IMG/VR virus record: IMGVR_UViG_3300025132_000036 | Location: 1 to 60,287 of that record | DNA length: 60,287 nucleotides | From: a virus | Direction: 5' to 3' (one strand) | Shown here: positions 1 to 60,287 of the stretch, piece after piece | Numbering within the stretch: position 1 is the stretch's first letter | Layout of the letters: each line of letters starts with the position of its first letter | Position numbers and translations under genes: made by a program | The notes under the pieces: generated by a model | The model's database searches: none | What the model was told of the DNA's origin: nothing | Seen by the model: only the letters and a program-made list of their open reading frames with translations

Positions 1-99
1 GACGCCGTAGGAAAGACTGTTCCTTACTTAACGTAATATCTCTCTCTCCTATCTCTCTCACACAGGTCGCGCGTACGCACCCAGTATGCACATAGGGGA
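1..99. repeat. Terminal direct repeat, left copy
   Basis: This segment is identical to the last 99 bases of the window. It is either the k-mer overlap left by an assembler at the ends of a circular contig or a genuine short terminal redundancy. The odd length of 99 is typical of a k-mer setting, so an assembly overlap is the likelier reading. The unique genome is about 60,188 bp. Confidence 0.95.
14..35. repeat. 22-bp control-module repeat, copy A
   Basis: This 22-bp element begins AGACTGTTCC and ends TTAACGTA. It recurs exactly upstream of the 199-residue early gene, and diverged copies (an AAGACT core) lie in two other intergenic regions. It is followed by repeated CTCTCT and, about 160 bp later, by a TTGATATA promoter box. 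The recurrence suggests a regulator site, a second promoter or a processing site shared by the early genes. Confidence 0.7.
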
Positions 100-193
100 T
101 ATGGGTACCATGGAGTATGGCCGAGGCCCATGGCGTCGGCTCATGGCCGGGGGTGCCGAACCGGACCAGAACCCGACGGAAAACGAGGGAGGG

Positions 194-201
194 TTGATAT
201 A
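194..201 (+). promoter_or_regulatory. TATA-type promoter TTGATATA
   Basis: The box lies in the context GGGTTGATATAG, identical to two other plus-strand early promoters. Archaeal transcription should start about 26 bp downstream, giving a leader of about 26 nt that carries an AGGAG ribosome site. The two sister promoters have the ATG at the transcription start instead. Confidence 0.75.
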
Positions 202-249
202 GTCGGGCGTTATCGGAGGAACGTCGAAGAGACACAGGAGAACACCCAC

Positions 250-432
250 ATGAGCGAAGCAACCAACGCAGACAAGAACAACGCAGCCGGGCTGCTTGAC
301 CAAGCGAGGCGACTCGTGGTCCAAGCACGAGCCTTGGCCGATGAGGAAAAGGACGGCCCGCTCACCCTCGTGGCGGCCATGCTCAGCCTCCGCGCAACCC
401 AACTGGCCGATGAAGTCTGGGCCATAGATTGA
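250..432 (+). CDS. Small early protein, 60 aa, unknown
   Basis: A 60-residue protein that is mostly helical and Ala/Leu-rich, with heptad-like spacing suggesting a short coiled coil or helical hairpin. The ATG is chosen because AGGAG lies 9 nt upstream and the TTGATATA promoter places transcription start about 26 nt before it. It is the third gene, through the map junction, of a plus-strand set that shares duplicated control modules. Unlike the other two it shows no similarity to them. I do not recognise the family. A role early in infection is inferred only from the promoter. Confidence 0.65.
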   Translation: MSEATNADKNNAAGLLDQARRLVVQARALADEEKDGPLTLVAAMLSLRATQLADEVWAID

Positions 433-605
433 GCCCGCGCCAGACGCAGCGCAACACGTCCCCAAGGACGCGACCGTCCCTCTCCTCGCTGCGGCGGGGA
501 GGGGGACCCCCACCGTGCGGCATTAGCCGCCAAAAATAACACTTAGCACTCCTATAGGGACAGCCAACCACCGCGCGTTTTTCTGGTAAATTTTTTTCAA
601 GGAAC
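433..605 (+). terminator. Intergenic hairpin and T-run region
   Basis: No gene is seen. An imperfect GC-rich hairpin (arms starting GTCCCTCTCC and GGGGAGGGGGAC) near 477-508 is followed by runs of five and seven T between 579 and 598. Oligo-T runs are the usual archaeal termination signal, so this probably ends the early transcript before the virion operon. Confidence 0.55.
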
Positions 606-613
606 TTTGATAA
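606..613 (+). promoter_or_regulatory. TATA-type promoter before the virion operon
   Basis: TTTGATAA is centred about 28 bp before the ATG of the metallophosphoesterase gene, the spacing expected for leaderless archaeal transcription. It follows the T-run terminator directly and would drive the rightward virion operon. Confidence 0.55.
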
Positions 614-637
614 GGTGCCGAGCACCCCGTTAAAACA

Positions 638-2029
638 ATGGCGACCCCACCGGCAGATGAAGTCATCACCCAAAACTGGTCAAACTACGAAGGCACCCGC
701 ATGGACTTTGCGCGGTACCTCAACCAAATGTACCCTGACCGGACCATCAAAGGGTGGGAAATGCAGGTCATCAAGTACGAGCGCGAGAAGGATGCGGCTG
801 ACCCGCTCTTTGGTTCTTATGAATACGACGACCAAGCCGATGTGTACATTACCTACATGTCCTCCGGCAACATCAAAATGTCCGGGCAAAGCGTTCGTGC
901 TATCCGTCGAGACTACACCAACGGCATGACGATGGCGGACATTGCAGCCAAGCACGACATTCCGGTCACCATCTTCAAAGAGTTCAAGCGTATTCACAAC
1001 CTAACCCAAAACGGCTCGCCACTTAGCGATGAGGAACTGGCCGAAGAGTCGTGGTCAGATAACGTCATCTCCTTGGTGGATGAGCGAAGGCACGCTGCCG
1101 GTAGCATGATTCACCGCGAGGAGATGAAGTCGCTGCGCAAGGACGCTGAGTCATGGCGGCGCTTTGAGTTCACCGTGCTGCGCGAACTCAAGGACAATGT
1201 GTTGACCGTTGCGAACGAGTCAGTCCCCCGCCTCACCCTGCCTGCTCCTCGCAGCCCTTACGCTATGGTTGTCTGCCCTACCGACTTCCATTGGGGCAAG
1301 CATGGATGGAAAGACGAGGTGGGCGAAACGTACAACTTCGAGGAAGCACGTGCTCGTCTGTTCGACAAGACACAGGCTCTCATTGACCGCATTTCCGCCT
1401 CACCCGAGAAGATTTACGTCGGTGCAGGTTCCGACTGGTTCCACGTGGACAACGACGCCGGTAGCACCACCCGTGGTACGCCACAAGACATGTGCGCCTC
1501 CCCCGCTGAGATTCTCATCAGCGGTTGCCGATTGGCCCGAGAACACATTGACCTGCTGCGCCAAGTGGCCCCGGTCGAGATTGTGATGATGCCGGGCAAC
1601 CACGACCGTCATTCCTCTATCGCCCTGATGATGTACCTATCTGCCGCGTACGAAAATTGCCCCGATGTGACCATCGAGGTCAGCCCCAAGATGCGCCGCT
1701 ACATTCAGTACGGCAACACGCTGCTTGGGTTCACGCACGGTGACCACCTGAGCCGCAGCACGTCCCTTCCCGCCCTGATGGCCAACGAAGCCCGCAAGGA
1801 ATGGGGTGAGTCGCAGCACGGCATTTGGTTCCACGGCCACCTGCACCATCAGACCATGAACGAAAAGGATGGGTGCCTCATCCTTCAGATGCCGAGCCTT
1901 GCCGGCCACGACCGGTACCACTACCGCGCCGGCTACACCACTTCGACCGCAGGGCTTGCTGCCTATCTGATTGATTCCAACGAAGGCTACATCGGCTCGT
2001 TCTTTGCACCAGTCATGCACGAGGAATGA
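638..2029 (+). CDS. Metallophosphoesterase with N-terminal HTH-like region
   Basis: A 463-residue protein. The C-terminal two thirds carry the calcineurin-like phosphoesterase metal motifs in order: PTDFHWGK, GSDWFHVD, GNHDR, THGDH and HGHLHH. These bind a dinuclear metal centre that hydrolyses phosphoesters, so a nuclease or phosphatase role on DNA or nucleotides is plausible. The N-terminal region around residues 90-125 looks like a helix-turn-helix. It is the first gene of the virion operon, just before a zinc microprotein and the large terminase, so it may act in packaging or DNA-end processing. The substrate cannot be told from sequence. The ATG fits leaderless transcription from the box at 606-613. 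Confidence 0.88.
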   Translation: MATPPADEVITQNWSNYEGTRMDFARYLNQMYPDRTIKGWEMQVIKYEREKDAADPLFGSYEYDDQADVYITYMSSGNIKMSGQSVRAIRRDYTNGMTMADIAAKHDIPVTIFKEFKRIHNLTQNGSPLSDEELAEESWSDNVISLVDERRHAAGSMIHREEMKSLRKDAESWRRFEFTVLRELKDNVLTVANESVPRLTLPAPRSPYAMVVCPTDFHWGKHGWKDEVGETYNFEEARARLFDKTQALIDRISASPEKIYVGAGSDWFHVDNDAGSTTRGTPQDMCASPAEILISGCRLAREHIDLLRQVAPVEIVMMPGNHDRHSSIALMMYLSAAYENCPDVTIEVSPKMRRYIQYGNTLLGFTHGDHLSRSTSLPALMANEARKEWGESQHGIWFHGHLHHQTMNEKDGCLILQMPSLAGHDRYHYRAGYTTSTAGLAAYLIDSNEGYIGSFFAPVMHEE

Positions 2030-2031
2030 AC

Positions 2032-2181
2032 ATGACGATGCGCTCACGCAAACTGCGTCGCTGCAATGAATGCGGCCATACTGCCGTGGTCATGGCGAAC
2101 ACCTGCAAAAAGTGGGACCCCAAGCGAAAAAAGACTGTGTTCTGCGGAACTATGAGGGTGGTGCGCGACGATGGTGTTTAG
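2032..2181 (+). CDS. Zinc-ribbon microprotein, 49 aa
   Basis: A 49-residue basic protein with four cysteines (residues 11, 14, 25 and 38) in a CxxC...C...C arrangement suited to binding one zinc. It starts two bases after the metallophosphoesterase stop, and its last 11 bases overlap the start of the terminase gene, so it is translationally tied to both. This tight coupling in the packaging region supports a real gene. The function is unknown; DNA binding or a packaging accessory role is inference. Confidence 0.7.
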   Translation: MTMRSRKLRRCNECGHTAVVMANTCKKWDPKRKKTVFCGTMRVVRDDGV

Positions 2182-3706
2182 CCAGTTCAACCTGCAACGG
2201 TCACGTCACGATATCCGCCACTTCTATGAATGGCTCTCGGACGAGTACCAATGGGCCGACCACATCGAAGAATGGCTCGACATGTACGCAGACCGCAAGA
2301 ATGCTGCCGTCCACCGTGTCTGCATCATCGCACCACGCTCACATTCCAAGTCCGCGACGCTACGGGTCAAACTCCTGCACATGTGCCTGTTCGAGAAGCG
2401 CAATAACAAGCCCACCGAGGTGTGGTTGTTCTCAGCATCTATCCGTCAGGCATCGAACCGTCTTGAGGAAATGAAGGAGGACATGCGTCGTCACCCTGAA
2501 CTCCGCAAGTTCTTGGATGAGCGTAGGTCAAACAAGCAGAAAATCCAGTTCACCAACGGTGCATGGATTCAGGCTACCGGTGTCGGTGCCGCCATTCGTG
2601 GTGAGCACCCCACCGTCGTGGCTCTTGACGACGTGTTGGCCGAGATGGGCGACATGACCATGGGTACGGTGCGTGAATGGTTCAAGCGCGTAGTCACACC
2701 GATGCTCGACCCCGGCACATCGTGCTACGTTGTGGGTACACCGATGGCCCATGATGACCTGTATCACACCGAGATGCTCTCAGAGAAAGCCAAGGAGGTG
2801 TGGAAGTCAGGCGTGTGGTCCGCGTTCCCGAACTGGGACGAGCATATCGAGGACAACACGGTGGTTCTGCAACCGTTGTGGCCGGAATACCGACCCACAA
2901 ACTTCCTACTCGAACAGAAAGCGAGCATTGACGACGACCTCGCCTTCGCTCAAGAGTACTTGTGTAAGGTCGTGGACGATGACTCCCAAGTCTTCAACCG
3001 CCACCTCATCAGAAAAAACATAGATGTGGATGCCTTCGGCGGATTCCGCCGTGAGTTCGACTATGGCGGTGAGAACGTGGTCCTCGGTTTCGACCCGTCC
3101 CATGGTATTGGAAAAGACCATACCGTCATTTTAGCGTTGAGGCAAGATGAGGACGGATTTGTGCATTTTGTGGACATGTGGAGGCGCAACGACTTTCCGC
3201 CAGACAAGCAGGCAGACACGCTGATTGAATGGGCACAGAAGTTCAAGGCACCGATTGCAGCCGAAGACGTTGGTTTCCAACGCCTGTACCAAACCATCAT
3301 CGAGCAAAAGGGCGCACGTGTGGACTACCGTGCATCGAAAGCCTCAAACAAGGCGCTGAAGCAGGCGTTGATGAACCGACTTCGTGTTTGGTTTGAGCGC
3401 GAACTCGTGTGCTTTCCTTACGGCGATAGCGAGACTCGTTCCAAAGTCAACATCTTGCTTGCCGAACTTGAGGCTCACGTGTGGAAGAACGGTGAAATCA
3501 AGGACGTAGGCAGGCACAACGACACCGTTATGGCCCTCGCCCACGCCATTGACCAGTTCAAGCCCAAGACCGCAGACTACATGCCCATGGCCAAAGCGAC
3601 AACGACTATGGGTTCTTGGGGCAGGAAGGGTGAGAAACCAAAAACCAAGAGGGGTCGCCGTCCCCGAGGACCGACGACCGGTAGGTACGGGAGGCTAAAC
3701 CTATGA
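2171..3706 (+). CDS. terL: Terminase large subunit
   Basis: A 511-residue packaging motor and nuclease. The ATPase half has a Walker A-like APRSHSKSAT near residue 55, a variant lacking the usual glycine as in many terminases, and Walker B VVALDD near 150 followed by a glutamate. The C-terminal RNase H-like nuclease shows its acidic residues in GFDPSHG (about 306), AAEDVGF (about 363) and HNDTVMALAHAID (about 450). It pumps DNA into the prohead and cuts the concatemer. Length is normal for the family. The gene starts inside the preceding microprotein gene, and its stop overlaps the next start as ATGA. Confidence 0.95.
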   Translation: MVFSQFNLQRSRHDIRHFYEWLSDEYQWADHIEEWLDMYADRKNAAVHRVCIIAPRSHSKSATLRVKLLHMCLFEKRNNKPTEVWLFSASIRQASNRLEEMKEDMRRHPELRKFLDERRSNKQKIQFTNGAWIQATGVGAAIRGEHPTVVALDDVLAEMGDMTMGTVREWFKRVVTPMLDPGTSCYVVGTPMAHDDLYHTEMLSEKAKEVWKSGVWSAFPNWDEHIEDNTVVLQPLWPEYRPTNFLLEQKASIDDDLAFAQEYLCKVVDDDSQVFNRHLIRKNIDVDAFGGFRREFDYGGENVVLGFDPSHGIGKDHTVILALRQDEDGFVHFVDMWRRNDFPPDKQADTLIEWAQKFKAPIAAEDVGFQRLYQTIIEQKGARVDYRASKASNKALKQALMNRLRVWFERELVCFPYGDSETRSKVNILLAELEAHVWKNGEIKDVGRHNDTVMALAHAIDQFKPKTADYMPMAKATTTMGSWGRKGEKPKTKRGRRPRGPTTGRYGRLNL

Positions 3707-3819
3707 ACGTGGACCCGGTAGGAATAACCGCCGTTATCATCATCGCACTCGAAGTGATTTTTTGGGTATTTGTTGGTGGTGCAATCAGCAAGTACCTGAA
3801 GGATAAACACCAACCTTGA
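3703..3819 (+). CDS. Single-span membrane microprotein, 38 aa
   Basis: A 38-residue protein with one strongly hydrophobic stretch of about 22 residues (ITAVIIIALEVIFWVFVGG) and a basic, lysine-rich C-terminus. The start overlaps the terminase stop by ATGA. The length and single span resemble small phage holin-like or membrane-anchor proteins. Nothing else identifies it, so the role is unknown. Confidence 0.6.
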   Translation: MNVDPVGITAVIIIALEVIFWVFVGGAISKYLKDKHQP

Positions 3820-3823
3820 AAAG

Positions 3824-3838
3824 ACGCCCGGAGCGTCG
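3824..3838 (+). terminator. Small hairpin before the portal gene
   Basis: Perfect 5-bp arms GACGC and GCGTC around CCGGA. The hairpin sits just before the portal ATG and overlaps its weak CGGAG ribosome site, so it could tune translation or mark processing. There is no T-run, so termination is doubtful. Confidence 0.3.
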
Positions 3839-3846
3839 CTTAAGTC

Positions 3847-5241
3847 ATGGGATTGTTCGACAGGTTTCGTCGTCAGCCCGTTGCTGCCGAGACTCCCCGG
3901 TCTCGAGAGCGTACGGTATCTGCGGTTAAGACCCCCTTCAACATGATGGTGGCCGGCCTCGACAACATCGTGAAGGACACCGAGGCGCTACGCACGACGG
4001 TGTACGATAACACCAACCTGTTCGACCTGTATGACGAGATGCTTTCCTATGACCCTGAACTCAACGGGGCCGTACGTACCATCAGCCTGACCGCAAACAA
4101 ATACCGGCTTGCCGGCGGTAAGAACCAGACCATCCGAAATGCGATTGACGAACTGGTCAATGAGCGACTCGACTTCGATGACTTCCTCATCAACGCTATG
4201 CGCAACCTGATGGTGTACGGCAACGACATATCAAAACTCGTTGGTCGCACGGGTACCGGTATCACACAGGTTCAGTCGCTTCCCATCATCCACATCACCA
4301 TCACCGACGGACGTGACCCGCCCTTTGCAGCGGACAAGGACAACGCCATTATGGAGGCTCGTCGCTACCTGTTCCGCGAGAACCAACGTGGTTCTGCTAT
4401 CTATGATGCTTCTGAGATTATGCACATTCGCATTGACTACCGCAGCCATTGGATGCTCGACAAGAGCGGGCGGTGGACATACGGTGTGTGGGGCGCGTCC
4501 CGATTCTCCGCTCTCAAGCAAGCGATTCGAGCCAAGTACAACTCGATGAATAACCGCATTGCACTTGAGGACAGTCTGACCAAGCAGTACGTCACCATTG
4601 GTCCCGAGGCCGTGGCCGGCATCCAAGACCCCGATGAAGCAGCCGAGCGTCTAAACCACGTGATGGATGAAGTCGGGACGCTGCTCGACAGTCTGCGCGG
4701 TGACCAAGTGCCCATCCTCCCCCACTACGTGGACCTGAACTTCGTGGACCTCAAGAACACCGTGCCGGACAACGCCTCGTTCCTCGATGCGGTGAACGGC
4801 GATATCTCCGCCGTGCTGCACGTGCCCCGCGTGTCCATGGGACAAGAGCGCGGCTCCACCTTCGCTGCTACGTTCAACGCAAACCAATGGAGCGTGCAGG
4901 CTATCCGCCGTCTTCAGCAAGTCTTGGTCCAGTCTGTGCGCCGCCTGTTCAGTCGGCACCTTGAACTCATGGGCATCGCTCACCGAATGCAAGACCTGCC
5001 TGTGCTTGAGTTCGACCCCATGGACGAAGAGTCACCATTCGAGACTACGCGACGTGTCGTCATGGCCCACGAAGCAGGCATCAGTACCCTGAACGAAGCA
5101 CGTGAAATGCTCGGCATGGTTCCCGAAGAAGGGGACATGGGTCAAATGCGATACCAAAAGGGAGGCGCGGGACGCCCTCGGTCCACCGGAACAATGCCCC
5201 GCAACAATGAAAACGCACCAAACGAAGAGGTGGAGACATGA
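3847..5241 (+). CDS. Portal protein
   Basis: A 464-residue portal that would form the dodecameric ring at one capsid vertex and dock the terminase. Evidence is its position directly after the large terminase and the family pattern: an N-terminal segment with DLYDEMLSYDPELNGAVR, a middle region with helices around ALKQAIRAKYNSMNNRIALED, the DNAS-containing tunnel region, and a C-terminal tail rich in polar residues. The length is typical. The stop overlaps the next start (ATGA). Confidence 0.9.
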   Translation: MGLFDRFRRQPVAAETPRSRERTVSAVKTPFNMMVAGLDNIVKDTEALRTTVYDNTNLFDLYDEMLSYDPELNGAVRTISLTANKYRLAGGKNQTIRNAIDELVNERLDFDDFLINAMRNLMVYGNDISKLVGRTGTGITQVQSLPIIHITITDGRDPPFAADKDNAIMEARRYLFRENQRGSAIYDASEIMHIRIDYRSHWMLDKSGRWTYGVWGASRFSALKQAIRAKYNSMNNRIALEDSLTKQYVTIGPEAVAGIQDPDEAAERLNHVMDEVGTLLDSLRGDQVPILPHYVDLNFVDLKNTVPDNASFLDAVNGDISAVLHVPRVSMGQERGSTFAATFNANQWSVQAIRRLQQVLVQSVRRLFSRHLELMGIAHRMQDLPVLEFDPMDEESPFETTRRVVMAHEAGISTLNEAREMLGMVPEEGDMGQMRYQKGGAGRPRSTGTMPRNNENAPNEEVET

Positions 5242-5600
5242 AGGCTAAGGACACATTCAACGACCGCATGGTCCGAAAGACCGTGATTCCCGCAATTTAC
5301 CTGTGGCTGCTTGCATCCGGTTCTGTTGTGGCTATGGGTATCTTCCAACCCGACATTGTTCTCGCCAACCTCGATGGGTTCATTGCGCTTATCGCCATTA
5401 TCGGTGGTACGGCAGGGCCGGCCCTGTCCACCATCCTACGTATGTGGGAGAGCGAGCAAACGAGCGAAACCTCGGAGATGCCGATTCAAGCAGAGCACGG
5501 TCGTACTCGGGACATTGCTGAGCATGAGCACCAGATGCACATGGAAAAAGAACTCAAAGTTCCTTGGGGCGAAGAAGTCGTTGTGAACAAGAACGACTAA
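5238..5600 (+). CDS. Two-span membrane protein, 120 aa
   Basis: A 120-residue protein with two predicted membrane helices (about residues 16-36 and 43-65) separated by a short turn and followed by a charged, Glu/His-rich C-terminal half. The size and topology suit a holin, but its place between portal and protease/scaffold could equally mean a membrane-associated assembly factor. It is translationally coupled to the portal gene. No family recognised. Confidence 0.65.
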   Translation: MKAKDTFNDRMVRKTVIPAIYLWLLASGSVVAMGIFQPDIVLANLDGFIALIAIIGGTAGPALSTILRMWESEQTSETSEMPIQAEHGRTRDIAEHEHQMHMEKELKVPWGEEVVVNKND

Positions 5601-5607
5601 AAGTCAG

Positions 5608-7950
5608 ATGAACCGTTGGTCGAACATGCCGAGTCGTCGTGAGGGTGAGGCACGTGCCGATTATATGGCCCGGTGCATGGGAGATGCAGAGTCAGTCTCC
5701 AAGTACCCCGACGAAGCGCAAAGGTATGCCGTCTGCAACGGAATGGCGGACGAGAAGCAAGTTGAGGCGCTCCAGTACGGAAAGCCGGGAAAGAATGACC
5801 CTCGCAAGACTCCCGCCAAGCCATCTGAGCGACGCAAGGGCTCAAAGAAGAACAAGCCGGGTTCTGCAAAGAAACCGAACGCAGGCATCAAAGTCAGTAA
5901 GGAAACTGAGGCGCGACTTCGCTCGCTTATGTCGAAGCACAACTCTTCAGGCAAGGGGAGCAAAGCGAGCATGGGAATGCTCAAAACTGTGTACCGTCGC
6001 GGCGCTGGTGCTTTTAGCCGTAGCCATGCCCCCAACATGTCCCGTGGTGGATGGGGTATCGCACGAGTCAAAGCCTTCCTTTACCTGCTCAGGAATGGAC
6101 GACCAAGCAACCCGAACTATAAGCAAGACAATGATTTGCTCCCGCGGGGCCATCCCCGCAAGTCCGCCAAGGCTGATGAGGAAGGCGTCGAGGCCGCTGA
6201 GTACAACGGTAAGAAAGTCAGTCTTAACAAGCCCTTCCGTACACCCAAGGGACCAAAGAAGTTCGCCGTCTATGTGCAGAACGAGTCCGGTCGTGTCGTC
6301 ATTGTTCGCTTCGGTGACCCCAACATGGAAATCAAGCGTGATGACCCCGGTCGCCGCAAGAACTTCCGCAGCCGTCACAACTGCGACAACCCCGGTCCCA
6401 AGACCAAGGCACGATACTGGTCGTGCAAAATGTGGGAGCGCAGCAAGAGCGTGACCCAGTACACTTCCAACGAAAACCAAGAGGACGAACACGAGGCGCT
6501 CTCAGATGATTTGTGGTTTGACGTATGGAGCCAAAACGAAGGTGATGAAATGAGCGAAGAATACGCTGAGTTCTATGACGAATACGACGATGTAGTCGAG
6601 GCCGAAAGCGATGAAGCCTGCTGCGGGTCTTGTGCTGAACACGCCGAAGCGGAGATGATTCGCAAGGACGTGTTCGATAACCCCGGTCAGGCTGCGGGTC
6701 GTGCGAAAGACATTGGTTGCGAAGGCATTCACAGTCACAAAGAAGGCGAAGATACGGTGTTCATGCCGTGCGAAAGCCACGAAGAGTACACCAAGAAGAC
6801 TGGTGGCGATAAGGTCGCATCCTCCCCCTGTGGTGAGGGTGAAGAACTCATCGGTGGCGAGTGCGTTCGTGTAGCCGTCACCATGGAGATGGAGATTGAT
6901 GAGGTCACGACCCGTGTTGAAGCCGCTACCGGCAAGACCTACATTCGCATTTCCGGTGTCGCGTTCCATGAGGGCGTCAACAAGAACGGTTGGGGTGTTC
7001 GCCCTGCTCTCGCAAAGCGCCTCGCTGAAAAAGAAATGATGGGTGCCGACGTGACGCTCAACCACCCGAAGGCTGAGATGGGCCGATTCAAGCGTAACAT
7101 GGACGGCGGTGTTGATGAAGCCGTCGTTGGTACGGTCGTCAGCGCATCCTATCACGATGATGATGAGGACAAGGACCGGTATAAGGTTCGATACTCCGCT
7201 GAGATTGTGCGAGAAGAACTGTTTGCTTCTCTCGAGTCCGGTCTGTGGCTCAAGCCGGGGTACGGTGTGAGCATCGGCGGTACCGGCATCCCCTCCGAAG
7301 TGATGGAGGCTGACGAGCAGTACCCCCGTGGACAGATGTGGTTTGCCGACGAGTTCGACTTTGACCACCTCGCTATCGTCCACAAGCCTGCCTACCGTGA
7401 CGCCAACATCGAAAAGGTCGAGCGTGTGGAAGCAAATGAAGGAACTCTTAAGTACCGGTCCGCAGGTAGTACGCATCACCAACAGGTGAGCGAAATGACC
7501 GACACCGAGATTCCCATCGAAACTGACGCATCCGAACTCGAGGCGCTTCGCGCCGAACTCGTGCTGCGGGAAGCCCGCATTGCTGAGTTTGAAGCGGCCG
7601 ACATGGCCCGCGCCGAAGAGGGTCGCATGGCTCTCGTCACCCGCGCATCCGAACTCGGACTCAAGGGCCACGAAGACTTCGCGGCCGAGACCCTCACCAC
7701 GATGATTGCTTCGTGGGAGGCTGCTCGCCCCGCCGCTCCGGCCGTCGAGATGACGCCAGTCACCCCCGCGGAAGAGCCGGTCGCCGCAAGCGAGAAGTCC
7801 GAGCCAGTCGTGGCCTCGTACTTCAACGGCAAGATTATGGAAGTCCCCGAGACCCTCTATGCTCGCTGCTACAACTCATGGGCTCGCGCCTACAACAACG
7901 TGTTCGCGGGTCAGGAAAACACGAAGGCCCTGCTCTTCGAGGAACTCTGA
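5608..7950 (+). CDS. Prohead protease-scaffold polyprotein
   Basis: A 780-residue multidomain protein. The N-terminus (MPSRREGEARADYMARCM) and a basic linker precede a segment at about 131-150 (GAGAFSRSHAPNMSRGGWG) and a domain at about 216-276 (KKFAVYV...GDPNMEIKRDDP...ARYWSCKMW), both of a kind seen in marine tailed-phage head polyproteins. Residues about 430-605 resemble a prohead protease-like domain (ISGVAFHEGVNKNGWG, TLNHPKAEMG, FDHLAIVHKPAY). Residues 640-780 form an acidic coiled coil suited to scaffolding. It sits between portal and capsid genes, where protease and scaffold are expected. Catalytic residues cannot be assigned with certainty. Confidence 0.75.
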   Translation: MNRWSNMPSRREGEARADYMARCMGDAESVSKYPDEAQRYAVCNGMADEKQVEALQYGKPGKNDPRKTPAKPSERRKGSKKNKPGSAKKPNAGIKVSKETEARLRSLMSKHNSSGKGSKASMGMLKTVYRRGAGAFSRSHAPNMSRGGWGIARVKAFLYLLRNGRPSNPNYKQDNDLLPRGHPRKSAKADEEGVEAAEYNGKKVSLNKPFRTPKGPKKFAVYVQNESGRVVIVRFGDPNMEIKRDDPGRRKNFRSRHNCDNPGPKTKARYWSCKMWERSKSVTQYTSNENQEDEHEALSDDLWFDVWSQNEGDEMSEEYAEFYDEYDDVVEAESDEACCGSCAEHAEAEMIRKDVFDNPGQAAGRAKDIGCEGIHSHKEGEDTVFMPCESHEEYTKKTGGDKVASSPCGEGEELIGGECVRVAVTMEMEIDEVTTRVEAATGKTYIRISGVAFHEGVNKNGWGVRPALAKRLAEKEMMGADVTLNHPKAEMGRFKRNMDGGVDEAVVGTVVSASYHDDDEDKDRYKVRYSAEIVREELFASLESGLWLKPGYGVSIGGTGIPSEVMEADEQYPRGQMWFADEFDFDHLAIVHKPAYRDANIEKVERVEANEGTLKYRSAGSTHHQQVSEMTDTEIPIETDASELEALRAELVLREARIAEFEAADMARAEEGRMALVTRASELGLKGHEDFAAETLTTMIASWEAARPAAPAVEMTPVTPAEEPVAASEKSEPVVASYFNGKIMEVPETLYARCYNSWARAYNNVFAGQENTKALLFEEL

Positions 7951-7985
7951 ACAGAGAAACAAACAAAACATAGGACGTGACCAAA
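7951..7985 (+). promoter_or_regulatory. A-rich leader with GGACGTGA ribosome site, copy 1
   Basis: The leader contains CAAAACATAGGACGTGA followed by six bases and ATG. Nearly the same block precedes the major capsid gene. GGACGTGA differs from the ideal archaeal GGAGGTGA by one base and sits 6 nt before ATG. That spacing argues against the GTG inside the motif as start. The block probably supports high expression. Confidence 0.6.
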
Positions 7986-8408
7986 ATGCTTTACTCAGGA
8001 AATGACCCCATTCATTGCGACTTCCTTCAGACGAACACCTACGATGGTGCCGGCTACCTCGTCAAGTACGATGCCTCCGGCATCCTCAAGACCGCGGCCG
8101 TCACCGACTCCCCGATTGCCGTCACGATTGACGAGTCCTCTCGCAACCAAGTGACCGGTAGCCTCGTGGCCGTTGCTGACGCCACCGTCAGCCTGCTGCC
8201 TCTGGACGGCGTGATTTACGTCAAGTGCATGGCCATCGCGGCCGGCTCCGTCAAGTTCGGTATGCCCCTCTATGTGTCTCAGACCTCTGACGCTGACGGA
8301 CACGTGGACGACTCCTCCGCAAACTCCGCTACGCTCGTCGGCCACTTCGTCGGCAAGCACGGCGTTGCGATTTCAACCGGGGACCTTGTTCCCGTGGCGG
8401 TTGCTTGA
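7986..8408 (+). CDS. Capsid decoration/stabilisation protein candidate
   Basis: A 140-residue protein rich in beta-forming Val, Ala, Ser and Thr, immediately before the major capsid protein and sharing its leader sequence. Short beta-rich proteins in this place are usually head decoration or stabilising proteins that bind the assembled shell, and the composition (alternating AVAVTIDESS-type strands) fits. The ATG rather than the GTG nine bases upstream is chosen from the ribosome site. Assignment is by context. Confidence 0.65.
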   Translation: MLYSGNDPIHCDFLQTNTYDGAGYLVKYDASGILKTAAVTDSPIAVTIDESSRNQVTGSLVAVADATVSLLPLDGVIYVKCMAIAAGSVKFGMPLYVSQTSDADGHVDDSSANSATLVGHFVGKHGVAISTGDLVPVAVA

Positions 8409-8441
8409 GACCCACAACAAAAAACATAGGACGTGAACAAA
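8409..8441 (+). promoter_or_regulatory. A-rich leader with GGACGTGA ribosome site, copy 2
   Basis: A second copy of the leader seen before the decoration gene: AAAACATAGGACGTGA, then six bases, then ATG. The two copies differ only in the A-rich part and at one spacer base. They give equal ribosome sites to the two capsid-shell genes. Confidence 0.6.
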
Positions 8442-9350
8442 ATGAACCAAAGCCTTGAAGAAATTTTCAACGTGAGCGCAGCCACCGGTCCTTTCGGTAA
8501 GGGCGACGCCGTGCTCGAGCAGACCCTCCGCGACTTCATTCAACTCCAGTCCACGACCCTCTCGGTCGGTACGAAGGTTGTCGGTGTCCGCACCGTTCCG
8601 TGGCTCGCTTTCACGTGGTACACGGGCGTGCAGGGTAGTTTCACCTACCCCTTGGACGACAACGCCGTGGTGGACCCAACGAAGGTCGGCACCGCGAACT
8701 ACTCGGTCGAACTGGCCAAGGGTCAGGGTCGCTGCACCTTCCTCGACTCCACGCTCCTCCGTGGCGAGTCGTGGGACAACATGAGCCGTCAGCAATTGGG
8801 CATCACCCAAGCGCGTGCTGACCTCATTGATAACCACATTCTGACGACCCTGAAGGCCGGTGCAGGCCAGTCCCAAGCGGCTACCGCCGTGTGGGGTACC
8901 GGCTCCGCTGACGAAGAGCAAGATATCTTGGACTCGATGGACAAGATTTTCGAGAACGCCCGTGTCTCCGGCAACGAGCGCCTCGCTCTCATCCTCCCGG
9001 CCACCTGCCGCGCTCAGATGCTCAACACCCGCCTGTACACCAACGTGCTTCAGTCCCTCACCGAGCGCCTGAACACGATGATGGCTCTCGACGTGTACTT
9101 CACCCGTGACCACGGCTCGACCGGCGCTCTCGGCAACGACGCTCTGCTCCTCATCCCCGGTGCAGAAACGGCCGAGTTCTTCCAGTACAACGGTCCCGGC
9201 TACCAAGAGACCGAACTGACCCGCATCCCCGGTGTCGGCTTCGACTGGCTCTTGTCCTCCTACATGGGCAGCGTGGTTCACGAGCACCAAGACGGTGCTT
9301 CGAGCGGGACGAATAACCGTATCGTCAAGATTACGGGCGTCATCTCCTGA
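8442..9350 (+). CDS. Major capsid protein, HK97 fold
   Basis: A 302-residue shell protein. Support comes from its position after protease/scaffold and decoration genes, and from the family pattern. There is an N-terminal helix, an E-loop region, a long central helix with DLIDNHILTTLK, the segment DEEQDILDSMDKIFENA, ALILPATCRAQMLN, a P-domain-like strand set, and a C-terminal VGFDWLLSSYMGSVVHEHQD. Codon use is strongly C-ending, as in highly expressed genes. The ATG is chosen for its 6-nt distance from GGACGTGA. The stop touches the next start (TGATGG). Confidence 0.9.
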   Translation: MNQSLEEIFNVSAATGPFGKGDAVLEQTLRDFIQLQSTTLSVGTKVVGVRTVPWLAFTWYTGVQGSFTYPLDDNAVVDPTKVGTANYSVELAKGQGRCTFLDSTLLRGESWDNMSRQQLGITQARADLIDNHILTTLKAGAGQSQAATAVWGTGSADEEQDILDSMDKIFENARVSGNERLALILPATCRAQMLNTRLYTNVLQSLTERLNTMMALDVYFTRDHGSTGALGNDALLLIPGAETAEFFQYNGPGYQETELTRIPGVGFDWLLSSYMGSVVHEHQDGASSGTNNRIVKITGVIS

Positions 9351-9694
9351 TGGTGATTCACCTGACGGAAAAGTCTGACCTCATCAAAACGCTCAAGGAC
9401 CGGGGCATCCCGGTACCCGCGAAGGCCACCGTAGCCGTGCTACGCCACCGTGCAAAGCATTGGCGGTCCGGTCAGGGCTACCTGCTTAGGCTTGCCCTGC
9501 CGACCTCACGTCGCCCCGGTTCACCGGCCGAACTCCTTGAGTCGTTCGACACGATTTACTGGGTACCTGATAGCCGCATGGCTCACCTGATTGCAGAAAC
9601 AAACTTGGTCTTCATCATGGGTCGTGCATTCGACGTGCCTGAACACGCCGTGGTGATTGACGTACCCGAAGACTTCGATGAGAGGTGGGGATGA
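9350..9694 (+). CDS. Head protein of unknown role, 114 aa
   Basis: A 114-residue protein that starts at the last base of the capsid gene. The N-terminal half (LIKTLKDRGIPVPAKATVAVLRHRAKHW) looks like a SAP or HeH-type helix-extended-helix motif, a fold found in DNA- or capsid-associated phage proteins. The C-terminal half is mixed alpha/beta. A connector or head-associated role is inferred from its place between the capsid gene and an adaptor-like gene. Confidence 0.6.
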   Translation: MVIHLTEKSDLIKTLKDRGIPVPAKATVAVLRHRAKHWRSGQGYLLRLALPTSRRPGSPAELLESFDTIYWVPDSRMAHLIAETNLVFIMGRAFDVPEHAVVIDVPEDFDERWG

Positions 9695-10089
9695 TGGCGG
9701 TCACCACGGACAACATTCGTGACCTGCTGAACCGACCTCGTGGTCTGAATGATGCGACCATCACCGAACTTATCACGCTCCGCGAGGCGGAAGTGAACAA
9801 GGTTGCCCGTAAGGCAGACAAGTACGGTGTTAGCAGCAGCAACGCACCCGACACCACCCTCAAAGAGTCAGCGACTAAGATGCTCGTAGCACTTGACTGT
9901 CTGACCATTCTGATTGATACAGTCCCGGCGTACTATAGCGAAAGTGAGCGTAGTGTGTACGACCGTCGGTACCAAGAACAAGCAAAGGCATTTGAGAAGC
10001 GTGCCGAGGAGTTCTTGGCGCTGATTGCTGAACCCAACGCCGCTGCCTTCGCCACAGGCAAAACAACGACGCGGCTGACGGGTGCTTGA
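9691..10089 (+). CDS. Head-tail adaptor-like protein, 132 aa
   Basis: A 132-residue, mainly helical protein whose layout (TTDNIRDLLNRPRGLNDATITELI, then long helices with KESATKMLVALDCLTILIDTVPAYYSE) resembles head-tail connector and adaptor proteins that cap the portal. ATG codons occur at the stated position and one codon later; GAGGTG lies upstream of both, and the previous stop overlaps as ATGA. The assignment rests on fold pattern and order. Confidence 0.6.
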   Translation: MMAVTTDNIRDLLNRPRGLNDATITELITLREAEVNKVARKADKYGVSSSNAPDTTLKESATKMLVALDCLTILIDTVPAYYSESERSVYDRRYQEQAKAFEKRAEEFLALIAEPNAAAFATGKTTTRLTGA

Positions 10090-10090
10090 T

Positions 10091-12520
10091 ATGGCGAACA
10101 GGTACTGGATTGCTAACGGCGCTGAGACCAGCGCCTCTATTGCCGCAAACTGGGCCGATAACGAAGACGGTAGCGGTAGCAATACTGTACCCGTCAACGG
10201 CGATACCGTCCACTTCGGTAAGCAAACCACAGATACCGCAGGCTTCGGCAGGGCACCCTGCAATTGGAACCTTGCTATCTCGCTGACGGCAATGAACGTC
10301 CACGAACCTTACACGTACGAGACCACAATCACCGCCACCACTATTGCATTCACCGCACCTTCGACCATCACCATCACAGGCGAAGGGTTCGAGGGCTTCT
10401 TGCCGGGGATGCAGATTACAGTCAGCGGTGCGACCGAAGCAGCAAACAATCAGTCATTCGATATCAACACCGTGGATGACGGGCGTATCGTGGTCACACA
10501 GTCAAGCATCGTCACCGAGGCTGCGGGCGACACCGTGACCGTCACAAACAACCTGTACGTGAACGTGACCGCCAGTTTCACCACCGCGCTCCTGTCGCTC
10601 AACGGCACGCTCAAGAACGCCTCGGGCTCGTCAGTCACCATTTCGCTTGAGGGGAACTATGACTCCGACGCAAATCAACGCTACGTTCTCAATGGCGATA
10701 ACGCGCAATTGCTCAACGCAAACAACATCGTGTACGACATAGACGCTTCGGCCAACGGTGGCTCGGCCTTCACGTACCTTGACGACGGCCCACACGGCAT
10801 TCTCAAGTCCACGGTGTCCACCAATCGCATTTCACCCCAGTTCAAGGAGCCGACAAGCACGGTGCATGGTGCCTGCACCATCCAGTCCCTTGACTTTCAC
10901 GCAGGTAAGATTGTGCCCGATACGTCAGGCATCAGCCCTCGCAATGACTTCAGCCGTAAGTTTGTGGTGACCGACGCCACGGCGATTGATTACGATAGCG
11001 ACGAGTTCGACGCCGGCCTGTCCACATGGGAGTTCCGCGTGACCTCTGGTTCAGGGTGGGAGTTTCCAGTCACCGGCTCCTCAAACTTCGGGGCCGGGAA
11101 CTTTAACCCCAAGTGGTACGACGTTATCATCGGTACACCCACTACCGCCGGTTGGAAGACTACGCTGCCGGTGAACACTACCCTGTCCGTGAACTCAATC
11201 ACAGTCAACGCTGATGCAGTTCTCGAAGGCACGTCTGCTACGTATGCCCCACCCACCATTGTGACTAAGGCCCCGCCCAAGATAGCAGGCGCTTGGAACT
11301 TCGTGGGTGTTGGTCAAAACGTGTTCGTCAGCGACAGGGACCTTGCGTTCTCTGTGACTCCGGCCCATGGCGAAGCAGCAAGTGTACAGGTAGCCAAGGG
11401 CAACGGTCACTTCGACAGTCGCACCCTGACCGCCGGTAGCAACATGACCATCACAGACAACGGTACGACCATCACCTTTGCATCCTCCGGTGGCGGCGGT
11501 GGTGGAACTGTTGATGTGGTGTCTAACGTAGCCACAAACACCATCCTTGGGCGCAACGATGCGGGTAGTGGGGATAGCGAAGAACTCACGCCTGCCGAAG
11601 TTCGCACCATGCTCAATGTCGAAGATGGTGCAGATGTGACGGATGCAACCAATGTGACCGCCGCAGGTGCGCTGATGGACTCCGAGGTGACGAACCTCGC
11701 ACAAGTCAAGGCATTCAATTCAGCCGACTACGCTACGGCGGCTCAGGGAGCCAAGGCAGACTCGGCCCTGCAAGCGGAAGCCGATACCCTCGATACCGTG
11801 GCCAATCGTGGAGCAACCACAGGAGCGGCGTTGACCGCAGCCGGATTCATCATGCCGGGTGGGACAAGCGCACAGAAACTCACGGCGGACGGAGGGTTTG
11901 ATGCGACCGTCTATATCCCCACCGGACAGTACGAAGCAGGCACAACACCTATCTCGGCTAAGGGCTTCATTGATACAGGCACAGACACGTCGTGGATTGC
12001 TCAGTCGTCCGGTTCTCGCGCCATCCCCGCAGCAAACGGCACAGGGTCAAGCCAAGTCTTCAGCCAATCAACCACGACTGTTGTGACGGCTTGGAACCAA
12101 GACCTTGTGACTGAGCAGGGCCTCACGTATTCGAGCGGCATTTGGGAGATTGTGACGACAGGCGTGTATGAGATTTATGGGAAGTTTGGTTTCCTTGACG
12201 GTGACGCATCAGGCAGCAACACGTTGGGCAACCCATCGTCGTCCTCGTTCATTCAGTCCATTGCGCACATCGTCTATACCTCAGACGGCTCCACACCGGG
12301 AGCAAGCGACATTTTGGTGCGTGGCCCTATCCTCTTGTTCACCAACGGCACAGGCTTGTCTGCTAAGGGGCCTGATGTGCGAACCGTGCGGCGATTCGAC
12401 GCAGGCGACAAGGTTGGCTTTGCCGTGTTCAACAGGCTTCAGTCCAACCAATCAACGTCGAAGAAGTACAGGCTTCGTTCCGGGTACTATAACGAATGCT
12501 CAATCAGGAGGATTGGATGA
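10091..12520 (+). CDS. Fibre-like virion protein with C-terminal jelly-roll
   Basis: An 809-residue protein rich in Thr, Ser, Asn and Gly. The first 460 residues look like repeated beta-sandwich modules. A polyglycine linker at about 466-472 leads to a stretch typical of phage fibres (GRNDAGSGDSEELTPAEVRTML, EDGADVTDATNVTAAGALM, ADYATAAQGAKADSAL). The last 150 residues resemble a C1q/TNF-type trimeric head domain (GIWEIVTTGVYEIYGKFGF, RFDAGDKVGFAVFN). It probably binds the host surface. Its place among head and connector genes, far from the tail-tip gene, is unusual and suggests a head fibre or collar fibre. Confidence 0.75.
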   Translation: MANRYWIANGAETSASIAANWADNEDGSGSNTVPVNGDTVHFGKQTTDTAGFGRAPCNWNLAISLTAMNVHEPYTYETTITATTIAFTAPSTITITGEGFEGFLPGMQITVSGATEAANNQSFDINTVDDGRIVVTQSSIVTEAAGDTVTVTNNLYVNVTASFTTALLSLNGTLKNASGSSVTISLEGNYDSDANQRYVLNGDNAQLLNANNIVYDIDASANGGSAFTYLDDGPHGILKSTVSTNRISPQFKEPTSTVHGACTIQSLDFHAGKIVPDTSGISPRNDFSRKFVVTDATAIDYDSDEFDAGLSTWEFRVTSGSGWEFPVTGSSNFGAGNFNPKWYDVIIGTPTTAGWKTTLPVNTTLSVNSITVNADAVLEGTSATYAPPTIVTKAPPKIAGAWNFVGVGQNVFVSDRDLAFSVTPAHGEAASVQVAKGNGHFDSRTLTAGSNMTITDNGTTITFASSGGGGGGTVDVVSNVATNTILGRNDAGSGDSEELTPAEVRTMLNVEDGADVTDATNVTAAGALMDSEVTNLAQVKAFNSADYATAAQGAKADSALQAEADTLDTVANRGATTGAALTAAGFIMPGGTSAQKLTADGGFDATVYIPTGQYEAGTTPISAKGFIDTGTDTSWIAQSSGSRAIPAANGTGSSQVFSQSTTTVVTAWNQDLVTEQGLTYSSGIWEIVTTGVYEIYGKFGFLDGDASGSNTLGNPSSSSFIQSIAHIVYTSDGSTPGASDILVRGPILLFTNGTGLSAKGPDVRTVRRFDAGDKVGFAVFNRLQSNQSTSKKYRLRSGYYNECSIRRIG

Positions 12521-12699
12521 TGGCTGACTGTGCTTCCGTGCTGCATTCCCGCTACCCCGCGTTGCTCGATGCCGAAATGTCGCCGTTCTTTGATGACGGA
12601 GATGGCGTCATCTATTACGCCCCTGCCCATTGGCCTCTCGACGTTGCCGCTCCCACGGTGGAGCAGGTCAACGCTTGGATTCTTGAGGACGGTGATTGA
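12517..12699 (+). CDS. Small protein after the fibre gene, 60 aa
   Basis: A 60-residue acidic protein. The start is set by GGAGG five bases upstream, and ATGA overlap with the fibre stop ties its translation to the fibre. The C-terminal pattern (YYAPAHWPLDVAAPTVEQVNAW) is like small proteins that follow tail-fibre genes in phages and help fibre folding. That role is inference from order. Confidence 0.55.
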   Translation: MMADCASVLHSRYPALLDAEMSPFFDDGDGVIYYAPAHWPLDVAAPTVEQVNAWILEDGD

Positions 12700-12810
12700 T
12701 TGCGCGACCCTTGGCTTGACCTGTACGTGACTGAAGTCTTGAACATGCAGCAGCACCGAAACGGCATTCAAATCAGGCTCAGGGATTTTTTCAAGGGGTG
12801 GTTCAAGTGA
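12700..12810 (+). CDS. Possible 36-aa protein with TTG start
   Basis: A 36-residue reading frame starting at TTG directly after the previous stop and ending inside the next gene's GTG (GTGA overlap). GGTGAT lies just upstream. The translation is amphipathic and basic at the C-terminus. The neat coupling at both ends is the main support; it may be chance. Confidence 0.35.
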   Translation: MRDPWLDLYVTEVLNMQQHRNGIQIRLRDFFKGWFK

Positions 12811-12971
12811 GGTTCGGCAAGGTAGTGTATCAGCCGCCCGAGAGGGCCTACGTCAATGTGAACATTGAAGAAACACCACATGGCTATGCGATTTACCGGG
12901 TAGGTGAAGACCGACCGTTCACGTTCATTCCGGCATCAAGCGTTCGCAGTATCGAGTACAAGGAGGACTAA
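12807..12971 (+). CDS. Hypothetical 54-aa protein, GTG start
   Basis: A 54-residue protein with a beta-rich pattern (YVNVNIEETPHGYAIYRVGEDRPFTFIP). The GTG start overlaps the previous frame's stop. GGAGG at its end serves as ribosome site for the next gene. The function is unknown; it lies in a run of small genes between fibre and neck genes. Confidence 0.5.
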   Translation: MRFGKVVYQPPERAYVNVNIEETPHGYAIYRVGEDRPFTFIPASSVRSIEYKED

Positions 12972-12973
12972 AC

Positions 12974-13156
12974 ATGCAATACGAACTCATCCCCATTTAC
13001 CTACTCGCTGCCGCCTTCGTTGCTGAAAAGGCTCTCGTCCTGTACCGTCGCGTCATGGCCGATGGAAAGGTGACCTTGGATGAGGTCATGGAAATCGTTG
13101 ATGAAGCAGAAGCAACCGTCGAGGCCGTCAAGGAGATGGTCGAAGATGGAGAATGA
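12974..13156 (+). CDS. Membrane microprotein with acidic tail, 60 aa
   Basis: A 60-residue protein with one N-terminal hydrophobic helix (IPIYLLAAAFVAEKALVLY) followed by a strongly acidic helical tail. It is preceded by AAGGAGG and overlaps the next gene. The next gene encodes a coiled-coil/membrane protein, so the pair may form a holin-type or membrane complex. No sequence match recognised. Confidence 0.6.
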   Translation: MQYELIPIYLLAAAFVAEKALVLYRRVMADGKVTLDEVMEIVDEAEATVEAVKEMVEDGE

Positions 13157-13397
13157 TGTGGACCCTGTTCTCGTCCACCGCGTCGAAACGCTTGAGCGTC
13201 GAGCGGACCGACACGGTGAGATGCTCGATAACCTGACGAACGCCGTAGGGCAAATCAACGTCAAGCACGAGCGTCTTCAAACCACCCTCAACGATGTGCA
13301 GCGCATCATGCGCGAAAATCAATCAACGCTCATCAAGTGGTTGGTCGGTATTGTGAGCGCGTCATTCACCGGAACGCTGATTGTCGGGGGTGTCTGA
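13146..13397 (+). CDS. XhlA-like coiled-coil membrane protein, 83 aa
   Basis: An 83-residue protein: a charged N-terminal coiled coil (about residues 10-58, heptads in RVETLERRADRHGEMLDNL) and one C-terminal membrane span (LIKWLVGIVSASFTGTLIVGGV). This is the layout of phage XhlA/hemolysin-type accessory lysis proteins. The start is set by GGAGATGG upstream and overlaps the previous gene. A lysis or virion-membrane role is inferred. Confidence 0.6.
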   Translation: MENDVDPVLVHRVETLERRADRHGEMLDNLTNAVGQINVKHERLQTTLNDVQRIMRENQSTLIKWLVGIVSASFTGTLIVGGV

Positions 13398-13739
13398 ATG
13401 GCGTACTGCACCGCTTCTGATGTTGCTATCCGCCTCGGTCTCGACACAGGCCAACAGGACAGGGCTGCGTCCCGCCTGACTTCCGTTATCGCAAGGGCCG
13501 ACGTGTTCATTGATGAATGCTTCCGTGAGTACGGTCGGGCCAAACCATCTGCCTCTATTGGCGGTGGCTCATATAACACCACCCTGCGGGAAATCGCTGC
13601 CGACTTGGCGGCTTCGATTTACCTTGAGGACGAGTCGGTCTTCCACCAGTCTGGCTCTGACCCAGTTCGGAGCAACGTCCTTCGCGCCCGCGTTCACCAA
13701 GAACTGACCCGCATCGCACACGCAGGTCTGCCGGCGTGA
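13398..13739 (+). CDS. Head-tail connector, gp6-like
   Basis: A 113-residue helical protein. The N-terminal YCTASDVAIRLGL, followed by helices with RADVFIDECFREYG and a C-terminal REIAADLAASIYLEDESVF, matches the DUF1320/gp6-type connector pattern in which small helical proteins bind the portal ring. The gene order (connector, then tail-completion, then tail tube) supports this. Confidence 0.65.
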   Translation: MAYCTASDVAIRLGLDTGQQDRAASRLTSVIARADVFIDECFREYGRAKPSASIGGGSYNTTLREIAADLAASIYLEDESVFHQSGSDPVRSNVLRARVHQELTRIAHAGLPA

Positions 13740-13748
13740 GGTGTTCAG

Positions 13749-14309
13749 ATGGTTGATGCGTACTCCACAAAAACCGGAATGTCCTTCGGTGTTAAGTGGG
13801 ACTGGCGAGAAGCCGACCGGGCTATCGCAACCATGGACGCTACCGCGTCCGAGGTTATGGCTGAGGCCATCAAGGACGCCATGATGGAGGAGATGAGCAA
13901 CACGCAGCGGTACATCAAAGACTCCGTGCCTGTACGTCAACGCTACATGGGGTTCAAGACCGCGAACTCGTTGATTGTGGAAGAAGGTAAGACTACCGAA
14001 GGTATGGCTGAGGTCCGCTTTGGTTCTGACCCGATTGACTCCGGCGGTGTTGAGGGTTCTCGTGGCGGCAAGATTGCGGCGATGTTGCAGGGCGGAGTAG
14101 CGCCGTTTGCCTACCCGTTCACATTCAAGACGATTAAGAACAGTCCGGGTTGGGGCACAATTGGCGGCGGCTTCATCAACGCTAAGACCGGAGACAACAT
14201 GGTTCACCCCGGCTTTGCGAGCATTGGGTGGCTTGACTTTGCTGCTGACGCGGTGCAACAGAACTTGCTTGAGACCCTCGAGATGCGACTTCAGGAGGCG
14301 TGGGGATGA
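13749..14309 (+). CDS. Tail-completion/neck protein, gp10-like
   Basis: A 186-residue protein. The N-terminal helices (ADRAIATMDATASEVMAEAIKDAMM) followed by a mixed region with HPGFASIGWLDFAADAVQQ resemble HK97 gp10-type neck proteins, which often carry the motif H-P-G-x near the end. GAGGTG precedes the ATG. It probably joins the connector to the tail. Confidence 0.6.
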   Translation: MVDAYSTKTGMSFGVKWDWREADRAIATMDATASEVMAEAIKDAMMEEMSNTQRYIKDSVPVRQRYMGFKTANSLIVEEGKTTEGMAEVRFGSDPIDSGGVEGSRGGKIAAMLQGGVAPFAYPFTFKTIKNSPGWGTIGGGFINAKTGDNMVHPGFASIGWLDFAADAVQQNLLETLEMRLQEAWG

Positions 14310-15370
14310 CGATTTCAACCATCAACCAGTACTGGACCAGTCGAATGAACGGCGAGGACCCTACCGCTATCACGGGCCAAAGCAACACACCGTTCGTGGC
14401 TTCGGGTGCCGGCGGCTCTATCGTCGGTGGTGAGTACGTTATCACCAACCAAACCTTCAGCATTTCACCAAGCATCACAGACGCAACCATTGTGGCCTGT
14501 TTCGCCTACACGGCTGCGCCGGACAACGGCGAAGTGCTCATGGCTTTGGACACCGGTACTCACCGCGTCGAGGTTCAAGCAACCGGCGATTCACAGACGC
14601 TCAAGATTGTGGGCACAAGCACCGTCACTACACGCAACCTTGACCTTGCGAAAGCAGATACGTTCGACCCCGTGCCGCTCATCGCTCGTTTGACGCTTGA
14701 CTCCTCCGGCAAGGCTCGCCTGTATCTGCGTGAGCAGGTGACCGACGGACTGGGCGCAAACTCGTACTATGAGGTCACAGGCTCTTCGAGTACATCTGAG
14801 TCCATCAAGTGGGGCAACACCACCGGTACGGTCAAGTGGGCTAACGTGTTCGTGTCCACGTTCGGTGCGTTCAGCCCGGACGAGATGGCCACGTCCCCAT
14901 TCGTGACCGACACGTTGATTCGCATGGGCCTCGGTATCGTGCAGACGCTCAAGGACTCCAAGCGGTTCTATCTGAAGAACTTCGTCAGCGACTCGTCCAT
15001 CGTGTACGGGTACGACATTTCGTCACAGATGATTTCCCGCATCCCACCGCCCTCCATCCACGTCCTCTTGACCAAGACGGACTCGCCCACATTCACCGCC
15101 CTTGGGGGTACTAAGGTGGACCAGATGTTCACCGTGACCATGTTCATCACCACGCGCGGTACGGACTACGAGGAGGCGTACAGGACCGGTGCGTCTATCC
15201 TCGGTGACTCATTCGATGAACTGTACACCACAACCGGACTGAAGGGCAACACCGACAGTCTCATTGACTTCACGGTGAACTTCGACACGAAGCGCGACGA
15301 CGACGAGGTGGTGTGTGTCCACAGGCTCGAGATGACCTACATGCGCCGCACCAATATGCACCACCGTTAA
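14306..15370 (+). CDS. Tail terminator with N-terminal lectin-like domain
   Basis: A 354-residue protein, much longer than a usual tail terminator (about 130-200). Residues about 30-200 look like a LamG/concanavalin-type beta-sandwich (DATIVACFAYTAAPDNGEVLMALDTGTHRVEVQ). Residues about 200-354 look like the terminator itself (TDTLIRMGLGIVQTLKDS, PSIHVLLTKTD, RGTDYEEAYRTGASILGDSFDELY). The ATG is preferred over an upstream GTG because GGAGG lies 8 nt before it. The fusion is inferred; it could place a binding domain at the neck. Confidence 0.6.
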   Translation: MTISTINQYWTSRMNGEDPTAITGQSNTPFVASGAGGSIVGGEYVITNQTFSISPSITDATIVACFAYTAAPDNGEVLMALDTGTHRVEVQATGDSQTLKIVGTSTVTTRNLDLAKADTFDPVPLIARLTLDSSGKARLYLREQVTDGLGANSYYEVTGSSSTSESIKWGNTTGTVKWANVFVSTFGAFSPDEMATSPFVTDTLIRMGLGIVQTLKDSKRFYLKNFVSDSSIVYGYDISSQMISRIPPPSIHVLLTKTDSPTFTALGGTKVDQMFTVTMFITTRGTDYEEAYRTGASILGDSFDELYTTTGLKGNTDSLIDFTVNFDTKRDDDEVVCVHRLEMTYMRRTNMHHR

Positions 15371-15421
15371 GTGAATGTTCAAATAACGGCTCATAGGTAG
15401 CAACCACTAAGGGTGACCTCC

Positions 15422-16453
15422 ATGCCTTCGTACTACGCATACCGCTACGTTTCGCTTCAGAACGAAAAGGCAACGTACGGCACCGCGTCCGGCACCGAGT
15501 ATTTCGGTGAAGTGGATGACGAGTCGTTCAGCAACACCTTCGACCTCCTGACCCGCTCCGACATGAGCCGCATGGGTTCTCACGATTCCGTCGCCGGCAC
15601 GATTCGAGGCGAGGGTGGCCTGAACCTCGTTCTTCAGAACGACCACTTTTGCGCCATGCTCATTGGTGCTGCGTATAACTCCTACACGCACGACTCGAGC
15701 GGCAACAAGCACACCTTTACCGAGTCCGTCACGGCCGGCAAGCACCTGCCCTCGTACCGCATCACGGTTGGTCGTGAGGACGAGCAGCACAACTACCCCG
15801 GCATGTGCCTGAGCCGCCTGTCCCTGTCCGCCAACGTCGGTGAGTACGTGATGCTCAGCGCCGACTTCGTGGGCAAGGGTGAAACGGCAGAAAGCACCCT
15901 CAACCATGCTCCATCCTTCGAGGGTGCAAGCACCACCGGTTTCCACTTCGCTGAGGCCGACGTGTTCTTCAACATCACCGGTTCTGACCCAAGCAACGCG
16001 GGTGCAAACGTCAAGTCCTTCTCCGTTGAGTTCAACCTCAACTTGGACACCGATAACTCCATGGCTCTCGGCTCCCAAGAGTACGTGGTTCAGCCCATGC
16101 CGCAGATGCGTGAGATTACCGGAACCATTGAGTTCGCCCTGCCCAAGACTGGTGCGGTTGGTGCAAACAACGAGCCGACGTACTCTTCGGTGAACACCGA
16201 CACCGACGCCGCCGTCATCTATGAAGGTACGAACTACGCCATCAAACTCGCCTTGGCTTCCGGCAGCGACACCCTCGACCTGTTCCTGTACAGGGTCGTG
16301 TGGGATGCACCGGTGATGAACGTCAGCGGCCGTGACTCCTCCACCATGAGCGTCGGATTCACCGCCCTCACCGACTCGACCACCAACGTCATGTCGAAGG
16401 TTGATATGGTGATGGCCGACGTGACTGACGCTGACTTGGACCTCTTCGACTGA
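15422..16453 (+). CDS. Major tail tube protein
   Basis: A 343-residue beta-rich protein placed between tail-completion and tail-chaperone genes. The pattern fits tail tubes: an N-terminal YEVDDES-like arm, alternating strands, and duplicated halves with GGLNLVLQNDHFCAMLIGAAYNS and a later EITGTIEFALPK. Two related halves suggest a trimeric tube of duplicated subunits. The ATG is used, since GGGTGA lies 5 nt upstream. Codon bias is strong, as for a structural protein made in quantity. Confidence 0.75.
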   Translation: MPSYYAYRYVSLQNEKATYGTASGTEYFGEVDDESFSNTFDLLTRSDMSRMGSHDSVAGTIRGEGGLNLVLQNDHFCAMLIGAAYNSYTHDSSGNKHTFTESVTAGKHLPSYRITVGREDEQHNYPGMCLSRLSLSANVGEYVMLSADFVGKGETAESTLNHAPSFEGASTTGFHFAEADVFFNITGSDPSNAGANVKSFSVEFNLNLDTDNSMALGSQEYVVQPMPQMREITGTIEFALPKTGAVGANNEPTYSSVNTDTDAAVIYEGTNYAIKLALASGSDTLDLFLYRVVWDAPVMNVSGRDSSTMSVGFTALTDSTTNVMSKVDMVMADVTDADLDLFD

Positions 16454-16464
16454 GGTGATTAGGA

Positions 16465-16647
16465 ATGCCGGTCAACCCCTCCAACCTCGGAACGGCTCGC
16501 GTCGTTACCACCATGGACGACATGCACACCGACGTGAACACCGCGCTCGCCGGCATCTCGCAACTGTTGGAGATTTGGTCATGCACCCCCGTCCGCCAAA
16601 AGGACGGCAATGGCGTGACTGTGCTGATTGTGTACGAAACCCAGTAA
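16465..16647 (+). CDS. Hypothetical tail-region protein, 60 aa
   Basis: A 60-residue protein with a helical N-terminal half and a beta C-terminal half ending VLIVYETQ. It has a good ribosome site (GGTGATTAGGA) and lies between the tail tube and tail-chaperone genes. Function unknown; minor tail component inferred from order. Confidence 0.55.
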   Translation: MPVNPSNLGTARVVTTMDDMHTDVNTALAGISQLLEIWSCTPVRQKDGNGVTVLIVYETQ

Positions 16648-16657
16648 GGTGATTGAA

Positions 16658-16882
16658 ATGCGACGAACCCCTCCTGTCCGTGGCTCCGCTCTGAAAGCCC
16701 TCCGTGGCGTCAAGCCCGGTCGCCCTACCCCCTCCCCTGAACCGGAACCTGTTGAGGAACCGGTCATCGAGCCTGTGCCTGTTGAGGCACCGGTCGAAGT
16801 AAAGCCCAAGCCAAAGACGCGCAAGCGTAAGCCAAAGACAAAGAAGAGTGAGACCAATGCCGGTGATGAAGAAACAGTTTGA
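16658..16882 (+). CDS. Proline-rich basic protein, 74 aa
   Basis: A 74-residue low-complexity protein: a basic N-terminus, a Pro-Glu-Val repeat segment (PEPEPVEEPVIEPVPVEAP) and a Lys/Arg-rich tail (KPKPKTRKRKPKTKK). It overlaps the tail-chaperone start. Such sequences are unstructured and often bind nucleic acid or proteins. No family recognised. Confidence 0.6.
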   Translation: MRRTPPVRGSALKALRGVKPGRPTPSPEPEPVEEPVIEPVPVEAPVEVKPKPKTRKRKPKTKKSETNAGDEETV

Positions 16883-17201
16883 ACTGAACGGAAAAGAAGT
16901 GTGGGTGCGCCAAGCCTCGGGCATGGAGCGCCTTCAATTTGAGACCTTGCTTGCGAAGACGTTTCGCAAGTTCCGGCACTTCGGCGCTGACCAAGATGCG
17001 TGGACCGAAGACCAACAGGAAGAGTTCCTCGTGGCTCTCGAAGAAGCCGGCGGTGGGTTGGATGACCAAATCCGCCACCTCGTCCCCCCTTGCCTGCCCG
17101 ATGAACTGGATATCAACGACTTGGACGCTACCGAACTCATGTTGGTGTACAACTTCGTGAAGGGCGGCGACGAGGACGGCTCCGTCCCTTTGGCCTCCTG
17201 A
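16857..17201 (+). CDS. Tail assembly chaperone, G-type
   Basis: A 114-residue protein directly before the tape measure gene, the standard place of tail assembly chaperones that coat the tape measure during tail polymerisation. Its last codons contain the slippery heptamer CCCTTTG in the correct phase, five codons before the stop counting the stop codon. A fraction of ribosomes would shift -1 and read into the downstream frame. The start could also be three codons later; the first ATG after the overlapping GTG is used. Confidence 0.75.
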   Translation: MPVMKKQFELNGKEVWVRQASGMERLQFETLLAKTFRKFRHFGADQDAWTEDQQEEFLVALEEAGGGLDDQIRHLVPPCLPDELDINDLDATELMLVYNFVKGGDEDGSVPLAS

Positions 17202-17467
17202 GCAAAGTCGCACCCGCCCTGTGTTCATCGTTCAAAGGACAATTGCCGAGCGACCTGATTTTCAAGTACACGGAAGAGGGGGGCTTGCGACGACTGGAGT
17301 ACGACTTGGCCGTGCTGAACGAGATTCAGCAGCAGATTACTGAGGCCCGGTCGAGCGACCAAAAGGACAACGCCGCTGCGGCCAACGCTCGCAAAGAGCA
17401 GCGCCGCAAGGCATCCGACTCGGAAGTCCTCGGTATGTTGAAGGCTCACGGCGCATCTCTTAGATAA
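16857..17467 (+). CDS. Tail assembly chaperone GT fusion by -1 frameshift
   Basis: The frameshift product keeps residues 1-112 of the G-type chaperone, then continues in the -1 frame from base 17192 as GLLSKVAPALCSSF... for 91 more residues, 203 in total. The -1 frame is open from well before the slip site to its stop at 17465-17467. Its only own start would be a weak TTG at 17243. This mirrors the conserved gpG/gpGT arrangement of phage lambda and many siphoviruses. Frameshifting itself is predicted, not observed. Confidence 0.7.
17186..17192 (+). promoter_or_regulatory. -1 ribosomal slippery site CCCTTTG
   Basis: The heptamer fits X_XXY_YYZ exactly in the zero frame (C CCT TTG). After slippage the tRNAs would re-pair with CCC and TTT. 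The zero-frame stop TGA lies two codons downstream, and the -1 frame stays open for 91 codons. Confidence 0.75.
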
Positions 17468-17483
17468 CACAGGGGGGGAGACC

Positions 17484-20400
17484 ATGGCGCGAGTAGGTGC
17501 ATCACAAGTCTTCTTCAACGTGGTGGCCCAATGGAACACCGAGAAACTGATTTCAGATACGCGCACCGCATCCAACGTGATGCAGGCCGTTCTCGTGGAC
17601 TCGTTCGAGGCCGTGCTGAAGCCGATTGACGACATGAACCTGCTCCTCGACCAAGCGTTCGAGGCCATGCGTGCTATCACGGAAGCGACACAACTCGCGG
17701 CCGTTGAGTTCGACAAGTTCTATGGTGACGTGCCGAAGGGCAGTAATGAGATTGAGCACTTGACTGACCGACTCACCACCCTTGGTGAAAAGTACGCCGT
17801 GATGGGTGACGAGGCAATTTTGGCCGGTGCCCGTGCCGCTCAGGTGGGTACGCTGATTGGTCGGCAGAACGTGGATATCTTGGTGGACCAAGCGAACGTC
17901 CTCTCGCAGATTTCGGACTTCGACGCGCCGGCTGCGATGAAGTCATTGATTGCTCTTCAGCAACAGACCAACGCCCTGTACGGCGACATGACTCGTGATG
18001 ACTTCAACGCGCTGACTTTCAGCGAGCAGCGCATGATGCTTGAGGAGAACCTCATGGCCATGAACAACACGCTGAACACCGTGGCGAACAACTCGGTGGC
18101 GCTCGAGTCAGACTTGGTGGAGTCTATGCGGAACTTCGCCGCTCAAGGTCACCTCGTTGGTGACTCGTTCGCTGAGATGGCGGCTATGTCCGCCGTGTTG
18201 CTTGAGGCCGGTGAAGAACAGGGTGCGTCCGGCCGTGCGCTGCGTATGATGTACGCTCGCCTTGGTGGTGATATCAGCGGTGCCCGTACCAAGATGGAAC
18301 AGATGAACGTCGCCATCTTGGACGAGAACGGCAACATGAAGTCCATGACCGAGATTATGACCGCCCTCCACGAACAGGGCTTCTCGGAACTGAGTGCCGC
18401 TCGCAAACAGGAGATTGCTCAGATTGTGGCCGGCAACCGCCACTACGTGCGGTTCCTGAAACTGATGGAGAACCACGGCCGATTCACCGAACTTGCAGCC
18501 CTTGGTGAAGAAGGACTGGCCGTCGCCACAGAACAGGCGGAAACGGCTATGGAAAACTTGGCCAATCAACTGTTGAAGGTCGAGGCCGAAAGCGAAAACG
18601 CTCGTGCTGCCCTTGGCGAGCGTATGCTCCCGACGATGATTGGGATGGAAGAAGCGACCCGCGACACGCTGCTTGCTCTCGACGGCATGGCTTCAGCATT
18701 CGGCAGCATGTTCGGTGAAGAGGGTGGAGAAAAGGTGGCGAAGGGCCTTGGTCGGATGGTTGGTGGGTTCCGTCAGATGCAGGGCTTCGTCAAGTTCGGG
18801 CTGACGATTCGCAGCCTGAGCATTGCGAGTGAGATGTACCAGTCCGTGCAGCGCAGCCTTCAGGATATCCTCGTTGCGAACGAGAACCTGCACTCGAAGA
18901 CGGCGACGTACCTACGCTTCGGTGAGAAGGCCAACACAGCACAACAGACCTTGACCAAGCGCATTCGCTTCCAGCATCAGGAAATCGCAAAGATTCTCGA
19001 ACATAAGCGCACGATTCAAACACAACTCAAGGTTGCTGAGCAGGCCCGTACGCCGATTCTCGACGCACAGAAAAGGGTCATCGAAGCAACGGAGATGGTG
19101 GAGCAAAAGAGCATCGAACATTCTGTTGCTCAGCAGCGTATGAAAGCGCAGTACCTCACCATCCTGAAGCGTGTAAATAGCGAGGTCATGCTTGAGGCCG
19201 AAGGCATGTCCAACCTCGGCAACGCAATGCAAGAGATTTACGGCACCGGTAAAGCAACCGTCAAGCGTGATGCCCTGCTGCGCCAAACTCAAGTGGACAT
19301 TGAGATGACCAAGCGCCTGACTCAATCGCAGAAAGAGGCCATGGTCGTGCAACACGAGCGAGGTCGTACGCAGCACATTGTGATGCAGCGACTCAAGTCG
19401 TTTAACGAACTCACCCGTGCTTTCACGTTTGAGCAAATGGACTCAAACCAGAAAACGAGGACCAACGCTCGCTTGCTCAAGATGAGCAAACAAGAAGTGG
19501 ATGCGCTGTCCGCCGGAATGACTCAATTCGCTAAGCGTCAGGAATTGACCAAGACAGGGTTCATAGACACAAACAACCTGATGAACATTTACGCTAAGGT
19601 ACTGCGGACAAACAAGGTCGAGGGACTCGAACTCGAACAGTCTCTCATCAAGCAAGCAAAGGCTTTCGGTATGACCGACGCTTCTGCTCGAAACTACGTT
19701 CAGGGCATGGACCTAACGGCGAGGATTACAGGTTTCACACAACAGGAGTTCGAGGGACTGATGAGGGCCATGAGGGACCTACTCGGTGAGCACATGCACT
19801 TCGACCAAATCCTCAAGACGATGGCTCATGGTGGTACTTTCCATTCGGTTGCTCAAGCGTTGCACACGGTCACCCAAGAACTGAACGATGCCGAGAACGA
19901 AACCTTTGACGCCACGGTCGCCATGATGGACCTTGAGAAAGCCCTGACTGACGCCGGTTTCGGTGCAAGCGAGTACGCACGACTTCTGAGAGAACTCCAA
20001 CAGTCTGAGTTGAAAGATGCGGAAGCCCGGAAGGAACTCGATAGGCTGACCAAGATGATGACCATGGACCAAGAACTGCTGAACGCAGCCATGGAGGAGT
20101 ACGACATTCAAATGCAAGAGGTTCAGCAAAGGCAAATGAACCTGTCCGCCAACGTCAACCGACAGATGGGTGCCGTGACGTTTGGTCTGAGCAACATGTT
20201 GGGTACCGCCCTGTTCGCTATGGGTAAGTCAGAAGCAGCCATGGGTTCTATCATCATGTTTGCCGGTTCAATGATTCCCGCTATCAAGCAGACAAGCAAG
20301 GCGTTGGGTCTGATGATTACGGACTTCGGACAAATGGAAAAGGCAGCGCGACGAGCGACGATGGCCTCGGCTGGTTTGAACGCCGTGCTTATGCTCGGTG

Positions 20401-21371
20401 TCGCTGCGATTGGCGCATACACCGTGGCCAACCAAAAGCGCAACGAGTCCCTGCGTGAGTCTTCCGAGGTTGCGAAACAAGCAGCGGCCCACGCTCAGGA
20501 CATTCTGTCCGCCGACACTAAAGTCACGTCAAACGAAGGTTTGGTCGGGGCACTTGGTTTGACTACCAAATCGTTCGGTGAACTGAACGGTGACCTGCCG
20601 GAGATTCAGCGAAACATCGCCATACTTGAAGGCGCAATGGGCGACCTGAGTGCTGCAAACTTGGCTTCGGCACAAGCCGCGCTGACCAACCTGCGGGCAC
20701 TCGAAGCACTTAACACCGAAGGTTCTGCTATGCTCGACAAGCAGGCTTTCGAGGATGCGGCCGAGGCTTTGGGTAGCGGTACTGGCGAAGCGTTCCGCAC
20801 AATGTTTAGCAAGAACTTCTTTGGGACTGGCGACAAGCAGGTGCAAGAACTCATGGACCTGACGGGTACTGAGAAGGGAGTCGGTGGGTACTTGGACGCC
20901 ACCCTGCAAAACCTCATGGACGGACTCGTTGAGCAAATGAGGGACGGTACCAAACTCACGGCGGAGCAACTGGAATTGCTACCCAAGGTGTTCACCAAGG
21001 CCAACGCAGAACTGCTGACTGAAATGAACGGACTTGTGATTACGACGCTTGATGGCGAGGTAGCCTTGAGCAACCTTGCCGATAGCGGTATCAATGCGTC
21101 GGGGTCTATCGGTACATTGACCGATGACTTGGCGAACGCGAACCGTGAACTGCATGAGTTCGGTGACGCCAAAGAGGAACTGTTCTTCGGCGGCAAGTTC
21201 GGCAACGTGACGGGTTCGCTCTATAAACAGGTCGTACAGAAGGGCGTTGAGTCCCTGTACGTCACGAACGAGGTCATTATGACGAACAACTTCAACGGAT
21301 TTTTCAACGAAGAAGAGGCGGCTCGGCGCATCATCAATGTGCTGAACCGGCACCTCGAGGGACAAGTGTGA
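17484..21371 (+). CDS. Tail tape measure protein
   Basis: A 1,295-residue protein, long and mostly helical, right after the tail chaperones. The N-terminal 350 residues resemble the TP901-type tape-measure domain (SNEIEHLTDRLTTLGEKYAV, ALRMMYARLGGDISGAR). Long coiled coils follow, with hydrophobic segments near residues 905-945 and 965-990 that could act in membrane passage. By the usual 0.15 nm per residue the tail would be roughly 190 nm. A long non-contractile (siphovirus) tail is likely because no sheath gene is seen. Confidence 0.9.
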   Translation: MARVGASQVFFNVVAQWNTEKLISDTRTASNVMQAVLVDSFEAVLKPIDDMNLLLDQAFEAMRAITEATQLAAVEFDKFYGDVPKGSNEIEHLTDRLTTLGEKYAVMGDEAILAGARAAQVGTLIGRQNVDILVDQANVLSQISDFDAPAAMKSLIALQQQTNALYGDMTRDDFNALTFSEQRMMLEENLMAMNNTLNTVANNSVALESDLVESMRNFAAQGHLVGDSFAEMAAMSAVLLEAGEEQGASGRALRMMYARLGGDISGARTKMEQMNVAILDENGNMKSMTEIMTALHEQGFSELSAARKQEIAQIVAGNRHYVRFLKLMENHGRFTELAALGEEGLAVATEQAETAMENLANQLLKVEAESENARAALGERMLPTMIGMEEATRDTLLALDGMASAFGSMFGEEGGEKVAKGLGRMVGGFRQMQGFVKFGLTIRSLSIASEMYQSVQRSLQDILVANENLHSKTATYLRFGEKANTAQQTLTKRIRFQHQEIAKILEHKRTIQTQLKVAEQARTPILDAQKRVIEATEMVEQKSIEHSVAQQRMKAQYLTILKRVNSEVMLEAEGMSNLGNAMQEIYGTGKATVKRDALLRQTQVDIEMTKRLTQSQKEAMVVQHERGRTQHIVMQRLKSFNELTRAFTFEQMDSNQKTRTNARLLKMSKQEVDALSAGMTQFAKRQELTKTGFIDTNNLMNIYAKVLRTNKVEGLELEQSLIKQAKAFGMTDASARNYVQGMDLTARITGFTQQEFEGLMRAMRDLLGEHMHFDQILKTMAHGGTFHSVAQALHTVTQELNDAENETFDATVAMMDLEKALTDAGFGASEYARLLRELQQSELKDAEARKELDRLTKMMTMDQELLNAAMEEYDIQMQEVQQRQMNLSANVNRQMGAVTFGLSNMLGTALFAMGKSEAAMGSIIMFAGSMIPAIKQTSKALGLMITDFGQMEKAARRATMASAGLNAVLMLGVAAIGAYTVANQKRNESLRESSEVAKQAAAHAQDILSADTKVTSNEGLVGALGLTTKSFGELNGDLPEIQRNIAILEGAMGDLSAANLASAQAALTNLRALEALNTEGSAMLDKQAFEDAAEALGSGTGEAFRTMFSKNFFGTGDKQVQELMDLTGTEKGVGGYLDATLQNLMDGLVEQMRDGTKLTAEQLELLPKVFTKANAELLTEMNGLVITTLDGEVALSNLADSGINASGSIGTLTDDLANANRELHEFGDAKEELFFGGKFGNVTGSLYKQVVQKGVESLYVTNEVIMTNNFNGFFNEEEAARRIINVLNRHLEGQV

Positions 21372-21384
21372 GAAGGCGAGAAAC

Positions 21385-24300
21385 ATGAGGACGGTTGCAC
21401 GACAATACACCTTCTGGCTTGCCGGCTACTATGACGACTTCATCGGTGCTCGTGCCGTCCCCGACGACATGAACACCGTGGACGCGGCGTGGAAGTCATC
21501 CAAGACGCACCACGGAAACCCCATCAACGGTTGGGCTTTGCTGAACCCTCGCTACGCCTACGCATGGTGTGAGCGTGGCGTGGCCACCGGTAGTGCGCGT
21601 TTCAACGGCAGCACGATTGCTACGGCAGACCAACACGAGCACAACGGCGGTTCGCATGAATGGCTCGGGTACGACGCTATCCGCCGAGGCGCAGGCAAGT
21701 ACGAGGGTATCGCTCAGTTGCAGTTCCCAGACTCCTTGACCAACGCCAACCGACAGAAGTTCGATGAGGGAACTGGGGTCATCGGCACCGCCTATGACTC
21801 GAGCGATGCGGTCGAGGGTTGGTTGCTTTTCTGCAACGGCTATAACACCTCGGGCCGGTACTACGCACCGACCGGCACGAACGACTCGACCTTTGGTCGG
21901 AGCGGCGCGGACTCGCCTGTTCGAGTTTCCTCCGGCACTACGTTGCACGCTGACGCAGGTATTCCCGGCGACGCCAATACGCCGACGACCGCCATCCGTA
22001 CGCACCTCGCCGGAGCCTATGCCGGCGAAATCACCGACTCATCCAACATCGCCACGCACCCGTACGAACTGGTGTACCCCATCCAGTCCCCCGCAGGTAA
22101 GCCCTTCTTGGTCACGGAAACCTACCACAACTCCGCGTCCTACACGCCCATTCTCGTCTATGACGGCACGCTGAACTCCAAGGGTGACGGCGACACGTTC
22201 ACCATGCGTATCTGTACCTTTGCCGTGGACAACTCGACCATGAAGTTCAAGGTCAAGATTGGGTGCGACGGTACGGCCATGACCTCGAGCGCGTCAGGTG
22301 ATTCGACCTACACCCACGCTGCTATTGAGTACGAGATTACCCCGTCTGCCTACGTCACCAAGAGTGGCGGCGGAACGTACTCAGAACCCGCCAGTCCGTG
22401 GGACGACTATGACTTCGTGCTGAACTATACCGCAGGCACGTACGACGTGGTGAAGAACGGCACCACGGTGTCCACCGGCAACTCGATGGGTACCAATGCA
22501 GCAGGCGCTGCTTTCACCGCAGCCACGATGTATGGGTGGGCGGTCGAAGCCAAGAACTCTTCCAAGAAGTCCACGCTGCTCGTTGACCGTGTAGGTCTTA
22601 TCAGGCCCCTTAACGATAACCCCAAGGGCACGACCATGCCGGCTGCTCACAAGATGACGTACTCCTCAGCGGTCAACGCCTCCTCGTCCATGACCGTCGG
22701 TCTGGTTGACGACGATAACACGCTGAAACTGCTTGCCCTGTTTAGTGGCTCAGCGTATTCCGAATGGTCCTTGATGATGTTTAGGGACAACATTGACCGT
22801 CCCATTTGGCGAGGTGGTCTCACGGGTATGACGTATCAGCAGAACGCGGCTGACCGTACGCCAACCATCAACCTGACCGCCGAGGACTATTCCCGATGGC
22901 TCGAGAACCAACTGCCGACTTGGGAAGCCACAGGCGGTGGTGACCCTGATTCGACCGAAGCAAGCGCCTATGACCGCGCTGAGTCACAAGGGCACTTGGA
23001 ACTGTACTACTTCGGCGCAAGCCGTCTGCAAGAGGCCAACGCGACTCTTGGTTTCAATGAGGCGGTGGACGGGAGCGGGAACTTCTTCGAGCATTTGGAC
23101 TCGCGTATGCGCAACCGTTCAGCACACCCCATTCAACTGTACATGAACGAGGATGACGACGGACCTGACGACGCAGAAAACAACTGGGAGGCCGCTATCA
23201 CCGCAGGCCATGCTACGTCTGCTGCTCAGCATCGAGTACTACACGCACGGTGGATGCGGGACCTCAAAGAGAGCGACTGGTTCAAGCATACGTTCGCTCG
23301 AATTGGGAAGGACCCACAGGTCACCGCCACACTTGGTTCGACATTCACGGTCGGAGATACGTCGTTGACGGTAGCCGGACCTGCTCCGGGCCTGCTGAGT
23401 GGCGGTAGCATCGAGTTCGTGGATAGTCTCGGAAACGTGGATAGTGGGGTCATCAGTTCCGCCACGATTGCGAACACAACCAATGGTCCTTGGAAGGTCG
23501 TGTTCATCACCAAGAAGGGCGGTACCGGTACCAACCGACAGTTCTATGCGAACGTCAGGTTCACCGGGTCAATCGCGGGGTCTGCTCGAAATGTGCCGGC
23601 TAAGGGAGACAAGGTGGTGTTTGATGGATTCTCAGGTTCCTTTGAGTTCCTTAACCGCGAATACACCATGGGTACACGAGGTTCGTCTGACCTACCGCTG
23701 ACTTCTCTGCATTCGTCACTTGGAGGTACTGGTACCACGTACGAGTACGGCCTGTACGTGGACGGTCAGCGTGTTGTGTATGCAAGCGACCCGACGGGTA
23801 CGTTCACTTCGGCCTCCAACACAGGTGTCGTCAAGTACCACTCACAAGGCACAACCGGAGCCACCGCGCATTGGGGCGACACAACCTGTACCCTGCCGGC
23901 TACGAACTTCTTCAAGCGCAACCATGAGTCAGGCGAGACCATCAACGTACGCTCTTTGAGCGACGACTTCAAGCACGTGTGGATTCTGTGGTCTGATATG
24001 CGGAACAACGGAGAAGCCGACGCAGACGCAGGGTTCCGCAAAAAGGAGTTCGGTCTCATTGCACCGTACTCCTCGAACTACTCGGTGTCCATTGGCTATG
24101 CCGAAGACGATATCGGCAACGACTCAGAGCGCACCCAGTTTGTGGACTTGTCCATCGGTGACGAAGTGGACCTGTGGGAACTTGACGCCACCACCGACCC
24201 CATCACAGGGGCTGCTTGGTCCACCGGTAACTCCGACGCCGAGTCCAGCGCCATCTATCACGACTGGGCGTCTAAGGCCGGTTCGTTCGTTCTGTTCGAT

Positions 24301-27300
24301 ACGTCACGATTCTTCAACCTCAACACCTACACCAACGGCGGCAAGACTGGACAAGTCAGCGGCGGCAACCGAGAGGTCGGTGACTTCTTGGTTGAGACTG
24401 AAGGTTTCCCGGTGCTGATTGATAACTACTGGACGAAGGCACCCACGATGCCGAACAACCTGTTGGACCCGTCCGGCTTCGCCACGAACTACACCAAACT
24501 CGACAACCGCGTGACCCGACTACACACGCACATTTCTGTGGGGAACAACTACATTCAGACCAAGGAGAACATCTTTGGTGACTACCTCGGGACCGCCGAC
24601 TTGCGTGTCGGTATGATTCGAGCCGAAGAACAGAACGCGGTCTTCCATTTGGCGTACAGTCAACGCATCCCTGCTATCAGCAACGTGGACTATTACGTGG
24701 ATGCGGCAGCGAACGAACTGACCATGTACGTCACGTCGAGCAGCCACACGCTCGAAGAACGCAACTACATGCAGTACTTCTATGGCGTGGGAATGGAAAT
24801 CACCATCAGCGGCGCGACGACCTCTTCGCTCAACGGTACGTACCGCATCACCGGTAGCACCGAGGTTGAGTTCGGGGTCGGGTCCGGTGAGTACGGGTTC
24901 ACCATTGTGGACGACTCGTTCACAACTGGCGTGACCAAGGGAGCCGGGGAAGATGCTGATATCGTCCCCACGTTCTTTGCCCATCGTCTGTATTTTTGCG
25001 GTGACTTGGGCCAAGATGTGCCCGGCACTTCTGCCCCCGGAGAATGGGACGGTACAGGATATGGCGGCACCAATTCTGCTGACGCCTTGGTCACGGCCTT
25101 GGCCGGTGTTAGTTTGGCCACTAAGCCCGGAGCAACAGTACCCATCACGGCTACCTCGTACCCTAACGCCTTGGTGTATGAGGGACTGAGCGGCATTTGG
25201 CCAATGCGTATGCTTATGACGCTCAACGGCTTCATTCGCAACCCGGCGTCCATGACGTTCAACGAGAGCGACAAGGTGCGTGCGGCGTACATTGACGCTA
25301 TCACCGACAACTGGCTTACCCAGTCCACCGTGTTTGGTTTGCCCGGCATCAACTCCGTGCCGGTTAGCGGCAACATGAACGTGGGACTGAAGGGTCGAGT
25401 GAGCGGCGGCGGAGAAGCAAACAATGGTGGAGACATTGCGTCTTGCGTTATCTTGAGCAACGTGGCTACCATTGACTGTGCCCCTACCCCACACGGCCTT
25501 GCTACCGGTGATGTTGTGGAACTCATCGAACTCTCATCTTTGGCCAAGACCGCTGCGGACAAGAACCGCAAGACCTACACCGTCACGGTCACGACACCTA
25601 CGGCGTTCACGGTGCCGGCTACCGGTATCGCCAACGCCACCCACCTCAACGAAGGATTTTGGCGACCTCGTGGTCAGGTTGATACGTTCGGTTCGCTCAG
25701 CGATATGCGCGGCTCTTCGTTCCTCGACATTCTCATGTCGTCGTCAAAGACGGCGGGCATCGGTGAAACCTTCGGTACTCGTGCGGCCTATCTGACGCAC
25801 ATCGGCAGGGACGCTCAGCCGGCTCTCCGTCCTACCTACGGTAGTGGGTGGGTGTTTGACCGAAACAACCTGCATATCTCCTCGATGAGCACCGAAAGCA
25901 CGACACAGGCAAACAACGTCAGGGTGTACTATGCCGGACGTACCGCGTATGTGGACTACCCCGGAGCGTCGGTGGGTTCAGCCTACCGATGGACTGTCGA
26001 GGAAGCACCACAGATTCGCTCCAGTCAGGAAGCCTTGGCGTTCGCTAAGCAAACCTATGAGCGCATTCGAGAAGCACCGCTTGGTATTCAGGCTGAGATT
26101 GTTCGGCAAGACGACTACCTCAACCTCATGCTCGACGGAGCACGCTACGGCTACATTGCCGACGTTTCCCGCACGAGCCTGCGTTCTCACGACGGCAGCA
26201 GTACCTTCACAGACAAGCCTTGGGCTTGGTGTTCCCTGCACGGCGGCAACCTGTTCCCCGGCATGGTGAACGCTCTCGATGGACGAGATGGAGGCGCTAC
26301 CGTTCAGACTGGTTCGTCTGTGGCCGTATCGAACAATTACTTCTGGTACGGGGCCAACAGTCTGTCCTACGCGGTACAGGTCGTCCACATCCCCCGCAAC
26401 ATGCCCAAGACCACCGAGACCGGAGTGTCCTCCGGCGAAACCAAGGGTGACGGCAACCTGCGGATTGCCGTTGAACTGCACGACACCACCACCGTTCCGT
26501 CAGACTTCTCGAACTGCAAGTTCGTGGTCCGTCTGATTGACTACAAGTACGACCAAAGGACCATGGCTGCTACGCATCGCTCCGACACGACGGTCATCGT
26601 GGACTCCAACGGGTTCTATGAAATCGGCGTTCCCTCGACGTACTGGTCCACCGCTGCCGGTGGAGAGAAGGTCATCATCAGCGTCAACCACGATTACTTG
26701 GTGGCGTTGGTCCGAGAACGCTGCGGTTCGAGCAACCAAACCAAGAACGCTCACAACTACACAGGCGTGACCTGTACGGCCAACGGCACCAATACAGACA
26801 GTATCTTCCCCCTCGGAGTCCGGGCCTTCGGTTCTGCCGACTACTGGGAGGGACGAGCCGAATGGTACGCCCCACGCCTGCACGTCACAGACGACGTGAA
26901 CTTCACGGTCGGAACAACTGTTTCCTACACGGATTCGGTTCTTGGTTTGACCGACACGCCGATGGCCATTCGCACTATCAACTGGTCACAGGATGGACGC
27001 AACCGCGAAAAGGTCGCCCTGACCCTTGAGCGCGACGTGACCCGCAAGGCAAAGACCTTTGCGTCCTACATTCGCCGCGAGGCACCACGCTCACCTTCCG
27101 GTGGCGGTAGCGGTGGCGGTGGCGTTGACGCCGTGACCCCACCCGGTGGCTCTGGTCGTGGTCGTGGTGGCGGCACTATCAACGATGGCGCTTTCCCCGG
27201 CAGCGGTGCCGGGTTTGGTGGTGTTGGTGGCGCGGTGCGCGGCAGCGCGTTCGTTCCGATTCGCAACGCAAATTCTTTCGGCAACTCTGACGGAACATCG

Positions 27301-27945
27301 TTCGGTAGCAACAACATGGCGACTCTTCCCTCTTCGGCCTTCAGCGCAGGCGCACTTGGTCGCATCAAGGGTACTGGTTCTTTCCCTGCTGACTCGTTGA
27401 CTGGTGGTCGCTTGGCTATGCCGGGCCAGAACAAGCCCGGATTCTCGCCACGCAACATGGACGGCATCGAAGGACTCGACTCCACGATTCAACCATTGAG
27501 CGGTGAGTCTTTGCTTGGTGGCGAAGGTATGGTCTTCCCCGGTGGGGTGGACGGAGCCAGTACACACACCGCCATGCAGGTGCGCGGAAGGGTGCCGTCT
27601 AACCCGGCAAGCACCACGGTGCGAGTCACGGCAAGGGCGACCATGGGAGCAGCGTCAGGGAGCGCCGTCCTGTACGTTTCTGTCCGTTGTCCCGAGACCG
27701 ACGACACGTCCGAGACTCAGACGGTGACCATCAACTCCTTAACCAATGGTTCAGTAGTTCTGTTCCGTGGCGAGGTCGTGGGCGCTGACGTGGCCGGCAA
27801 CACCTTGGAAGTCACCATCGAGCGTGAGCCCGGAACAGGTAGCGATAGTGCCCAGTACGGCTCAGTCACGCTGCACAACATCAGCGTCAGCGTGGACACA
27901 CGGTCTGTGTCCGGGGGAACTTCGTCCTCCGGCCTGTCCTACTGA
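21385..27945 (+). CDS. Giant tail-tip/hub and receptor-binding protein
   Basis: A 2,186-residue protein, the last virion gene. Residues about 1-420 look like lectin-type beta-sandwiches. About 425-640 resembles a baseplate hub of the Gp37-like kind (SSMTVGLVDDDNTLKLLALF, RDNIDRPIWRGGLTG, INLTAEDYSRWLENQ). The middle is a long series of beta modules. A glycine-rich linker with GGGSGGGG lies near 1,900-1,945, and the last 120 residues form a small beta-sandwich. It probably combines distal-tail, hub and host-binding functions in one chain. The gene ends by overlapping, tail to tail, the convergent XPF-type gene. Confidence 0.8.
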   Translation: MRTVARQYTFWLAGYYDDFIGARAVPDDMNTVDAAWKSSKTHHGNPINGWALLNPRYAYAWCERGVATGSARFNGSTIATADQHEHNGGSHEWLGYDAIRRGAGKYEGIAQLQFPDSLTNANRQKFDEGTGVIGTAYDSSDAVEGWLLFCNGYNTSGRYYAPTGTNDSTFGRSGADSPVRVSSGTTLHADAGIPGDANTPTTAIRTHLAGAYAGEITDSSNIATHPYELVYPIQSPAGKPFLVTETYHNSASYTPILVYDGTLNSKGDGDTFTMRICTFAVDNSTMKFKVKIGCDGTAMTSSASGDSTYTHAAIEYEITPSAYVTKSGGGTYSEPASPWDDYDFVLNYTAGTYDVVKNGTTVSTGNSMGTNAAGAAFTAATMYGWAVEAKNSSKKSTLLVDRVGLIRPLNDNPKGTTMPAAHKMTYSSAVNASSSMTVGLVDDDNTLKLLALFSGSAYSEWSLMMFRDNIDRPIWRGGLTGMTYQQNAADRTPTINLTAEDYSRWLENQLPTWEATGGGDPDSTEASAYDRAESQGHLELYYFGASRLQEANATLGFNEAVDGSGNFFEHLDSRMRNRSAHPIQLYMNEDDDGPDDAENNWEAAITAGHATSAAQHRVLHARWMRDLKESDWFKHTFARIGKDPQVTATLGSTFTVGDTSLTVAGPAPGLLSGGSIEFVDSLGNVDSGVISSATIANTTNGPWKVVFITKKGGTGTNRQFYANVRFTGSIAGSARNVPAKGDKVVFDGFSGSFEFLNREYTMGTRGSSDLPLTSLHSSLGGTGTTYEYGLYVDGQRVVYASDPTGTFTSASNTGVVKYHSQGTTGATAHWGDTTCTLPATNFFKRNHESGETINVRSLSDDFKHVWILWSDMRNNGEADADAGFRKKEFGLIAPYSSNYSVSIGYAEDDIGNDSERTQFVDLSIGDEVDLWELDATTDPITGAAWSTGNSDAESSAIYHDWASKAGSFVLFDTSRFFNLNTYTNGGKTGQVSGGNREVGDFLVETEGFPVLIDNYWTKAPTMPNNLLDPSGFATNYTKLDNRVTRLHTHISVGNNYIQTKENIFGDYLGTADLRVGMIRAEEQNAVFHLAYSQRIPAISNVDYYVDAAANELTMYVTSSSHTLEERNYMQYFYGVGMEITISGATTSSLNGTYRITGSTEVEFGVGSGEYGFTIVDDSFTTGVTKGAGEDADIVPTFFAHRLYFCGDLGQDVPGTSAPGEWDGTGYGGTNSADALVTALAGVSLATKPGATVPITATSYPNALVYEGLSGIWPMRMLMTLNGFIRNPASMTFNESDKVRAAYIDAITDNWLTQSTVFGLPGINSVPVSGNMNVGLKGRVSGGGEANNGGDIASCVILSNVATIDCAPTPHGLATGDVVELIELSSLAKTAADKNRKTYTVTVTTPTAFTVPATGIANATHLNEGFWRPRGQVDTFGSLSDMRGSSFLDILMSSSKTAGIGETFGTRAAYLTHIGRDAQPALRPTYGSGWVFDRNNLHISSMSTESTTQANNVRVYYAGRTAYVDYPGASVGSAYRWTVEEAPQIRSSQEALAFAKQTYERIREAPLGIQAEIVRQDDYLNLMLDGARYGYIADVSRTSLRSHDGSSTFTDKPWAWCSLHGGNLFPGMVNALDGRDGGATVQTGSSVAVSNNYFWYGANSLSYAVQVVHIPRNMPKTTETGVSSGETKGDGNLRIAVELHDTTTVPSDFSNCKFVVRLIDYKYDQRTMAATHRSDTTVIVDSNGFYEIGVPSTYWSTAAGGEKVIISVNHDYLVALVRERCGSSNQTKNAHNYTGVTCTANGTNTDSIFPLGVRAFGSADYWEGRAEWYAPRLHVTDDVNFTVGTTVSYTDSVLGLTDTPMAIRTINWSQDGRNREKVALTLERDVTRKAKTFASYIRREAPRSPSGGGSGGGGVDAVTPPGGSGRGRGGGTINDGAFPGSGAGFGGVGGAVRGSAFVPIRNANSFGNSDGTSFGSNNMATLPSSAFSAGALGRIKGTGSFPADSLTGGRLAMPGQNKPGFSPRNMDGIEGLDSTIQPLSGESLLGGEGMVFPGGVDGASTHTAMQVRGRVPSNPASTTVRVTARATMGAASGSAVLYVSVRCPETDDTSETQTVTINSLTNGSVVLFRGEVVGADVAGNTLEVTIEREPGTGSDSAQYGSVTLHNISVSVDTRSVSGGTSSSGLSY

Positions 27946-28673
27946 GTCTTTGTGGTTCGGTCTGGTTGGTCCGGGTAGCGTTCACGTAGGGCGAGAATGG
28001 CCTTAGCACGCTTGCGTCCGATACCCTCGATTTCCATGAGCGAACGCTGCGTCGTCCTCGCTCGGAGGATGCGAGGCAGAGAGCCGAACTCTTTGAGCAA
28101 GTCATGTGCCGCACGTGGCGATACTCCCTCGATTGACGATAGGGCAGCGACACGCGGGTCCACATTCTTTGGTGCCCGCGATACCTCGGGTGGAGCAGCC
28201 GTGGTGATACGACGCTGACGCATGTAGTGGTGCATCCCACCGAGCCAGTCCACGAACTCATCCATGCTACCCAGTTCCATGTACTGAAGGTTGGGAAACT
28301 GAAGCAGTACGGTCTGCTTGAACCGCTTGATGACCGCAGCCATCTTTTTCATCTCACGAGCAATCTGCGTGCGATTGCCTCGTCCACCGGGGAACCACGG
28401 CTTGAGTTTGGTGTTATAGACGACAAGCATGGGTCGCTCGAAGGTTTCGCACAGGTCATGCAGTTGACCGATAATCGTACGGCTGCGACCATGCCCCATG
28501 ATAGAATGATACAGGTCGTTAATCTCTTTGGCCTCGATGCCGATTTCTCCGATGACGTAATCACCCGATTGCATACGCTTGACCTTGACTATGCCTCGGG
28601 CATCAGCATCACCGTGAGCGGCGATGAGTTTATGGATGAGAATATCGTTCTCGCGGTCATCCACAAGCAACAT
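27939..28673 (-). CDS. XPF/ERCC4-type structure-specific nuclease
   Basis: A 244-residue nuclease. The ERCC4 domain shows VDDREN at residues 4-9 and GDYVIGEIGIEAKEINDL at 37-54. The usual GDx(n)ERKxxxD is present with EAK in place of ERK. A pair of helix-hairpin-helix motifs follows at about 165-235 (SSIEGVSPRAAHDLLKEFG, MEIEGIGRKRAKAIL) and should bind branched DNA. It cuts 3' flaps, forks or recombination intermediates. It ends the leftward replication block and overlaps the tail-tip gene by 7 bp at convergent ends. Confidence 0.85.
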   Translation of the reverse strand: MLLVDDRENDILIHKLIAAHGDADARGIVKVKRMQSGDYVIGEIGIEAKEINDLYHSIMGHGRSRTIIGQLHDLCETFERPMLVVYNTKLKPWFPGGRGNRTQIAREMKKMAAVIKRFKQTVLLQFPNLQYMELGSMDEFVDWLGGMHHYMRQRRITTAAPPEVSRAPKNVDPRVAALSSIEGVSPRAAHDLLKEFGSLPRILRARTTQRSLMEIEGIGRKRAKAILALRERYPDQPDRTTKTQ

Positions 28674-28688
28674 TGTTTGTGCGTATGG

Positions 28689-29708
28689 TCAGGGGGCTTT
28701 AACCTTACAGGTCCCGTCGTAGCGCCAACACTTGCCGGTACACATCGAGCGTGCGTTGAACCAAGCACAGGAGGGTACACGGGGGTAGCGCATGTTGGTA
28801 CGAATACCCTTGCGGCTCACACGTGCGTCCCAGTTAGACCAATGCAGGCTCTTGATGTAGTCGAAGATGGTGTCCTCGATGACGAGTCGCTGCTCCTTGG
28901 GGATGGCGTCGGGGTGTGCGTAGTCACGCAGCGTATCGGCCATATGCTGAACAAGCGCCACACGCACATGGTGACTCGGGTTTTCGTCGTGAATCGCACG
29001 GGCCAAACACGGCATCAACGGAACATCTCCGGCTTCCAACATGGAAGCATCCAATTCCACGCGCTCAGGACCCCCATAGTCCTCGTCTAAGGGCGTGTAG
29101 GTACCCAACCATCCCCGGAAGTCAAACGCGCCCTCAGAGGGGCCTCCAAAGGGGTGTTTTGCTTTGGTCGTCAAGTCGGGTTGGTTGGGGATGCGAAACC
29201 CCATAGGGTCGTCTTTGAACTCATTAGGGCTGATAACGACCGCCCAACGCCCCCGCTTGGGGTTGAAGGTGTTGGGGATGCGCGTCAATTTTTCGTGGAA
29301 GCCTACGCCGTCGAGCGTGACCAGTCCTCGGGCCATGCGCCTTTGGTACGCCTCAAGGGGCTGACGCATTTCACGCCCACGCACAGGCTCGCTGAACATT
29401 TGGTGGACGTGGAACCCACGTCCTGTGGCCACAAGCCTAACGTCTGTATCGCCAAGACGACGCAGCAATTCAGCCACGTCCTGCTTGACCTGTTCGATGC
29501 CGCCACGCTCACCCATGTCGAAGTCCCACCAAGCGCGGTCAATGACCGCCGAAGTGTAGTCCGCTCGTCCTTCTTCGTTCAGTCGCTCAAAGGAGTACAG
29601 ACTGGTGTAGCACGACGTGCGCGAACCCATACGGTTCACGTAGTGGTCGTAGTCGTGTTGGCTTCGTACGAGGGCTCGCTTCAGACCAATTTCCCGAGGG
29701 AAGTTCAC
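28689..29708 (-). CDS. Archaeo-eukaryotic primase (PriS/PriL-like)
   Basis: A 339-residue primase. The catalytic palm shows WDFDMG (Asp at 62 and 64), TGRGFHVHQMF at about 95-105 and LTRIPNTFNPKRGRW at about 140. The C-terminal 100 residues have a helical region and clustered cysteines (SCAWF...MCTGKCW...GTC), similar to the Fe-S C-terminal domain of PriL. One chain therefore may hold both primase parts, as in several archaeal viruses. The start is GTG overlapping the stop of the zinc microprotein upstream. Confidence 0.85.
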   Translation of the reverse strand: MNFPREIGLKRALVRSQHDYDHYVNRMGSRTSCYTSLYSFERLNEEGRADYTSAVIDRAWWDFDMGERGGIEQVKQDVAELLRRLGDTDVRLVATGRGFHVHQMFSEPVRGREMRQPLEAYQRRMARGLVTLDGVGFHEKLTRIPNTFNPKRGRWAVVISPNEFKDDPMGFRIPNQPDLTTKAKHPFGGPSEGAFDFRGWLGTYTPLDEDYGGPERVELDASMLEAGDVPLMPCLARAIHDENPSHHVRVALVQHMADTLRDYAHPDAIPKEQRLVIEDTIFDYIKSLHWSNWDARVSRKGIRTNMRYPRVPSCAWFNARSMCTGKCWRYDGTCKVKAP

Positions 29709-29848
29709 CGCAGTTCACCCTTCCACTTGTGGCCACAGTCCTTACACTCGTGGACCGCAATGGTCTGTTCATGGGCACCTTCTTGTCCCATCACCAATCG
29801 CATGGCGTGGGTTTCAAACCGTTCCGAGTTACACTTGTCGCACTTCAT
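29705..29848 (-). CDS. Zinc-ribbon microprotein, 47 aa
   Basis: A 47-residue protein with two perfect CxxC pairs (CDKC at 3-6 and CKDC at 35-38), the classic zinc ribbon. It sits between the Cas4-like nuclease and the primase with overlaps at both ends. TFIIS-like or Elf1-like ribbons of this length bind nucleic acid or polymerases; here an accessory of primase or nuclease is a guess from position. Confidence 0.7.
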   Translation of the reverse strand: MKCDKCNSERFETHAMRLVMGQEGAHEQTIAVHECKDCGHKWKGELR

Positions 29849-30822
29849 ACCCAGTCCTCCGACACGCCGGTATATGAAACCGTAGGGTCCGGTTCGACCC
29901 CGAGCATCTCCGACTCACAGGCCATGTTGAAGTCGCACCATTGGGTGCAGAAGTAATCGTTCCACTTCATGCCCCACATGTCTTCGATGATACCAGTCAT
30001 GGCCTTATCCAAGGACTTGTGCATGGCGTTCACGGAGCGTGTACCGACCTTCTCAAGCACGGCCATACCCTGAAGGTCACCAAGCCAAACCTCGGTGTTC
30101 TTCTTGCCCTCGAGTTCAGCGTACAGGTCATAGTTCTCGCATTCGGGGAACAGGTAATAGAAGTACACGGCCTCTTCGCCCCACAGTTCAGCGAGCATGT
30201 GCCGATAGAAACACAGTTCCTTGCGGGTCTTGCTGAGTTTGTTCTTGGTGGCCTTGCCGGTCTTCAGTTCAGCGATGACCAGTCCACCGTCAGGGTGACG
30301 GAGCACACCGTCAATCATCCCCACGAAGTTGAAAACGTGTGACCCATGCTCGTGCCTCAACACGTGCTTCTGCTCGAACTCGACGGGCGTGAAGTGTTCC
30401 TCGCCCCACCGATGCAAGCGACCGTGTTCCAATTGGATAAGGGAATCCACGGCCCCGGTGTATCGGTTTTGTTGGTCCTCGTCCCACTTGGCGTGCGGCT
30501 CATGTGCCTCACCGTCCTCCCAATTGACCCCGGCAATCGCAGCCATATCTGACTCAGGCTTCCAGTTCCCATACACGTTCTCAAGAGCGGTGTGAACCGC
30601 CGTTCCGTGAACCATGTGGTGTGTCGAGGGACCATACAGGTCAGCGACTCGAGTCCACCAGTACTTGCGGGGACAACCGAGGTAGGTCATAAAGGCCGAC
30701 TTGGACAGTCGGATAGGCCAACCGTTAGCCTTTGCGAGCAAAGGGTTGGGGGTTCCTTCGGTTTCGCCATGGATGGCGTACCATTCGGGACTGTACTTCT
30801 CAGGCGTCTTGTTCTGCGTCAT
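29845..30822 (-). CDS. Cas4/RecB-type Fe-S nuclease
   Basis: A 325-residue PD-(D/E)xK nuclease. Visible motifs are SKSAFMTYLGCPRKYWW with Cys50, VHGTAVHTALE near 71-81, GMIDG at 168-172 and ELKTGK at 185-190. Cysteines 292, 296 and 302 near the end, with Cys50, match the four-cysteine iron-sulphur cluster of Cas4 and AddB-type nucleases. It would process DNA ends for recombination-dependent replication. No cas1 or cas2 gene or CRISPR array is seen, so an adaptation role is unlikely. Confidence 0.88.
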   Translation of the reverse strand: MTQNKTPEKYSPEWYAIHGETEGTPNPLLAKANGWPIRLSKSAFMTYLGCPRKYWWTRVADLYGPSTHHMVHGTAVHTALENVYGNWKPESDMAAIAGVNWEDGEAHEPHAKWDEDQQNRYTGAVDSLIQLEHGRLHRWGEEHFTPVEFEQKHVLRHEHGSHVFNFVGMIDGVLRHPDGGLVIAELKTGKATKNKLSKTRKELCFYRHMLAELWGEEAVYFYYLFPECENYDLYAELEGKKNTEVWLGDLQGMAVLEKVGTRSVNAMHKSLDKAMTGIIEDMWGMKWNDYFCTQWCDFNMACESEMLGVEPDPTVSYTGVSEDWV

Positions 30823-31087
30823 TCACCACGGCCTCCACATCGGGGTCCGCAGCAATCTTCGCAGGCTTCTTGGCCTTCTTTGCTGCGGGCTTCGCAGCAG
30901 GCAGAACAAGGTCATACAGTCCGTGGTCAACGTCAGGGCCAACGGGGGCCGTGTTCGTCAAGCCGCAAGCCTTGGCTTGGCGACGATACACCGAGGTCAC
31001 GGGAACTGCCCAATGAGCACCGGGGTGCTCAGCGGCAAGTCCACAGACAATCTCGCATTCCGTCGAAACAATCAGGACTGAGGTCAT
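30800..31087 (-). CDS. Unknown 95-aa protein with histone-like tail
   Basis: A 95-residue protein. The N-terminal 60 residues are a small alpha/beta domain (TSVLIVSTECEIVCGLAAEH, WAVPVTSVYRRQ). The tail is Ala/Lys-rich then acidic (AAKPAAKKAKKPAKIAADPD). The start is set by the promoter box ATTAAAAG centred about 27 bp upstream; two upstream ATG/GTG codons would lie before the transcription start. Its end overlaps the nuclease start. A DNA-binding accessory is possible. Confidence 0.6.
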   Translation of the reverse strand: MTSVLIVSTECEIVCGLAAEHPGAHWAVPVTSVYRRQAKACGLTNTAPVGPDVDHGLYDLVLPAAKPAAKKAKKPAKIAADPDVEAVVNDAEQDA

Positions 31088-31110
31088 GTTCATACCCACC
31101 TGTCTTTTGA

Positions 31111-31118
31111 CTTTTAAT
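31111..31118 (-). promoter_or_regulatory. TATA-type promoter overlapping a stop codon
   Basis: On the minus strand the context is TGATTAAAAGTC. The TGA is the stop of the preceding zinc-ribbon gene. The box is centred about 27 bp before the ATG at 31087, predicting a leaderless transcript for the nuclease/primase segment. Confidence 0.55.
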
Positions 31119-31396
31119 CATTCTTCCTCGTCAGCAAGGCTGACGAAGCACTTGGGACACTTCTCCGGCGGCGGTAGTTCACCAACCTTCGGATGCAGAA
31201 TCTCAAACTCGCACTTGGGACAATTGCTCCTCTCGAGCAAGTCGAGGTGGTCACACAGGCCACCGACAACGGACGAAAGCCGCATCATATCTTCACCAAT
31301 CGCTTGGAGAGCGTGGGTCATCTGTTGGTTCAGAGCCAAGATGCCCTGCTCCAATTGTCCCTTGCTCATCTGTGGTCGGTTCCTTTGTCCCCTCAT
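31118..31396 (-). CDS. Coiled-coil protein with C-terminal zinc ribbon
   Basis: A 92-residue protein: a helical, Gln/Leu-rich N-terminal part (residues 10-55) and a C-terminal ribbon with two CPKC pairs at about 59-62 and 79-82. Its ATG lies exactly 26-27 bp after a TTTAAGTA box, so the transcript should be leaderless. It follows the polymerase gene. It may link the polymerase to other factors, but no family is recognised. Confidence 0.65.
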   Translation of the reverse strand: MRGQRNRPQMSKGQLEQGILALNQQMTHALQAIGEDMMRLSSVVGGLCDHLDLLERSNCPKCEFEILHPKVGELPPPEKCPKCFVSLADEEE

Positions 31397-31418
31397 GTCC
31401 TCATCTCCTATCCGCCAG

Positions 31419-31426
31419 TACTTAAA
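31419..31426 (-). promoter_or_regulatory. TATA-type promoter TTTAAGTA overlapping the polB stop
   Basis: The minus-strand box TTTAAGTACTG contains the TAA stop of the polymerase gene. Its centre is 26.5 bp from the ATG at 31396, the exact archaeal TATA-to-start distance for a leaderless mRNA. Confidence 0.65.
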
Positions 31427-33683
31427 GCCATTCCAGCCTACCGATGCCGCGCATGGCGTTGGTCAGCGCCGTAGTGTCCCAGTCCACGAGAGCATACACG
31501 TCGCGTGCCTTGTTCACAATGAATCGCTCAGTCATCTCAGCCCAATCCACCTCGTCCACGCCATCAATGTCGCTGAGCCGGTGGAACGCCATGTAGCGAC
31601 CACGCTTGTTGATGCCGGCGAGGTAAAACCCACCGACCTCAAACTCCAAGCCGAGCGTGTCTTGTGCCCACTTAACGCCGGCCACAGGTCCACCGAGCGT
31701 GCGATAGGACGACAGGGGCTTGCTCAGTTTGCCCACCATCAACAGGGACTCACCGAGTGCCCCGGTCTTACCGTCTTCGATGAGTTCGAGCAGGCGAGCA
31801 TCCACGTCCGCCTGTGGTGTACCGTCGAGGATGCCTCGCAGTACCTCGTCCATGGCCTGCTTCATGGCCTTGGGCATACGCGCCTGCTTGAGTTCCAGTC
31901 CCTTATAGTAGTACTGCGGTTCATCGAGGTACCTGCCGTCAGCCCATGTCGTCTTGCCGGCGTACCGGTTCTTGGCCTTGAGAATCATGGTGCTACACCA
32001 CTTCTCAAACTCAACCTCGATGGGAGCCATGGACTCGTTGATGGCTTCGCACAGAACCATGCCCTCCTCGGGCGTCGGTACCTCGCAGAAAATGGAGTCG
32101 GTGTGGCCGTAGCGTACGGGGTAACCACGGTCATTGCACTCGTCACGCAGGCGGAAGAGCGTCTGCCTCGACGTGTACGTGATGGCGGCTGCAATATCGG
32201 GGTGGTACATGCCGAACTTGGAATCGCCACAGATACCGTACAGGCTCGCCACCATGCTTTTTGTTGCGAATTGCATAGCGTCCCATTTGCTTATAACCTG
32301 TAGGTTTCCCTCTCGGTGAGCCTCCTTAAGCAGCGCCTTGTACTCGTTGCGTTTGACTGTGAGTTTGTCCATGGTGCGACCAAGCACGCCCTGTTCACCC
32401 TGCATGAAACGGATGCCGTTTCCACAGTCCACACCATCGTCAGACAGGGTGTCCCACGAAATGTTGTGAAGGTTCACGTTGCTATGATACATGGCCTTGA
32501 TATCCATGATAGCCATGTTCTGATACCGACCCGGCACCACGTCCTGTACGTCAGCGCCCTGATATTCGACCTTGGTGAACTGCGGACTATCAGGGATGCG
32601 TACGGCGAAGTCCTCGTCCTGAACGAACAGGGACGTGGCGCACACGGTGACCATCGGTGTCGAGGCCAGTTCACATTGAATGAGGTGTTGCAGGGACGTG
32701 TAATACCCAAGCACGTTTAGGGCCTCATCCAACCTCGGTAGCAGACGAACGTCCTGTCGGTTATAGTCGAGGTAAGTCCCTACGTCGGTGTAATACGTGT
32801 CGTGCCCGTTGGGTAGTTCAACCTTCTTCTCACCGAGCACAAACTCAGCCACGTCATCCAGTTTGCGAGCAGCCAATTGCCCATTCTTGATGGTCCACAG
32901 TTTCTTGAAACCGACCATCAGGTCAAAGCACATGCGGCCGGGGATGGGCTGAGTCCACCGCTTCTCGGTCCAAGAGTACTTGAAATTGTGCTGACGATGC
33001 GGCGACATAATCTTGGGGTCAAGCCCAAGCCTTCGCATACGGGTACTGATAGTGGACACGTCGGCGTCAATGAAGAACCAACCCGTCAGGATATCGGGGT
33101 CATGCTTACGCATATGTGATGCGAAGTCAGCAAGCAATTGCCGTTCGTTTGCGAACGCCTTCATGGGCGGGTCCATCACAACCTCGGTCAGTCCTTCAGG
33201 GTGGTCCTTGCAGGGCCACGTCTTGTGCATACCGGCGGGAATGTCGGGGTGCTGAACCCACGTGAACATCTTGCCGGTGTAGGAATCGTACGCCGAGAGC
33301 ATGGTGACTTCTTCAGACTCGGCCTTCCATTCTCCGTCCACGTACCAAACGCGGTGGTCATAGTTCGGATAAGGGTCTTTGCCGGCGGCGAGGCGGTCGT
33401 TCAGCACTTGGTTTGGGAAGGACACCTGCCCCTCCCACGTCCTGTAAGGTTCGTTGCGCCGCCATTGGCCGCGGTCCCATTCGGTCCTGAAGAACGCCTT
33501 CTTGAGCGCCTCACCGTACAGACCCTCGTACCCGTCTTCGGTGCGTACCAGTCCGTACTCATCCTTCCCCTCGGGGATGAACAGGTACGGGTAGGACTCG
33601 ATGACCTCTTCGATACGCTCGAGAGTCTCAGGGTCACGGCGTCGTACCGTGACCTTGCGACCGCCCGTTTGGTCCACAATCAT
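31422..33683 (-). CDS. polB: Family B DNA polymerase
   Basis: A 753-residue replicative polymerase. The 3'-5' exonuclease motifs are DGE in YVDGEWKA (about 116), TGWFFIDADV (about 200-210) and YNRQD (about 307). The polymerase motifs are A, DIKAMYHS (about 394); B, KSMVASLYG (about 474); and C, YGHTDS (about 525). The first Asp of the usual YGDTDS is His; the second, catalytic Asp remains. The start is taken at ATG, since the TTGATATA box is centred 26.5 bp upstream; a TTG two codons earlier would precede transcription start. It lies between two small zinc-ribbon genes in the replication block. Confidence 0.95.
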   Translation of the reverse strand: MIVDQTGGRKVTVRRRDPETLERIEEVIESYPYLFIPEGKDEYGLVRTEDGYEGLYGEALKKAFFRTEWDRGQWRRNEPYRTWEGQVSFPNQVLNDRLAAGKDPYPNYDHRVWYVDGEWKAESEEVTMLSAYDSYTGKMFTWVQHPDIPAGMHKTWPCKDHPEGLTEVVMDPPMKAFANERQLLADFASHMRKHDPDILTGWFFIDADVSTISTRMRRLGLDPKIMSPHRQHNFKYSWTEKRWTQPIPGRMCFDLMVGFKKLWTIKNGQLAARKLDDVAEFVLGEKKVELPNGHDTYYTDVGTYLDYNRQDVRLLPRLDEALNVLGYYTSLQHLIQCELASTPMVTVCATSLFVQDEDFAVRIPDSPQFTKVEYQGADVQDVVPGRYQNMAIMDIKAMYHSNVNLHNISWDTLSDDGVDCGNGIRFMQGEQGVLGRTMDKLTVKRNEYKALLKEAHREGNLQVISKWDAMQFATKSMVASLYGICGDSKFGMYHPDIAAAITYTSRQTLFRLRDECNDRGYPVRYGHTDSIFCEVPTPEEGMVLCEAINESMAPIEVEFEKWCSTMILKAKNRYAGKTTWADGRYLDEPQYYYKGLELKQARMPKAMKQAMDEVLRGILDGTPQADVDARLLELIEDGKTGALGESLLMVGKLSKPLSSYRTLGGPVAGVKWAQDTLGLEFEVGGFYLAGINKRGRYMAFHRLSDIDGVDEVDWAEMTERFIVNKARDVYALVDWDTTALTNAMRGIGRLEWL

Positions 33684-33705
33684 GGCCAACAGTCAGGCCC
33701 GTCAG

Positions 33706-33713
33706 TATATCAA
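33706..33713 (-). promoter_or_regulatory. polB promoter TTGATATA overlapping a stop codon
   Basis: The minus-strand box TTGATATACTG includes the TGA stop of the upstream zinc-ribbon/HTH gene. Its centre is 26.5 bp before the polymerase ATG, so polB mRNA is probably leaderless. Confidence 0.75.
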
Positions 33714-34045
33714 GGCTCGGGTCGCCCACGGCGACGAGTCTCGATGTTGAACCGGCGCAGCCAGTTGTGGATGGTCATAGCCGTCACACCACAGGACGTG
33801 GCGATATCGGACATGGTGCGACCTTCCTTGACGTACGCCTTGGTCAGCCACTTCTTGTCCTTGTATGCGTGCTCCGGGTCCGCCATACCGGCGGTGATGT
33901 ACACCGCCAACAGGGCCGAGCATTCGGGGCATTCGTGAGTAGTACGCAGGCTCTCAGTCCAGTCGGACGAGAACTCGCTACCGTCAGTATTCGGTTGAAG
34001 GGACAACATGGTCCCGCATTCACATTTCACTTTCAAATCGTTCAT
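33710..34045 (-). CDS. Zinc-ribbon/HTH DNA-binding protein, 111 aa
   Basis: A 111-residue protein. An N-terminal ribbon has CxC and CxxC pairs (CECG near 8-10 and CPEC near 39-42). The C-terminal part is a homeodomain-like helix-turn-helix (WLTKAYVKEGRTMSDIATSCG...TIHNWLRRFNI) ending in RRRGRP, an AT-hook-like tail. It is a probable transcription regulator or recombination-associated DNA-binding protein. It sits directly upstream of polB and its stop lies inside the polB promoter, so it could regulate that promoter. Confidence 0.75.
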   Translation of the reverse strand: MNDLKVKCECGTMLSLQPNTDGSEFSSDWTESLRTTHECPECSALLAVYITAGMADPEHAYKDKKWLTKAYVKEGRTMSDIATSCGVTAMTIHNWLRRFNIETRRRGRPEP

Positions 34046-34386
34046 TCAATCACCTGCATGTATTCCATTGTGTTCCCCTTGCCTTTACACATACGCATCC
34101 TGATACGCCCGTCTGCAATCAGAGGACGGAGCAACGAACCGATGGCGTTTTGGCTCAAGGAGTTGAACTTGATAGCGCCCTCCAAGGCGCGATGGAAGAG
34201 AACCTCGGCGGTCATCCATTCGTTGGGCCACCGCTCAAAGGCGACGGCGAGCGCCATACGCACGGCCTTCTTGCCGACGCGAGCACGCCCTACCCAATGT
34301 CCGTGGCGGACCCAAGCGGCTTCGCGCTCAGGACCGTTGTACGTGGTCAATGCACGGAACTTGACCCAATCGGGGTGGTCGCTCAT
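34042..34386 (-). CDS. Winged-helix-like protein, 114 aa
   Basis: A 114-residue basic protein. The pattern TAEVLFHRALEG...SLSQNAIGSLLRPLIADGRIRMRMCKGKGNTMEYMQV looks like a winged helix: a helix, a recognition helix with N-A-I-G-S-L-L, then a beta wing. Three other proteins of this virus share a similar outline. ATGA overlap links it to the clamp-like gene upstream. A regulatory or DNA-binding function is inferred. Confidence 0.5.
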   Translation of the reverse strand: MSDHPDWVKFRALTTYNGPEREAAWVRHGHWVGRARVGKKAVRMALAVAFERWPNEWMTAEVLFHRALEGAIKFNSLSQNAIGSLLRPLIADGRIRMRMCKGKGNTMEYMQVIE

Positions 34387-35189
34387 AGGACCCCCGCCTG
34401 AAACACCCAGTCCCCGTTACCGAAGCGCAGGATAAGGCGAATGCCCTGCCCCTCTGGCCGGAAGTCGAGGAACGAAACCTCAACGTCACCGGAATAATGC
34501 CCGACGATGTTCTCCAGTCCACCCTCAAAGGTGGCCTCGAACGCATCGGCTATGTAGTGCGTGGCGATGATAGTCTCGGTCTGGCCCTTGAAGTGGTCGC
34601 CCACGGTCACAGTCAACTGCGCTCCGTTGTATTTGAACATGTAGCGGTTGAGTTTTTGACCATTCATGCCGTCGCACTTGAGCGCGTCGTGCAGAATATC
34701 GGCGGCGATGTGAGCGACGAAAAACGGCTTGCGTACCGTGCCGTCCATCATGTGATAGAAATTACCCTGAACCCGCTCAGACAACAGAAGCGACTGGTCG
34801 CCCCATTCTTGGAGGTTCTGTCGGCTCGTGGAGAACGCCTTGGCGTCATACCCACCAACCACCGTGGTCTGCTTGTTCTTGGACAAGACCACGACCTTGC
34901 CGTCCTTGTCCTTGAGAGACACCATATCGCCGTGGTACTTCAGTACACCGAGCATACGCTCGATATCGGGGACTGGAATGTCCATGTCGTCCCTGCTCGC
35001 CACATCGGTCTTGAACGAGAAGTGTGAAATCGAGGTCTTGCCGTCCTTGACGAGCGAGGTCGTGGACACGGAGTCATCGCGCCACCGCAGAATACAGGAC
35101 TCAACCTGTGCCTGCGCCTTGCCGTTCACGTGCTGCGTGCGACTGGTCGCCCTGAGCAACGCCGTCAGCATCTTGCGCTTAACCTTCAT
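34383..35189 (-). CDS. Sliding clamp (PCNA-like) candidate
   Basis: A 268-residue beta-rich protein, close to PCNA length (about 250). It lies in a block with polB and an RFC-type loader, where a clamp is expected. Visible points are a basic N-terminal stretch, an IPVPDIERMLGVLKYHGDMVSLKDKDGKVVV strand-helix pattern, and a C-terminal EVSFLDFRPEGQGIRLILRF followed by a hydrophobic end. No diagnostic PCNA motif is certain. The ATG is used; a GTG one codon earlier is possible. Confidence 0.5.
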   Translation of the reverse strand: MKVKRKMLTALLRATSRTQHVNGKAQAQVESCILRWRDDSVSTTSLVKDGKTSISHFSFKTDVASRDDMDIPVPDIERMLGVLKYHGDMVSLKDKDGKVVVLSKNKQTTVVGGYDAKAFSTSRQNLQEWGDQSLLLSERVQGNFYHMMDGTVRKPFFVAHIAADILHDALKCDGMNGQKLNRYMFKYNGAQLTVTVGDHFKGQTETIIATHYIADAFEATFEGGLENIVGHYSGDVEVSFLDFRPEGQGIRLILRFGNGDWVFQAGVL

Positions 35190-35192
35190 CAC

Positions 35193-35438
35193 TCACACCC
35201 AGTAGTTCTCAAAGGTAGCGGCCGGTAGTCCCATCTCCTTGGCCAAAGCACACGCCAGTTCCTTGGCGAGTGCGGTAGTCCGAGTCTGGTTGTCGTATAG
35301 ACTGTGTAGTTCATCAGCCGCTGCTTCGAGGTCGAGGACCTGTTGTTCGAGAACCTTGACCTTGGCGCTGAGGCTTTCCACCAATCCAAAGAGAGTCTCG
35401 TTGGCCTCGACCAACATCTCGTTCAGCCTCTTGCTCAT
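35193..35438 (-). CDS. Coiled-coil protein, 81 aa
   Basis: An 81-residue protein with a long amphipathic helix (residues 1-50, heptads in LFGLVESLSAKVKVLEQQVLDLEAA) and a short C-terminal helix ending FENYWV. It overlaps the upstream ATPase gene. Coiled-coil adaptors of this kind often oligomerise replication or recombination factors. Function unknown. Confidence 0.6.
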   Translation of the reverse strand: MSKRLNEMLVEANETLFGLVESLSAKVKVLEQQVLDLEAAADELHSLYDNQTRTTALAKELACALAKEMGLPAATFENYWV

Positions 35439-36373
35439 TCTTCAGACCCCCAAGAGAGAGGCAGACCGTTCCAAGTCACGTCGCCATCATTGACCCTCAG
35501 CACGTCGAAGACCTTGCCGAGATGCTCGCTATTGCGACCCTTCATCTCTTCGATGTGGGCACGCACGACGAACTCGTTGGAACCGAGGCTCTTGTCGGAC
35601 TCGACACCCGCAGCCTTGTCTCCCTTCTGCGTGTAGCGTCGAAGGAACACCTGCTGCGACACGAACCGCTGCGTACCGTCCACCCAGTCCACCTTTTCAC
35701 CGACCTTCATCAGACCCTTCTGTCCGTTGCCGAGGTCCACGTAGGTCTTGTGGTCCTTGAGGTGGAACGTGAAGAAGATGTAGGGGACAGGCAACGCCGT
35801 GAGGCGGTTGAGCACACCCTTGAACACGCGGTTGCGCTCACGCCATTCCTTCTGGTTGAAGGAGTCGCTCTCGTCCTTGATGGTACCACGAGCGACGAGG
35901 CGCTCGGTCATCACGAACTCGCACCACTTCAGGAAGGTGGAGCCACCATCGAACACCACGGCACCGATGTGCTCAGCGCTATCCGCGATGAAGGAGGTGA
36001 ACCATTCGACCTTCTCGACCACGGCAACCCAGTTCGTCGTGTTGTCCTCGTTCCACATGGCCTCATCGAACTCATCCACCATGGGGATGACGCGAATACG
36101 GTCAGCGAGCGACGGGTCCTTGGAGGTCAGGTAGTCCACCGTGTTGCCGGCGGAGTTATCGCAATCAATGACCACCACGTCCTTGTCCGTGTGAGCCAAA
36201 GCGAGGGACAGGGCGGTGCCTGTCTTGGTCGTGTTCTCCTTGCCGACGAGAGCCATGCGAATCGGCGCGAGGTTCTCGCGCTTGCGGTCGAAGAGAGCGC
36301 GGTAATAGTCCGCACCGAACTTCGCCTCGAGAGGCTTCTCAGCAGGCTTGGCCTTCGTAGTCGCCCACGTCAT
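35435..36373 (-). CDS. RecA-fold ATPase, Sak4/RadA-like
   Basis: A 312-residue ATPase. A Walker A-like VGKENTTKTGTA lies at about 43-53, VVVIDCDN follows, and Walker B AVVFDGGST lies at about 138. The last third is beta-rich. The size and order match phage single-strand annealing or recombination ATPases of the Sak4 type, which act with a cognate SSB. The gene upstream encodes an SSB-like protein, which supports this. The ATG overlaps the upstream stop as TGATG. Confidence 0.7.
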   Translation of the reverse strand: MTWATTKAKPAEKPLEAKFGADYYRALFDRKRENLAPIRMALVGKENTTKTGTALSLALAHTDKDVVVIDCDNSAGNTVDYLTSKDPSLADRIRVIPMVDEFDEAMWNEDNTTNWVAVVEKVEWFTSFIADSAEHIGAVVFDGGSTFLKWCEFVMTERLVARGTIKDESDSFNQKEWRERNRVFKGVLNRLTALPVPYIFFTFHLKDHKTYVDLGNGQKGLMKVGEKVDWVDGTQRFVSQQVFLRRYTQKGDKAAGVESDKSLGSNEFVVRAHIEEMKGRNSEHLGKVFDVLRVNDGDVTWNGLPLSWGSEE

Positions 36374-37584
36374 CAGTCCCAACCCCCGGTGTCCGCGTCA
36401 GCGACCGACTCTTCGGCGGTAGCGCCACCGAGCGACTCAGCACACCACCATGCGGTGGTCATCAGGCGAGGCTCGTCGTCACGGGAAATGTACGGGGAGC
36501 CGACGACCATGAGGGTCGAGCCAACCGAGAAGTCCACGAGAGACTCGTGAGCAGCCGGGACGTACACGTCCACGGTGCCGGCGGTGGACATGATATCCAA
36601 GTCACCGACGGTCACGATGTAGCCACCGTTGTCTCGCGGGTCAATGTGAACGACCTCGGTCATCACGGCAGCGAGAGCGTTCCACTTCTCCTTGTCCCCA
36701 AGGGTACCGACGTAGGCACGAATGCCGTCGAGGGAATCGAGCGTCTTCACACCTTCCAGTTCCGCGACGAGAGCGTCAGGACCACCGGAGAAAATCGAGG
36801 ACAGGGACGTGTCGGCAGCAAAGGACGACATGCCGGCTGCACCGTAGGCGGTGTTGCCGTTGCGAGCAGGCTTCATGGCGATGGTACCGGGCACGAAGGT
36901 GGGGAACTGGTCCTCAGCGAGAGCGCCGCTGAACCGGAACGAGAACACCTCAACGTCACCGCTGCCTTCCTTGCGACCGAGGAACATGCAGGTACGCTCC
37001 TTCTCGGAGAGCGGGCGAGCCGCACCGTACTTGAAGTTCTTCTGACCGGAGGGCCACGTCGGCGTACTGTTGTTCCAAATCATGTGGAAGTGCAGGCCGT
37101 TGCCGACGGCGTAGGTGTCCTTGGGGAGCGACGAAACCTCGGCGGTCGCGTGCTCCATGGAGAAGTCGTCACCACGAGCGAGGCTCGGGTTGTACCGCTT
37201 GGTGTAGGAACCGTCGAGGTTGTCCTCGTACACGGTCACAATACCCTGCTCAACAAGGCCCTCGATGACGGGTTCCTCGGCGGTAGCCAACACGCCTGCG
37301 TTCTTCTTGTACGAAGACTTGGCCCAATCCTTGAACATGGGCACGCTCACGAACATACCCTCGTACACGGCTGCGCCAGACTTGGCGAGGCGCGTCTTTT
37401 GCGTCTTCAATTGGCGACCGGCAATGCGAAGCGCGTTCACTCCACACTCGTCCTCAGTCTTTCCTGCGTTCATCCACGCGCTGCGGTTCTCATCAAGCAC
37501 CTGCTCCATCCGAGCGCGGAGTGCGTCCTCGGTGCTTCCAATGTTCTGTGCAACGCGCTGCATCATCGTATTTAGGTCAGTCAT
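36373..37584 (-). CDS. RPA-like single-stranded DNA-binding protein candidate
   Basis: A 403-residue protein. A helical N-terminal part is followed by beta-rich regions (about 60-200 and 290-370; VHIDPRDNGGYIVTVGDLDI, STLMVVGSPYISRDDEPRLMTTAWWCAES) that look like OB folds. An acidic tail ends in GGWD, as in SSBs that recruit partners by their C-terminus. Its neighbours are the Sak4-like ATPase and the clamp loader. Assignment is by pattern and context; no zinc finger of archaeal RPA is seen. Confidence 0.5.
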   Translation of the reverse strand: MTDLNTMMQRVAQNIGSTEDALRARMEQVLDENRSAWMNAGKTEDECGVNALRIAGRQLKTQKTRLAKSGAAVYEGMFVSVPMFKDWAKSSYKKNAGVLATAEEPVIEGLVEQGIVTVYEDNLDGSYTKRYNPSLARGDDFSMEHATAEVSSLPKDTYAVGNGLHFHMIWNNSTPTWPSGQKNFKYGAARPLSEKERTCMFLGRKEGSGDVEVFSFRFSGALAEDQFPTFVPGTIAMKPARNGNTAYGAAGMSSFAADTSLSSIFSGGPDALVAELEGVKTLDSLDGIRAYVGTLGDKEKWNALAAVMTEVVHIDPRDNGGYIVTVGDLDIMSTAGTVDVYVPAAHESLVDFSVGSTLMVVGSPYISRDDEPRLMTTAWWCAESLGGATAEESVADADTGGWD

Positions 37585-37603
37585 TTCAATCCCTTCTGTT
37601 TTC

Positions 37604-37628
37604 TATTTATCTTCCGCCAGTATATCAA
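37604..37628 (-). promoter_or_regulatory. Two TATA-type boxes before the SSB-like gene
   Basis: On the minus strand a TTGATATACTG box contains the TGA stop of the clamp-loader gene and predicts a 14-nt leader with AGGGATTG as ribosome site. A second A/T-rich box GATAAATA, about 17 bp nearer, would place the start at the ATG itself. Either or both could be used. Confidence 0.6.
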
Positions 37629-38530
37629 TGCTCCGATAGCCGACGACAGAAGTCCCAAACAACGTAGTGCGGTTCAACACCGCTGATGAGGTCACGCTGA
37701 GCCTGTGTGGCTGCGTCAACCAACGCCATTTTTGACTTCGGTCCGGCTTGAGAAGCCACACCGTAGCGGAATACATCATCAATCGCGTGACGCAGGTTCG
37801 CTACCGAACCCATCTCACGCACGGCTTCGTCCACCGAAGCCTCCTTGAAACACAGGGTCAGGACGCGGTGAGCGTCCGTGCCCTGCCTACCGAGGGAGTT
37901 CAGGAAAGCCTGACGCTCCGACTCGGGCAAGTGAGCATATGCTTGAAGCGCGTTGATAGCGTTTCGCAAGTCACCGTTGTGTGCGGAAGCAATGGTACCG
38001 AGGTCATCAGCATCCACCTTCAGTCCCTCGGTGGAAGCAACAGTCACGAGGCGAGCAAGAACGTCGTCATCCGATACAGGTCGGAACTCACGCACGGCGC
38101 AGCGAGACTGAAGCCATGGGGTGACCTTGGACAAGTCGTTGCAGGTCAGGATGAAGAAACCCTGTGCCTCTTCGATTACACCCTTGAGGGCGGACTGAGC
38201 AGCGTCAGTCAATTGGTCGGCTTCGTCAAGGAAATAGACAGACTCATACTGCCCCAGACGAGTCATAGGTGCGAGGTCGGACTCCACGAACTCGATGCCT
38301 CGTTGCCTCTTGGAAGAGGCGTTGTACTTGAAGATGGAGTACCCGAGGCTCTCGGCCAACAGATACGCCATGCTCGTCTTGCCCGTACCGGGTTCGGGTG
38401 AATAGAAGATGTAGTGCTGCATCGGGGCTTCGCCCTTCAGGATAGCCTCGAACTCAGCACGGAGGTGAGGCTGACCCTTGAACTGACCAAGGGTCGAAGG
38501 TCGGTGCTTTGCTGCCCAAACTTGACGCAT
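37625..38530 (-). CDS. rfcS: Clamp loader, RFC small-subunit type
   Basis: A 301-residue AAA+ ATPase. The order MRQVWAAKHRP, Walker A PEPGTGKTS (about 45-53), Walker B FLDEADQ (about 100), sensor 1 TCND (about 130) and SRC with the arginine finger (about 142) is diagnostic of RFC small subunits. It loads the sliding clamp. No separate large subunit is seen, so it may form a homo-oligomer or use the host subunit. The ATG is taken from the TTATATA box centred 26-27 bp upstream; the frame is open a few codons further. Confidence 0.92.
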   Translation of the reverse strand: MRQVWAAKHRPSTLGQFKGQPHLRAEFEAILKGEAPMQHYIFYSPEPGTGKTSMAYLLAESLGYSIFKYNASSKRQRGIEFVESDLAPMTRLGQYESVYFLDEADQLTDAAQSALKGVIEEAQGFFILTCNDLSKVTPWLQSRCAVREFRPVSDDDVLARLVTVASTEGLKVDADDLGTIASAHNGDLRNAINALQAYAHLPESERQAFLNSLGRQGTDAHRVLTLCFKEASVDEAVREMGSVANLRHAIDDVFRYGVASQAGPKSKMALVDAATQAQRDLISGVEPHYVVWDFCRRLSEH

Positions 38531-38553
38531 TGATTCTGTGGCGTACACGCCAC

Positions 38554-38560
38554 TATATAA
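38554..38560 (-). promoter_or_regulatory. Clamp-loader promoter TTATATA
   Basis: The minus-strand context is GAGTTATATAGTGG, two bases after the stop of the upstream gene. Its centre is 26.5 bp from the clamp-loader ATG, predicting leaderless transcription. Confidence 0.7.
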
Positions 38561-38561
38561 C

Positions 38562-38966
38562 TCAACCGGTACGCTCGCAAGTCAGGCACACATCACCCTC
38601 AAGGATGATGCGGGCACGTGCGCAGACTGAGCATTTGATTGACTTCTTCCGGTCAGAAGGACTCATCATGCTTACAGGCTGAGTCATTCGGAGTTCATCC
38701 ACCGAATGAACGATATCCCGGTCCACATCGAACAGGAGGTGGTACGCACGAGTTCCGTTCGTGAGTTCGACACGCTCCCGTCCGACCTCAATGACCTGTG
38801 GGTTCTTCGACATGAGGGCAGACAGGCTATTGGGCGAAGGCACGTTCTTGATGCCCCGGTAGTCCTTGAGGTATTCACCTACCCTGTCCCTCGATAGTGG
38901 GCCATGCCGAAACAGAATCTCGGCAATGGCCCTGCGCACCCTCTTGTTGTTGTTGTTGGAAGGCAC
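38562..38966 (-). CDS. Winged-helix protein with C-terminal zinc ribbon
   Basis: A 134-residue protein, GTG start. The N-terminal winged-helix pattern (AIAEILFRHGPLSRDRVGEYL...SPNSLSALMSKNPQVIEV...RAYHLLFDV) is followed by a ribbon with CSVC and CLTC near 112-130. It probably binds DNA and regulates transcription. The GTG is supported by a TATA-like box centred 28 bp upstream, giving a leaderless mRNA. It belongs to a group of similar wHTH proteins in this genome. Confidence 0.65.
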   Translation of the reverse strand: MPSNNNNKRVRRAIAEILFRHGPLSRDRVGEYLKDYRGIKNVPSPNSLSALMSKNPQVIEVGRERVELTNGTRAYHLLFDVDRDIVHSVDELRMTQPVSMMSPSDRKKSIKCSVCARARIILEGDVCLTCERTG

Positions 38967-38990
38967 TAATAAAACGCAGGTTGACTTAAG

Positions 38991-38998
38991 TACTTGAT
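38991..38998 (-). promoter_or_regulatory. TATA-like box before the wHTH/zinc gene
   Basis: The minus-strand ATCAAGTACTTAAG contains the AAGTACTTAA motif seen in other boxes here. It is centred about 28 bp before the GTG start at 38966 and lies just after the stop of the preceding membrane-protein gene. Confidence 0.45.
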
Positions 38999-39002
38999 GG
39001 GT

Positions 39003-39224
39003 TCAATCCATAGACCGATACATGGACATGGCGAACACTTGGTCCTGTAGTTCGTCGTCGCGCTGACGCTCCGCACGGGTGGGCGGTAGGTCAAAGTCAT
39101 ACATGGGCTTGGCCATCTCGACGGCGAATAACCACCAAAACAAGAGGATGAGCAAGCCACCGAACACCGTCAGGCCGGTGAACAGGACGAGCGAACCCAC
39201 GATGGGGAAGGCGTACGGACTCAA
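39003..39224 (-). CDS. Membrane protein, 73 aa, TTG start
   Basis: A 73-residue protein with one long or two short membrane spans (FPIVGSLVLFTGLTVFGGLLILLFWWLF) and a charged C-terminal tail rich in Arg, Glu and Asp. The TTG overlaps the upstream stop as TTGA, with AAAGGGGG before it. The frame extends further upstream without a better start. Function unknown. Confidence 0.55.
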   Translation of the reverse strand: MSPYAFPIVGSLVLFTGLTVFGGLLILLFWWLFAVEMAKPMYDFDLPPTRAERQRDDELQDQVFAMSMYRSMD

Positions 39225-39607
39225 GGCCAGACCCCCTTTTGCTCTTGCTTGGCGGTGCCGGCCAAGTGAGGAATATGGTACGCCCACGCAGACACCACGG
39301 TTCCGTCGCTCAGCGTAATGTCCAACACGTTGCGAGTATAGTGCTTGGGGAAACCCTCCAGCCGGTCAATATGCCGCATATGGTCCGCATCCACCCGGTA
39401 CACTTCGCCCAAAACTGCGGTATGTCCGTAGGTCATAGCCGGGTAAGCACCAAGGTCCACAAGGTTCCACTTGGGTTCAGTCTTGCCGGCACCCAATAGT
39501 TCAGCACCGCGCAGGAAAGCATCGTTCCATTGCCCGGCCTTCAACGTGCCGTACACGAACAAGCGGTCCACCTGCATAGTCGTTTCATCATTCATCATCA
39601 TAGCCAT
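39221..39607 (-). CDS. Gamma-glutamylcyclotransferase-like protein
   Basis: A 128-residue protein of the GGCT/AIG2 fold. The N-terminal LFVYGTLKAGQ is the family signature, and GEVYRVD...HIDRLEGFPKHYTR carries the region with the conserved glutamate. Such enzymes cyclise gamma-glutamyl amines to 5-oxoproline or remove gamma-glutamyl groups. In a virus that also encodes an amidoligase/amidotransferase, it may edit or reverse gamma-glutamyl amide links; this link is inference. AGGAG lies upstream, inside the end of the previous gene. Confidence 0.85.
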   Translation of the reverse strand: MAMMMNDETTMQVDRLFVYGTLKAGQWNDAFLRGAELLGAGKTEPKWNLVDLGAYPAMTYGHTAVLGEVYRVDADHMRHIDRLEGFPKHYTRNVLDITLSDGTVVSAWAYHIPHLAGTAKQEQKGVWP

Positions 39608-40257
39608 TCCATTCGCTCCTGTTGCTTCTTCAAGACGCCTTTCGGTAGTGCATCGGGGTCGTCACGCCGCACCTCGTTGGTGACGGCGGTGTCGTTCCTT
39701 ACGATAACGTCCCAATGGGCGTCTGATTTACGCATGGAGTCCGGCAGTATATCAATACTGCCGCCGGACTTAGGCGGATAGGAAAAATCTCGGACCTGCG
39801 GTACGCCGAAGGCAATGACGGCTCGGGTGTAGTCGTCGTGGAGGACGTAGCGGCAGCGGGCGAGGAGCCTGCCGACCTCGATATCATCCACATTCGCACG
39901 CACGAAGGCGTTGGCGAGAGGTAGCGGCACAGGGGCGAGCGCACGGTGTGCGCGTTCACGGTCAGCCCAACACAGGACGGCACGCATGGCTCGTCCGTAG
40001 TCGGACTTGGGGACCTTCAGGGTAGCGTCAAGGATGGCGAAGTTCTCGGACGCCGAGGTCAGACGAGGGGCCTTATCACACACGACGACCAAGCGGTAGG
40101 GCACGACCGGTGCCCAGTACAGAACGTCCTTCTCAGCGAAGCGGTCGCTATGCAAAATGAACGTGGTGTCTGGGGCCGTAGGTGGCGTCGTCAGTTCACG
40201 GTGCATCACGAGATAGTGGCCAGTCTGATACCGGCTTGCGTCCTTGGTGTAAATCAC
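39598..40257 (-). CDS. Unknown 219-aa protein
   Basis: A 219-residue protein of mixed composition with no recognised motif. The first part (YQTGHYLVMHRELTT...TFILHSDRFAEKDVLYW) is beta-rich, the middle helical (DYGRAMRAVLCWADRERAHRAL), and the region ARCRYVLHDDYTRAVIAFGVPQVRDF is compact. The GTG at the stated end overlaps the previous stop (TAGTG); another GTG lies three codons earlier. A palindromic promoter-like element lies inside its 3' part. Confidence 0.6.
   Translation of the reverse strand: MIYTKDASRYQTGHYLVMHRELTTPPTAPDTTFILHSDRFAEKDVLYWAPVVPYRLVVVCDKAPRLTSASENFAILDATLKVPKSDYGRAMRAVLCWADRERAHRALAPVPLPLANAFVRANVDDIEVGRLLARCRYVLHDDYTRAVIAFGVPQVRDFSYPPKSGGSIDILPDSMRKSDAHWDVIVRNDTAVTNEVRRDDPDALPKGVLKKQQERMEWL
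39742..39763. promoter_or_regulatory. Palindromic TATA-like element inside a gene
   Basis: Arms CGGCAGTAT and ATACTGCCG are perfect inverted repeats around a short centre that contains TATATCAA, the minus-strand TTGATATA box used elsewhere. It lies about 145 bp upstream of the cyclotransferase gene. It may be an internal promoter with an overlapping operator, or a hairpin in the transcript. Confidence 0.45.
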
Positions 40258-40526
40258 TACTCCCACATAATCACCTCACAGTCGTTTTCGATGGCCCACG
40301 CCACGAAGCGGCGCATCTGATGCGGGGTCAGGCCCCACACTTCGCGCACAGACTTGACTGGGAGTTCATAATCAGCGATGAACCACGCATAACCATTGCC
40401 CCCGCCACCCACGACAAGCGTAAGTCCGTCACCCGCCATCTGTTCACCGAGGCTCGGGAACTCGCTCTCATAGATAGGGCGAGTCATCAGGCTGCGCTGA
40501 GACTTGGACCGCCATTGGCGGCTCAA
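40257..40526 (-). CDS. Unknown 89-aa protein, TTG start
   Basis: An 89-residue protein with a glycine-rich turn (LVVGGGGNGYAWFIADYELP) and an acidic end. The TTG overlaps the upstream stop (TTGA) and follows a near-perfect GAGGTGAT ribosome site. An ATG 13 codons later is an alternative start. No family recognised. Confidence 0.55.
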   Translation of the reverse strand: MSRQWRSKSQRSLMTRPIYESEFPSLGEQMAGDGLTLVVGGGGNGYAWFIADYELPVKSVREVWGLTPHQMRRFVAWAIENDCEVIMWE

Positions 40527-41155
40527 TCCATCACCTCATAGTCGGTGTCCTGTACGTACGTTGGAGGGGCCAACGCGGCGAGGCGTAATTGAATCTGGTC
40601 AAGGTACATCGGCTCGTTGCGTAGCACCTCAACCAAGACGTTCATCAGCATCTCATCGCGGCGTTCGGCAAGGAGCAATTGGTTATCCATCCCAATCTCA
40701 CGCTTCAATTGTCCGGCGAGTTTCAGAACACCCTGTGCCTGAGCCACCAGTTTGGTGAACGAACCGATGACCTCATCGGTCATACCCTCGTCATCCTTGC
40801 GTTGCTCCAGTTCCTCAATCCACGACACGACACGTTGCACGATACCCTCAGTCACGTTCAACGTGTTGATGGTTTCGCTGCGTGCTTCTTCGAGGTATGC
40901 GGCTTCGGTAGGGTCGTACTCGACGTGCATATCCATATGGTTCATCACAGTACCCATGGGCCATTGGTACTTCTGCTCGATGTATGCGGCGGTCGAGTCA
41001 CCACGGTGGACTCGAATCTCAAGTTCACGGCGGTCGGCACGGTTGCACATCGGACAGTCCGTGTTCTCAAGCACCCAAGTCAGGGCCTCGGTCCAACCCT
41101 TCGGGTTCTTGCGGCCCATCATCTCACGAATCTCAGTCTCAGTCTTCATCTTCAA
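40523..41155 (-). CDS. Zinc-knuckle/HTH coiled-coil protein, TerS-like candidate
   Basis: A 210-residue protein. An N-terminal CPMC pair and following basic helix lie before an HTH-like segment (DSTAAYIEQKYQWPMGTVMNHMDMH). Long helices follow (TINTLNVTEGIVQRVVSWIEELEQRK, SFTKLVAQAQGVLKLAGQLKREIG). The HTH-plus-coiled-coil layout resembles terminase small subunits, and no other candidate lies near terL. The gene is in the replication block, far from terL, so this is a guess; a regulator is the alternative. Confidence 0.5.
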   Translation of the reverse strand: MKMKTETEIREMMGRKNPKGWTEALTWVLENTDCPMCNRADRRELEIRVHRGDSTAAYIEQKYQWPMGTVMNHMDMHVEYDPTEAAYLEEARSETINTLNVTEGIVQRVVSWIEELEQRKDDEGMTDEVIGSFTKLVAQAQGVLKLAGQLKREIGMDNQLLLAERRDEMLMNVLVEVLRNEPMYLDQIQLRLAALAPPTYVQDTDYEVMD

Positions 41156-41390
41156 CCCCCCATACCTTGCAGTTCGGCCATCGGTTACCCATGGCTACCC
41201 ATGCAGCACGAGTAATGGTGAAGAATCGCGGGTCCGCCTTGAGGACCTGCGAGCCTGAGTTCGCGTTCGGTACACCGGCAGGGCTTTGCATGGGACGTAC
41301 GACTTCACACAGGGTGCGGATATCCGTAGGACCATGCTGCTGAATGTACAGGAAGCAGGCGTTGCGCCATCGAACGTATCGAATCCTCAT
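41139..41390 (-). CDS. Small wHTH-like protein, 83 aa
   Basis: An 83-residue basic protein. The outline (ACFLYIQQHGPTDIRTLCEVV...SQVLKADPRFFTIT) resembles the first half of the winged-helix proteins elsewhere in this genome. The start is fixed by GGAGGA directly upstream and an ATGA overlap with the helicase stop. A regulatory role is inferred. Confidence 0.55.
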   Translation of the reverse strand: MRIRYVRWRNACFLYIQQHGPTDIRTLCEVVRPMQSPAGVPNANSGSQVLKADPRFFTITRAAWVAMGNRWPNCKVWGVEDED

Positions 41391-42676
41391 TCCTCCACCT
41401 CCACGTCGCCAATCAGGACCTTGATACCGCGTCGCCCACGGCCTCCTGACGGAGCACGTACTTCGGTGTACCACGCCTGTTGAAGTAGGTTATCCACAAC
41501 CCAACGCTTGGCGGCTTGGTAGTCACCCATGGTAATCATGCGGCTGACCTCCTTCAGCAATTGCGAACGACTCAGCGATGTGTTCCAAAAGGTCGTGCGA
41601 ATGAGAGCGAGGTCAGCGTCCATCACGTTGCGGCGCATGTGCAGACAGTCATCGAGGATGCGGAGCAGTTCGTCGTTCATGTCCACATGCAGGACCTCGC
41701 CGCCCCGGTAGTCCGGGGACATGATGGCGTAGCCAAGAGCAAGACGGCGGAACAGGTCGGCCTCGTGAGAGCGCACGGCAGGTTGGAAAAGCCATTCATC
41801 GAACTCCTCCGAGAAGGTGATACCGGTCGGCGGCTTGCTGATAACGTCCAACGCTCGCTCGATGAAGAACTCACGGATGCGGAGAGTCAAGGCAGCAATC
41901 TCAGCGCGGTCGGCTGCGGTCATGGAAGCCTGTCGTGCTTGGGCACGCTTATACGCGGCCTCCTTGGCGGGACTCATGGCGATATCAATGACGAAGAACC
42001 GACGGTCCAGTCCAGACTCCAGTTCAAAACGACCCGGCTGAGTACCTGCCCATAGGGTGAAGCGAGTAAGGTACTCAACCCACCCTGCCTTCATCACCTT
42101 CTTGACGCGACCGTTATCCGTGGACGTGAGCAATTGGTTGGTGATATCGGCGCTATGGTCCTTGCGCCCTGCGTCGGTCAGCGAGGAGAACTCCTCGAAG
42201 CCAAGGAAACCACCACACATCTCACGTGCAAGTGGACGACCAGTCACCTCACCCTCCTCGTCCACCGAGCCGAACATACCGGCCTCGGTAATCGAGTTCG
42301 GCCCAATGTCCGTACGGAATCCCATACCAAGGTCGGCAGCGTTGGGTTCGTACAGAAGACCCGTGCCGGGGCTGAGGAACATTTGGATGAGGGCTGACTT
42401 ACCCGAACCCTTCGCACCGCGCATCAGAATGTGCAGGCGCGTGTCCGCAACGTGAGACATGGGCGTGTAAAGCGGGCGTTGGTCATGGCGCAGAATACAC
42501 GAGTCAATGGCGAACGCATTCTCGTCACCAGTCGGCACGTGTGGGCAGTAGCCGCACTTGTTCAGTCCGTTGAAGATGTGGGTACCGATGGAGCAAATGA
42601 ACACCGGTACCTTATCGTCCACGTCAATGTAGTGGTTCAGGTCGGTGTATCGCTTTACGGCTTGGAAAATGTCCAC
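41387..42676 (-). CDS. AAA+ ATPase, MCM-like replicative helicase candidate
   Basis: A 429-residue ATPase. Walker A is GAKGSGKSA at about 87-95, and a Walker B-like FLGFEEF at about 157-163 has the acidic pair shifted to EE. Later come a TLWAGTQPGRFELESGLDRRF segment holding sensor-1 and arginine-finger-like residues, and a winged-helix-like C-terminus. The order resembles the AAA+ core of MCM without its large N-terminal domain. Cysteines near 28, 41, 44 and 60 could bind zinc. In a genome with polB, primase and RFC, a replicative helicase role is likely. Confidence 0.65.
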   Translation of the reverse strand: MDIFQAVKRYTDLNHYIDVDDKVPVFICSIGTHIFNGLNKCGYCPHVPTGDENAFAIDSCILRHDQRPLYTPMSHVADTRLHILMRGAKGSGKSALIQMFLSPGTGLLYEPNAADLGMGFRTDIGPNSITEAGMFGSVDEEGEVTGRPLAREMCGGFLGFEEFSSLTDAGRKDHSADITNQLLTSTDNGRVKKVMKAGWVEYLTRFTLWAGTQPGRFELESGLDRRFFVIDIAMSPAKEAAYKRAQARQASMTAADRAEIAALTLRIREFFIERALDVISKPPTGITFSEEFDEWLFQPAVRSHEADLFRRLALGYAIMSPDYRGGEVLHVDMNDELLRILDDCLHMRRNVMDADLALIRTTFWNTSLSRSQLLKEVSRMITMGDYQAAKRWVVDNLLQQAWYTEVRAPSGGRGRRGIKVLIGDVEVEE

Positions 42677-42680
42677 TCGT

Positions 42681-43529
42681 TCACCCCCACATCGGGTTGC
42701 CGTTCTTGGTCGGAATGTTCGTCGTCGTGTTGCGCAGGGCTTGGTTGATATCAGCCATCATCTCATCGAACGACTCGTGTCGCTCCTTCATCTCATCCAC
42801 CGCACGAAGCAGGTTGTCCCGCTCCTCGTCGGCATAGCCGCCGAGTTTGCTTGCGAGAGCCTCAGCCGCCGCCACGTCCACGCGGGCATCAGGCTCGTGG
42901 CCCGCAACGACGATACGTGTATCGCCGCGCTTGCCGTCTGTCTGAAGGTGGTGAATCAGGGGGAAGAGCCAAGCGGTCGGTGCGGTGAAAATGGACTTGC
43001 CTCCGAGGTCCGCGGGCTCATCGAGCGACCATTCAACGAGAGTCCCCGTAGGGACCTTGGCGAAGTGTTGGGGGTCGAGAACGTCGTGCATCGTGGTGGT
43101 CGTCAGAAACACCATCTCGTACGGATGGTGGTCGGTGTGCATGGCCCCGAAAAACAACGTACGCAGAAGCGTGAGGGTGTCCCGAATCGCCGGGTACACG
43201 CGCAACCACGTGGCCTTGGCGTTCTCGGGCGGCATGAGCGGCGTGTCGGGCCACTCGTTGATGTTGAGGTACACCGTCGAATTGTCCTCGTTGACGAACA
43301 CTTCCCAACCCGGCGTGTGCAAGTCGGGCAGGTCGTTGAACACGTGGTGGTCAATCATGTGCGACATGAGAACCGCGTTGGGACTACGCCCTGCGAGTTT
43401 CGCCTGTACCGCAATCCACGGTGCAGCGCCATGCTCATGCTCGCTGAAAACCACCAGTCGCCTGAACCGGTGTTCATAGTTCCAAGGGTCCATTTCATAC
43501 ATGTCCATAACTCCGTGTTGTCGCATCAT
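42681..43529 (-). CDS. Unknown 282-aa protein, possible PAC2-like fold
   Basis: A 282-residue protein. The C-terminal half (FTAPTAWLFPLIHHLQTDGK...TRIVVAGHEPDARVDVAAAEALASKLGGYADEERDNLLRAVDEMKE) resembles the end of PAC2-family proteasome-assembly-chaperone homologs common in archaea. The first half is less clear. If right, the virus could interfere with host proteasome assembly. The match is by eye and weak. A TTAAGTAC box lies 26.5 bp before the ATG, so it probably begins a leaderless transcript reading into the helicase gene. Confidence 0.5.
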   Translation of the reverse strand: MMRQHGVMDMYEMDPWNYEHRFRRLVVFSEHEHGAAPWIAVQAKLAGRSPNAVLMSHMIDHHVFNDLPDLHTPGWEVFVNEDNSTVYLNINEWPDTPLMPPENAKATWLRVYPAIRDTLTLLRTLFFGAMHTDHHPYEMVFLTTTTMHDVLDPQHFAKVPTGTLVEWSLDEPADLGGKSIFTAPTAWLFPLIHHLQTDGKRGDTRIVVAGHEPDARVDVAAAEALASKLGGYADEERDNLLRAVDEMKERHESFDEMMADINQALRNTTTNIPTKNGNPMWG

Positions 43530-43551
43530 AGATTCACCTTACGCACTTCAG

Positions 43552-43559
43552 TACTTAAC
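43552..43559 (-). promoter_or_regulatory. TATA-type promoter GTTAAGTA
   Basis: The minus-strand GGTTAAGTACTG is centred exactly 26.5 bp from the ATG at 43529. As at other sites it contains a stop codon (TAA), here of a possible small frame upstream. Confidence 0.65.
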
Positions 43560-43770
43560 CGTTGAGGTAATAGTTCAGATTGTTTCGGAACTGCAAACGC
43601 AAATCGTTCGAGGGACTGAGGGCCGATTGGCTGAATTGCTTCATTTGTTCATAAGGGTTTGAAGTAATACTAAGAGTATAGTAGTAAGATAGGGGGTCAG
43701 TCCTATTCTTCACAACCCCTATGAAGGAATGAAAGAATACGCCGAACATGCCCCCAGTCCCCCATTCCAT
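43555..43770 (-). CDS. Possible 71-aa protein in an AT-rich island
   Basis: A 71-residue frame with unusual composition for this genome, rich in Asn, Tyr, Ser and Gln (YYYTLSITSNPYEQMKQFSQS). Its TAA stop lies inside the next promoter, as real genes do at four other promoters here. There is no good ribosome site. The DNA is much richer in A+T than its neighbours. It may be a recently acquired gene or not a gene. Confidence 0.3.
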   Translation of the reverse strand: MEWGTGGMFGVFFHSFIGVVKNRTDPLSYYYTLSITSNPYEQMKQFSQSALSPSNDLRLQFRNNLNYYLNG

Positions 43771-43787
43771 TTACGTCAGCCTCGTTG

Positions 43788-43795
43788 AAAAAAAC
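43788..43795 (-). terminator. Oligo-T terminator
   Basis: On the minus strand the sequence CTGTTTTTTTC follows the stop of the gene at 43818 by about 22 bases. A run of seven T is a standard archaeal termination signal and separates the accessory operon from the replication block. Confidence 0.6.
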
Positions 43796-43817
43796 AGAAA
43801 GAATGGCGAAGGCTTTA

Positions 43818-44588
43818 TCACCTAAACCTCCGCTCAGCCTCGCTCCTCAGCAGGTCGTCGGCCTCTCGTGTAGTCATCGAGCGTAGGCTCGTGGTCTGTG
43901 GGGTCAGATGCCGAATGTCCGGTAGCGAACGACCTCGGGTGTTCACCCAGTCCAGTAGGGCATTCATGTTGATGGCTTCGGTCCGTTCGTCGTTGGACCA
44001 TGACGTTCGTGCAAGGGTGAAGTCACCACACGTGACGCGCCCATAGTACCTCTTGCCGAGGTCCATGACCTCAATCTTGAAGTCCAAGACGCCGGGCGAC
44101 GAAAACATACCGGACGCTGAAGGCACAAGCGAAATCTTCTTGCCGCGATACGGAGTCCACCGCACGTCCGGCTTCACACCATGGTGCTTGAACCAATCAC
44201 AGACGATATCGAGGTTGCCCATGACCGGACCAAGCGGCGCAGCGCCCACCACAATGTCGAGGTCTTGCTCGGTGAACAACGACACCATGGTGCCTTGTTC
44301 GCCCGCCTCCTCGATGAAGCCAGTCATCATGTTCCATAGGGAGGCGTACAGGCCCGTGCCTACGGGTGCATAGATGGCCTCCATCACGGGGTCACGGGGT
44401 AGTGGGTCGTCGTCAAAGATGGCGTCGAGGAACGACCACAGAACCTTGCGCCCAGTCAGCGTGTACAACATGCCGTTTTCGGACAACACCAGTTCAGGTT
44501 GCCGCACCCACCGGCCCTTGGCCGACTTGGTGAACGGCGACGCAGACTCGACCACCGTGTGGGCGAGGTCAAGGACGTGGTTATCCAT
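43818..44588 (-). CDS. Unknown 256-aa protein
   Basis: A 256-residue protein with alpha/beta composition and no recognised motif. Possible strands surround LDIVVGAAPLG and VLDFKIEVMDLGKRYYGRVTCGDFTLAR, and a basic helical end (ADDLLRSEAERRFR) follows. The ATG is set by GAGGTGG seven bases upstream and overlaps the previous stop. It is followed by an oligo-T terminator, so it ends its operon. Confidence 0.65.
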   Translation of the reverse strand: MDNHVLDLAHTVVESASPFTKSAKGRWVRQPELVLSENGMLYTLTGRKVLWSFLDAIFDDDPLPRDPVMEAIYAPVGTGLYASLWNMMTGFIEEAGEQGTMVSLFTEQDLDIVVGAAPLGPVMGNLDIVCDWFKHHGVKPDVRWTPYRGKKISLVPSASGMFSSPGVLDFKIEVMDLGKRYYGRVTCGDFTLARTSWSNDERTEAINMNALLDWVNTRGRSLPDIRHLTPQTTSLRSMTTREADDLLRSEAERRFR

Positions 44589-44856
44589 GACGCCACCTCG
44601 CATATCGCTCGGCATTCAGGCACCACAGGACCACCCGCCTGCTCGTCATGGCGCTATGTCCGACGCCGTACCCGGCCTTCTCAACGCCGACGATAGCCGA
44701 CAGGCGAGAGCCCATAGCGTTGCGGCTCGGTAGCCACCGACCGTTGCGGTGGTCGTCCACCAGTCGGTCATAAATCTGCGTGCTCGTCAGGCCATCAGGG
44801 AACTCCAAAAGGAGCGCGGCCACTCGGTCAGCCAACAGGTATCGGTTGCTCACCAT
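44581..44856 (-). CDS. Winged-helix-like protein, 91 aa
   Basis: A 91-residue protein with a winged-helix pattern: RVAALLLEFPDGLTSTQIYDRLVDD, then SRNAMGSRLSAIVGVEKAGYGV and a wing leading to a hydrophobic strand (SRRVVLWCL). It parallels the proteins at 34042, 38562 and 41139. GAGGTGG precedes the ATG. A probable DNA-binding regulator. Confidence 0.55.
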   Translation of the reverse strand: MVSNRYLLADRVAALLLEFPDGLTSTQIYDRLVDDHRNGRWLPSRNAMGSRLSAIVGVEKAGYGVGHSAMTSRRVVLWCLNAERYARWRHG

Positions 44857-45125
44857 CCCACCTCGCTCTTGACGTTCTTGTGTTCGTCCTCGACGCACAG
44901 GTTGCAGATGTGGCTTGACGCATATCCGGCCTTGGCGACGTTCGCATACAGGGTTGGTGGGCGACGGCGGTATTCGACCACCTGCTCATCCCATGACCTA
45001 CTCACCTGATGTTCGGTGTGCGGAACCACACCGACACACCGGCATACACCGCAATGCGTGGCCATGAAAATAATCCGCACACCGCTCGTGAGCGTAGTCG
45101 TGCCTTCCCATTGTTCAGTATTCAT
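44850..45125 (-). CDS. Zinc-binding protein, 91 aa
   Basis: A 91-residue protein with cysteine pairs CGVC near residue 24 and CNLC near 76, and a further Cys/His set, suiting one zinc site. The start is chosen because GGAGG lies 10 bases upstream; the open frame continues but has no better site. It belongs to the zinc-protein array. Function unknown. Confidence 0.6.
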   Translation of the reverse strand: MNTEQWEGTTTLTSGVRIIFMATHCGVCRCVGVVPHTEHQVSRSWDEQVVEYRRRPPTLYANVAKAGYASSHICNLCVEDEHKNVKSEVGW

Positions 45126-45249
45126 CAACAAAACCTCCTCCGACGGGCTGCGGCTTACCCGCCGCAATCCAACACGAACGGCAGAACCCATAAGGGTATT
45201 CCTTCTCAGCCGTGTAGCAGCAGGTGAAGTACACCCAGTCCTCAGTCAC
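45115..45249 (-). CDS. Cys-rich microprotein, 44 aa
   Basis: A 44-residue protein with CC at 10-11 and CRSC at 23-26 (FTCCYTAEKEYPYGFCRSCW), probably a single zinc site. GTG start, close to the stop of the upstream gene, with which it overlaps by 8 bases. Function unknown. Confidence 0.5.
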   Translation of the reverse strand: MTEDWVYFTCCYTAEKEYPYGFCRSCWIAAGKPQPVGGGFVDEY

Positions 45250-45694
45250 GGTGCTTGGCCTCCTGTACGGTGAACATCTCACGCAGGGTGGTCTCGAAGT
45301 CCATGAAGAACCGGCACACCAACACGTGAGCATGTGTGCCCCAGTCGTTGAACTCCTTGAACGTCGGCTCGTAGTGGTCATACAGGCGCAGGGCCGCACA
45401 CATCTTGACGTAACGGTCCGTTGGTTCGCTGAACCACCACCCAATCGAATGAATACCGTAGTCCTCCACTTCGAGGGCCTCGCACTCTTGCACGAGGGCG
45501 GCATAGTTCCCCGCCTCCCAGTCGGTGCGAACGGCATGAGCGAACTCGGTGAAGTTCAGCGGCACACCGTGCTCGCCCACCGGCGTCGAATGTGCGACGC
45601 CTGCCGGAATCCCCATCCTGACGAGGGTTCGGTACGCGAGCAGAAGAGGTGCCTCGGTGAAGCATTCCCAGTCCATCAGACCTTCTTCATACAT
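45242..45694 (-). CDS. Unknown 150-aa acidic protein
   Basis: A 150-residue mostly helical, acidic protein (WECFTEAPLLLAYRTLVRMGIP, FTEFAHAVRTDWEAGNYAALVQECEAL). The ATG overlaps the stop of the zinc protein upstream, within ATGTATGA. The frame is open further upstream, but that part overlaps a coding microprotein. No family recognised. Confidence 0.6.
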   Translation of the reverse strand: MYEEGLMDWECFTEAPLLLAYRTLVRMGIPAGVAHSTPVGEHGVPLNFTEFAHAVRTDWEAGNYAALVQECEALEVEDYGIHSIGWWFSEPTDRYVKMCAALRLYDHYEPTFKEFNDWGTHAHVLVCRFFMDFETTLREMFTVQEAKHRD

Positions 45695-45857
45695 TGGACG
45701 CCACCCCCACGCCGTCGAAGTTCCCGCTTGCACCACAACGGGTGCAGTACACGGAACCCCACACGATGTACCGGTGGTTGTACCCGTGGTCTTGCCCGTC
45801 ACGGGTGTCCCTTACCACGTTGGACTGAGCGACCTTCCAAATGTGCTTGCAGTTCAT
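45687..45857 (-). CDS. Zinc-binding microprotein, 56 aa
   Basis: A 56-residue protein with Cys3, His5, Cys38 and Cys41 (MNCKH...YCTRCG), a likely zinc site holding the two ends together. GGAGGCGAA lies upstream of the ATG, and the stop overlaps the next gene. It is too short to stand out on length alone; the coupling and cysteine pattern support it. Confidence 0.6.
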   Translation of the reverse strand: MNCKHIWKVAQSNVVRDTRDGQDHGYNHRYIVWGSVYCTRCGASGNFDGVGVASNV

Positions 45858-46105
45858 TGGTTCGCCTCCCGCTGCATCTTGTGCTCGGCGGTCTCACGCA
45901 CGAGGGTCATGTAGTTCCCGGTCTTGGCTTCACGTGCGGTCACCTTGCGACCGACGTACCAGTACAGGTCAGCGACCACGTTCTGCAACCGGCGCACCTC
46001 ATTGCGTAGCCGGTCCGCATCCTCGCAAGCATCCACCTCATCCCACGACAGGGCGCGGTGTGCCTCCTGCTCGGCCAGTACATCTGCGTATCGCTTCAAC
46101 GACAT
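45854..46105 (-). CDS. Coiled-coil protein, 83 aa
   Basis: An 83-residue charged helical protein (DEVDACEDADRLRNEVRRLQNVVADLYWYVGRKV) with heptad spacing, overlapping both neighbours. The ATG lies just inside the end of the upstream gene. Function unknown. Confidence 0.6.
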   Translation of the reverse strand: MSLKRYADVLAEQEAHRALSWDEVDACEDADRLRNEVRRLQNVVADLYWYVGRKVTAREAKTGNYMTLVRETAEHKMQREANQ

Positions 46106-46368
46106 TCCCCCGTCTTGCGGTAGCCGTTGACCTCGAGCCACATCATGCCCTCGACCTTGTTCATGGCGTACATGAACTTGTCCTCCTCGCACATGTCCTC
46201 GGGTGCATCAAGCAGATGCACGATGAAGCGGTTGTTCCAGAAGCCGTTCAGTTCATCGGCCCACTCGGCCACGGCGGCACACCGCGACTTCAGCGGAATG
46301 TGCATTGCCCGCCAAGGGGGCAGGGCGTCCCATGCGTCTTGCGTCGTTTCGTATCGTGGTGTGTTCAT
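46096..46368 (-). CDS. Unknown 90-aa protein
   Basis: A 90-residue helical protein rich in Trp and Met (WRAMHIPLKSRCAAVAEWADELNGFW). GGAGGAACAAGA before the ATG is a strong ribosome site. The transcript should start about 16 nt upstream from a GGGTTTATAT promoter inside the end of the preceding gene, so this gene begins a sub-operon. No family recognised. Confidence 0.65.
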   Translation of the reverse strand: MNTPRYETTQDAWDALPPWRAMHIPLKSRCAAVAEWADELNGFWNNRFIVHLLDAPEDMCEEDKFMYAMNKVEGMMWLEVNGYRKTGECR

Positions 46369-46913
46369 TCTTGTTCCTCCGTCACATTGTTGCTATCGGT
46401 TGGGGTCATATAAACCCTTGCCCATTCGGGAATGTCCAGCGGGTTGTTCCACACCACGCGCTCCTTGCTCATGTAGTACCGGCGGTATGACTCGACCACA
46501 TCGTCGCCCTTGAACTCGTCAGGCATGGCGAGCGGGTGGCGGGTCAGCGGGCCATCGGGAATCAGGGTCGCCAGTTTGGACGTGTAGTACGCGGGGTCGC
46601 TGCACGCATGGTGCTTGCCTCGACGCGCATAGAACTCCACCTGCAAGCCGACGGCGTGGTCCCAGAGCCACCACCAGTTCGAGCGGGTGTTGCCCGCCCA
46701 AATCGTACACGGGTGGTGCTGATGGGTGCTACGCCAAGCGTTGCCTGCCTGTGTCGTCACGCCTGCGTTCAGGAGCATTGTCTCGTTCGCACCGTGGCGG
46801 TACAGGGCGGTGGTGAGCATCTGCGTTGACTCAATCAGCATCTTGCCGAGGCGCAGGTCGTCGTGCATCCACGCCGCAATCTGCGGGTCCTTGTCCAGTA
46901 CGAAGATGTTCAT
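46365..46913 (-). CDS. Conserved tailed-virus protein, MNIFVLD family
   Basis: A 182-residue protein. The start MNIFVLDKDPQIAAWMHDD, LGKMLIESTQMLTTAL, the HPCTIWAG segment with WWLWDH, a GKHH motif and MPDEFK...YRRYYMSKE form a pattern I recognise from a conserved protein of marine and other tailed phages, usually of unknown function. The many invariant His, Trp and Tyr suggest an enzyme or nucleic-acid binding. The exact activity is not known to me. Confidence 0.7.
   Translation of the reverse strand: MNIFVLDKDPQIAAWMHDDLRLGKMLIESTQMLTTALYRHGANETMLLNAGVTTQAGNAWRSTHQHHPCTIWAGNTRSNWWWLWDHAVGLQVEFYARRGKHHACSDPAYYTSKLATLIPDGPLTRHPLAMPDEFKGDDVVESYRRYYMSKERVVWNNPLDIPEWARVYMTPTDSNNVTEEQE
46407..46414 (-). 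promoter_or_regulatory. TATA promoter GGGTTTATAT
   Basis: The minus-strand CAAGGGTTTATATGACC is near-identical to the promoter before the gene at 49732. The predicted start is at about 46384, leaving a 16-nt leader with GGAGGAAC. Confidence 0.7.
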
Positions 46914-47080
46914 TGGACCACCTCCATGCCCCTGAAGTCACAGGACGGGCAGTACGCAGGCTCGTCGGGGTCCACGTAGCAAATGAACGTGTGTACCCCA
47001 CATCCCCTCGTGTCGCAATAAAACACACAGTCGTCCTCCAGTATGCGGGCAACCGTGCTGCGTCGAATCTTGGCGTTCAT
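46910..47080 (-). CDS. Zinc-ribbon microprotein, 56 aa
   Basis: A 56-residue protein with paired cysteines (DCVFYC...GCG...CYV...CPSC). The start follows a perfect GGAGGTGA four bases upstream, in the junction sequence GGAGGTGAGCGCATGA that is repeated at the next gene up. It overlaps both neighbours. Part of a run of three adjacent zinc proteins. Confidence 0.65.
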   Translation of the reverse strand: MNAKIRRSTVARILEDDCVFYCDTRGCGVHTFICYVDPDEPAYCPSCDFRGMEVVQ

Positions 47081-47283
47081 GCGCTCACCTCCACATACCA
47101 GTTCGCGGTGACGTGGAACTCGCCCGTGTAGTTCGTGCAGAACCAACGGTGGTTCTTCGCAGCCTCGCGCACTTGGCGCATGTTGTGGAAGTCGCCGTCA
47201 GCAACGGGGCGCAGCACTTGGCCGTTCACGTCAATGGGGAGGTTGCAGCCGCAGCAGCGGGCGCGGTGAATCTTGTCGCTCAT
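47077..47283 (-). CDS. Zinc-binding microprotein, 68 aa
   Basis: A 68-residue protein with CCGC at 9-12 and another Cys near 50 (WFCTNYTGEF), plus several histidines. It starts after GAGGAGGTGA with the same GCGC spacer and ATGA overlap as the neighbouring gene. Function unknown. Confidence 0.65.
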   Translation of the reverse strand: MSDKIHRARCCGCNLPIDVNGQVLRPVADGDFHNMRQVREAAKNHRWFCTNYTGEFHVTANWYVEVSA

Positions 47284-47444
47284 GCGCTCACCTCCTCGTA
47301 CATCTTGTCCATCACGGAATTGAAGCACACGCTGCACAGGGGCTTGCCCGACATGCGAGCAGCCACAGGGTGCGACTCCGTACACACGAAGCACATGACC
47401 TTCACGGGCTTGCCCCTGTTCCATCCACCGTTGTCCTCGCTCAA
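47280..47444 (-). CDS. Zinc-ribbon microprotein, 54 aa
   Basis: A 54-residue protein with two CxxC pairs, CFVC at 18-21 and CSVC at 37-40, a clear zinc ribbon. The TTG start overlaps the upstream stop as TTGA; GAGGTGAC lies upstream. Its last codons form the ribosome site of the next zinc protein. Confidence 0.65.
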   Translation of the reverse strand: MSEDNGGWNRGKPVKVMCFVCTESHPVAARMSGKPLCSVCFNSVMDKMYEEVSA

Positions 47445-47671
47445 GAGAAGTCACCTCGGCACTCCGCGTCGTAGTGAATCTTGGCCGTCTGCACGAGGCC
47501 CTCGAAGTCCTCGCAGAACTCGTCGTCCTCGTGGAACGCTTGCTCGACCAAGTGCATGAGGTTAGCGAGCATGTCCACAATGCGGTTCGCCAGTACGGGC
47601 GCTCCCCAAGTGTCCTTCGGGTCCAAGGCGTCCAAGGCTTTCGCGGCTCGGTCGCGGTTGCTCGGAATCAC
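47441..47671 (-). CDS. Unknown acidic 76-aa protein
   Basis: A 76-residue acidic helical protein (RIVDMLANLMHLVEQAFHEDDEFCEDFEGLVQTAKIHY). GTG start, overlapping the stop upstream as GTGA, with GGGGTGG before it. An acidic protein directly after a very basic one may indicate a complex. No family recognised. Confidence 0.6.
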   Translation of the reverse strand: MIPSNRDRAAKALDALDPKDTWGAPVLANRIVDMLANLMHLVEQAFHEDDEFCEDFEGLVQTAKIHYDAECRGDFS

Positions 47672-47817
47672 GACGACCACCCCTTGGGCTTGGTCAGCAG
47701 GCCATCGGCCTCGCTCACCTGCTTGCGCGGAGCGGGCTTCTTGGCCTGAGCCTTGGTCGCCACCTCGCGGTACGTTCGGTTCGTTTTGTTTGTTCGGTTT
47801 CGTCGCTTGTTCGACAT
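47668..47817 (-). CDS. Basic 49-aa protein
   Basis: A 49-residue protein rich in Lys, Arg, Asn and Thr (SNKRRNRTNKTNRTYRE), with no hydrophobic core, so probably disordered and nucleic-acid binding. The ATG is set by GGAGG and by a TTGATATA box predicting transcription start right at that GGAGG. It begins the sub-operon of small zinc proteins. Confidence 0.6.
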   Translation of the reverse strand: MSNKRRNRTNKTNRTYREVATKAQAKKPAPRKQVSEADGLLTKPKGWSS

Positions 47818-47852
47818 GATTCGTGCCTCCAGTATTACGTAGGGGCCGAGAG

Positions 47853-47860
47853 TATATCAA
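47853..47860 (-). promoter_or_regulatory. TATA-type promoter TTGATATA
   Basis: The minus-strand GTTGATATACTC lies just downstream of the stop at 47880. Transcription should start near 47830 with a 13-nt leader beginning GGAGG. Confidence 0.65.
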
Positions 47861-47879
47861 CCCTCTGGCCCCTTTGGGT

Positions 47880-48578
47880 TCAGGCCATCCACCCCTTCAG
47901 CCGGAGCATGGCGTCAGCCTCGGTCCGCTCCTGTTGAGGCTCGCCAATCAGGTCGAGCAGACCCCCATCCGTGTGCCCACAAGCCCTGCAATAGAGCATA
48001 TGGTACACGAAGTTCCGACCGAAGCGGTGTACCTCGTCGGTTTCGCCCGACCATTCAGGCTCCATCGTGTGCGTATCAACGCCGAGAATGTTCGACTCCA
48101 CGAACTGCACGCCGCGCAGCATCACGTTGTGTTGGTCGCCACATTCGGGGCAGGCCACCGGCTGAGAGCGAGTATGCACGGGCACGTTGTGCTTGTGCGC
48201 CTGCTCCACGGCGTCGTTGATGAGGCTACGGATAACGACCTTCTGCCCGGAGTTCCACCTCATGGTGCCGCGCTCACGGTAGTGGTACGTATCATGCACA
48301 CCCATGCGCCAAGCGTACAGGTATTCGCAGGCATCCCCCAACGTGTGGAAACGCTTGGAGGCGACCATGACCGATGCCGAGGGCGGCACGGGCGCACCCT
48401 TGGCGCGAGGCGGTGACTGGTCCTCCCACACGAGCACCTCGTAGTGACCCCCCGCATCAGCGGCGTTGGGCTCCGCGAGGTCGCCGGGGTTGGTGTCGTA
48501 CCTCAGCCATTGCCTGTACCGTCCACCGTCCGTCACCTGCCGCAAGAGCGTGTAGTCCGTGTAGTTCGCGCCGCTCAA
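47880..48578 (-). CDS. Unknown 232-aa protein with zinc ribbon
   Basis: A 232-residue protein. A C-terminal ribbon has CPEC near residue 160 and CRAC near 207 (CPECGDQHNVML...LYCRACGHTDGG). The N-terminal half is mixed (YTDYTLLRQV...RQWLRYDTNPGD). The TTG start overlaps the upstream stop (TTGA), with GGGGGTGG before it. It is the last gene before a new promoter. Function unknown. Confidence 0.65.
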   Translation of the reverse strand: MSGANYTDYTLLRQVTDGGRYRQWLRYDTNPGDLAEPNAADAGGHYEVLVWEDQSPPRAKGAPVPPSASVMVASKRFHTLGDACEYLYAWRMGVHDTYHYRERGTMRWNSGQKVVIRSLINDAVEQAHKHNVPVHTRSQPVACPECGDQHNVMLRGVQFVESNILGVDTHTMEPEWSGETDEVHRFGRNFVYHMLYCRACGHTDGGLLDLIGEPQQERTEADAMLRLKGWMA

Positions 48579-49732
48579 GCGTCCACCCCCAAGCAGGAAG
48601 CGGCCTGCACCGCCTCGAAGTCGCACATCGCCTCGGCCTCCTTGATGGCCTCAGCCAACCGTTGCCGCGTCAGCGTCATGACGTTGTGTGCCTCGCCCAT
48701 CCGTAGGTCGGCTTGGTGCTGCTGCTTGCGGAACCAGTCCTCCGTCAGCCGCTCACGAGCACCCTTGTATTGGGTGTACGAGCGCTCCTCAATCCGGGCT
48801 TGCCGTGCGAGGTGGCGCACTTGCCGGAGGGCGTGCTCCCGCTTGCCGTTTGCTTCAAGGCCACCGTCACCCTCCAAGAGCCATTCGCACCAGTCAATCC
48901 GGTCCAACCATTGCTGAAGCGTCTTGACGCAATCACGGTGCTGCACCTGCTGACCGTACGACCCGCTCTGCGGGTTGCCGCTCGGGCTGAACGCGACCAC
49001 ACGTGCTCCGGCACGGTACAGGGCGTCGTCCTCAAGCGACAGGTTCCACGGCGCAACACAAACCGGTGTCTCGTCCATGCCTCCGTCTGCATTCGCCTGT
49101 AGGCAGATGGCCTGCATGTGGGAATGGGGGTGGTCCCACTCCGGGTTGACTAACCGCAAATGCTGCTTGCGCTGCACTCCCTTCGAGTCCACGAACCGCA
49201 CGTATTGGCGACCGAGGCGACCGGAATTCCCTTGGCTTGGGCCGGTGTGGGCGATGAAGTGCTCCAGTTCCTCGCCTGCGAGGGGCCACCGATAGGTCAT
49301 CTTGACCACATCGGAGCGTTGTGAATGTCCGAACACGAGGGGCAGGTGCTCCGGCGCAATGTGTGACTTCGCAGCACGGCGCTTGAGTTCCTCGGCCTCG
49401 GCTCGTGCAATGGCGATGGTCTGCTTCATGGAAGCGTACATGGTCGGTGCATGGGCGAGGTGGGCGGTGAGGTCCCGGCGCGAGGCTTGCTCGAAGGCAA
49501 CCTGTGCCTCCTCGTCGCTCACCTTCACGGGTCGGTTCTGACCGGGGTACGTAGGGTTGGGGTGAGGGTCGTAGCGCCACTTGTGAAAGTTCGCGCCGTA
49601 TCGGCGTGAGAACGAGAGCAGCCCTTGCAGCAGGCGGTTCGCCGTGGTGTCCTGCGTAAAGAGCAGCACCTGCGGTCGCCGCAAGGCGGGGCGGGTCTTC
49701 GGTGTGTGTATCTTGTTTGGTTGGTTTTGCAT
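48575..49732 (-). CDS. Unknown 385-aa protein
   Basis: A 385-residue protein. The N-terminal part is basic (PKTRPALRRPQVLLFTQDTTANRLLQGL). The centre has a His-rich strand region (EWDHPHSHMQAICLQANADGG). The C-terminal third is a long charged helix rich in Arg, Gln and Ala. The start has GGAGGAACCCGAAC directly upstream and an 18-nt leader from a GGGTTTATAT promoter. No family recognised. Confidence 0.65.
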   Translation of the reverse strand: MQNQPNKIHTPKTRPALRRPQVLLFTQDTTANRLLQGLLSFSRRYGANFHKWRYDPHPNPTYPGQNRPVKVSDEEAQVAFEQASRRDLTAHLAHAPTMYASMKQTIAIARAEAEELKRRAAKSHIAPEHLPLVFGHSQRSDVVKMTYRWPLAGEELEHFIAHTGPSQGNSGRLGRQYVRFVDSKGVQRKQHLRLVNPEWDHPHSHMQAICLQANADGGMDETPVCVAPWNLSLEDDALYRAGARVVAFSPSGNPQSGSYGQQVQHRDCVKTLQQWLDRIDWCEWLLEGDGGLEANGKREHALRQVRHLARQARIEERSYTQYKGARERLTEDWFRKQQHQADLRMGEAHNVMTLTRQRLAEAIKEAEAMCDFEAVQAASCLGVDA

Positions 49733-49772
49733 GTTCGGGTTCCTCCGTTGTGATTGTCCGTATCGGTGGGGT

Positions 49773-49780
49773 GATATAAA
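49773..49780 (-). promoter_or_regulatory. TATA promoter GGGTTTATAT
   Basis: The minus-strand CAAGGGTTTATATCACC matches the promoter at 46407 almost base for base, including the downstream CCGAT and GGAGGAAC. The predicted start is near 49750. Confidence 0.7.
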
Positions 49781-49789
49781 CCCTTGGGC

Positions 49790-50104
49790 TCAATCGTCGC
49801 CTCCACGGGGGTTGACCTTCAGGATGAGGCGGTCCACGCGCAGACGCTCGGCGCTCACAATCTGATGGTCGGCACGCAGCATCACGGTCGTGACGCGGCC
49901 ATGCCGGATGATGACCACGACGTTGCGGCCATTCGAGCCACACGCAGCGGTGCGGTACACGGGCAAGCGCATGGCGTACAGGGCGACGCTCTCACGTCCC
50001 CCGATATCGGGCCGCTCGGCCTTCACGATATCCCACAAGCGCTCGCGCTCGGCGTCCGTGAGCCTGTCCACCACGCGCTCACGATAGTGCTGTGTCCGCC
50101 TCAT
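49790..50104 (-). CDS. Unknown 104-aa basic protein
   Basis: A 104-residue protein, helical then beta (LTDAERERLWDIVKAERPDIGG, NVVVIIRHGRVTTVMLRAD), with a basic end. The strand pattern around VVVIIRHGRVTTVML may be a small toxin-like or RNA-binding fold, but this is weak. ATGA overlap with the gene upstream. Confidence 0.6.
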   Translation of the reverse strand: MRRTQHYRERVVDRLTDAERERLWDIVKAERPDIGGRESVALYAMRLPVYRTAACGSNGRNVVVIIRHGRVTTVMLRADHQIVSAERLRVDRLILKVNPRGGDD

Positions 50105-50406
50105 TGGCGAATCACCACCGTCGTCCACCCTCGCTGTACGTCGCTCGACGGCACGCCGGGGTTCCTGATGGCCCCGCAGAGGCATTGGCTCGGGTTGCAC
50201 TTGGGCAAGCCGATGCACCCTTGCTTCAGGGCCATGGCGCACCGGATGGCGTGGTCCCCATCGGTATAGGACACGTCGGGGCAATCGCTTGACCGGTGGT
50301 ACACCCAAAGGGCCGTATCGGCCTGTTCGGCGGTCATGTGGGCAGGGTCGCTCGGCCAGTCGGCGTACCGGTCGGTCTGGATGCGTCGTAGGTAATACCA
50401 GTTCAA
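50101..50406 (-). CDS. Cys-rich protein, 101 aa, TTG start
   Basis: A 101-residue protein with six cysteines, five of them in the last half (AIRCAMALKQGCIGLPKCNPSQCLCG), likely binding zinc or an iron-sulphur cluster. The TTG overlaps the upstream stop (TTGA) after a strong GGAGGTG. Function unknown. Confidence 0.6.
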   Translation of the reverse strand: MNWYYLRRIQTDRYADWPSDPAHMTAEQADTALWVYHRSSDCPDVSYTDGDHAIRCAMALKQGCIGLPKCNPSQCLCGAIRNPGVPSSDVQRGWTTVVIRQ

Positions 50407-51833
50407 GCCACCACCTCCGCACGGACACGACCACCAAGGGTGGTCTGCTTGTTGCCCCTGAACTCGCCGTGACGCTTGACCTTGCCCGTCACCTTGTGTG
50501 CGCCCAAGCCGGGCGGTGCGGTGGTGAACCACGACACATGGTTGCCCTCCGTGGTCACGAAGGACACGGCGTTGGAGCGTCCGTATGAGCCGTCGAAGGG
50601 GCGCACGGCGGTGACCTCACCGGTCAGCGTCACCTTGTCCCCCACAGAGCCGATGTGCTCGGAGGCCACCCCGTCCACCGCAGGCAGGCGCTCAGCGAGT
50701 GCCTCACGGGCCTCGCGCTTGAGGTTGCGGCGATAGCCGGAGATGGCTCCCATGAACAGGTTGCACGTCTTGAGGGTCACGACACCGGCTTGGAGCACCG
50801 CACGCAGGGAGGCTCCGAAGGAGCCGGTGGCGGCTCGCATGGAGTCGAGCAGCCCCTCGGGTGTGCCGAACCACGCAGGCTCGTCCCCACGGTCAGGCAG
50901 GTCGTACGCCGCCAAGGGCCACACCTCGATGTGCTCCTCAGCGATGGTCGGAATCATGTGGGGTCGCTCGTCAGGGTCACGAACGGCGTACCGAAGGCTT
51001 GTCTGGTTGGCCTTCAGCGTGTTGTTCCAGTACCGGGTCGTCGCTCGGGGGTTCGGGGGTGTCCACACACCACCGTGCTCGTCCACGAACATGCGCTCGT
51101 GGTCGAACAGGAGGCGACCACGGCCACGGGCATATGACTCGCCTTGCAGGAGCATGGTGAGGCGCACGGCCTCCGTGACCTCAGCGACCTTGCGTTGGCG
51201 TCGTCCGCCGTAAGAGAAGCCGTCCCACATGAGGGTCCGCACGTTCACCATGTTCATGGCCATGTCGCCGGTCACGCCCATGTAGTCGAACAGGCACGAG
51301 GTGCCGATGTTGCGTACCTCGCCTGTGTCCTTGTGGCGCAGCAGCACGGTCTTGAGCCGACCACGGGCACCGGAGGTGCAATGGTCACACCGGTCGTGGA
51401 ACACGACGGCAGGTCCCTCACGGGTACGCACGGTCGGCACGTACGAGGGCATGTCCTCGTGTCCCTGCTCGTCCGGGGCGGCACGCCACACACCGGGGCG
51501 TGACCCCGATTCGTTGGGGTTGGCGGGCTCGACGGTGCCGAGGATGGTCCACGGGGTGTCTGCACCGGGCCAATGGGCCACGGTCACGTCCCTGACCATG
51601 CGGCCGTACGTGTCCTCGCTGATGGGCAGGTATGAGCGGCGACGACGCCACCCGGAAATGCGGGTCTTCAGCACCTTGGCGGTGATGGTCTCAAGGTACG
51701 GGTCACCGACCTCGTACGTGAGCGGGGTCGCACCACGGCGCTCGGACATGCCCACGAGGCGCTTCAGGAGCGACTCCACGTGGTCCCACACGGCCATGGG
51801 CACGGTGTACGTCACGGGTCCGTCCTCAGTCAT
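50403..51833 (-). CDS. Conserved phage-type zinc/OB-fold protein, 476 aa
   Basis: A 476-residue protein. A treble-clef-like zinc motif at about 150-185 (CDHC...RHKDTGEVRNIGTSCLFDYMG) and a C-terminal OB-like domain (VTLTGEVTAVRPF...VTGKVKRHGEFRGNKQTTLGGRV) form a pairing I recognise from a conserved family in phages and plasmids. The family's function is not established; nucleic-acid binding is likely from the OB fold. The gene lies in an operon of small zinc proteins. Confidence 0.7.
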   Translation of the reverse strand: MTEDGPVTYTVPMAVWDHVESLLKRLVGMSERRGATPLTYEVGDPYLETITAKVLKTRISGWRRRRSYLPISEDTYGRMVRDVTVAHWPGADTPWTILGTVEPANPNESGSRPGVWRAAPDEQGHEDMPSYVPTVRTREGPAVVFHDRCDHCTSGARGRLKTVLLRHKDTGEVRNIGTSCLFDYMGVTGDMAMNMVNVRTLMWDGFSYGGRRQRKVAEVTEAVRLTMLLQGESYARGRGRLLFDHERMFVDEHGGVWTPPNPRATTRYWNNTLKANQTSLRYAVRDPDERPHMIPTIAEEHIEVWPLAAYDLPDRGDEPAWFGTPEGLLDSMRAATGSFGASLRAVLQAGVVTLKTCNLFMGAISGYRRNLKREAREALAERLPAVDGVASEHIGSVGDKVTLTGEVTAVRPFDGSYGRSNAVSFVTTEGNHVSWFTTAPPGLGAHKVTGKVKRHGEFRGNKQTTLGGRVRAEVVA

Positions 51834-51958
51834 GCGTCCACCTCATCAGCACAGTCCTCGCACAGAGAGCGCGACCATCCGTCTGCTCCCTTGACCATGA
51901 TGTGAAGGTCTTCGTGGACCTGTTGGTTGCATCCGACGCAAAGGTAGTCTCGGCTCAT
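51830..51958 (-). CDS. Zinc-ribbon microprotein, 42 aa
   Basis: A 42-residue protein made almost only of a zinc ribbon: CVGC at 7-10 and CEDC at 33-36. GGAGGTGGACGC precedes the ATG, and it overlaps both neighbours by four bases. Its sister upstream has a similar size and layout, suggesting duplication. Confidence 0.65.
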   Translation of the reverse strand: MSRDYLCVGCNQQVHEDLHIMVKGADGWSRSLCEDCADEVDA

Positions 51959-52089
51959 GCGTCCACCTCCTCGCAAGCGGGGCAGAAGCCGCCACCGTAC
52001 GTGATATCCCTTCGGCAACCGTCACACACGAGAACGCTGATGGCGTCCACACCGTCGGGGGTCATGCCGACCGTCATCCACGTGCTCAT
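51955..52089 (-). CDS. Zinc-ribbon microprotein, 44 aa
   Basis: A 44-residue protein with CDGC at 22-25 and CPAC at 36-39, ending EEVDA, close to the DEVDA end of its downstream neighbour. GGAGGTGCTCGG precedes the ATG. Likely a diverged copy of the neighbour. Confidence 0.65.
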   Translation of the reverse strand: MSTWMTVGMTPDGVDAISVLVCDGCRRDITYGGGFCPACEEVDA

Positions 52090-52394
52090 CCGAGCACCTC
52101 CGCATGGAAGTCCGGGGTACGGACATGGAGGGAACGGAGGCCGGGGGCACCGTTGACGACCCAATCGCCGTCGTAGCGCGGGTCTGTGGGGTCATGCAGG
52201 CTCACATGGGCAACGAAGCCGATTTCGGTACGGTGTTGGGCCAAGTGAATGCTCGTCCACCTCTGCTCGATGGCTTCGCCATCCTTGACCACGTACCCTG
52301 CATCCACGAGGGCGGCGCACCATCCGGGCAAGTCATCGGCCGAGAAGTTCAGTTCGTCCGTGAAGGAGCGGGGTCGCATGGGTCCCTTGCTCAC
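52086..52394 (-). CDS. Unknown 102-aa protein, GTG start
   Basis: A 102-residue protein (LNFSADDLPGWCAALVDAGYVVKDGEAIEQRW...HLAQHRTEIGFVAHVSLHD) with helix-then-strand order. The GTG overlaps the upstream stop as GTGA. The same frame is open further upstream, but that part overlaps the promoter-proximal gene and is unlikely to be translated. Function unknown. Confidence 0.6.
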   Translation of the reverse strand: MSKGPMRPRSFTDELNFSADDLPGWCAALVDAGYVVKDGEAIEQRWTSIHLAQHRTEIGFVAHVSLHDPTDPRYDGDWVVNGAPGLRSLHVRTPDFHAEVLG

Positions 52395-52648
52395 TTGCGC
52401 ACCCCCACGAGGGTGAACGAGCCGCTCGCCATTGAGGGTGCGGTCCATCGGAGCACGGTGAACTTTGGGTCGGCTGAACTCACGAAGGAAGCCACGGAGT
52501 GGCGGCGCAAGTTCGTGACCACGGTCTTGTGGTTCCGGTGATGCGGATTCGGAGAATCCGAAATCCACGTCACGACTCGGGATGGAGTCTCGACAACGTG
52601 GAGGGCGGTCGGTGGGTTGGGGCGTGTTGGTTCTGCGGTTCGTCGCAT
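52391..52648 (-). CDS. Unknown 85-aa protein, leaderless start
   Basis: An 85-residue protein. The N-terminal half is Pro/Arg-rich, and the second half has strands (HSVASFVSSADPKFTVLRW). The ATG is chosen because the TTTATATC box is centred 26.5 bp upstream, predicting a leaderless mRNA; the neighbouring frame's ATG seven bases upstream would precede the transcription start. It is the first gene of the leftward accessory operon. Confidence 0.6.
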   Translation of the reverse strand: MRRTAEPTRPNPPTALHVVETPSRVVTWISDSPNPHHRNHKTVVTNLRRHSVASFVSSADPKFTVLRWTAPSMASGSFTLVGVRK

Positions 52649-52670
52649 GGTTCATCGGAGCAGCGGGAGG

Positions 52671-52678
52671 GATATAAA
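52671..52678 (-). promoter_or_regulatory. TATA promoter TTTATATC
   Basis: The minus-strand CAGGTTTATATCCC is centred 26.5 bp before the ATG at 52648. It would drive the leftward accessory operon. Confidence 0.7.
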
Positions 52679-53018
52679 CCTGTGGCCGTTGGGTCGGTTA
52701 TAAGGGGCAGGGTGGTGAACCGATAGGTTGCGCCGATGGAGAGGGCTATGTTGAGGTCGTCTATGGGCCGGTCGGTGCCGGGATGGCCGACGGGGCGGAG
52801 AAACGAGCCTCTCGCTATAAGCACGTACTCGCGTACGCGATTAGGGTAGTCCCCCGCACGAGCGTATGCCCTACCCATCCACAGGCAACGGCGACGATTT
52901 TCAGGCCGGGGTCTTTCCCTGAATTTGGGGCGAAATTCGGTTTGATACCCGTACGTGGTGGTGGAATGGCCCTCAGCCATTCCCGTACATGCGGCGCACA
53001 GGCGCGTACCCGCCTACA

Positions 53019-53042
53019 GGAATTGGTGGTCACACCAATTCC
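53019..53042. repeat. Perfect 10-bp inverted repeat
   Basis: Arms GGAATTGGTG and CACCAATTCC flank a 4-base loop. It is the strongest hairpin of the cluster in this non-coding region and has no T-run, so an operator, origin element or RNA structure is more likely than a terminator. Confidence 0.7.
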
Positions 53043-53133
53043 CCACTTTTCGGAAAACCGACCTCTCCTCAGATGGCCCCCGCGCAAAGTCTTCCTTAAG
53101 ACTGGCCGCAGAAAAAAAAGCGATACCCTCCAC

Positions 53134-53141
53134 TTGATATT
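53134..53141 (+). promoter_or_regulatory. Orphan plus-strand box TTGATATT
   Basis: One base different from the early-gene TTGATATA box, and placed after a diverged copy of the early control module. Transcription would start near 53164. No normal gene follows; only a 24-codon frame lacking a standard start lies at that point. A non-coding or decayed early transcript is possible. Confidence 0.4.
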
Positions 53142-53276
53142 TCGGAGTTGGGTGTGCTGTTTCATAAACTACGTGAAAAGCGGACAATCAGCGTCAATCT
53201 GCACAAATCCCCTGTATGGTCGCGCCAAGCGGCGTTAGGGTGCGTGATGCACCGGGAGCGCAGGGGGATTCACACC

Positions 53277-53315
53277 CTATCTGCACTTAGCGCAACGGCA
53301 GTTCTGCGGGCACAT
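53277..53315 (-). CDS. Possible 12-aa Cys-rich peptide
   Basis: A complete tiny frame, MCPQNCRCAKCR, with four cysteines at 2, 6, 8 and 11. Its ATG follows a perfect GGAGGTGA with a 4-base spacer. The preceding 20 or so bases are an exact repeat of the leader before the ribbon-helix-helix gene. Cysteine spacing would allow binding of one metal ion. The site could also be a leader peptide controlling expression. Strong ribosome site, but too short to prove. Confidence 0.45.
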   Translation of the reverse strand: MCPQNCRCAKCR

Positions 53316-53320
53316 CTTAT

Positions 53321-53400
53321 CACCTCCTGTGTGCTTGTGAATGCGGGGGACCCCCCGATGCCGCAGCACCGAGGGGTCCGGTCTCACCTGTCGTAATGCA
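53321..53400 (-). promoter_or_regulatory. Duplicated leader, copy 1, with hairpin
   Basis: From the upstream side it reads GGTGAGACC, a GC-rich hairpin (GGACCCC with GGGGGTCC), then a 21-base block ending in GGAGGTGA. The same order occurs before the next gene upstream (53642-53711). It looks like a reusable 5' leader or an intergenic processing unit. Confidence 0.5.
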
Positions 53401-53430
53401 GGCGTGTTGTGTTGGGGACGGACGGGTGGT

Positions 53431-53637
53431 TCACCACCGGGGCCACATCTCGTTGGCGCTCTTGAGCCAAAGGTGCGGTCCCTCTTGTCCGTCTGTGCCG
53501 ACGCCCATGAAGGCTTCAACGGCTGCGGTGACGATTTGACTTCGCTCAAAGCCATGCTTCGAGCAATAGTCGTCAATCATCATTCGCACCCAGTCGGGTA
53601 CTTCAATGGACACCGGGTCGGTTTCGTTGTTCGTTAT
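53431..53637 (-). CDS. Ribbon-helix-helix-like protein, possible ATA start
   Basis: A small DNA-binding protein. The pattern SIEVPDWVRMMIDDYCSKHGFERSQIVTAAVEAFMG is that of a ribbon-helix-helix repressor. A perfect GGAGGTGA lies upstream with a 4-base spacer and then ATA, in the same register where the duplicated leader downstream has ATG. This implies an ATA start and 68 residues. The first standard start, GTG at 53613, would give 60 residues but has no ribosome site. It may regulate this operon or the hairpin region downstream. Confidence 0.6.
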   Translation of the reverse strand: MTNNETDPVSIEVPDWVRMMIDDYCSKHGFERSQIVTAAVEAFMGVGTDGQEGPHLWLKSANEMWPRW

Positions 53638-53641
53638 GTTT

Positions 53642-53711
53642 TCACCTCCTGTGTGCTTGTGAGTAGGGGGCTGTTGTTGTCCCGGTCAGCCTCCGGGCGG
53701 TGGGTCTCACC
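53642..53711 (-). promoter_or_regulatory. Duplicated leader, copy 2
   Basis: The same GGTGAGACC start and 21-base end with GGAGGTGA as copy 1. The middle differs but again contains GC-rich pairing (CCGGAGGCTGACCGG). Two copies before consecutive genes point to segmental duplication of the leader. Confidence 0.5.
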
Positions 53712-53732
53712 GATTGGGCGCGGCGTGATGCC

Positions 53733-53759
53733 GCCTGTACCCTTGTTGGGGTACCTTGT
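53733..53759 (-). terminator. Hairpins after the 211-aa gene
   Basis: Perfect arms GTACCC/GGGTAC around CAACAA, next to a second hairpin GGCG/CGCC. They lie just downstream of the 211-residue gene stop. No T-run follows, so they may act in RNA processing or stability rather than termination. Confidence 0.4.
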
Positions 53760-53786
53760 TAGTACACGTCAGGGCGAATGCCTACC

Positions 53787-54422
53787 TCAGTAGGACACGG
53801 GCGCTTCAGGCCAGAAGTCCGTCAGGTCGAGCGAGTCCACCCGAAGATGGTACTGGTTCTCGGTCATCAGGGAATGGATGCCGCCAACCTGCTTCCAGTC
53901 GAACATCGGCTCGGGGATGCAGGCGTAGGCTTCGGCCATGATTTCCACGGTCCCGTCGGGCAGGGGCATGGGGTCATAGTGGGGGGAAGCCCACTCATCC
54001 ACACCGAACCAAACGGTTCCGGGTTGCACACGCACCGGGAGCCAGAGGCGACCGAAGTCCGCCATCTGTTCGGCTTTGAGCCGCGCGGCCTCCGTCAGGG
54101 CGTTGACGATGGGCTTTGGAAGCCACACCATTTCGGCGGTGTTGACGCCGAACGTCTTGCCTTCGGGATGGTTTGGCCGGTAGCGGTTGGGGTTCGCCGA
54201 GTCAAAGAGCCCAAAGGACTCGTTGCGGACGAACGCGAGCAACCGCTGGGTGCTCCACCATTCTTGGTGCGTCGTGGTCATGTCCGGCGCAAAATGGCCG
54301 GAACCGGTTGGTGGCGTCAGGAAGGACACCAACCACATGACGTGCAAGCGCACGTTTTCAATCAGTCCCACGCTTGCTGCGTGGGAAGCATTCACCTCGT
54401 TCTGTACAGTCTTCTCAGACAT
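53787..54422 (-). CDS. Unknown 211-aa protein
   Basis: A 211-residue protein. A helical N-terminus (SVGLIENVRLHVMWLVSFL) could be a membrane-associated helix. The rest is mixed, with WLPKPIVNALTEAARLKAEQMADFGRLWLPVRV and a Trp/Asp-rich end. It lies downstream of the amidoligase/amidotransferase gene in the same direction, separated by a strong hairpin. A shared pathway is possible but nothing in the sequence identifies an activity. Confidence 0.6.
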   Translation of the reverse strand: MSEKTVQNEVNASHAASVGLIENVRLHVMWLVSFLTPPTGSGHFAPDMTTTHQEWWSTQRLLAFVRNESFGLFDSANPNRYRPNHPEGKTFGVNTAEMVWLPKPIVNALTEAARLKAEQMADFGRLWLPVRVQPGTVWFGVDEWASPHYDPMPLPDGTVEIMAEAYACIPEPMFDWKQVGGIHSLMTENQYHLRVDSLDLTDFWPEAPVSY

Positions 54423-54555
54423 GTGGTGCTGCCTGCCCCCTGAAGGGCAGAACAGTCACCTGTTGAGAAGGGGTGGCCACAGGGATGGCCGATGCTCACC
54501 CTGAATCTGCCCTTGCGGGCTTACTCGGCTTCGTTGAGAGGCCGGAGACTTGGGG

Positions 54556-54592
54556 GGGCTACCCACCCCGGCATTCCGGGCGAGGGTGGGTA
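54556..54592 (-). terminator. Strong hairpin between two genes
   Basis: Perfect 10-bp arms GCTACCCACC and GGTGGGTAGC with a GC-rich inner stem, followed on the minus strand by a run of seven C. It lies between the 942-residue gene and the 211-residue gene and could attenuate transcription or protect mRNA ends. Confidence 0.55.
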
Positions 54593-54645
54593 GCGGTCTC
54601 GTCAGTCACAATGCTGACGTGTGTGCGTGTTGACGCTTACTCTGC

Positions 54646-57474
54646 TCAGCGGAGCCAACGCATGTCGCGGTAGTCGTCCGTCGCCCAGTTCCACTTCTCG
54701 GAGAAGAAGTCCTCGTCCAGAGACTGGTCGAGGTGGTCACGGGCGTGGCCGGCCGCAAGGTCTGCGTCTGCATCACGGTAGTCGCCCTTGGCGACCCACG
54801 ACCAATCAAGGTCTTGTTGGGACCAGATATCCACGTACAGGGAGCGGGGCAGTTCGTATTCCACAATGTGGTCCTCGTCCACCGCCGTTTGTCCCCGGTG
54901 CGTGTTTGCGTCGTAGCCGTCGTACCACTCGCCTTCATGGATGAAGGGAGGCCATCCGACGTAACCGAAGTCAGCCACACCTGCCTCGATGGCCGCGTCC
55001 TGCGCGGCAACTTGAAGCGCGTTGCGGTCAGCAACGGACACCTTGGGCGTCAGGTCAAGCGCACAGTTGTCCGCATTGCCGGAGGCTTTGCGGGGCTTGC
55101 TCCACGACCAACGGGTGTTTTGCCCGTAGGTGGTGGCGTAGGTGCGCCAGTCGTACGACGTGGCTGCGGTCTGGGCCGAGCCGGCAATGTCGCGGGAGGT
55201 AATCGCACCCGAAGGCGTGATTGTGTAGTGGCGACCAATGACGCATTCGTACACGGAAGCCAGTTCCTTGCCGAAGGCGTCTTCGAGGTGCGCGGTAGTG
55301 CTGCCGACCACAACAGGACCGGTGGTCTTGTCGCGGAGCCGACCGAACGAGAGTGGGTTGCCCCCGTTCGTCCAGAAGTGCAGGTGGTCAGGTTGGTCGC
55401 GGTCTGCCCAGATGAGGGACATGCTGCCCTTTGCGTACTTGACTACGGTTTCAATGCCGCCCACCTCGAGGGCTGCGGCCACCGCTTGAGAGTCAACATC
55501 GCCAGTTGGCTCGACCTTGATTCCTGCCCACACGTCTTCGTAGTTGTGAACGACGCCGTTGTGGACCAACACCACGCGCTCGTTGTGAGAGGCGTGGGGG
55601 TGCGCGTTTTCGGGCGTGTTTGCACCGTGCGTTGCGTACCGCGTGTGGACCATGGACCAGTTGATGTTCGTCTGCCCGAGTTGCTTGACCGTCTTGGCGG
55701 TGTACTTCTCGAGCGACTCGGCATGTGCAGCGACGCGCCATGTACGCAGGCCGTCCTTGCTGCGGATAGCCCACCCGGCTGCTTGTCCACCCCGCGAGGC
55801 GAGGAGGGTGTGCAACTTGGCGAGCCACTTGCCCTTGACGAACTTGCGGTTGTTTGCACGGTGGATGGCTCCAATGCCGCAGCCCACAATCAGGGCAGCG
55901 GCGGCAACCCATGAGCCGAAGCCCATGAGAAGGGACAAGAGTCCGAGCGCCGTGGCGTCCAACGAAAACTGGGACCACGAGAGGTGGTCGTCTGGGTCTT
56001 GGCCTGCGGCCTCCGCACAGCGCGTACAACCGCCTCGGAAGTACACAACGCTGAGTTCCGTATCTTGAGGGGTGAGTTCAAGGGTACAACCGAACTGCTC
56101 GTGCATGTATTCCTGAACACCCAAGGTGGCCAGTTCAGACCCGCAATCGTCGCATTGGATGTAGGGGTGCGCTTCGTACAGGGCATTGCGTCGTTCCACC
56201 GACAGTTGGTCGAGGTAGTACATGCGGCCGGGCACCCACAGGGAGTCCCCACCGCTCATCAGGCCCTGCAACGTCGCCGTGTTTGCGGTAGCGAGGGTTG
56301 GGTCTGTGTCCATCCATGGCCACTCGGGCTCAGGACCCTCATTCGCAAGGTGACGTGCGCGTGCTTCCCAGAACTGCATCTCCGGGTCATCCTCGGACAG
56401 ACCGAGGTAGTCCCGAATAGCAGCGATGCTGCTGAAGTAGGAGTCGCGTGTCTGAACGCTGCGGCGTTTCTTGGTCACATGACCGGCCGCCCAGTCCCAC
56501 CACGCATCTTCATCCATGGAACGCTGCACCATCAGGTAGCACAGTCGAATCCATGCGTACATCTTGTTCGAGTTCACGGTGCCTTGGTGGAGTCGGAACT
56601 CCACGGTGCCGTAACTTTCGAGGCAGGTCAGACGGACAGGCAGGTACCGGTCAGTACCGATGACCCGCCAAATGTCGCTGTACACGGCGCTCTTGACGTT
56701 GGGGTTCATCTCTGAGAGCGGCTTGTCCTTGGACCATCCGAACAGAGACTTCATGCCCCGTGGGTTGCTGTTGTCGAGCGCCTTTGCGACCTTCACCGTC
56801 TTGCTCGTCGGGCTGTAGTGGGTGTCGGGTCCTGCGGCACTCTTGATATCCCGTAGGTTCCGAGCGCCGGAGTAACTGTTGATGCCCGTCTTGGTGCGAC
56901 GGCTTGGGCTGACGATTGACTCGAAAGCACCAAACAAAATGTAGTACGCAATCGCAGTACGCATTCCCACACCCTTTGCCTGCTCGAAGGACACGGGGCC
57001 GTTGTTGTTGTTGTCGAAAGACCCGTTGTGGTCACGCAGCCCGATGTGGACGTGCATGCCGCACGAGGTATCAACCCCGAGCACTCCTGAAGCAGAGCGA
57101 CCAATGGCCCGCACGTAGTTTCGGATTCGTCCCCAACCGTGAAGCGGGGGAGACACGATTTCCGCGCTGCCGTACGACCCGCCGTTGAGCGAGGAGTCGG
57201 TGACGATTTTGGTATTCGTCATGGTACGATGTGAGTACCCCTCGTCTTGTGCGTGGACGTAGCCGTCGCTCGTCATGCGCAGGTACTGCGCAAGGGTGAC
57301 GTTGTTGAACTCAGCGGCCCGCTTGCGGACCTCCAGTTCCAACCCCGCTCGAGCGACCATTCGGTCGTGGTGCTTGGTTCCAATCCAAGCGACGCCAACT
57401 GCTGCCGTGAGCACAAAGGCCCAGAGCATGGGAAGCAGAGTAAGCGCCATGTTAATGTCTGTGGTTGCAGACAT
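54646..57474 (-). CDS. Membrane amidoligase / class II glutamine amidotransferase fusion
   Basis: A 942-residue protein. After a membrane helix (about 12-32) comes an amidoligase_2-type COOH-NH2 ligase: GLELEVR (44-50), AEIVSPPL (104-111), SCGMHVHIG (137-145) and VEFRLHQGT (291-299). A possible zinc site follows (CDDC 441-444, CTRC 483-486), then a second membrane helix (about 508-530). The rest is an Ntn-type glutaminase: CGIGA with Cys532 as predicted nucleophile, RGGQAAG (561-567), HTRYATHG (610-617), ENAHPH (622-627), VHNGVVHNY (637-645). The glutaminase would release ammonia from glutamine for amide formation on an unknown carboxylate. The nucleophile of this class must be N-terminal, so cleavage before Cys532 is implied. 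GGAGGG precedes the ATG. Confidence 0.85.
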   Translation of the reverse strand: MSATTDINMALTLLPMLWAFVLTAAVGVAWIGTKHHDRMVARAGLELEVRKRAAEFNNVTLAQYLRMTSDGYVHAQDEGYSHRTMTNTKIVTDSSLNGGSYGSAEIVSPPLHGWGRIRNYVRAIGRSASGVLGVDTSCGMHVHIGLRDHNGSFDNNNNGPVSFEQAKGVGMRTAIAYYILFGAFESIVSPSRRTKTGINSYSGARNLRDIKSAAGPDTHYSPTSKTVKVAKALDNSNPRGMKSLFGWSKDKPLSEMNPNVKSAVYSDIWRVIGTDRYLPVRLTCLESYGTVEFRLHQGTVNSNKMYAWIRLCYLMVQRSMDEDAWWDWAAGHVTKKRRSVQTRDSYFSSIAAIRDYLGLSEDDPEMQFWEARARHLANEGPEPEWPWMDTDPTLATANTATLQGLMSGGDSLWVPGRMYYLDQLSVERRNALYEAHPYIQCDDCGSELATLGVQEYMHEQFGCTLELTPQDTELSVVYFRGGCTRCAEAAGQDPDDHLSWSQFSLDATALGLLSLLMGFGSWVAAAALIVGCGIGAIHRANNRKFVKGKWLAKLHTLLASRGGQAAGWAIRSKDGLRTWRVAAHAESLEKYTAKTVKQLGQTNINWSMVHTRYATHGANTPENAHPHASHNERVVLVHNGVVHNYEDVWAGIKVEPTGDVDSQAVAAALEVGGIETVVKYAKGSMSLIWADRDQPDHLHFWTNGGNPLSFGRLRDKTTGPVVVGSTTAHLEDAFGKELASVYECVIGRHYTITPSGAITSRDIAGSAQTAATSYDWRTYATTYGQNTRWSWSKPRKASGNADNCALDLTPKVSVADRNALQVAAQDAAIEAGVADFGYVGWPPFIHEGEWYDGYDANTHRGQTAVDEDHIVEYELPRSLYVDIWSQQDLDWSWVAKGDYRDADADLAAGHARDHLDQSLDEDFFSEKWNWATDDYRDMRWLR

Positions 57475-57754
57475 GTAGCATCCCTCCTTGGGAACCCGAG
57501 ATGGGCCGTAGCCGTTGGGTCGCGTTGCGTTATCTCGGATGGTCGCGCAACGAAGGACGTATGGTAGGTATCTGTATTACTGCCTGACGACGTGCGTACG
57601 TGCCTTAGTACGCCATGGACCGTATCTGTATCAACGGTCACTCTGTCGGGGCCGAAGCCGGGACAGTCGGGGGAGAGGTCTGACGGGCAGTTCTGGCTGC
57701 ACGTCCTCCCGAGCGAGTCTGCTTACATGTCTTCGCTTGCGCGGTGCCTCCGGT

Positions 57755-57884
57755 GTTTGTTTGGACCAATGCCGTAAATCTGTGGAGGCTGATTCTGTGC
57801 CGAGGACCTTATCCCTCGTTTGTCTGACTCGCTCTCTTGTCGTCAGGCGTCATGTACCCACTTGAGTGCGGTTTGTTTGGACCA
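57755..57884. repeat. Direct 14-bp repeat pair, 116 bp apart
   Basis: GTTTGTTTGGACCA occurs at 57755-57768 and 57871-57884, each followed within about 30 bases by one or two TCTGT motifs. A weaker relative (TCTGTTGGGACC) lies at 57976. They look like iterons or protein-binding sites. Confidence 0.55.
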
Positions 57885-58171
57885 TCTGTTTGCCGTAGCA
57901 TCCAGTACGTCTGTGAGTAGGTGGGCTCCGGTATCTGTTGAAACCATCATCGCCCGTACAGGGGGGTGCCGCCGGTCTGTTGGGACCGGCGAACATGACG
58001 CTGATTTTCTGAGGTGGGAGTCTTCATTGCTCGATGCTCTTACGTCATCTTTTACGCTCTGTTTGCACAGTTCGCGTACCTCCATGCTCCCGTCGGTCCT
58101 GCTTGCACCGCAGCCTGCTCGTTCACACAGGGGTATCTGGCTCGGACTCTTGTCCACCTCAGTTTAGCCAC

Positions 58172-58179
58172 TATATCAT
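58172..58179 (-). promoter_or_regulatory. Orphan TATA-like box, minus strand
   Basis: The minus-strand GATGATATAGTGG resembles the TTGATATA promoters. Transcription would start near 58149 and run through the TCTGT-rich desert toward the 942-residue gene. It could provide a long leader or a non-coding RNA. Confidence 0.4.
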
Positions 58180-58405
58180 CCGGCACCCTTGGGTCCTGCT
58201 GCGTCCGTGCAAGTGGACCACAACACCACAAGGGTGCGTGTTTGCCTCAGAAGGGTGCCGTCAAAGCGGCTTGTTAGGATGCGATGGGGACCAGTCCGAA
58301 GGACCAACCCCCACCCCGTCGCCGGGTCGTGTAACCGTCCACACAACCACGCCGCCGGTGAGGGGTCGTCGCTGCTCGGGTATGATAGGCCATCCGAGGG
58401 GTCCC

Positions 58406-58412
58406 ATATAAA
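58406..58412 (-). promoter_or_regulatory. Orphan GGGTTTATAT box, minus strand
   Basis: The same GGGTTTATAT core as the promoters at 46407 and 49773, but no gene with a ribosome site follows. It may drive a non-coding RNA or be a remnant. Confidence 0.4.
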
Positions 58413-58689
58413 CCCATGCAATTGGGAAAACGTGGTACTGCGAGCAAGATCTCCCAAAAACGGCCGTTTCGGAGGGGCCGCCGGTCGGGGCCGGAGAGGG
58501 GCCGCCGGGAGGGTCGTCAACGGTGGGTTCAAGAGGGGGGCCGTGGTGGGGTGACCATGGGCCGACGGCACCCGTTCGGAGCGACGGAGGGAGGGCATGA
58601 GTTCCCCTCCTGAGAGGCCCTCTCTCCTCTCCTCAGATGGTGGGTCGTCGTGTTTCCCTAAGACTAATATAACCTCTCTCCCACGGAAT

Positions 58690-58706
58690 AATCTCTCTCC
58701 CATATG
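58690..58706. repeat. 17-bp pyrimidine-rich repeat, copy 1
   Basis: The 17-mer AATCTCTCTCCCATATG is identical to one at 59383-59399. Each copy lies 80-100 bp before a TTGATATA early promoter, as part of the repeated control module. Confidence 0.75.
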
Positions 58707-58788
58707 TACACACCACACAGACCACACCACACGGGGCGCAGGGTACCACAGGAGGGCCACAGGAGGGCCGAAACGACCGAAGCGCGGG

Positions 58789-58796
58789 TTGATATA
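58789..58796 (+). promoter_or_regulatory. Early promoter TTGATATA
   Basis: In the context GGGTTGATATAG, centred 26 bp before the ATG at 58818. Transcription and translation starts therefore coincide, although GGGAGGGG lies between box and ATG. Confidence 0.75.
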
Positions 58797-58817
58797 GCCC
58801 AACGTGGTGGGAGGGGC

Positions 58818-59291
58818 ATGAGCCGACCAAAGCCCACCGCCAAGCCCACCCGATTCAAGCACCGCTTCGGCTTCCGCCATGGGTGGGCCGTAGTGGCCCA
58901 CTACACCCCGAAGCAATCGAAGACCGTCATCCACGGCCACCGCAAAGACGGCCACTTCAAGAACTTCAGCAACGTCACCGGCAGCGGTTCCGTCCTCACC
59001 CTCAGCCTCCGCCGTGGAGGCCAGAAGCGCGGCACCACGAAGGTCATCGGGGCCAACGCCGACAACCTCGCAGCCCACCTCAACGCTTACCGGTCCAACG
59101 CCGTCCCACACGCCGCCCTGTGGCCCGTCATCGGTCGCCGCTCCGGTGCCTACGGTCGCCGGTCGTGGGGCACCGACACCTCGCACCCAACGAAGCACAT
59201 GGAGAACCACGACGACACCCGAACCACCCCGTACCGGTTCAAGGACTGGATGGGTGCGGTGTGGCTGACCCCGGAGGTCGCCGAGGAGTGA
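58818..59291 (+). CDS. Early basic protein, paralog 1, 157 aa
   Basis: A 157-residue very basic protein. The central part (HFKNFSNVTGSGSVLTLSLRRG...RGTTKVIG) and the end (GAVWLTPEV) match the next gene's product in order (PKNYHTRTGSGSNLRVTIGKMQRGRWTTI; SAMWNTPHV), so the two are diverged paralogs. Codons end almost always in C. The repeated promoter and high basicity suggest an abundant early nucleic-acid- or chromatin-binding protein acting on the host; this is inference. No known family recognised. Confidence 0.75.
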   Translation: MSRPKPTAKPTRFKHRFGFRHGWAVVAHYTPKQSKTVIHGHRKDGHFKNFSNVTGSGSVLTLSLRRGGQKRGTTKVIGANADNLAAHLNAYRSNAVPHAALWPVIGRRSGAYGRRSWGTDTSHPTKHMENHDDTRTTPYRFKDWMGAVWLTPEVAEE

Positions 59292-59350
59292 GGGGCACCG
59301 CCCGGAGGGAATCCCCTCCTCTCTCCTTTCGGTACCTCTCCCGAGGTGCC
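59292..59350 (+). terminator. Hairpins after paralog 1
   Basis: GGAGGG/CCCTCC hairpin near 59304-59319 followed by a TCTCTCC pyrimidine tract, then a second hairpin GGTACCTC/GAGGTGCC. Similar hairpins follow the other early genes. They probably end or process each transcript before the next control module. Confidence 0.5.
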
Positions 59351-59357
59351 GTTAGGA

Positions 59358-59379
59358 AGACTGTTCCTTACTTAACGTA
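59358..59379. repeat. 22-bp control-module repeat, copy B
   Basis: Identical to the element at 14-35 and at the same relative position, before CTCTCT repeats and a TTGATATA promoter. Confidence 0.75.
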
Positions 59380-59382
59380 TGA

Positions 59383-59399
59383 AATCTCTCTCCCATATG
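59383..59399. repeat. 17-bp pyrimidine-rich repeat, copy 2
   Basis: Identical to the 17-mer at 58690-58706, between the 22-bp repeat and the promoter of paralog 2. Confidence 0.75.
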
Positions 59400-59480
59400 G
59401 GGGCGCACACCTACCCCTCCCCGCCGAGCCGAGGGGTAGCCGAGCACCCCATAGAAGGGGAGCATCAGCCCGGCCGTGGG

Positions 59481-59488
59481 TTGATATA
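59481..59488 (+). promoter_or_regulatory. Early promoter TTGATATA
   Basis: In the context GGGTTGATATAG, centred 25.5 bp before the ATG at 59510, with CGGAGGAGC immediately before ATG. A leaderless start is predicted. Confidence 0.75.
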
Positions 59489-59509
59489 GGACCACACCGT
59501 CGGAGGAGC

Positions 59510-60109
59510 ATGAGCCGCCGCCGCGACCCCAACAAGCCCCTGCCTATGACCAAGACCACCATCACGCCCGAAACCAACGACAAGGGCAAGCCCATGCGGA
59601 AGAAGGGCGAACTGACCTTCAGCACCAAGAAGGCCCGCTTCGTCGTCAAGTTCGACTATCAGCCCACCTTCAGCACCACCGTCGAACGCCGCCACCACAA
59701 GCACGGCGCACCGAAGAACTATCACACCCGCACCGGGTCCGGGTCCAACCTCCGGGTGACCATCGGCAAGATGCAGCGCGGACGGTGGACGACCATCCGA
59801 AGCCGTGAGTTCACCGGCACCCTTGCAGACGGTTGGTTCGCCGACCTGTGGGACGCTTCGATGCCGGGTCGGGATGTGTGGGCCTTCTGGTCCCTGTTCA
59901 AGCCCAAGGGCCGCATGTGGACCACCGAGCGAACCGGCGAGGACACCACCCACGAGTACCGCGTGACCGAGAACGACGACCCAACCCGCCGCGTCCCCTT
60001 CAGCGAGAAGTCCACCTTCCAAGACGGCCAGAAGTCGGCGATGTGGAACACCCCCCACGTTGACGACAAGTCCCCCAAGGCCGAGGCATGGAGGCGTGGC
60101 GAGATGTGA
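59510..60109 (+). CDS. Early basic protein, paralog 2, 199 aa
   Basis: A 199-residue basic protein related to the gene before it through TGSGSNLRVTIGK, the following RGRWTTI and a C-terminal SAMWNTPHV. It has a longer Lys/Thr-rich N-terminus (RKKGELTFSTKKARFVVKFDY) and an acidic, Asp/Glu-containing end. Strong C-ending codon bias suggests high expression. Duplicated gene and promoter together indicate tandem duplication followed by divergence. No known family recognised. Confidence 0.75.
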   Translation: MSRRRDPNKPLPMTKTTITPETNDKGKPMRKKGELTFSTKKARFVVKFDYQPTFSTTVERRHHKHGAPKNYHTRTGSGSNLRVTIGKMQRGRWTTIRSREFTGTLADGWFADLWDASMPGRDVWAFWSLFKPKGRMWTTERTGEDTTHEYRVTENDDPTRRVPFSEKSTFQDGQKSAMWNTPHVDDKSPKAEAWRRGEM

Positions 60110-60133
60110 GGGGGACACCTCCCGCCGCCGCCG

Positions 60134-60180
60134 CCGGGGGGCCTGCCGCAGCAGGTCCCCCATTTCTTCTTCAGATGCTC
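60134..60180 (+). terminator. GC-rich hairpin with T-rich tail
   Basis: GGGGGCCTGC, loop CGCA, GCAGGTCCCCC forms a strong stem with one bulge, followed by ATTTCTTCTT. This probably terminates the transcript of paralog 2 just before the map junction. Confidence 0.6.
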
Positions 60181-60188
60181 TCTCCAAA

Positions 60189-60287
60189 GACGCCGTAGGA
60201 AAGACTGTTCCTTACTTAACGTAATATCTCTCTCTCCTATCTCTCTCACACAGGTCGCGCGTACGCACCCAGTATGCACATAGGGGA
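60189..60287. repeat. Terminal direct repeat, right copy
   Basis: Exact repeat of bases 1-99. The control module of the 60-residue early gene therefore runs continuously through the junction, which supports a circular or circularly permuted map. Confidence 0.95.

Follow-up and report, generated by a model that had tools for sequence, protein, structure and literature searches.

Tail assembly chaperones made by frameshifting are textbook examples in phages, and the slip site of lambda is G_GGA_AAG. The lambda chaperones G and GT are produced by such a frameshift, and their mode of action is reviewed in the available part of PMC5009743. For archaea, the available text of two reviews lists one demonstrated −1 frameshift (alpha-L-fucosidase gene), one likely case (magnesium chelatase, two methanogen genera) and four predicted in haloviruses (PMC5009743, PMC8211752); this agrees with the initial annotation of the locus described here, which held that few cases had been described on archaeal ribosomes. 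According to the same text, −1 frameshifts have been reported or predicted in the haloarchaeal tailed viruses HVTV-1, HCTV-1, HCTV-2 and HCTV-5 (PMC5009743, PMC8211752), so that their prediction in such viruses is already in print. The annotation of HVTV-1 shows a joined chaperone gene beside the tape measure gene. Word searches of the open-licence PMC literature listed no report of frameshifting for tailed viruses that infect marine archaea, and the available portions of PMC8651126 and PMC10160649 mention no tail-gene frameshift for the viruses.

We analyzed an IMG/VR virus record of 60,287 bases (hereafter, the window). It very probably carries a tail assembly chaperone pair of the lambda G/GT type made by −1 slippage at C_CCT_TTG, with a Shine–Dalgarno-like (SD-like) element probably helping. 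The zero-frame gene, TAC1 (G-like; 16857–17201, plus strand, 114 aa), starts at ATG 16857 and stops at TGA 17199–17201, and the −1 frame extension, TAC2 (T-like; 17192–17467, plus strand, 91 aa after the slip), ends at TAA 17465–17467. Both are placed between a tail tube protein gene (15413–16453, plus strand, 346 aa; PF18906 Phage_tube_2, 1.2e-17; phrog_290 minor tail protein, 8.9e-27) and a tape measure protein gene (17484–21371, plus strand, 1,295 aa; phrog_28, 7.4e-12, and six further tape-measure families). A small Pro/Lys-rich ORF (16660–16882, plus strand) intervenes between the tail tube gene and TAC1 and shares its last 26 bases with the beginning of TAC1; the relative L002 has a similar ORF ahead of TAC1 (2826–3026), and L003 has an ORF of like size and place. 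The start of TAC1 is mostly kept among relatives (M-P-V or similar). Elsewhere, the window encodes a 780-aa protein (5608–7950) that matches DUF3721 (1.1e-6) and, below threshold, DUF5824, and a 942-aa protein (54646–57474, minus strand) with amidoligase-like and class II glutamine amidotransferase domains. Pfam gave nothing above the curated cut-off on ten right-half ORFs, and no tRNA genes were found in the window. The tail tube protein gave 2 pattern matches and no relatives in viral contigs, and no match in phage records.

The slip site CCCTTTG (17186–17192, plus strand) is read in the zero frame as GTC CCT TTG, that is, C_CCT_TTG in exact X_XXY_YYZ phase, and is followed by GCC TCC TGA. 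Reading 17186–17201 therefore bears out the initial annotation, which had placed this heptamer in phase two codons before the TAC1 stop. The −1 frame is open over 17105–17467 (120 codons), with 91 residues from the slip point at 17192 to the TAA. The initial annotation had also described a −1 frame open for 91 codons without a proper start, and we indeed found that none of the starts ATG, GTG and TTG precedes residue 7 of the extension; a weak start candidate that it did not mention, CTG at 17198–17200, overlaps the TAC1 stop (CTGA). In-phase XXXYYYZ heptamers occur at 9 of 7,488 codons in ten large ORFs of the window, a frequency that predicts about 0.007 per gene over its final six codons. 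With V-P-L as the encoded peptide and the codon usage of the window, the chance of the heptamer is about 0.008; calculated from the codon usage of each locus itself, it is about 0.024 (median of 118 loci, as 4 of 122 had too little flanking sequence). The conservation described below is stronger proof of the site than these chance figures.

The expected course of translation is as follows. Most ribosomes would translate TAC1 through to the TGA. In a minority, the Pro-tRNA paired to CCU and the Leu-tRNA paired to UUG would both slip back by one base to CCC and UUU, and we infer from the site that this occurs in the cell at some such minor rate. The slipped ribosomes would continue in the −1 frame and yield a TAC1–TAC2 fusion joined at V-P-L/G-L-L, for which the junction in the window reads V-P-L-G-L-L-S-K and the predicted junction-spanning tryptic peptide is GGDEDGSVPLGLLSK. 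By analogy with lambda, TAC1 would coat the tape measure protein, and the rare fusion would recruit tail-tube subunits.

We collected relatives by scanning IMG/VR with the TAC1 protein, so that the slip site was not selected for apart from its encoded residues. With contig repeats removed, the census comprises the window and 121 IMG/VR contigs, 122 loci in all; L076 and L125 were left out of the count, as their contigs end before the TAC1 stop. It covers the nearest relatives (80 of 93 in one scan and the best 80 of at least 182 in another). In the first 80 loci, any XXXYYYZ in the last 25 codons was sought, and ten lacked one; the second batch of 42 loci was screened over the last eight codons for TTN preceded by CCT, CAT or AAT rather than for every possible heptamer, and all 42 had such a site. 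Of the 122 loci, 110 have an in-phase XXXYYYZ, and none of the 91 that lack an ATG at position +2 from the TAC1 stop (ATG+2 below) is without it, so the conservation of heptamer and phase that the initial annotation had proposed to look for in relatives holds. The intact heptamers are CCCTTTG (81 loci), CCCTTTT (19), CCCTTTA (9) and AAATTTT (1). The 12 remaining loci lack an intact first triplet (ACCTTTT in 7, GCCTTTT in 3, TCCTTTT in 1 and GCATTTT in 1).

The distance from the site to the TAC1 stop is 0, 1, 2, 3, 4 or 5 codons in 10, 22, 37, 31, 2 and 20 of the 122 loci, respectively. Because the stop moves while the site stays, it is the site, and not an overlap with the stop, that is kept. 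All 122 loci have TAC2 in the −1 frame, with 87–110 residues in the 116 where it closes within the contig; in six counted loci it runs past the contig end. A +1 frameshift as in HSTV-2 was also considered and rejected: the +1 frame past the TAC1 stop is open for at most 20 codons in 65 of the 80 first-pass loci, and the extension lies in −1 throughout.

Selection on both the site and the extension was then estimated. When 54 non-redundant loci without ATG+2 were aligned by codon, the V, P and L codons of the heptamer ranked 1 to 3 of 91 TAC1 columns for synonymous constraint (z = 33, 30 and 22; the next column has 11.6). These fixed codons are unusual, since GTC makes up 12% of Val codons, CCT 37% of Pro codons, and TTG and TTA 16% and 31% of Leu codons in the pooled usage. 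The median dN/dS was 0.068 in the TAC2 frame (403 pairs); the other two frames gave 4.5 (283 pairs) and 1.5 (519 pairs), the pairs not being mutually independent. Judged by its pattern of substitution, the −1 extension is a real coding frame, and its protein is also conserved among the relatives.

An SD-like GAGGA (17172–17176, plus strand) lies 5' of the slip site in the window as a candidate stimulator, and GAG is enriched at the homologous place in relatives. Among Glu-bearing loci without ATG+2, GAG at codon −4 (counted before the Pro codon) was found in 59 of 73, against 19.5 expected from their own codon usage; the corresponding figure with ATG+2 was 6 of 24, against 6.2 expected. In non-redundant sets, GAG occurred in 23 of 28 loci without a start (7.6 expected) and in 4 of 10 with ATG+2 (2.9 expected), and its enrichment was modest where the start sits elsewhere (7 of 15, 4.6 expected). 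The SD core followed the same three sets with 31 of 37, 6 of 16 and 12 of 18, respectively; the loci with a start elsewhere number 26, of which 20 have it at −1. Compared with synonymous shuffles, the SD-like stretch of the window itself did not stand out (rank 0.58; group median 0.21). An SD-like GAGG or AGGA about 6 to 9 bases 5' of the heptamer probably helps by pausing the ribosome or pulling it back.

We also searched for a downstream RNA stimulator in eight 60-base windows of 54 loci, where the mean folding z against synonymous shuffles ranged from −0.97 (SE 0.21, at +5) to +0.09, and none was convincing; the z of the analyzed record itself at +5 was +0.78. RNAalifold on the 54 loci gave only a weak helix that pairs the slip site with the F-K-G codons. 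This helix was dropped, as its common partner sequences (CAAAGG, TAAGGG, TAAAGG and CAAGGG) do not vary in step with the slip site.

The chaperone role is suggested by the gene order and by the frameshift itself. To the tail-chaperone assignment made in the initial annotation, our analysis adds the gene order, with the tail tube gene before and the tape measure gene after; the matches in sequence and fold are weak. TAC1 matched the tail assembly chaperone family phrog_344 with E = 0.04 in the window and E = 0.017–0.05 in 4 of 46 members. The best among described chaperone families was phrog_1613 (1 of 46 members, E = 0.011), and phrog_10757, for which no function is given, was matched by 1 of 46 members (2e-4). 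The AlphaFold model of TAC1 (mean pLDDT 93) has a beta hairpin and then helices, and Foldseek found no match for it in the PDB under E = 0.001. BFVD gave a single strong match, to an unnamed protein of 115 residues that shares 63% identity and is evidently closely related, and several chaperones are among the weak matches (E = 0.05–0.7). The TAC2 model is helical (mean pLDDT 82.5), confident in its first half only and lower in the second.

Could the arrangement arise without programmed slippage? That the heptamer is accidental, and the change of frame due to a sequencing error or to gene decay, is a negligible prospect and is already refuted by the relatives, since the same −1 arrangement recurs in 122 of 122 loci, closes at the lengths given above in 116, and carries an extension with dN/dS of about 0.07. 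Termination–reinitiation deserves closer attention: ribosomes would stop at the TGA, restart at the overlapping CTG and make free TAC2 with no fusion. In Haloferax volcanii, ATGA and TGATG overlaps are documented to couple translation in this way, and, in the available text, an SD is not strictly required (PMC6728339); TTG, GTG or ATG overlaps the TAC1 stop at −1 in 21 of the 122 loci and ATG stands at +2 in 31 of the 57 that have some candidate TAC2 start. However, the other 65 loci have no ATG, GTG or TTG before residue 7 of the TAC2 frame, including the near relatives L010 and L090–L096 (TAG stops). With the stop lying 0–5 codons downstream, independent initiation thus fails as a general account. 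It would also leave unexplained both the fixed CCT TTR codons and a heptamer that stays while the stop moves. In the clade of the window (19 rows), the stop overlap is CTGA, TTGA, GTGA or absent, and the heptamer is CCCTTTG in every row. We therefore consider reinitiation very unlikely as the sole source of TAC2, and two-tRNA slippage at C_CCT_TTG is retained for the window; some free TAC2 could still be made by reinitiation at loci with stop overlaps, the CTG of the window included.

The initial annotation had named relatives without any slippery site, but with two separately started genes, as evidence that would count against frameshifting. Such relatives were found in part, as 12 loci of one clade combine a broken heptamer with an ATG over the stop; yet even these keep T_TTT. 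All 12 broken heptamers are in loci with ATG+2 (TGATG or TAATG). The loci that combine CCT TTT with an ATG over the stop are L040–L043, L047, L050, L053–L055, L057, L058, L060, L062, L063, L065, L068–L073, L085, L142, L149–L151 and L156–L159, with CAT TTT in L055. On a tree of 98 distinct rows, built by a quick method from 206 columns with the junction residues excluded, all six changes between intact and broken fall in one 20-row clade that makes up 8.1% of the tree length (chance about 3e-7 if spread by length). In this clade the first heptamer base changed 8 times (4.37 per unit length), which is the rate of the third positions two and three codons before Pro, whereas in the rest of the tree it changed once (0.05 per unit length) and these third positions 27 and 20 times. 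The close relatives L058 and L063 of the clade, for example, have CCC and ACC. The sole change outside the clade belongs to the A_AAT_TTT locus, where the whole triplet is altered. The third base of the Pro codon and the TTT codon never change in the 20-row clade, although the rate of the first base would predict about 8 changes. T_TTT is thus kept there, while the P-site triplet is free.

For the 20-row clade, the natural reading is that tRNA-Phe alone would slip on U_UUU, with or without reinitiation at the ATG. We somewhat favor the view that the clade with ATG+2 has left two-tRNA slippage and makes TAC2 by single-tRNA slippage at U_UUU, by reinitiation at TGATG or TAATG, or by both; this concerns that clade and not the window, and it does not conflict with two-tRNA slippage elsewhere. 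The confinement of the six changes, the drift of the first base beside an unchanged Pro third base and TTT, and the absence of the GAG bias (6 of 24, as above) all point to it. On the other side, CCC is still present in 18 of the 30 TTTT loci with ATG+2, and L144 has ATG+2 and yet an intact CCCTTTG. TTT and ATG+2 are almost wholly confounded, TTT without ATG+2 being found only in L141 and L086, both intact, and two loci prove little. A test of ATG+2 against heptamer state on independent pairs, with 3 to 6 pairs, has no power, and the reading rests on the quick tree of 206 columns. It is possible, and we propose it tentatively, that one probable archaeal virus family shows two states of one recoding site: a two-tRNA C_CCU_UUR with an SD-like helper, and a single-tRNA U_UUU with ATG over the stop, in which both a fusion and free TAC2 would be possible. 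This would be a natural transition between frameshifting and reinitiation.

The host bears on what the site can tell about archaeal ribosomes. The initial annotation had called the virus archaeal, and this stands as probable from two replication genes on the minus strand, a replication factor C small subunit-like clamp loader (RFC; 37625–38548) and a family B DNA polymerase (PolB; 31422–33689; PF00136, 5.2e-25), whereas the terminase is uninformative. The best PDB match of RFC is 1iqp RFCS (3.7e-31), followed by eukaryotic RFC (3e-23) and far ahead of the phage gp44 clamp loader (1.7e-11); 1iqp and 2chq are archaeal RFC small subunits. For both RFC and PolB, the phage records at the top among the matches listed are HCTV-5 and HVTV-1 (best 12 of 2,494 and best 20 of 1,201), ranked by coverage times identity. 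All 20 long relatives chosen for searching have both PolB and RFC, two of the RFC matches with one internal stop codon. Judging by RFC and PolB, the host is quite probably archaeal and the virus a probable marine archaeal virus.

A bacterial host, with which the recoding would be uninformative on archaeal ribosomes, is unlikely by comparison with these matches, and several observations fit it nevertheless. T4-like phages, too, have a PolB and a clamp loader resembling RFC. The terminase matched 32 phage records at below 60% identity, led by Bacteroides phages, with the haloarchaeal phiH and PhiCh1 among the rest. Against named genomes, the TAC1 profile gave 39 pattern matches and no relatives, and the PolB profile gave 48 matches and one relative, with 28% identity, in a contig labelled as an Altibacter MAG. 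Altibacter was not adopted as host on the basis of this single relative; the contig that encodes it (L188, NZTP01000016.1) is possibly a mis-binned virus contig. The TATA-box signal is also weak: in the regions 5' of 145 gene starts, taken from the window and four relatives, TTTATA occurs 7 times against 3 in the reverse-strand control, and in the window itself it occurs 5 times against 3.3 expected, a count reached in 22 of 100 shuffles. Three TTTATA on the minus strand (46409–46414, 49775–49780 and 52673–52678) lie within about 50 bases 5' of minus-strand ORF starts and are possible archaeal TATA boxes. The tail tube protein gave 2 pattern matches and no relatives in viral contigs, and no match in phage records.

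Compared with known systems, the locus has the same arrangement as lambda G/GT; here the shift site is C_CCT_TTR, and no sequence homology was detected. With tblastn, TAC1 found no match in phage records at E up to 1. HK97 gp13 (PDB 2ob9) aligned to residues 1–107 of the TAC1 model with a VIA-align Z of 4.6 (rmsd 3.8 over 78 residues), tied with unrelated chains, and its Foldseek E was 0.9. Giardiavirus, a eukaryotic dsRNA virus, has CCCUUUA, a heptamer of the same type that was proposed for −1 slippage, though in the available text the sequences of that paper itself do not support the mechanism (PMC8230311). In HVTV-1 and HCTV-1, -2 and -5, as in the window, the same kind of gene is next to the tape measure gene, and the host here is probably archaeal too; HVTV-1 TAC1, however, has no detectable similarity to that of the window (hhalign probability 0.3%). 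To these haloarchaeal predictions the present analysis adds the C_CCU_UUR site, the breadth of its conservation over 122 loci and the clade released from it. More than 100 natural variants of one slip site are thereby provided, with an SD-like element, moving stops and a clade in which one half of the heptamer has been freed from selection, so that the importance of the individual parts of a slip site on such ribosomes can be tested.

Follow-up and report, generated by a model that had tools for sequence, protein, structure and literature searches.

Candidate archaeal-type core promoters abut upstream stop codons in the replication module of a Caudoviricetes-type virus

The window analyzed here, a stretch of 60,287 nucleotides, covers positions 1 to 60,287 of the IMG/VR record IMGVR_UViG_3300025132_000036. 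It carries a Caudoviricetes-type gene set that includes Terminase_6C, Phage_portal (below its cut-off), a family-B DNA polymerase (PolB), an RFC small subunit of the archaeal/eukaryotic type, and an ERCC4-type nuclease. The nearest phage records are haloviruses, at ∼24% identity, and a host search in genome contigs returned one PolB match (28%) in a MAG labelled Altibacter. The virus family probably infects archaea. No TFB gene was found in the window, and the gene at 34383–35189, a suspected sliding clamp, received no family from Pfam or PHROGs. All six TATA-like boxes listed by the first-pass annotation are present in the window sequence, every one on the minus strand (Table 1).

Table 1. 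Genes, boxes, and downstream element in the window
Feature	Coordinates	Strand	Context
PolB gene	31422..33683	-	flanked by the two stop-in-box junctions
Clamp-loader gene, RFC small subunit-like	37625..38530	-	start set by the 38554 box
Box TGATTAAAAG	31111..31120	-	TGA 31118-31120 ends gene 31118-31396; ATG 31087 at leaderless spacing
Box TTTAAGTA	31419..31426	-	PolB stop TAA 31422-31424 within box; 26.5 bp to ATG 31396; likewise in L003, L009
Box TTGATATA	33706..33713	-	HTH gene stop TGA 33710-33712 within box; 26.5 bp to PolB ATG 33683; likewise in L003, L009
Box TTGATATA	37621..37628	-	RFC-like gene stop TGA 37625-37627 within box; 40.5 bp to ATG 37584; short-leader class
Box GTTATATA	38554..38561	-	directly 3' of TGA stop 38562-38564, zero bases between; 27.5 bp to ATG 38530, RFC-like gene
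Box GTTAAGTA	43552..43559	-	TAA 43555-43557 of unsupported ORF 43555-43770 within box; 26.5 bp to ATG 43529; kept in relatives
Box TTCATATA	29871..29878	-	within PD-(D/E)XK nuclease coding region; leaderless spacing to ATG 29848
Box TTTGATAA	606..613	+	intergenic, downstream element GTGCCGAG; leaderless spacing to ATG 638
Downstream element CTGGCGGAAG	37611..37620	-	directly 3' of box; pattern TATA[CG]TGNCG common to close relatives

The first-pass annotation had centered four of these boxes 26.5–27.5 bp from a start codon. This spacing was correct for 31419, 33706, and 43552, and for 31111 it applies (27.5 bp) only to the second ATG, 31087. We favor that ATG because the codon matching ATG 31093 is a non-start, GTA or TTA, in four of four distinct relatives aligned, which keep the next ATG. 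The box at 37621 had been counted among the leaderless promoters; as 40.5 bp separate its center from the ATG, it is off the leaderless spacing and corresponds to a short-leader promoter. The other five noted boxes fit a TATA box ∼26–27 bp before the start codon, a placement beyond chance. Homology supports the claim that the boxes mark true start codons at 38530 (clamp-loader subunit), 33683 (PolB), and 31087.

Four boxes were also said to contain the preceding gene's stop, which is the case at 31419 (TAA) and at 33706 and 37621 (TGA). At 31111, the 8-mer centered at 27.5 bp (31111–31118) includes only the final base of the TGA, whereas the 8-mer holding the full TGA (TGATTAAA, 31113–31120) is centered 29.5 bp from 31087; this junction is therefore an abutment. 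The box at 38554, placed two bases past a stop in the earlier description, directly adjoins it. A stop within the 43552 box had been overlooked, and the 71-codon ORF concerned may not be a gene, because it gave no tblastn match among the related loci compared and no comparable ORF ends at this box in three distinct relatives.

We assessed chance occurrence with a position weight matrix built from 20 distinct sites in relatives, the window excluded, and with 200 synonymous-codon shuffles of the window as a control. At a score of at least 10 bits, the window held 10 matches compared with 2.5 in the shuffles, and 4 of the 10 lay 25–28 bp before a candidate start (shuffle mean 0.085, maximum 2). 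At 5 bits or above, 6 of 47 matches had this spacing compared with 0.81 in the shuffles (maximum 3). Total matches at low thresholds did not exceed the shuffles (47 versus 43.0 for at least 5 bits and 69 versus 69.9 for at least 4 bits). Iterating the matrix expanded it from 20 to 138 sites at the cost of specificity, so the uniterated matrix was used. Two extra boxes, at 29871 and 606, were found 25–28 bp before a start. Unseeded motif discovery in 205 distinct upstream regions picked out the Shine-Dalgarno (SD) sequence AGGTGA at −13 to −10 and no TATA box, which emerges only from seeded or positional counts. The boxes are real and above chance. A box-like TATACTGCCG at 39742–39751 was dropped as a promoter, as it is coding sequence conserved in relatives.

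Comparison with 129 related viral loci, comprising 878 distinct starts, revealed two preferred box positions. Class A boxes, at leaderless spacing, occupy −31 to −26 (82 starts), and class B boxes, at short-leader spacing, occupy −53 to −37 (67 starts). The histogram of box-start distances peaks at −30 to −28 (24, 33, and 13 boxes) over a background of ∼1.5 per position and falls to 0.8 boxes per position in the trough between the classes (−36 to −32). The proposal of archaeal-type boxes at leaderless spacing was thus borne out in the window scan and in the 129 loci. An SD-like motif precedes 39/82 class A and 50/67 class B starts (p = 0.0008), and 360/729 box-less genes; an earlier count gave 27/52 in class A versus 224/406 in box-less genes (p = 0.66). 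The motif is as frequent in class A as in box-less genes, a point against the promoter reading, since it would be superfluous for leaderless RNAs; leaderless transcription at class A boxes is a prediction from their spacing.

The two positions resemble the leaderless BRE/TATA promoters of Haloferax volcanii, where, as here, the start site falls on the ATG by virtue of the box spacing, and where a class of 0–5-nt leaders is accompanied by few of 6–20 nt (PMC4983044). The available text of that description does not tie the box to an upstream stop; in our virus, start sites are deduced from box spacing and SD motifs are common. A literature search found no paper on Poseidoniales promoters.

The preceding stop codon is tied to the box in both classes. 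A stop lay 0–5 nt before the box in 32 of 48 class A cases, against a null of 7.8 (maximum 19), and in 24 of 49 class B cases, against 5.1 (maximum 15); swapping the gaps between the classes lowered these counts to 0.9 and 1.8. When only upstream genes of 200 aa or more were counted, the proportions were 19/26 and 19/32, compared with 3.1 and 3.6. A point against is that within class B, box position correlated only weakly with stop position (Spearman 0.25, p = 0.09). The non-random association proposed from the window holds, and more widely than a single sequence could reveal. Its stricter form, in which stop codon and promoter are one element, does not: in the scan of relatives, the stop fell inside the box at 1 of the 131 box-bearing starts having an upstream gene, and the excess lies instead at stops 0–5 nt before the box. 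Abutment is the rule, and overlap is rare, with three clear cases in the window and two relatives (L003 and L009) that share the stop inside the box at both PolB junctions. At the PolB 3' end, 4 of 34 relatives (L011, L023, L027, and L028) showed no box when read by eye; the junctions of L026, L034, and L037 were also read by eye, as the first-ATG rule had chosen ATGs inside the box.

Since TATA boxes themselves contain TGA, TAA, or TAG, genes reading into one would tend to end there by chance. Indeed, TTGATATA, TTTAAGTA, and GTTAAGTA each hold one stop in one frame, and GGTTGATATA boxes occur at 194, 47853, 58789, and 59481 with no stop function, so the TGA belongs to the box and is not borrowed from the gene. 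Such chance is a possible explanation for the few overlap cases, but it does not account for the excess of stops 0–5 nt before the box, which persists with long upstream genes, and we regard it as unlikely overall.

A second rival reads the AT-rich boxes as oligo-T terminators of the upstream gene, given that they lie close behind stops and many start with TTT. This would predict an element that follows stops regardless of any downstream start. However, the boxes keep set distances from the following start; a start was called at a class A or class B distance for 47 of the 60 boxes just 3' of a stop, compared with a start 26–58 nt on at 72 of 801 stops with no box; and 48 boxes lack a stop in the adjacent 11 nt. 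A terminator identity is thus disfavored and appears very improbable. In H. volcanii, unidirectional pairs show coupled-gene peaks at −4 and −1 nt, as here, and promoter-bearing pairs have gaps of ∼+50 to +150 nt, into which a terminator fits; the corresponding gaps here, ∼+30 and +46 to +50, leave little room (PMC10666635, as far as the available text goes).

The gaps also bear on the claim that internal promoters add no length. At leaderless box junctions, the gap is typically 30 nt (exactly 30 in 12 of 56), whereas box-less junctions peak at −4 (103 junctions) and −1 nt (57 junctions). A promoter therefore costs ∼30 nt, and only the overlapping bases are saved. These values suit an explanation by packing alone, in which the promoter needs ∼30 nt of non-coding DNA, compaction removes spacer until the box is reached, and the stop has no promoter role. 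The PolB 3' end fits this too: with the same protein end, the gap is 25–26 in the window, L003, and L009 compared with 36 in the rest of the close clade, as if ∼10 nt of spacer had been lost. Thermococcus kodakarensis, in the available part of its report, likewise has downstream-gene promoters within ORFs, with 90 start sites whose BRE-TATA lies inside the upstream ORF (PMC4247193). In our relatives, by comparison, most boxes stand just 3' of the stop, those wholly within upstream coding sequence number 19 of 131 (part of them surely by chance), and stop usage is biased.

It is this bias that packing alone leaves unexplained. Stops 0–2 nt before a box are TAG (19), TAA (15), or TGA (1), so that 34 of 35 are TAG or TAA, whereas TGA accounts for 42 of 74 stops at other junctions on the same 23 contigs (p = 1e-8) and for 112 of 201 at box-less junctions. 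At 3–11 nt from the box the bias fades (TGA 15/42). As to a BRE directly adjoining the TATA box, positions upstream of boxes with a stop 3–11 nt away are A-rich, and this is weaker where no stop is near. We consider packing without any further ingredient a real possibility, if somewhat short of an even chance. Packing together with a sequence preference comes near the best explanation, because a base preference upstream of the TATA box would explain the stop bias.

On balance, we think it probable that these boxes are minimal archaeal core promoters at junctions in the replication module, set close up to the stop codon before them. A TATA box that abuts or, in few cases, overlaps the stop of the preceding gene would be the binding site for the host's TBP and TFB, and RNA polymerase would start ∼26 bp from the box center: on the ATG itself in class A (leaderless) and 10–20 nt before it in class B (short leader). 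Read-through transcripts begun farther upstream would also run across this junction, and SD-bearing genes could be translated from these as well. With box and stop side by side, the stop codon may form the upstream edge of the promoter, its identity being constrained to TAA or TAG, or to TGA or TAA within boxes such as TTGATATA and TTTAAGTA. Against this explanation, BRE mutations in halovirus HF2 left promoter activity undiminished (PMC8707807, in the part of the report available).

A bolder reading, which we offer only tentatively and with some doubt, makes the stop codon a working promoter part that is read by TFB or TBP, so that transcription and not translation would set its identity; the 30-nt junction would then work in two ways, within read-through RNA whose translation relies on Shine-Dalgarno and as the origin of leaderless internal RNA started at the stop-anchored box.

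HF2, a tailed archaeal virus, offers the nearest viral parallel: similar promoters are spread between its genes, with the TATA at −26 and further conserved motifs; these intergenic repeat promoters are conserved in position among relatives, and the accessible text of the description makes no mention of stop codons (PMC8707807). The HF2 repeats measure 29 and 56–58 bp, whereas the boxes here share the shorter TATA[CG]TGNCG, and a search for long near-identical promoter repeats of those lengths gave only a 20-bp three-copy family around boxes. The motif beside the TATA box is conserved among close relatives: on one strand, TATANTGNCG occurs 4 to 8 times in the close clade and the reversed pattern, counted on that strand, 0 to 2 times, with no enrichment in the 13 more distant records. 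Repetition in the close clade only, frequent SD motifs, and the extra HF2 motifs, which are thought to bind viral factors (PMC8707807, available part), would suit a viral regulator for which TATA plus TGNCG is the operator, with SD translation from long polycistronic messages. Yet boxes with no TGNCG in more distant relatives retain the same spacing, and SD motifs are commoner in class B than in class A, which start-site spacing explains and an operator does not; we hold this reading to be quite unlikely.

If the explanation given here holds, translation termination and transcription initiation would as a rule have bases in common within a virus family, promoter information would be carried in stop-codon usage, and box position alone would tell whether a gene of an uncultured archaeal virus is leaderless or leadered, improving start-codon annotation. 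Stop-codon bias beside TATA boxes is a cheap test applicable to any archaeal genome. Known archaeal viruses gave uninformative yardsticks: in the first 50 kb each of haloviruses HVTV-1 and HRTV-8, we counted 1 class A box among 149 starts, and in SIRV2 6 among 52 starts, 2 of the 6 with a stop within 150 nt.

All six TATA-like boxes named in the first-pass annotation by their positions (31111, 31419, 33706, 37621, 38554, and 43552) are present on the minus strand. In five of them the box center is 26.5–27.5 bp from a start codon, and at 37621 the distance is 40.5 bp; for the 31111 box this requires translation to begin at the second ATG, the choice favored by four of four distinct relatives. 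Boxes at 25–28 bp far exceed chance as estimated from 200 synonymous shuffles: with a position weight matrix built from relatives (≥10 bits), 4 of 10 window matches lay at that distance, compared with 0.085 (maximum 2) in the shuffles. The preceding stop codon is contained in the box at 31419, 33706, and 37621 and abuts the box at 31111 and 38554. The 43552 box also contains a stop, provided that ORF 43555–43770 is a gene; support for this was sought in relatives, and none was found.

We then scored box positions with our own gene calls in 129 related loci (1.27 Mb, 1439 genes, 878 distinct starts kept). Box starts peaked sharply at −30 to −28 and clustered again, more broadly, at about −50 to −38; between the two, at −36 to −32, counts dipped to 0.8 per position against a background of 1.5. 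Density was 14.2 per position in class A (−31 to −26) and 4.2 in class B (−53 to −37). From the sequences, we read these as putative leaderless and short-leader promoters, with non-zero leaders too short for a Shine-Dalgarno motif apparently avoided. The higher frequency of this motif in class B (50/67) than in class A (39/82, p = 0.0008) fits this reading, but box-less genes equal class A (360/729), which counts against it and suggests that messages from further upstream may serve as a second source for many class A genes.

Among starts with an intergenic gap of 15–70 nt, the stop lay 0–5 nt ahead of the box in 32 of 48 in class A and in 24 of 49 in class B. The corresponding expectations were 7.8 and 5.1 with gaps drawn from box-less junctions, and 0.9 and 1.8 with gaps swapped between the classes. 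Upstream genes of at least 200 amino acids gave 19/26 and 19/32 (nulls, 3.1 and 3.6). Another 26 starts in class A and 9 in class B lacked an upstream stop within 120 nt, and within class B alone box and stop positions correlated weakly (0.25, p = 0.09). Strict overlap occurred at 1 of 131 starts, a lower bound because the list omits the overlaps 3′ of the DNA polymerase gene (polB) in L003 and L009. The tie between box and stop is real and broader than first annotated, as abutment, and milder in its strict form. Boxes following stops could instead be transcription terminators, a reading we disfavor, as a start lies at the right distance downstream of 47 of 60.

Stops abutting the box (0–2 nt) were TAG (19), TAA (15), and TGA (1). 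TGA was the stop at 112 of 201 junctions lacking a box (p = 7e-10) and at 42 of 74 other junctions of the same 23 contigs (p = 1e-8), p values that are optimistic since the rows are related by descent. At 3–11 nt the bias was gone or weaker (TGA, 15/42).

A PolB search retrieved 36 virus loci (43–71% identity); the AAA-domain gene 35435–36373 as query gave 134, of which 80 were kept. Read by eye, 28 of 34 loci carry a box ahead of the ATG following polB. L003 and L009 are the only ones whose box contains the stop, an arrangement shared with the window; elsewhere the stop abuts the box or sits up to ~11 nt upstream. At the 5′ junction, the window and the same two loci share a TGA inside the box; in other close relatives the stop is ~20 nt further upstream, and in many distant ones the genes overlap with no box.

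The boxes are best read as minimal promoters for TBP and TFB that sit close against the preceding stop and would act within an otherwise polycistronic module. Where box and stop abut, the stop would fall at about −33 to −31 relative to the predicted start site, at the margin of the region assigned to the BRE in halovirus HF2 (−33 to −37; PMC8707807). The same text describes BRE mutations as tolerated, which counts against a strong BRE role. Most boldly, the stop codon may itself be a working promoter element. Published work already describes archaeal promoters of the leaderless type (PMC4983044), promoters located within the preceding ORF (PMC4247193), and viral promoter repeats between genes (PMC8707807). 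Gaps at our box junctions are shorter than the about +50 to +150 nt given for Haloferax volcanii pairs with separate promoters (PMC10666635). Literature searches, which took in few subscription journals, turned up no account of TATA boxes tied to stop codons in this way.

The 60,287-base virus contig carries a 99-bp direct terminal repeat (1–99 and 60189–60287); an internal imperfect copy of part of it lies at 59336–59396 (80% over 61 nt). Terminase and portal-like genes occupy the plus strand, and the minus strand holds the replication module: a family-B DNA polymerase, an RFC small-subunit-like clamp loader, and PD-(D/E)XK and ERCC4-type nucleases. The best solved relatives of the clamp loader are archaeal-type RFC small subunits (1iqp and 2chg), and we infer an archaeal host. 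Gene 54646–57474 (−) fuses amidoligase-like and class-II glutamine amidotransferase domains. GC content is 58%, versus 43–45% in four relatives (G001, G003, G004, and G005) whose PolB is ~70% identical. L058, a contig assigned to an Altibacter MAG and perhaps a misbinned virus, has a distant PolB relative (28%).

Four further boxes lack the TGNCG element that lies directly 3′ of the box at, for example, 37621 and is shared with close relatives; they may represent a different promoter class, and GGAGG follows ~13–18 nt downstream of the three near the genome ends.

GGTTGATATA boxes without the TGNCG element
Feature	Position	Strand
GGTTGATATA box	194-201	+
GGTTGATATA box	58789-58796	+
GGTTGATATA box	59481-59488	+
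GGTTGATATA box	47853-47860	-

The box-like TATACTGCCG (39742–39751, −), inside gene 39598–40257, is kept in relatives but was set aside as readable as conserved coding sequence. In relative G001 (locus L040), CCCCTATATCA boxes upstream of called starts 14622 and 17172 look like another promoter class; one has a GGGGNNNCCCC-like arm pair next to an AT-rich run.

Follow-up and report, generated by a model that had tools for sequence, protein, structure and literature searches.

Class II glutamine amidotransferases normally carry their nucleophilic cysteine at the N-terminus, where it is exposed by loss of the initiator methionine or of a short propeptide, and the free amine of this cysteine is thought to be the general base of the reaction. 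How could such an enzyme become active if its cysteine lies behind several hundred residues, a second enzyme and a hydrophobic segment of the same polypeptide? This question is raised by a gene of the virus IMGVR_UViG_3300025132_000036, of which the stretch from position 1 to 60,287 (60,287 nucleotides, the window) was analysed, and it makes the gene a testable case of both the release of an Ntn nucleophile and its coupling to a membrane. The open reading frame at 54646-57474 on the minus strand begins with ATG and encodes 942 amino acids in one chain.

From the N-terminus, and all on the minus strand, this chain consists of a membrane segment (TM1, residues 7-33, 57376-57456), an Amidoligase_2 domain (residues ~41-330, 56485-57354) recognised by its Pfam match, its invariant residues and a domain model, a cysteine-rich linker (residues 331-506, 55957-56484), a second hydrophobic segment (segment 2, residues 507-531, 55882-55956), a class II (Ntn) glutamine amidotransferase domain (residues 532-770, 55165-55881) recognised by Pfam, alignment and model, and an acidic C-terminal tail (residues 771-942, 54649-55164). 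The linker varies among relatives and contains the zinc-ribbon-like CxxC pairs C441/C444 and C483/C486 (residues 441-486, 56017-56154), for which a zinc ribbon is possible; these pairs are usually, not always, present in the relatives, most of which have an extra upstream cysteine cluster that is absent from the window chain. In the tail, a conserved GYD...H.G...Y.LP motif (residues ~852-876, ~54847-54921) stands in an otherwise variable sequence.

Both enzyme identities that had been proposed from the sequence, with complete motifs, were borne out. In Pfam, Amidoligase_2 (PF12224) scores 51.4 bits (cut-off 22; E-value 1.8e-13) and GATase_6 scores 51.9 bits (cut-off 27; E-value 1e-13); PHROGs agree with Pfam. 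Within the amidoligase half, the window chain has every residue that does not vary among 72 diverse amidoligases (G44, E46, E48, D93, E105, H141, H143, R192, E292, R294 and W308). The model of this domain has a mean pLDDT of 79.5 and a pTM of 0.81, and the 50 matches listed against the PDB are throughout members of the glutamine synthetase / gamma-glutamylcysteine ligase superfamily or its kin; these matches are weak (best E-value 1.8e-3, TM about 0.3), and a PDB sequence search with the amidoligase alignment found nothing.

The modelled glutaminase domain matches the glutaminase of GlmS (1xff), the best structural match of the isolated domain, with a target TM of 0.74 and a probability of 1.00, and its fold resembles both GlmS and PurF; in the full-length model the region has a pLDDT mostly between 75 and 93. 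The placement of Cys532 (55879-55881) at the Ntn active site, as originally predicted, is supported by the alignment of Cys532 to the cysteine after Met1 of stand-alone phage glutaminases and by the TIGR01135 (GlmS) model, of which positions 1-130 align to residues 531-666. The domain shows sequence and fold features of a class II (Ntn, MEROPS C44) enzyme, with a cysteine at the start of the fold, the HTRxxTHG, HNG and VDS/D motifs and the Ntn fold itself. Of the 12 glutaminase positions that were checked, among them Cys532, HTRxxTHG, HNG and VDS, none differs in any of the 19 members of the family. It is no complete GlmS: the full-length equivalog score is not reached (65 bits vs 418) and the isomerase domain is absent by Pfam. 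GlmS and PurF share the Ntn glutaminase fold and the catalytic residues with the window chain, but their glutaminase is N-terminal, not membrane-bound and preceded by short propeptides, whereas the window glutaminase is C-terminal and its chain has neither the sugar isomerase domain of GlmS nor the phosphoribosyltransferase domain of PurF.

A chain of this kind could in principle result from the erroneous joining of two neighbouring genes during sequencing or assembly, all the more as such two-gene neighbours are common among other phages. A single-sequence search of viral contigs gave no match. An alignment-based search with the glutaminase domain retrieved 15 more viral contigs at 40-50% identity and a second search added 2. 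All 17 have the same single chain with TM1, amidoligase, linker and segment 2, followed by CGIG[AL]xH, and the relatives with long enough contigs are syntenic viruses of ~60 kb. As 17 independently assembled contigs share the junction, while the 15 relatives aligned at full length have an overall identity of no more than 32-38% to the window chain, an artefact is barely conceivable; the recurrence of the architecture in these contigs rules out chance, misassembly and a lost stop codon. Ratios of dN/dS of 0.10-0.25 in the first half and 0.06-0.17 in the glutaminase (pairs with estimable dS) indicate that both catalytic halves are under purifying selection. Judged by these sequence comparisons, the fusion is genuine and conserved: it is a form of a known viral cassette in which a single membrane chain carries both enzymes and a predicted internal Ntn nucleophile. 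No earlier description of it was found in the literature searched, outside which lies the work of Iyer et al. 2009 on these amidoligases.

Neither relatives nor a host emerged when bacterial and archaeal genomes were scanned with the glutaminase family and the virus terminase as queries, matches in a plasmid search were mostly of the GlmS type, and PADLOC profiles of known anti-phage defence systems gave no match. The longer phage amidoligases L072, L111 and L168 were inspected as well, and none of them is independently fused to a glutaminase. Separately from this, the L168 amidoligase (L168:3864-5912, another viral contig) is fused behind pentapeptide repeats.

The original prediction of one chain with a membrane helix ending right before CGIGA agrees with segment 2, which ends in ALIVG directly before Cys532 and whose position and ending are conserved in all relatives. 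Among the 18 chains of the family (window and 17 relatives), the residue before the cysteine is Gly in 17 and Asn in one, and the one before that is Val in 18 of 18. By contrast, among the stand-alone phage glutaminases from outside the family in the collected viral loci, all those with a readable start begin with Met-Cys (68 scored by pattern and 4 by eye); the few remaining rows have a start that the pattern did not reach.

One further relative, L016, is kept separate from these 18 chains, as its chain is split into two overlapping genes (L016:5899-7047 and L016:7044-8069). Its amidoligase gene retains the N-terminal segment, and its glutaminase does not begin with Met-Cys: it starts with M(LM)LLSLLLPLAILVN followed directly by CGIGAYHH, a shortened hydrophobic leader of 14-16 residues that ends in LVN before CGIG. 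The fact that the split glutaminase still has this leader suggests that the hydrophobic stretch belongs to the glutaminase half. The glutaminase tree unites the split L016 and the fused members in a single, fully supported clade, in which the fused L106 is the sister of L016 (100% SH-aLRT); in the amidoligase tree the same clade is supported with 99% and the L016-L106 pair with 98%. The simplest history to be read from the two trees would be a single fusion followed by a single split. Since the short stretch in which its genes overlap may contain a sequencing error, L016 is supporting rather than decisive evidence.

The original prediction had left two ways of exposing Cys532, a cut in front of it or translation from an internal start, and the two have fared differently. 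An internal start at a Met-Cys is excluded because the codon before the cysteine always encodes Gly or Asn: it is GGC (Gly) in the window and GGN or AAC in 18 of 18 chains, and in none of them a start codon. That the glutaminase half is translated separately from a start further upstream could be proposed from the ATG at residue 517 of the window chain and from L016, where a glutaminase that has a hydrophobic leader is encoded by a gene of its own. Any upstream start position is common to at most 5 of the 18 chains, though, and the product would still require cleavage, so that separate translation is very improbable. Cleavage before Cys532 is the part of the prediction that stands as the best inference, given the 18 like junctions and the leader of L016.

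The next question is which enzyme would cut. Class II amidotransferases with a few residues before the N-terminal cysteine remove them autocatalytically (PMC9140057), which makes self-cleavage by the Ntn domain the most likely route. Cleavage by a membrane protease of the host, be it a signal peptidase II-like enzyme acting at a lipobox, a signal peptidase or an intramembrane protease, is an alternative with several points in its favour: in most relatives, positions -3 to -1 (I-V-G in the window) fit the lipobox [LVI][ASTVI][GAS], segment 2 is hydrophobic and in most cases interrupted midway by a helix-breaking Pro or Gly, and in L016 the segment lies at the extreme N-terminus in the manner of a signal peptide. 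Against it, the lipobox is broken by Thr at -3 in L104 and L107 and by Asn at -1 in L106 and L016, 350-500 residues of another domain precede segment 2, and positive residues follow the segment in all chains, whereas in the window none flank it on the N-terminal side. Lipoprotein processing, moreover, lipidates the thiol of the cysteine, which would kill the nucleophile. A bacterial-type lipoprotein was accordingly rejected as a description of the family, as [LVI][ASTVI][GAS]C is not found in all members. As the lipobox fails in four members and its processing would block the thiol, self-cleavage is favoured over lipobox processing, and a host protease of whichever kind is unlikely to make the cut.

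It might also be argued that no cleavage takes place and that Cys532 is held in the chain of a non-catalytic or altered glutaminase; the free amine as general base is, after all, assumed from the class and only predicted for the fused family. Such a reading must be set against catalytic residues that are fully invariant over 19 sequences and against the purifying selection on the glutaminase domain (dN/dS 0.06-0.17), and is quite improbable. Self-cleavage, on the other hand, has its own difficulty. The known propeptides of class II amidotransferases are short, whereas the putative propeptide of the family would have 377-541 residues and would hold another enzyme.

The location of both enzyme halves follows from the charges around the hydrophobic segments. 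Around TM1 of the window chain there are no Lys or Arg residues before the segment and 6 in the next 20 residues, so that an N-out, C-in orientation is expected; the family has 0 before and 3-7 after in 18 of 18 chains. Around segment 2 the counts are 0 before and 6 after in the window, and 0-3 before and 5-9 after in the 18 chains. The original prediction had asked whether both domains face the same side, and this positive-inside pattern over 18 chains suggests that they do: both enzyme domains are expected in the cytosol, where ATP and glutamine are. A single pass of segment 2 would place the glutaminase outside, against this pattern, and segment 2 is therefore more likely to be re-entrant or interfacial, or odd in some other way, than to be single-pass. 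Its middle usually contains a Pro (GFGS in the window, Pro then Lys once, in L190). The full-length model has a pTM of 0.40 and a pLDDT of ~36-43 in segment 2, values too low to judge the arrangement of the domains or an ammonia tunnel.

The reading that accounts best for these observations, and which we consider on balance probable, is that the gene encodes a single precursor of a membrane-anchored amidoligase that depends on glutamine. The bond between Gly531 and Cys532 would be cut, with the Ntn domain itself as the most likely agent, and the amine of Cys532 would thereby be freed; the glutaminase could probably act only once this had happened. The two products would remain together as a two-subunit enzyme. 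Ammonia derived from glutamine could then pass to the amidoligase, which would use ATP to amidate a carboxylate presented at the cytosolic face of the membrane, with the uronic acid of a lipid-linked glycan, a lipid head group or a membrane protein as candidate substrates. That both halves are tethered does not follow under this mechanism: the glutaminase half would have no hydrophobic segment of its own after cleavage and would therefore be held only by contact with the first half.

A gamma-glutamylcyclotransferase-like gene elsewhere in the genome had been pointed out as well, and it was found at 39224-39607 on the minus strand (GGACT, AIG2-like; PF06094, E-value 8e-25), ~15 kb from the fusion gene. 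It is present in 6 of 6 relatives whose contig includes the clamp-loader region, and its product may edit gamma-glutamyl products. With it, all the enzyme types of the phage cassette (amidoligase, GATase and GGCT) are found in the window genome. Adjacent genes for amidoligase and glutaminase are found in Arthrobacter phages and many other viruses; such two-gene cassettes occur in the Arthrobacter phages Salgado, Laroye, Wheelbite and Ottawa, in OM43 phages and in phiEco32-like and LUZ24-like podoviruses, and GGCT and ATP-grasp genes often accompany them. The window resembles these tailed-phage cassettes in the linkage of both enzyme families and in the GGCT gene of the genome, with ~28-30% identity per domain. 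The cassettes of tailed phages encode separate soluble proteins with a Met-Cys glutaminase and, where they have GGCT, carry it inside, while in the window both enzymes share a chain that has two hydrophobic segments and an internal cysteine, and its GGCT gene lies apart. Two-gene cassettes have been predicted to modify the host surface or envelope against superinfection (PMC5498523, PMC10580990), a putative role like the one that the original prediction had suggested for the fused chain.

The host of the virus bears on the substrate. The Family B DNA polymerase (31425-33689, minus strand) and the RFC-type clamp loader (37628-38548, minus strand) are closest to those of the haloviruses HCTV-5/HVTV-1, and together with an ERCC4/HhH nuclease they suggest an archaeal host, which is plausible from the gene content. 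The nuclease, at 27942-28673 on the minus strand, is an XPF-like ERCC4 protein with a helix-hairpin-helix, a repair nuclease of the archaeal/eukaryotic type in a tailed virus, and the polymerase and clamp loader are conserved at 64-71% in the ~60 kb relatives. The haloarchaeal tailed virus PhiCh1 likewise has a class II glutaminase-like gene, ORF40, whose product of 191 amino acids differs in its Met-Cys start and in being unfused. PhiCh1 was considered as an archaeal two-gene counterpart and set aside, as an amidoligase adjoining its glutaminase was not recognised.

The phage amidoligase cassette is widely annotated and so far without a substrate. That a version of it is fixed at the membrane, in a virus whose host is probably archaeal, speaks against peptidoglycan being the sole target and focuses the search on membrane-linked carboxylates. 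If the host is archaeal, peptidoglycan is an unlikely target, and the uronic acids of lipid-linked glycans are one candidate. Substrates of this type exist, since archaeal N-glycans carry an amino acid on a uronic acid, namely threonine on mannuronic acid, for which the attaching enzyme had not been identified in the review consulted (PMC2952790). To activate an enzyme by a cut at the end of a membrane segment would be unusual, and the enzyme in question may remodel the host envelope. A bolder and rather doubtful extension is that the Val-Gly/Cys junction and the hydrophobic segment act as a membrane-coupled switch, by which maturation would take place only beside the membrane substrate and ammonia would be made only beside the anchored ligase, with amidation of an archaeal envelope component such as a lipid-linked uronic acid. 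This would, if true, be a new mode of Ntn-enzyme activation.

Further observations concern the right part of the window. Near its right end, two adjacent small basic proteins, possibly paralogous, are encoded on the plus strand (58704-59291 and 58883-60109), the first of which has no family match. The whole arm from 44600 to 60287 is variable, and the fusion gene and very few other open reading frames in it have recognisable counterparts in the relatives.
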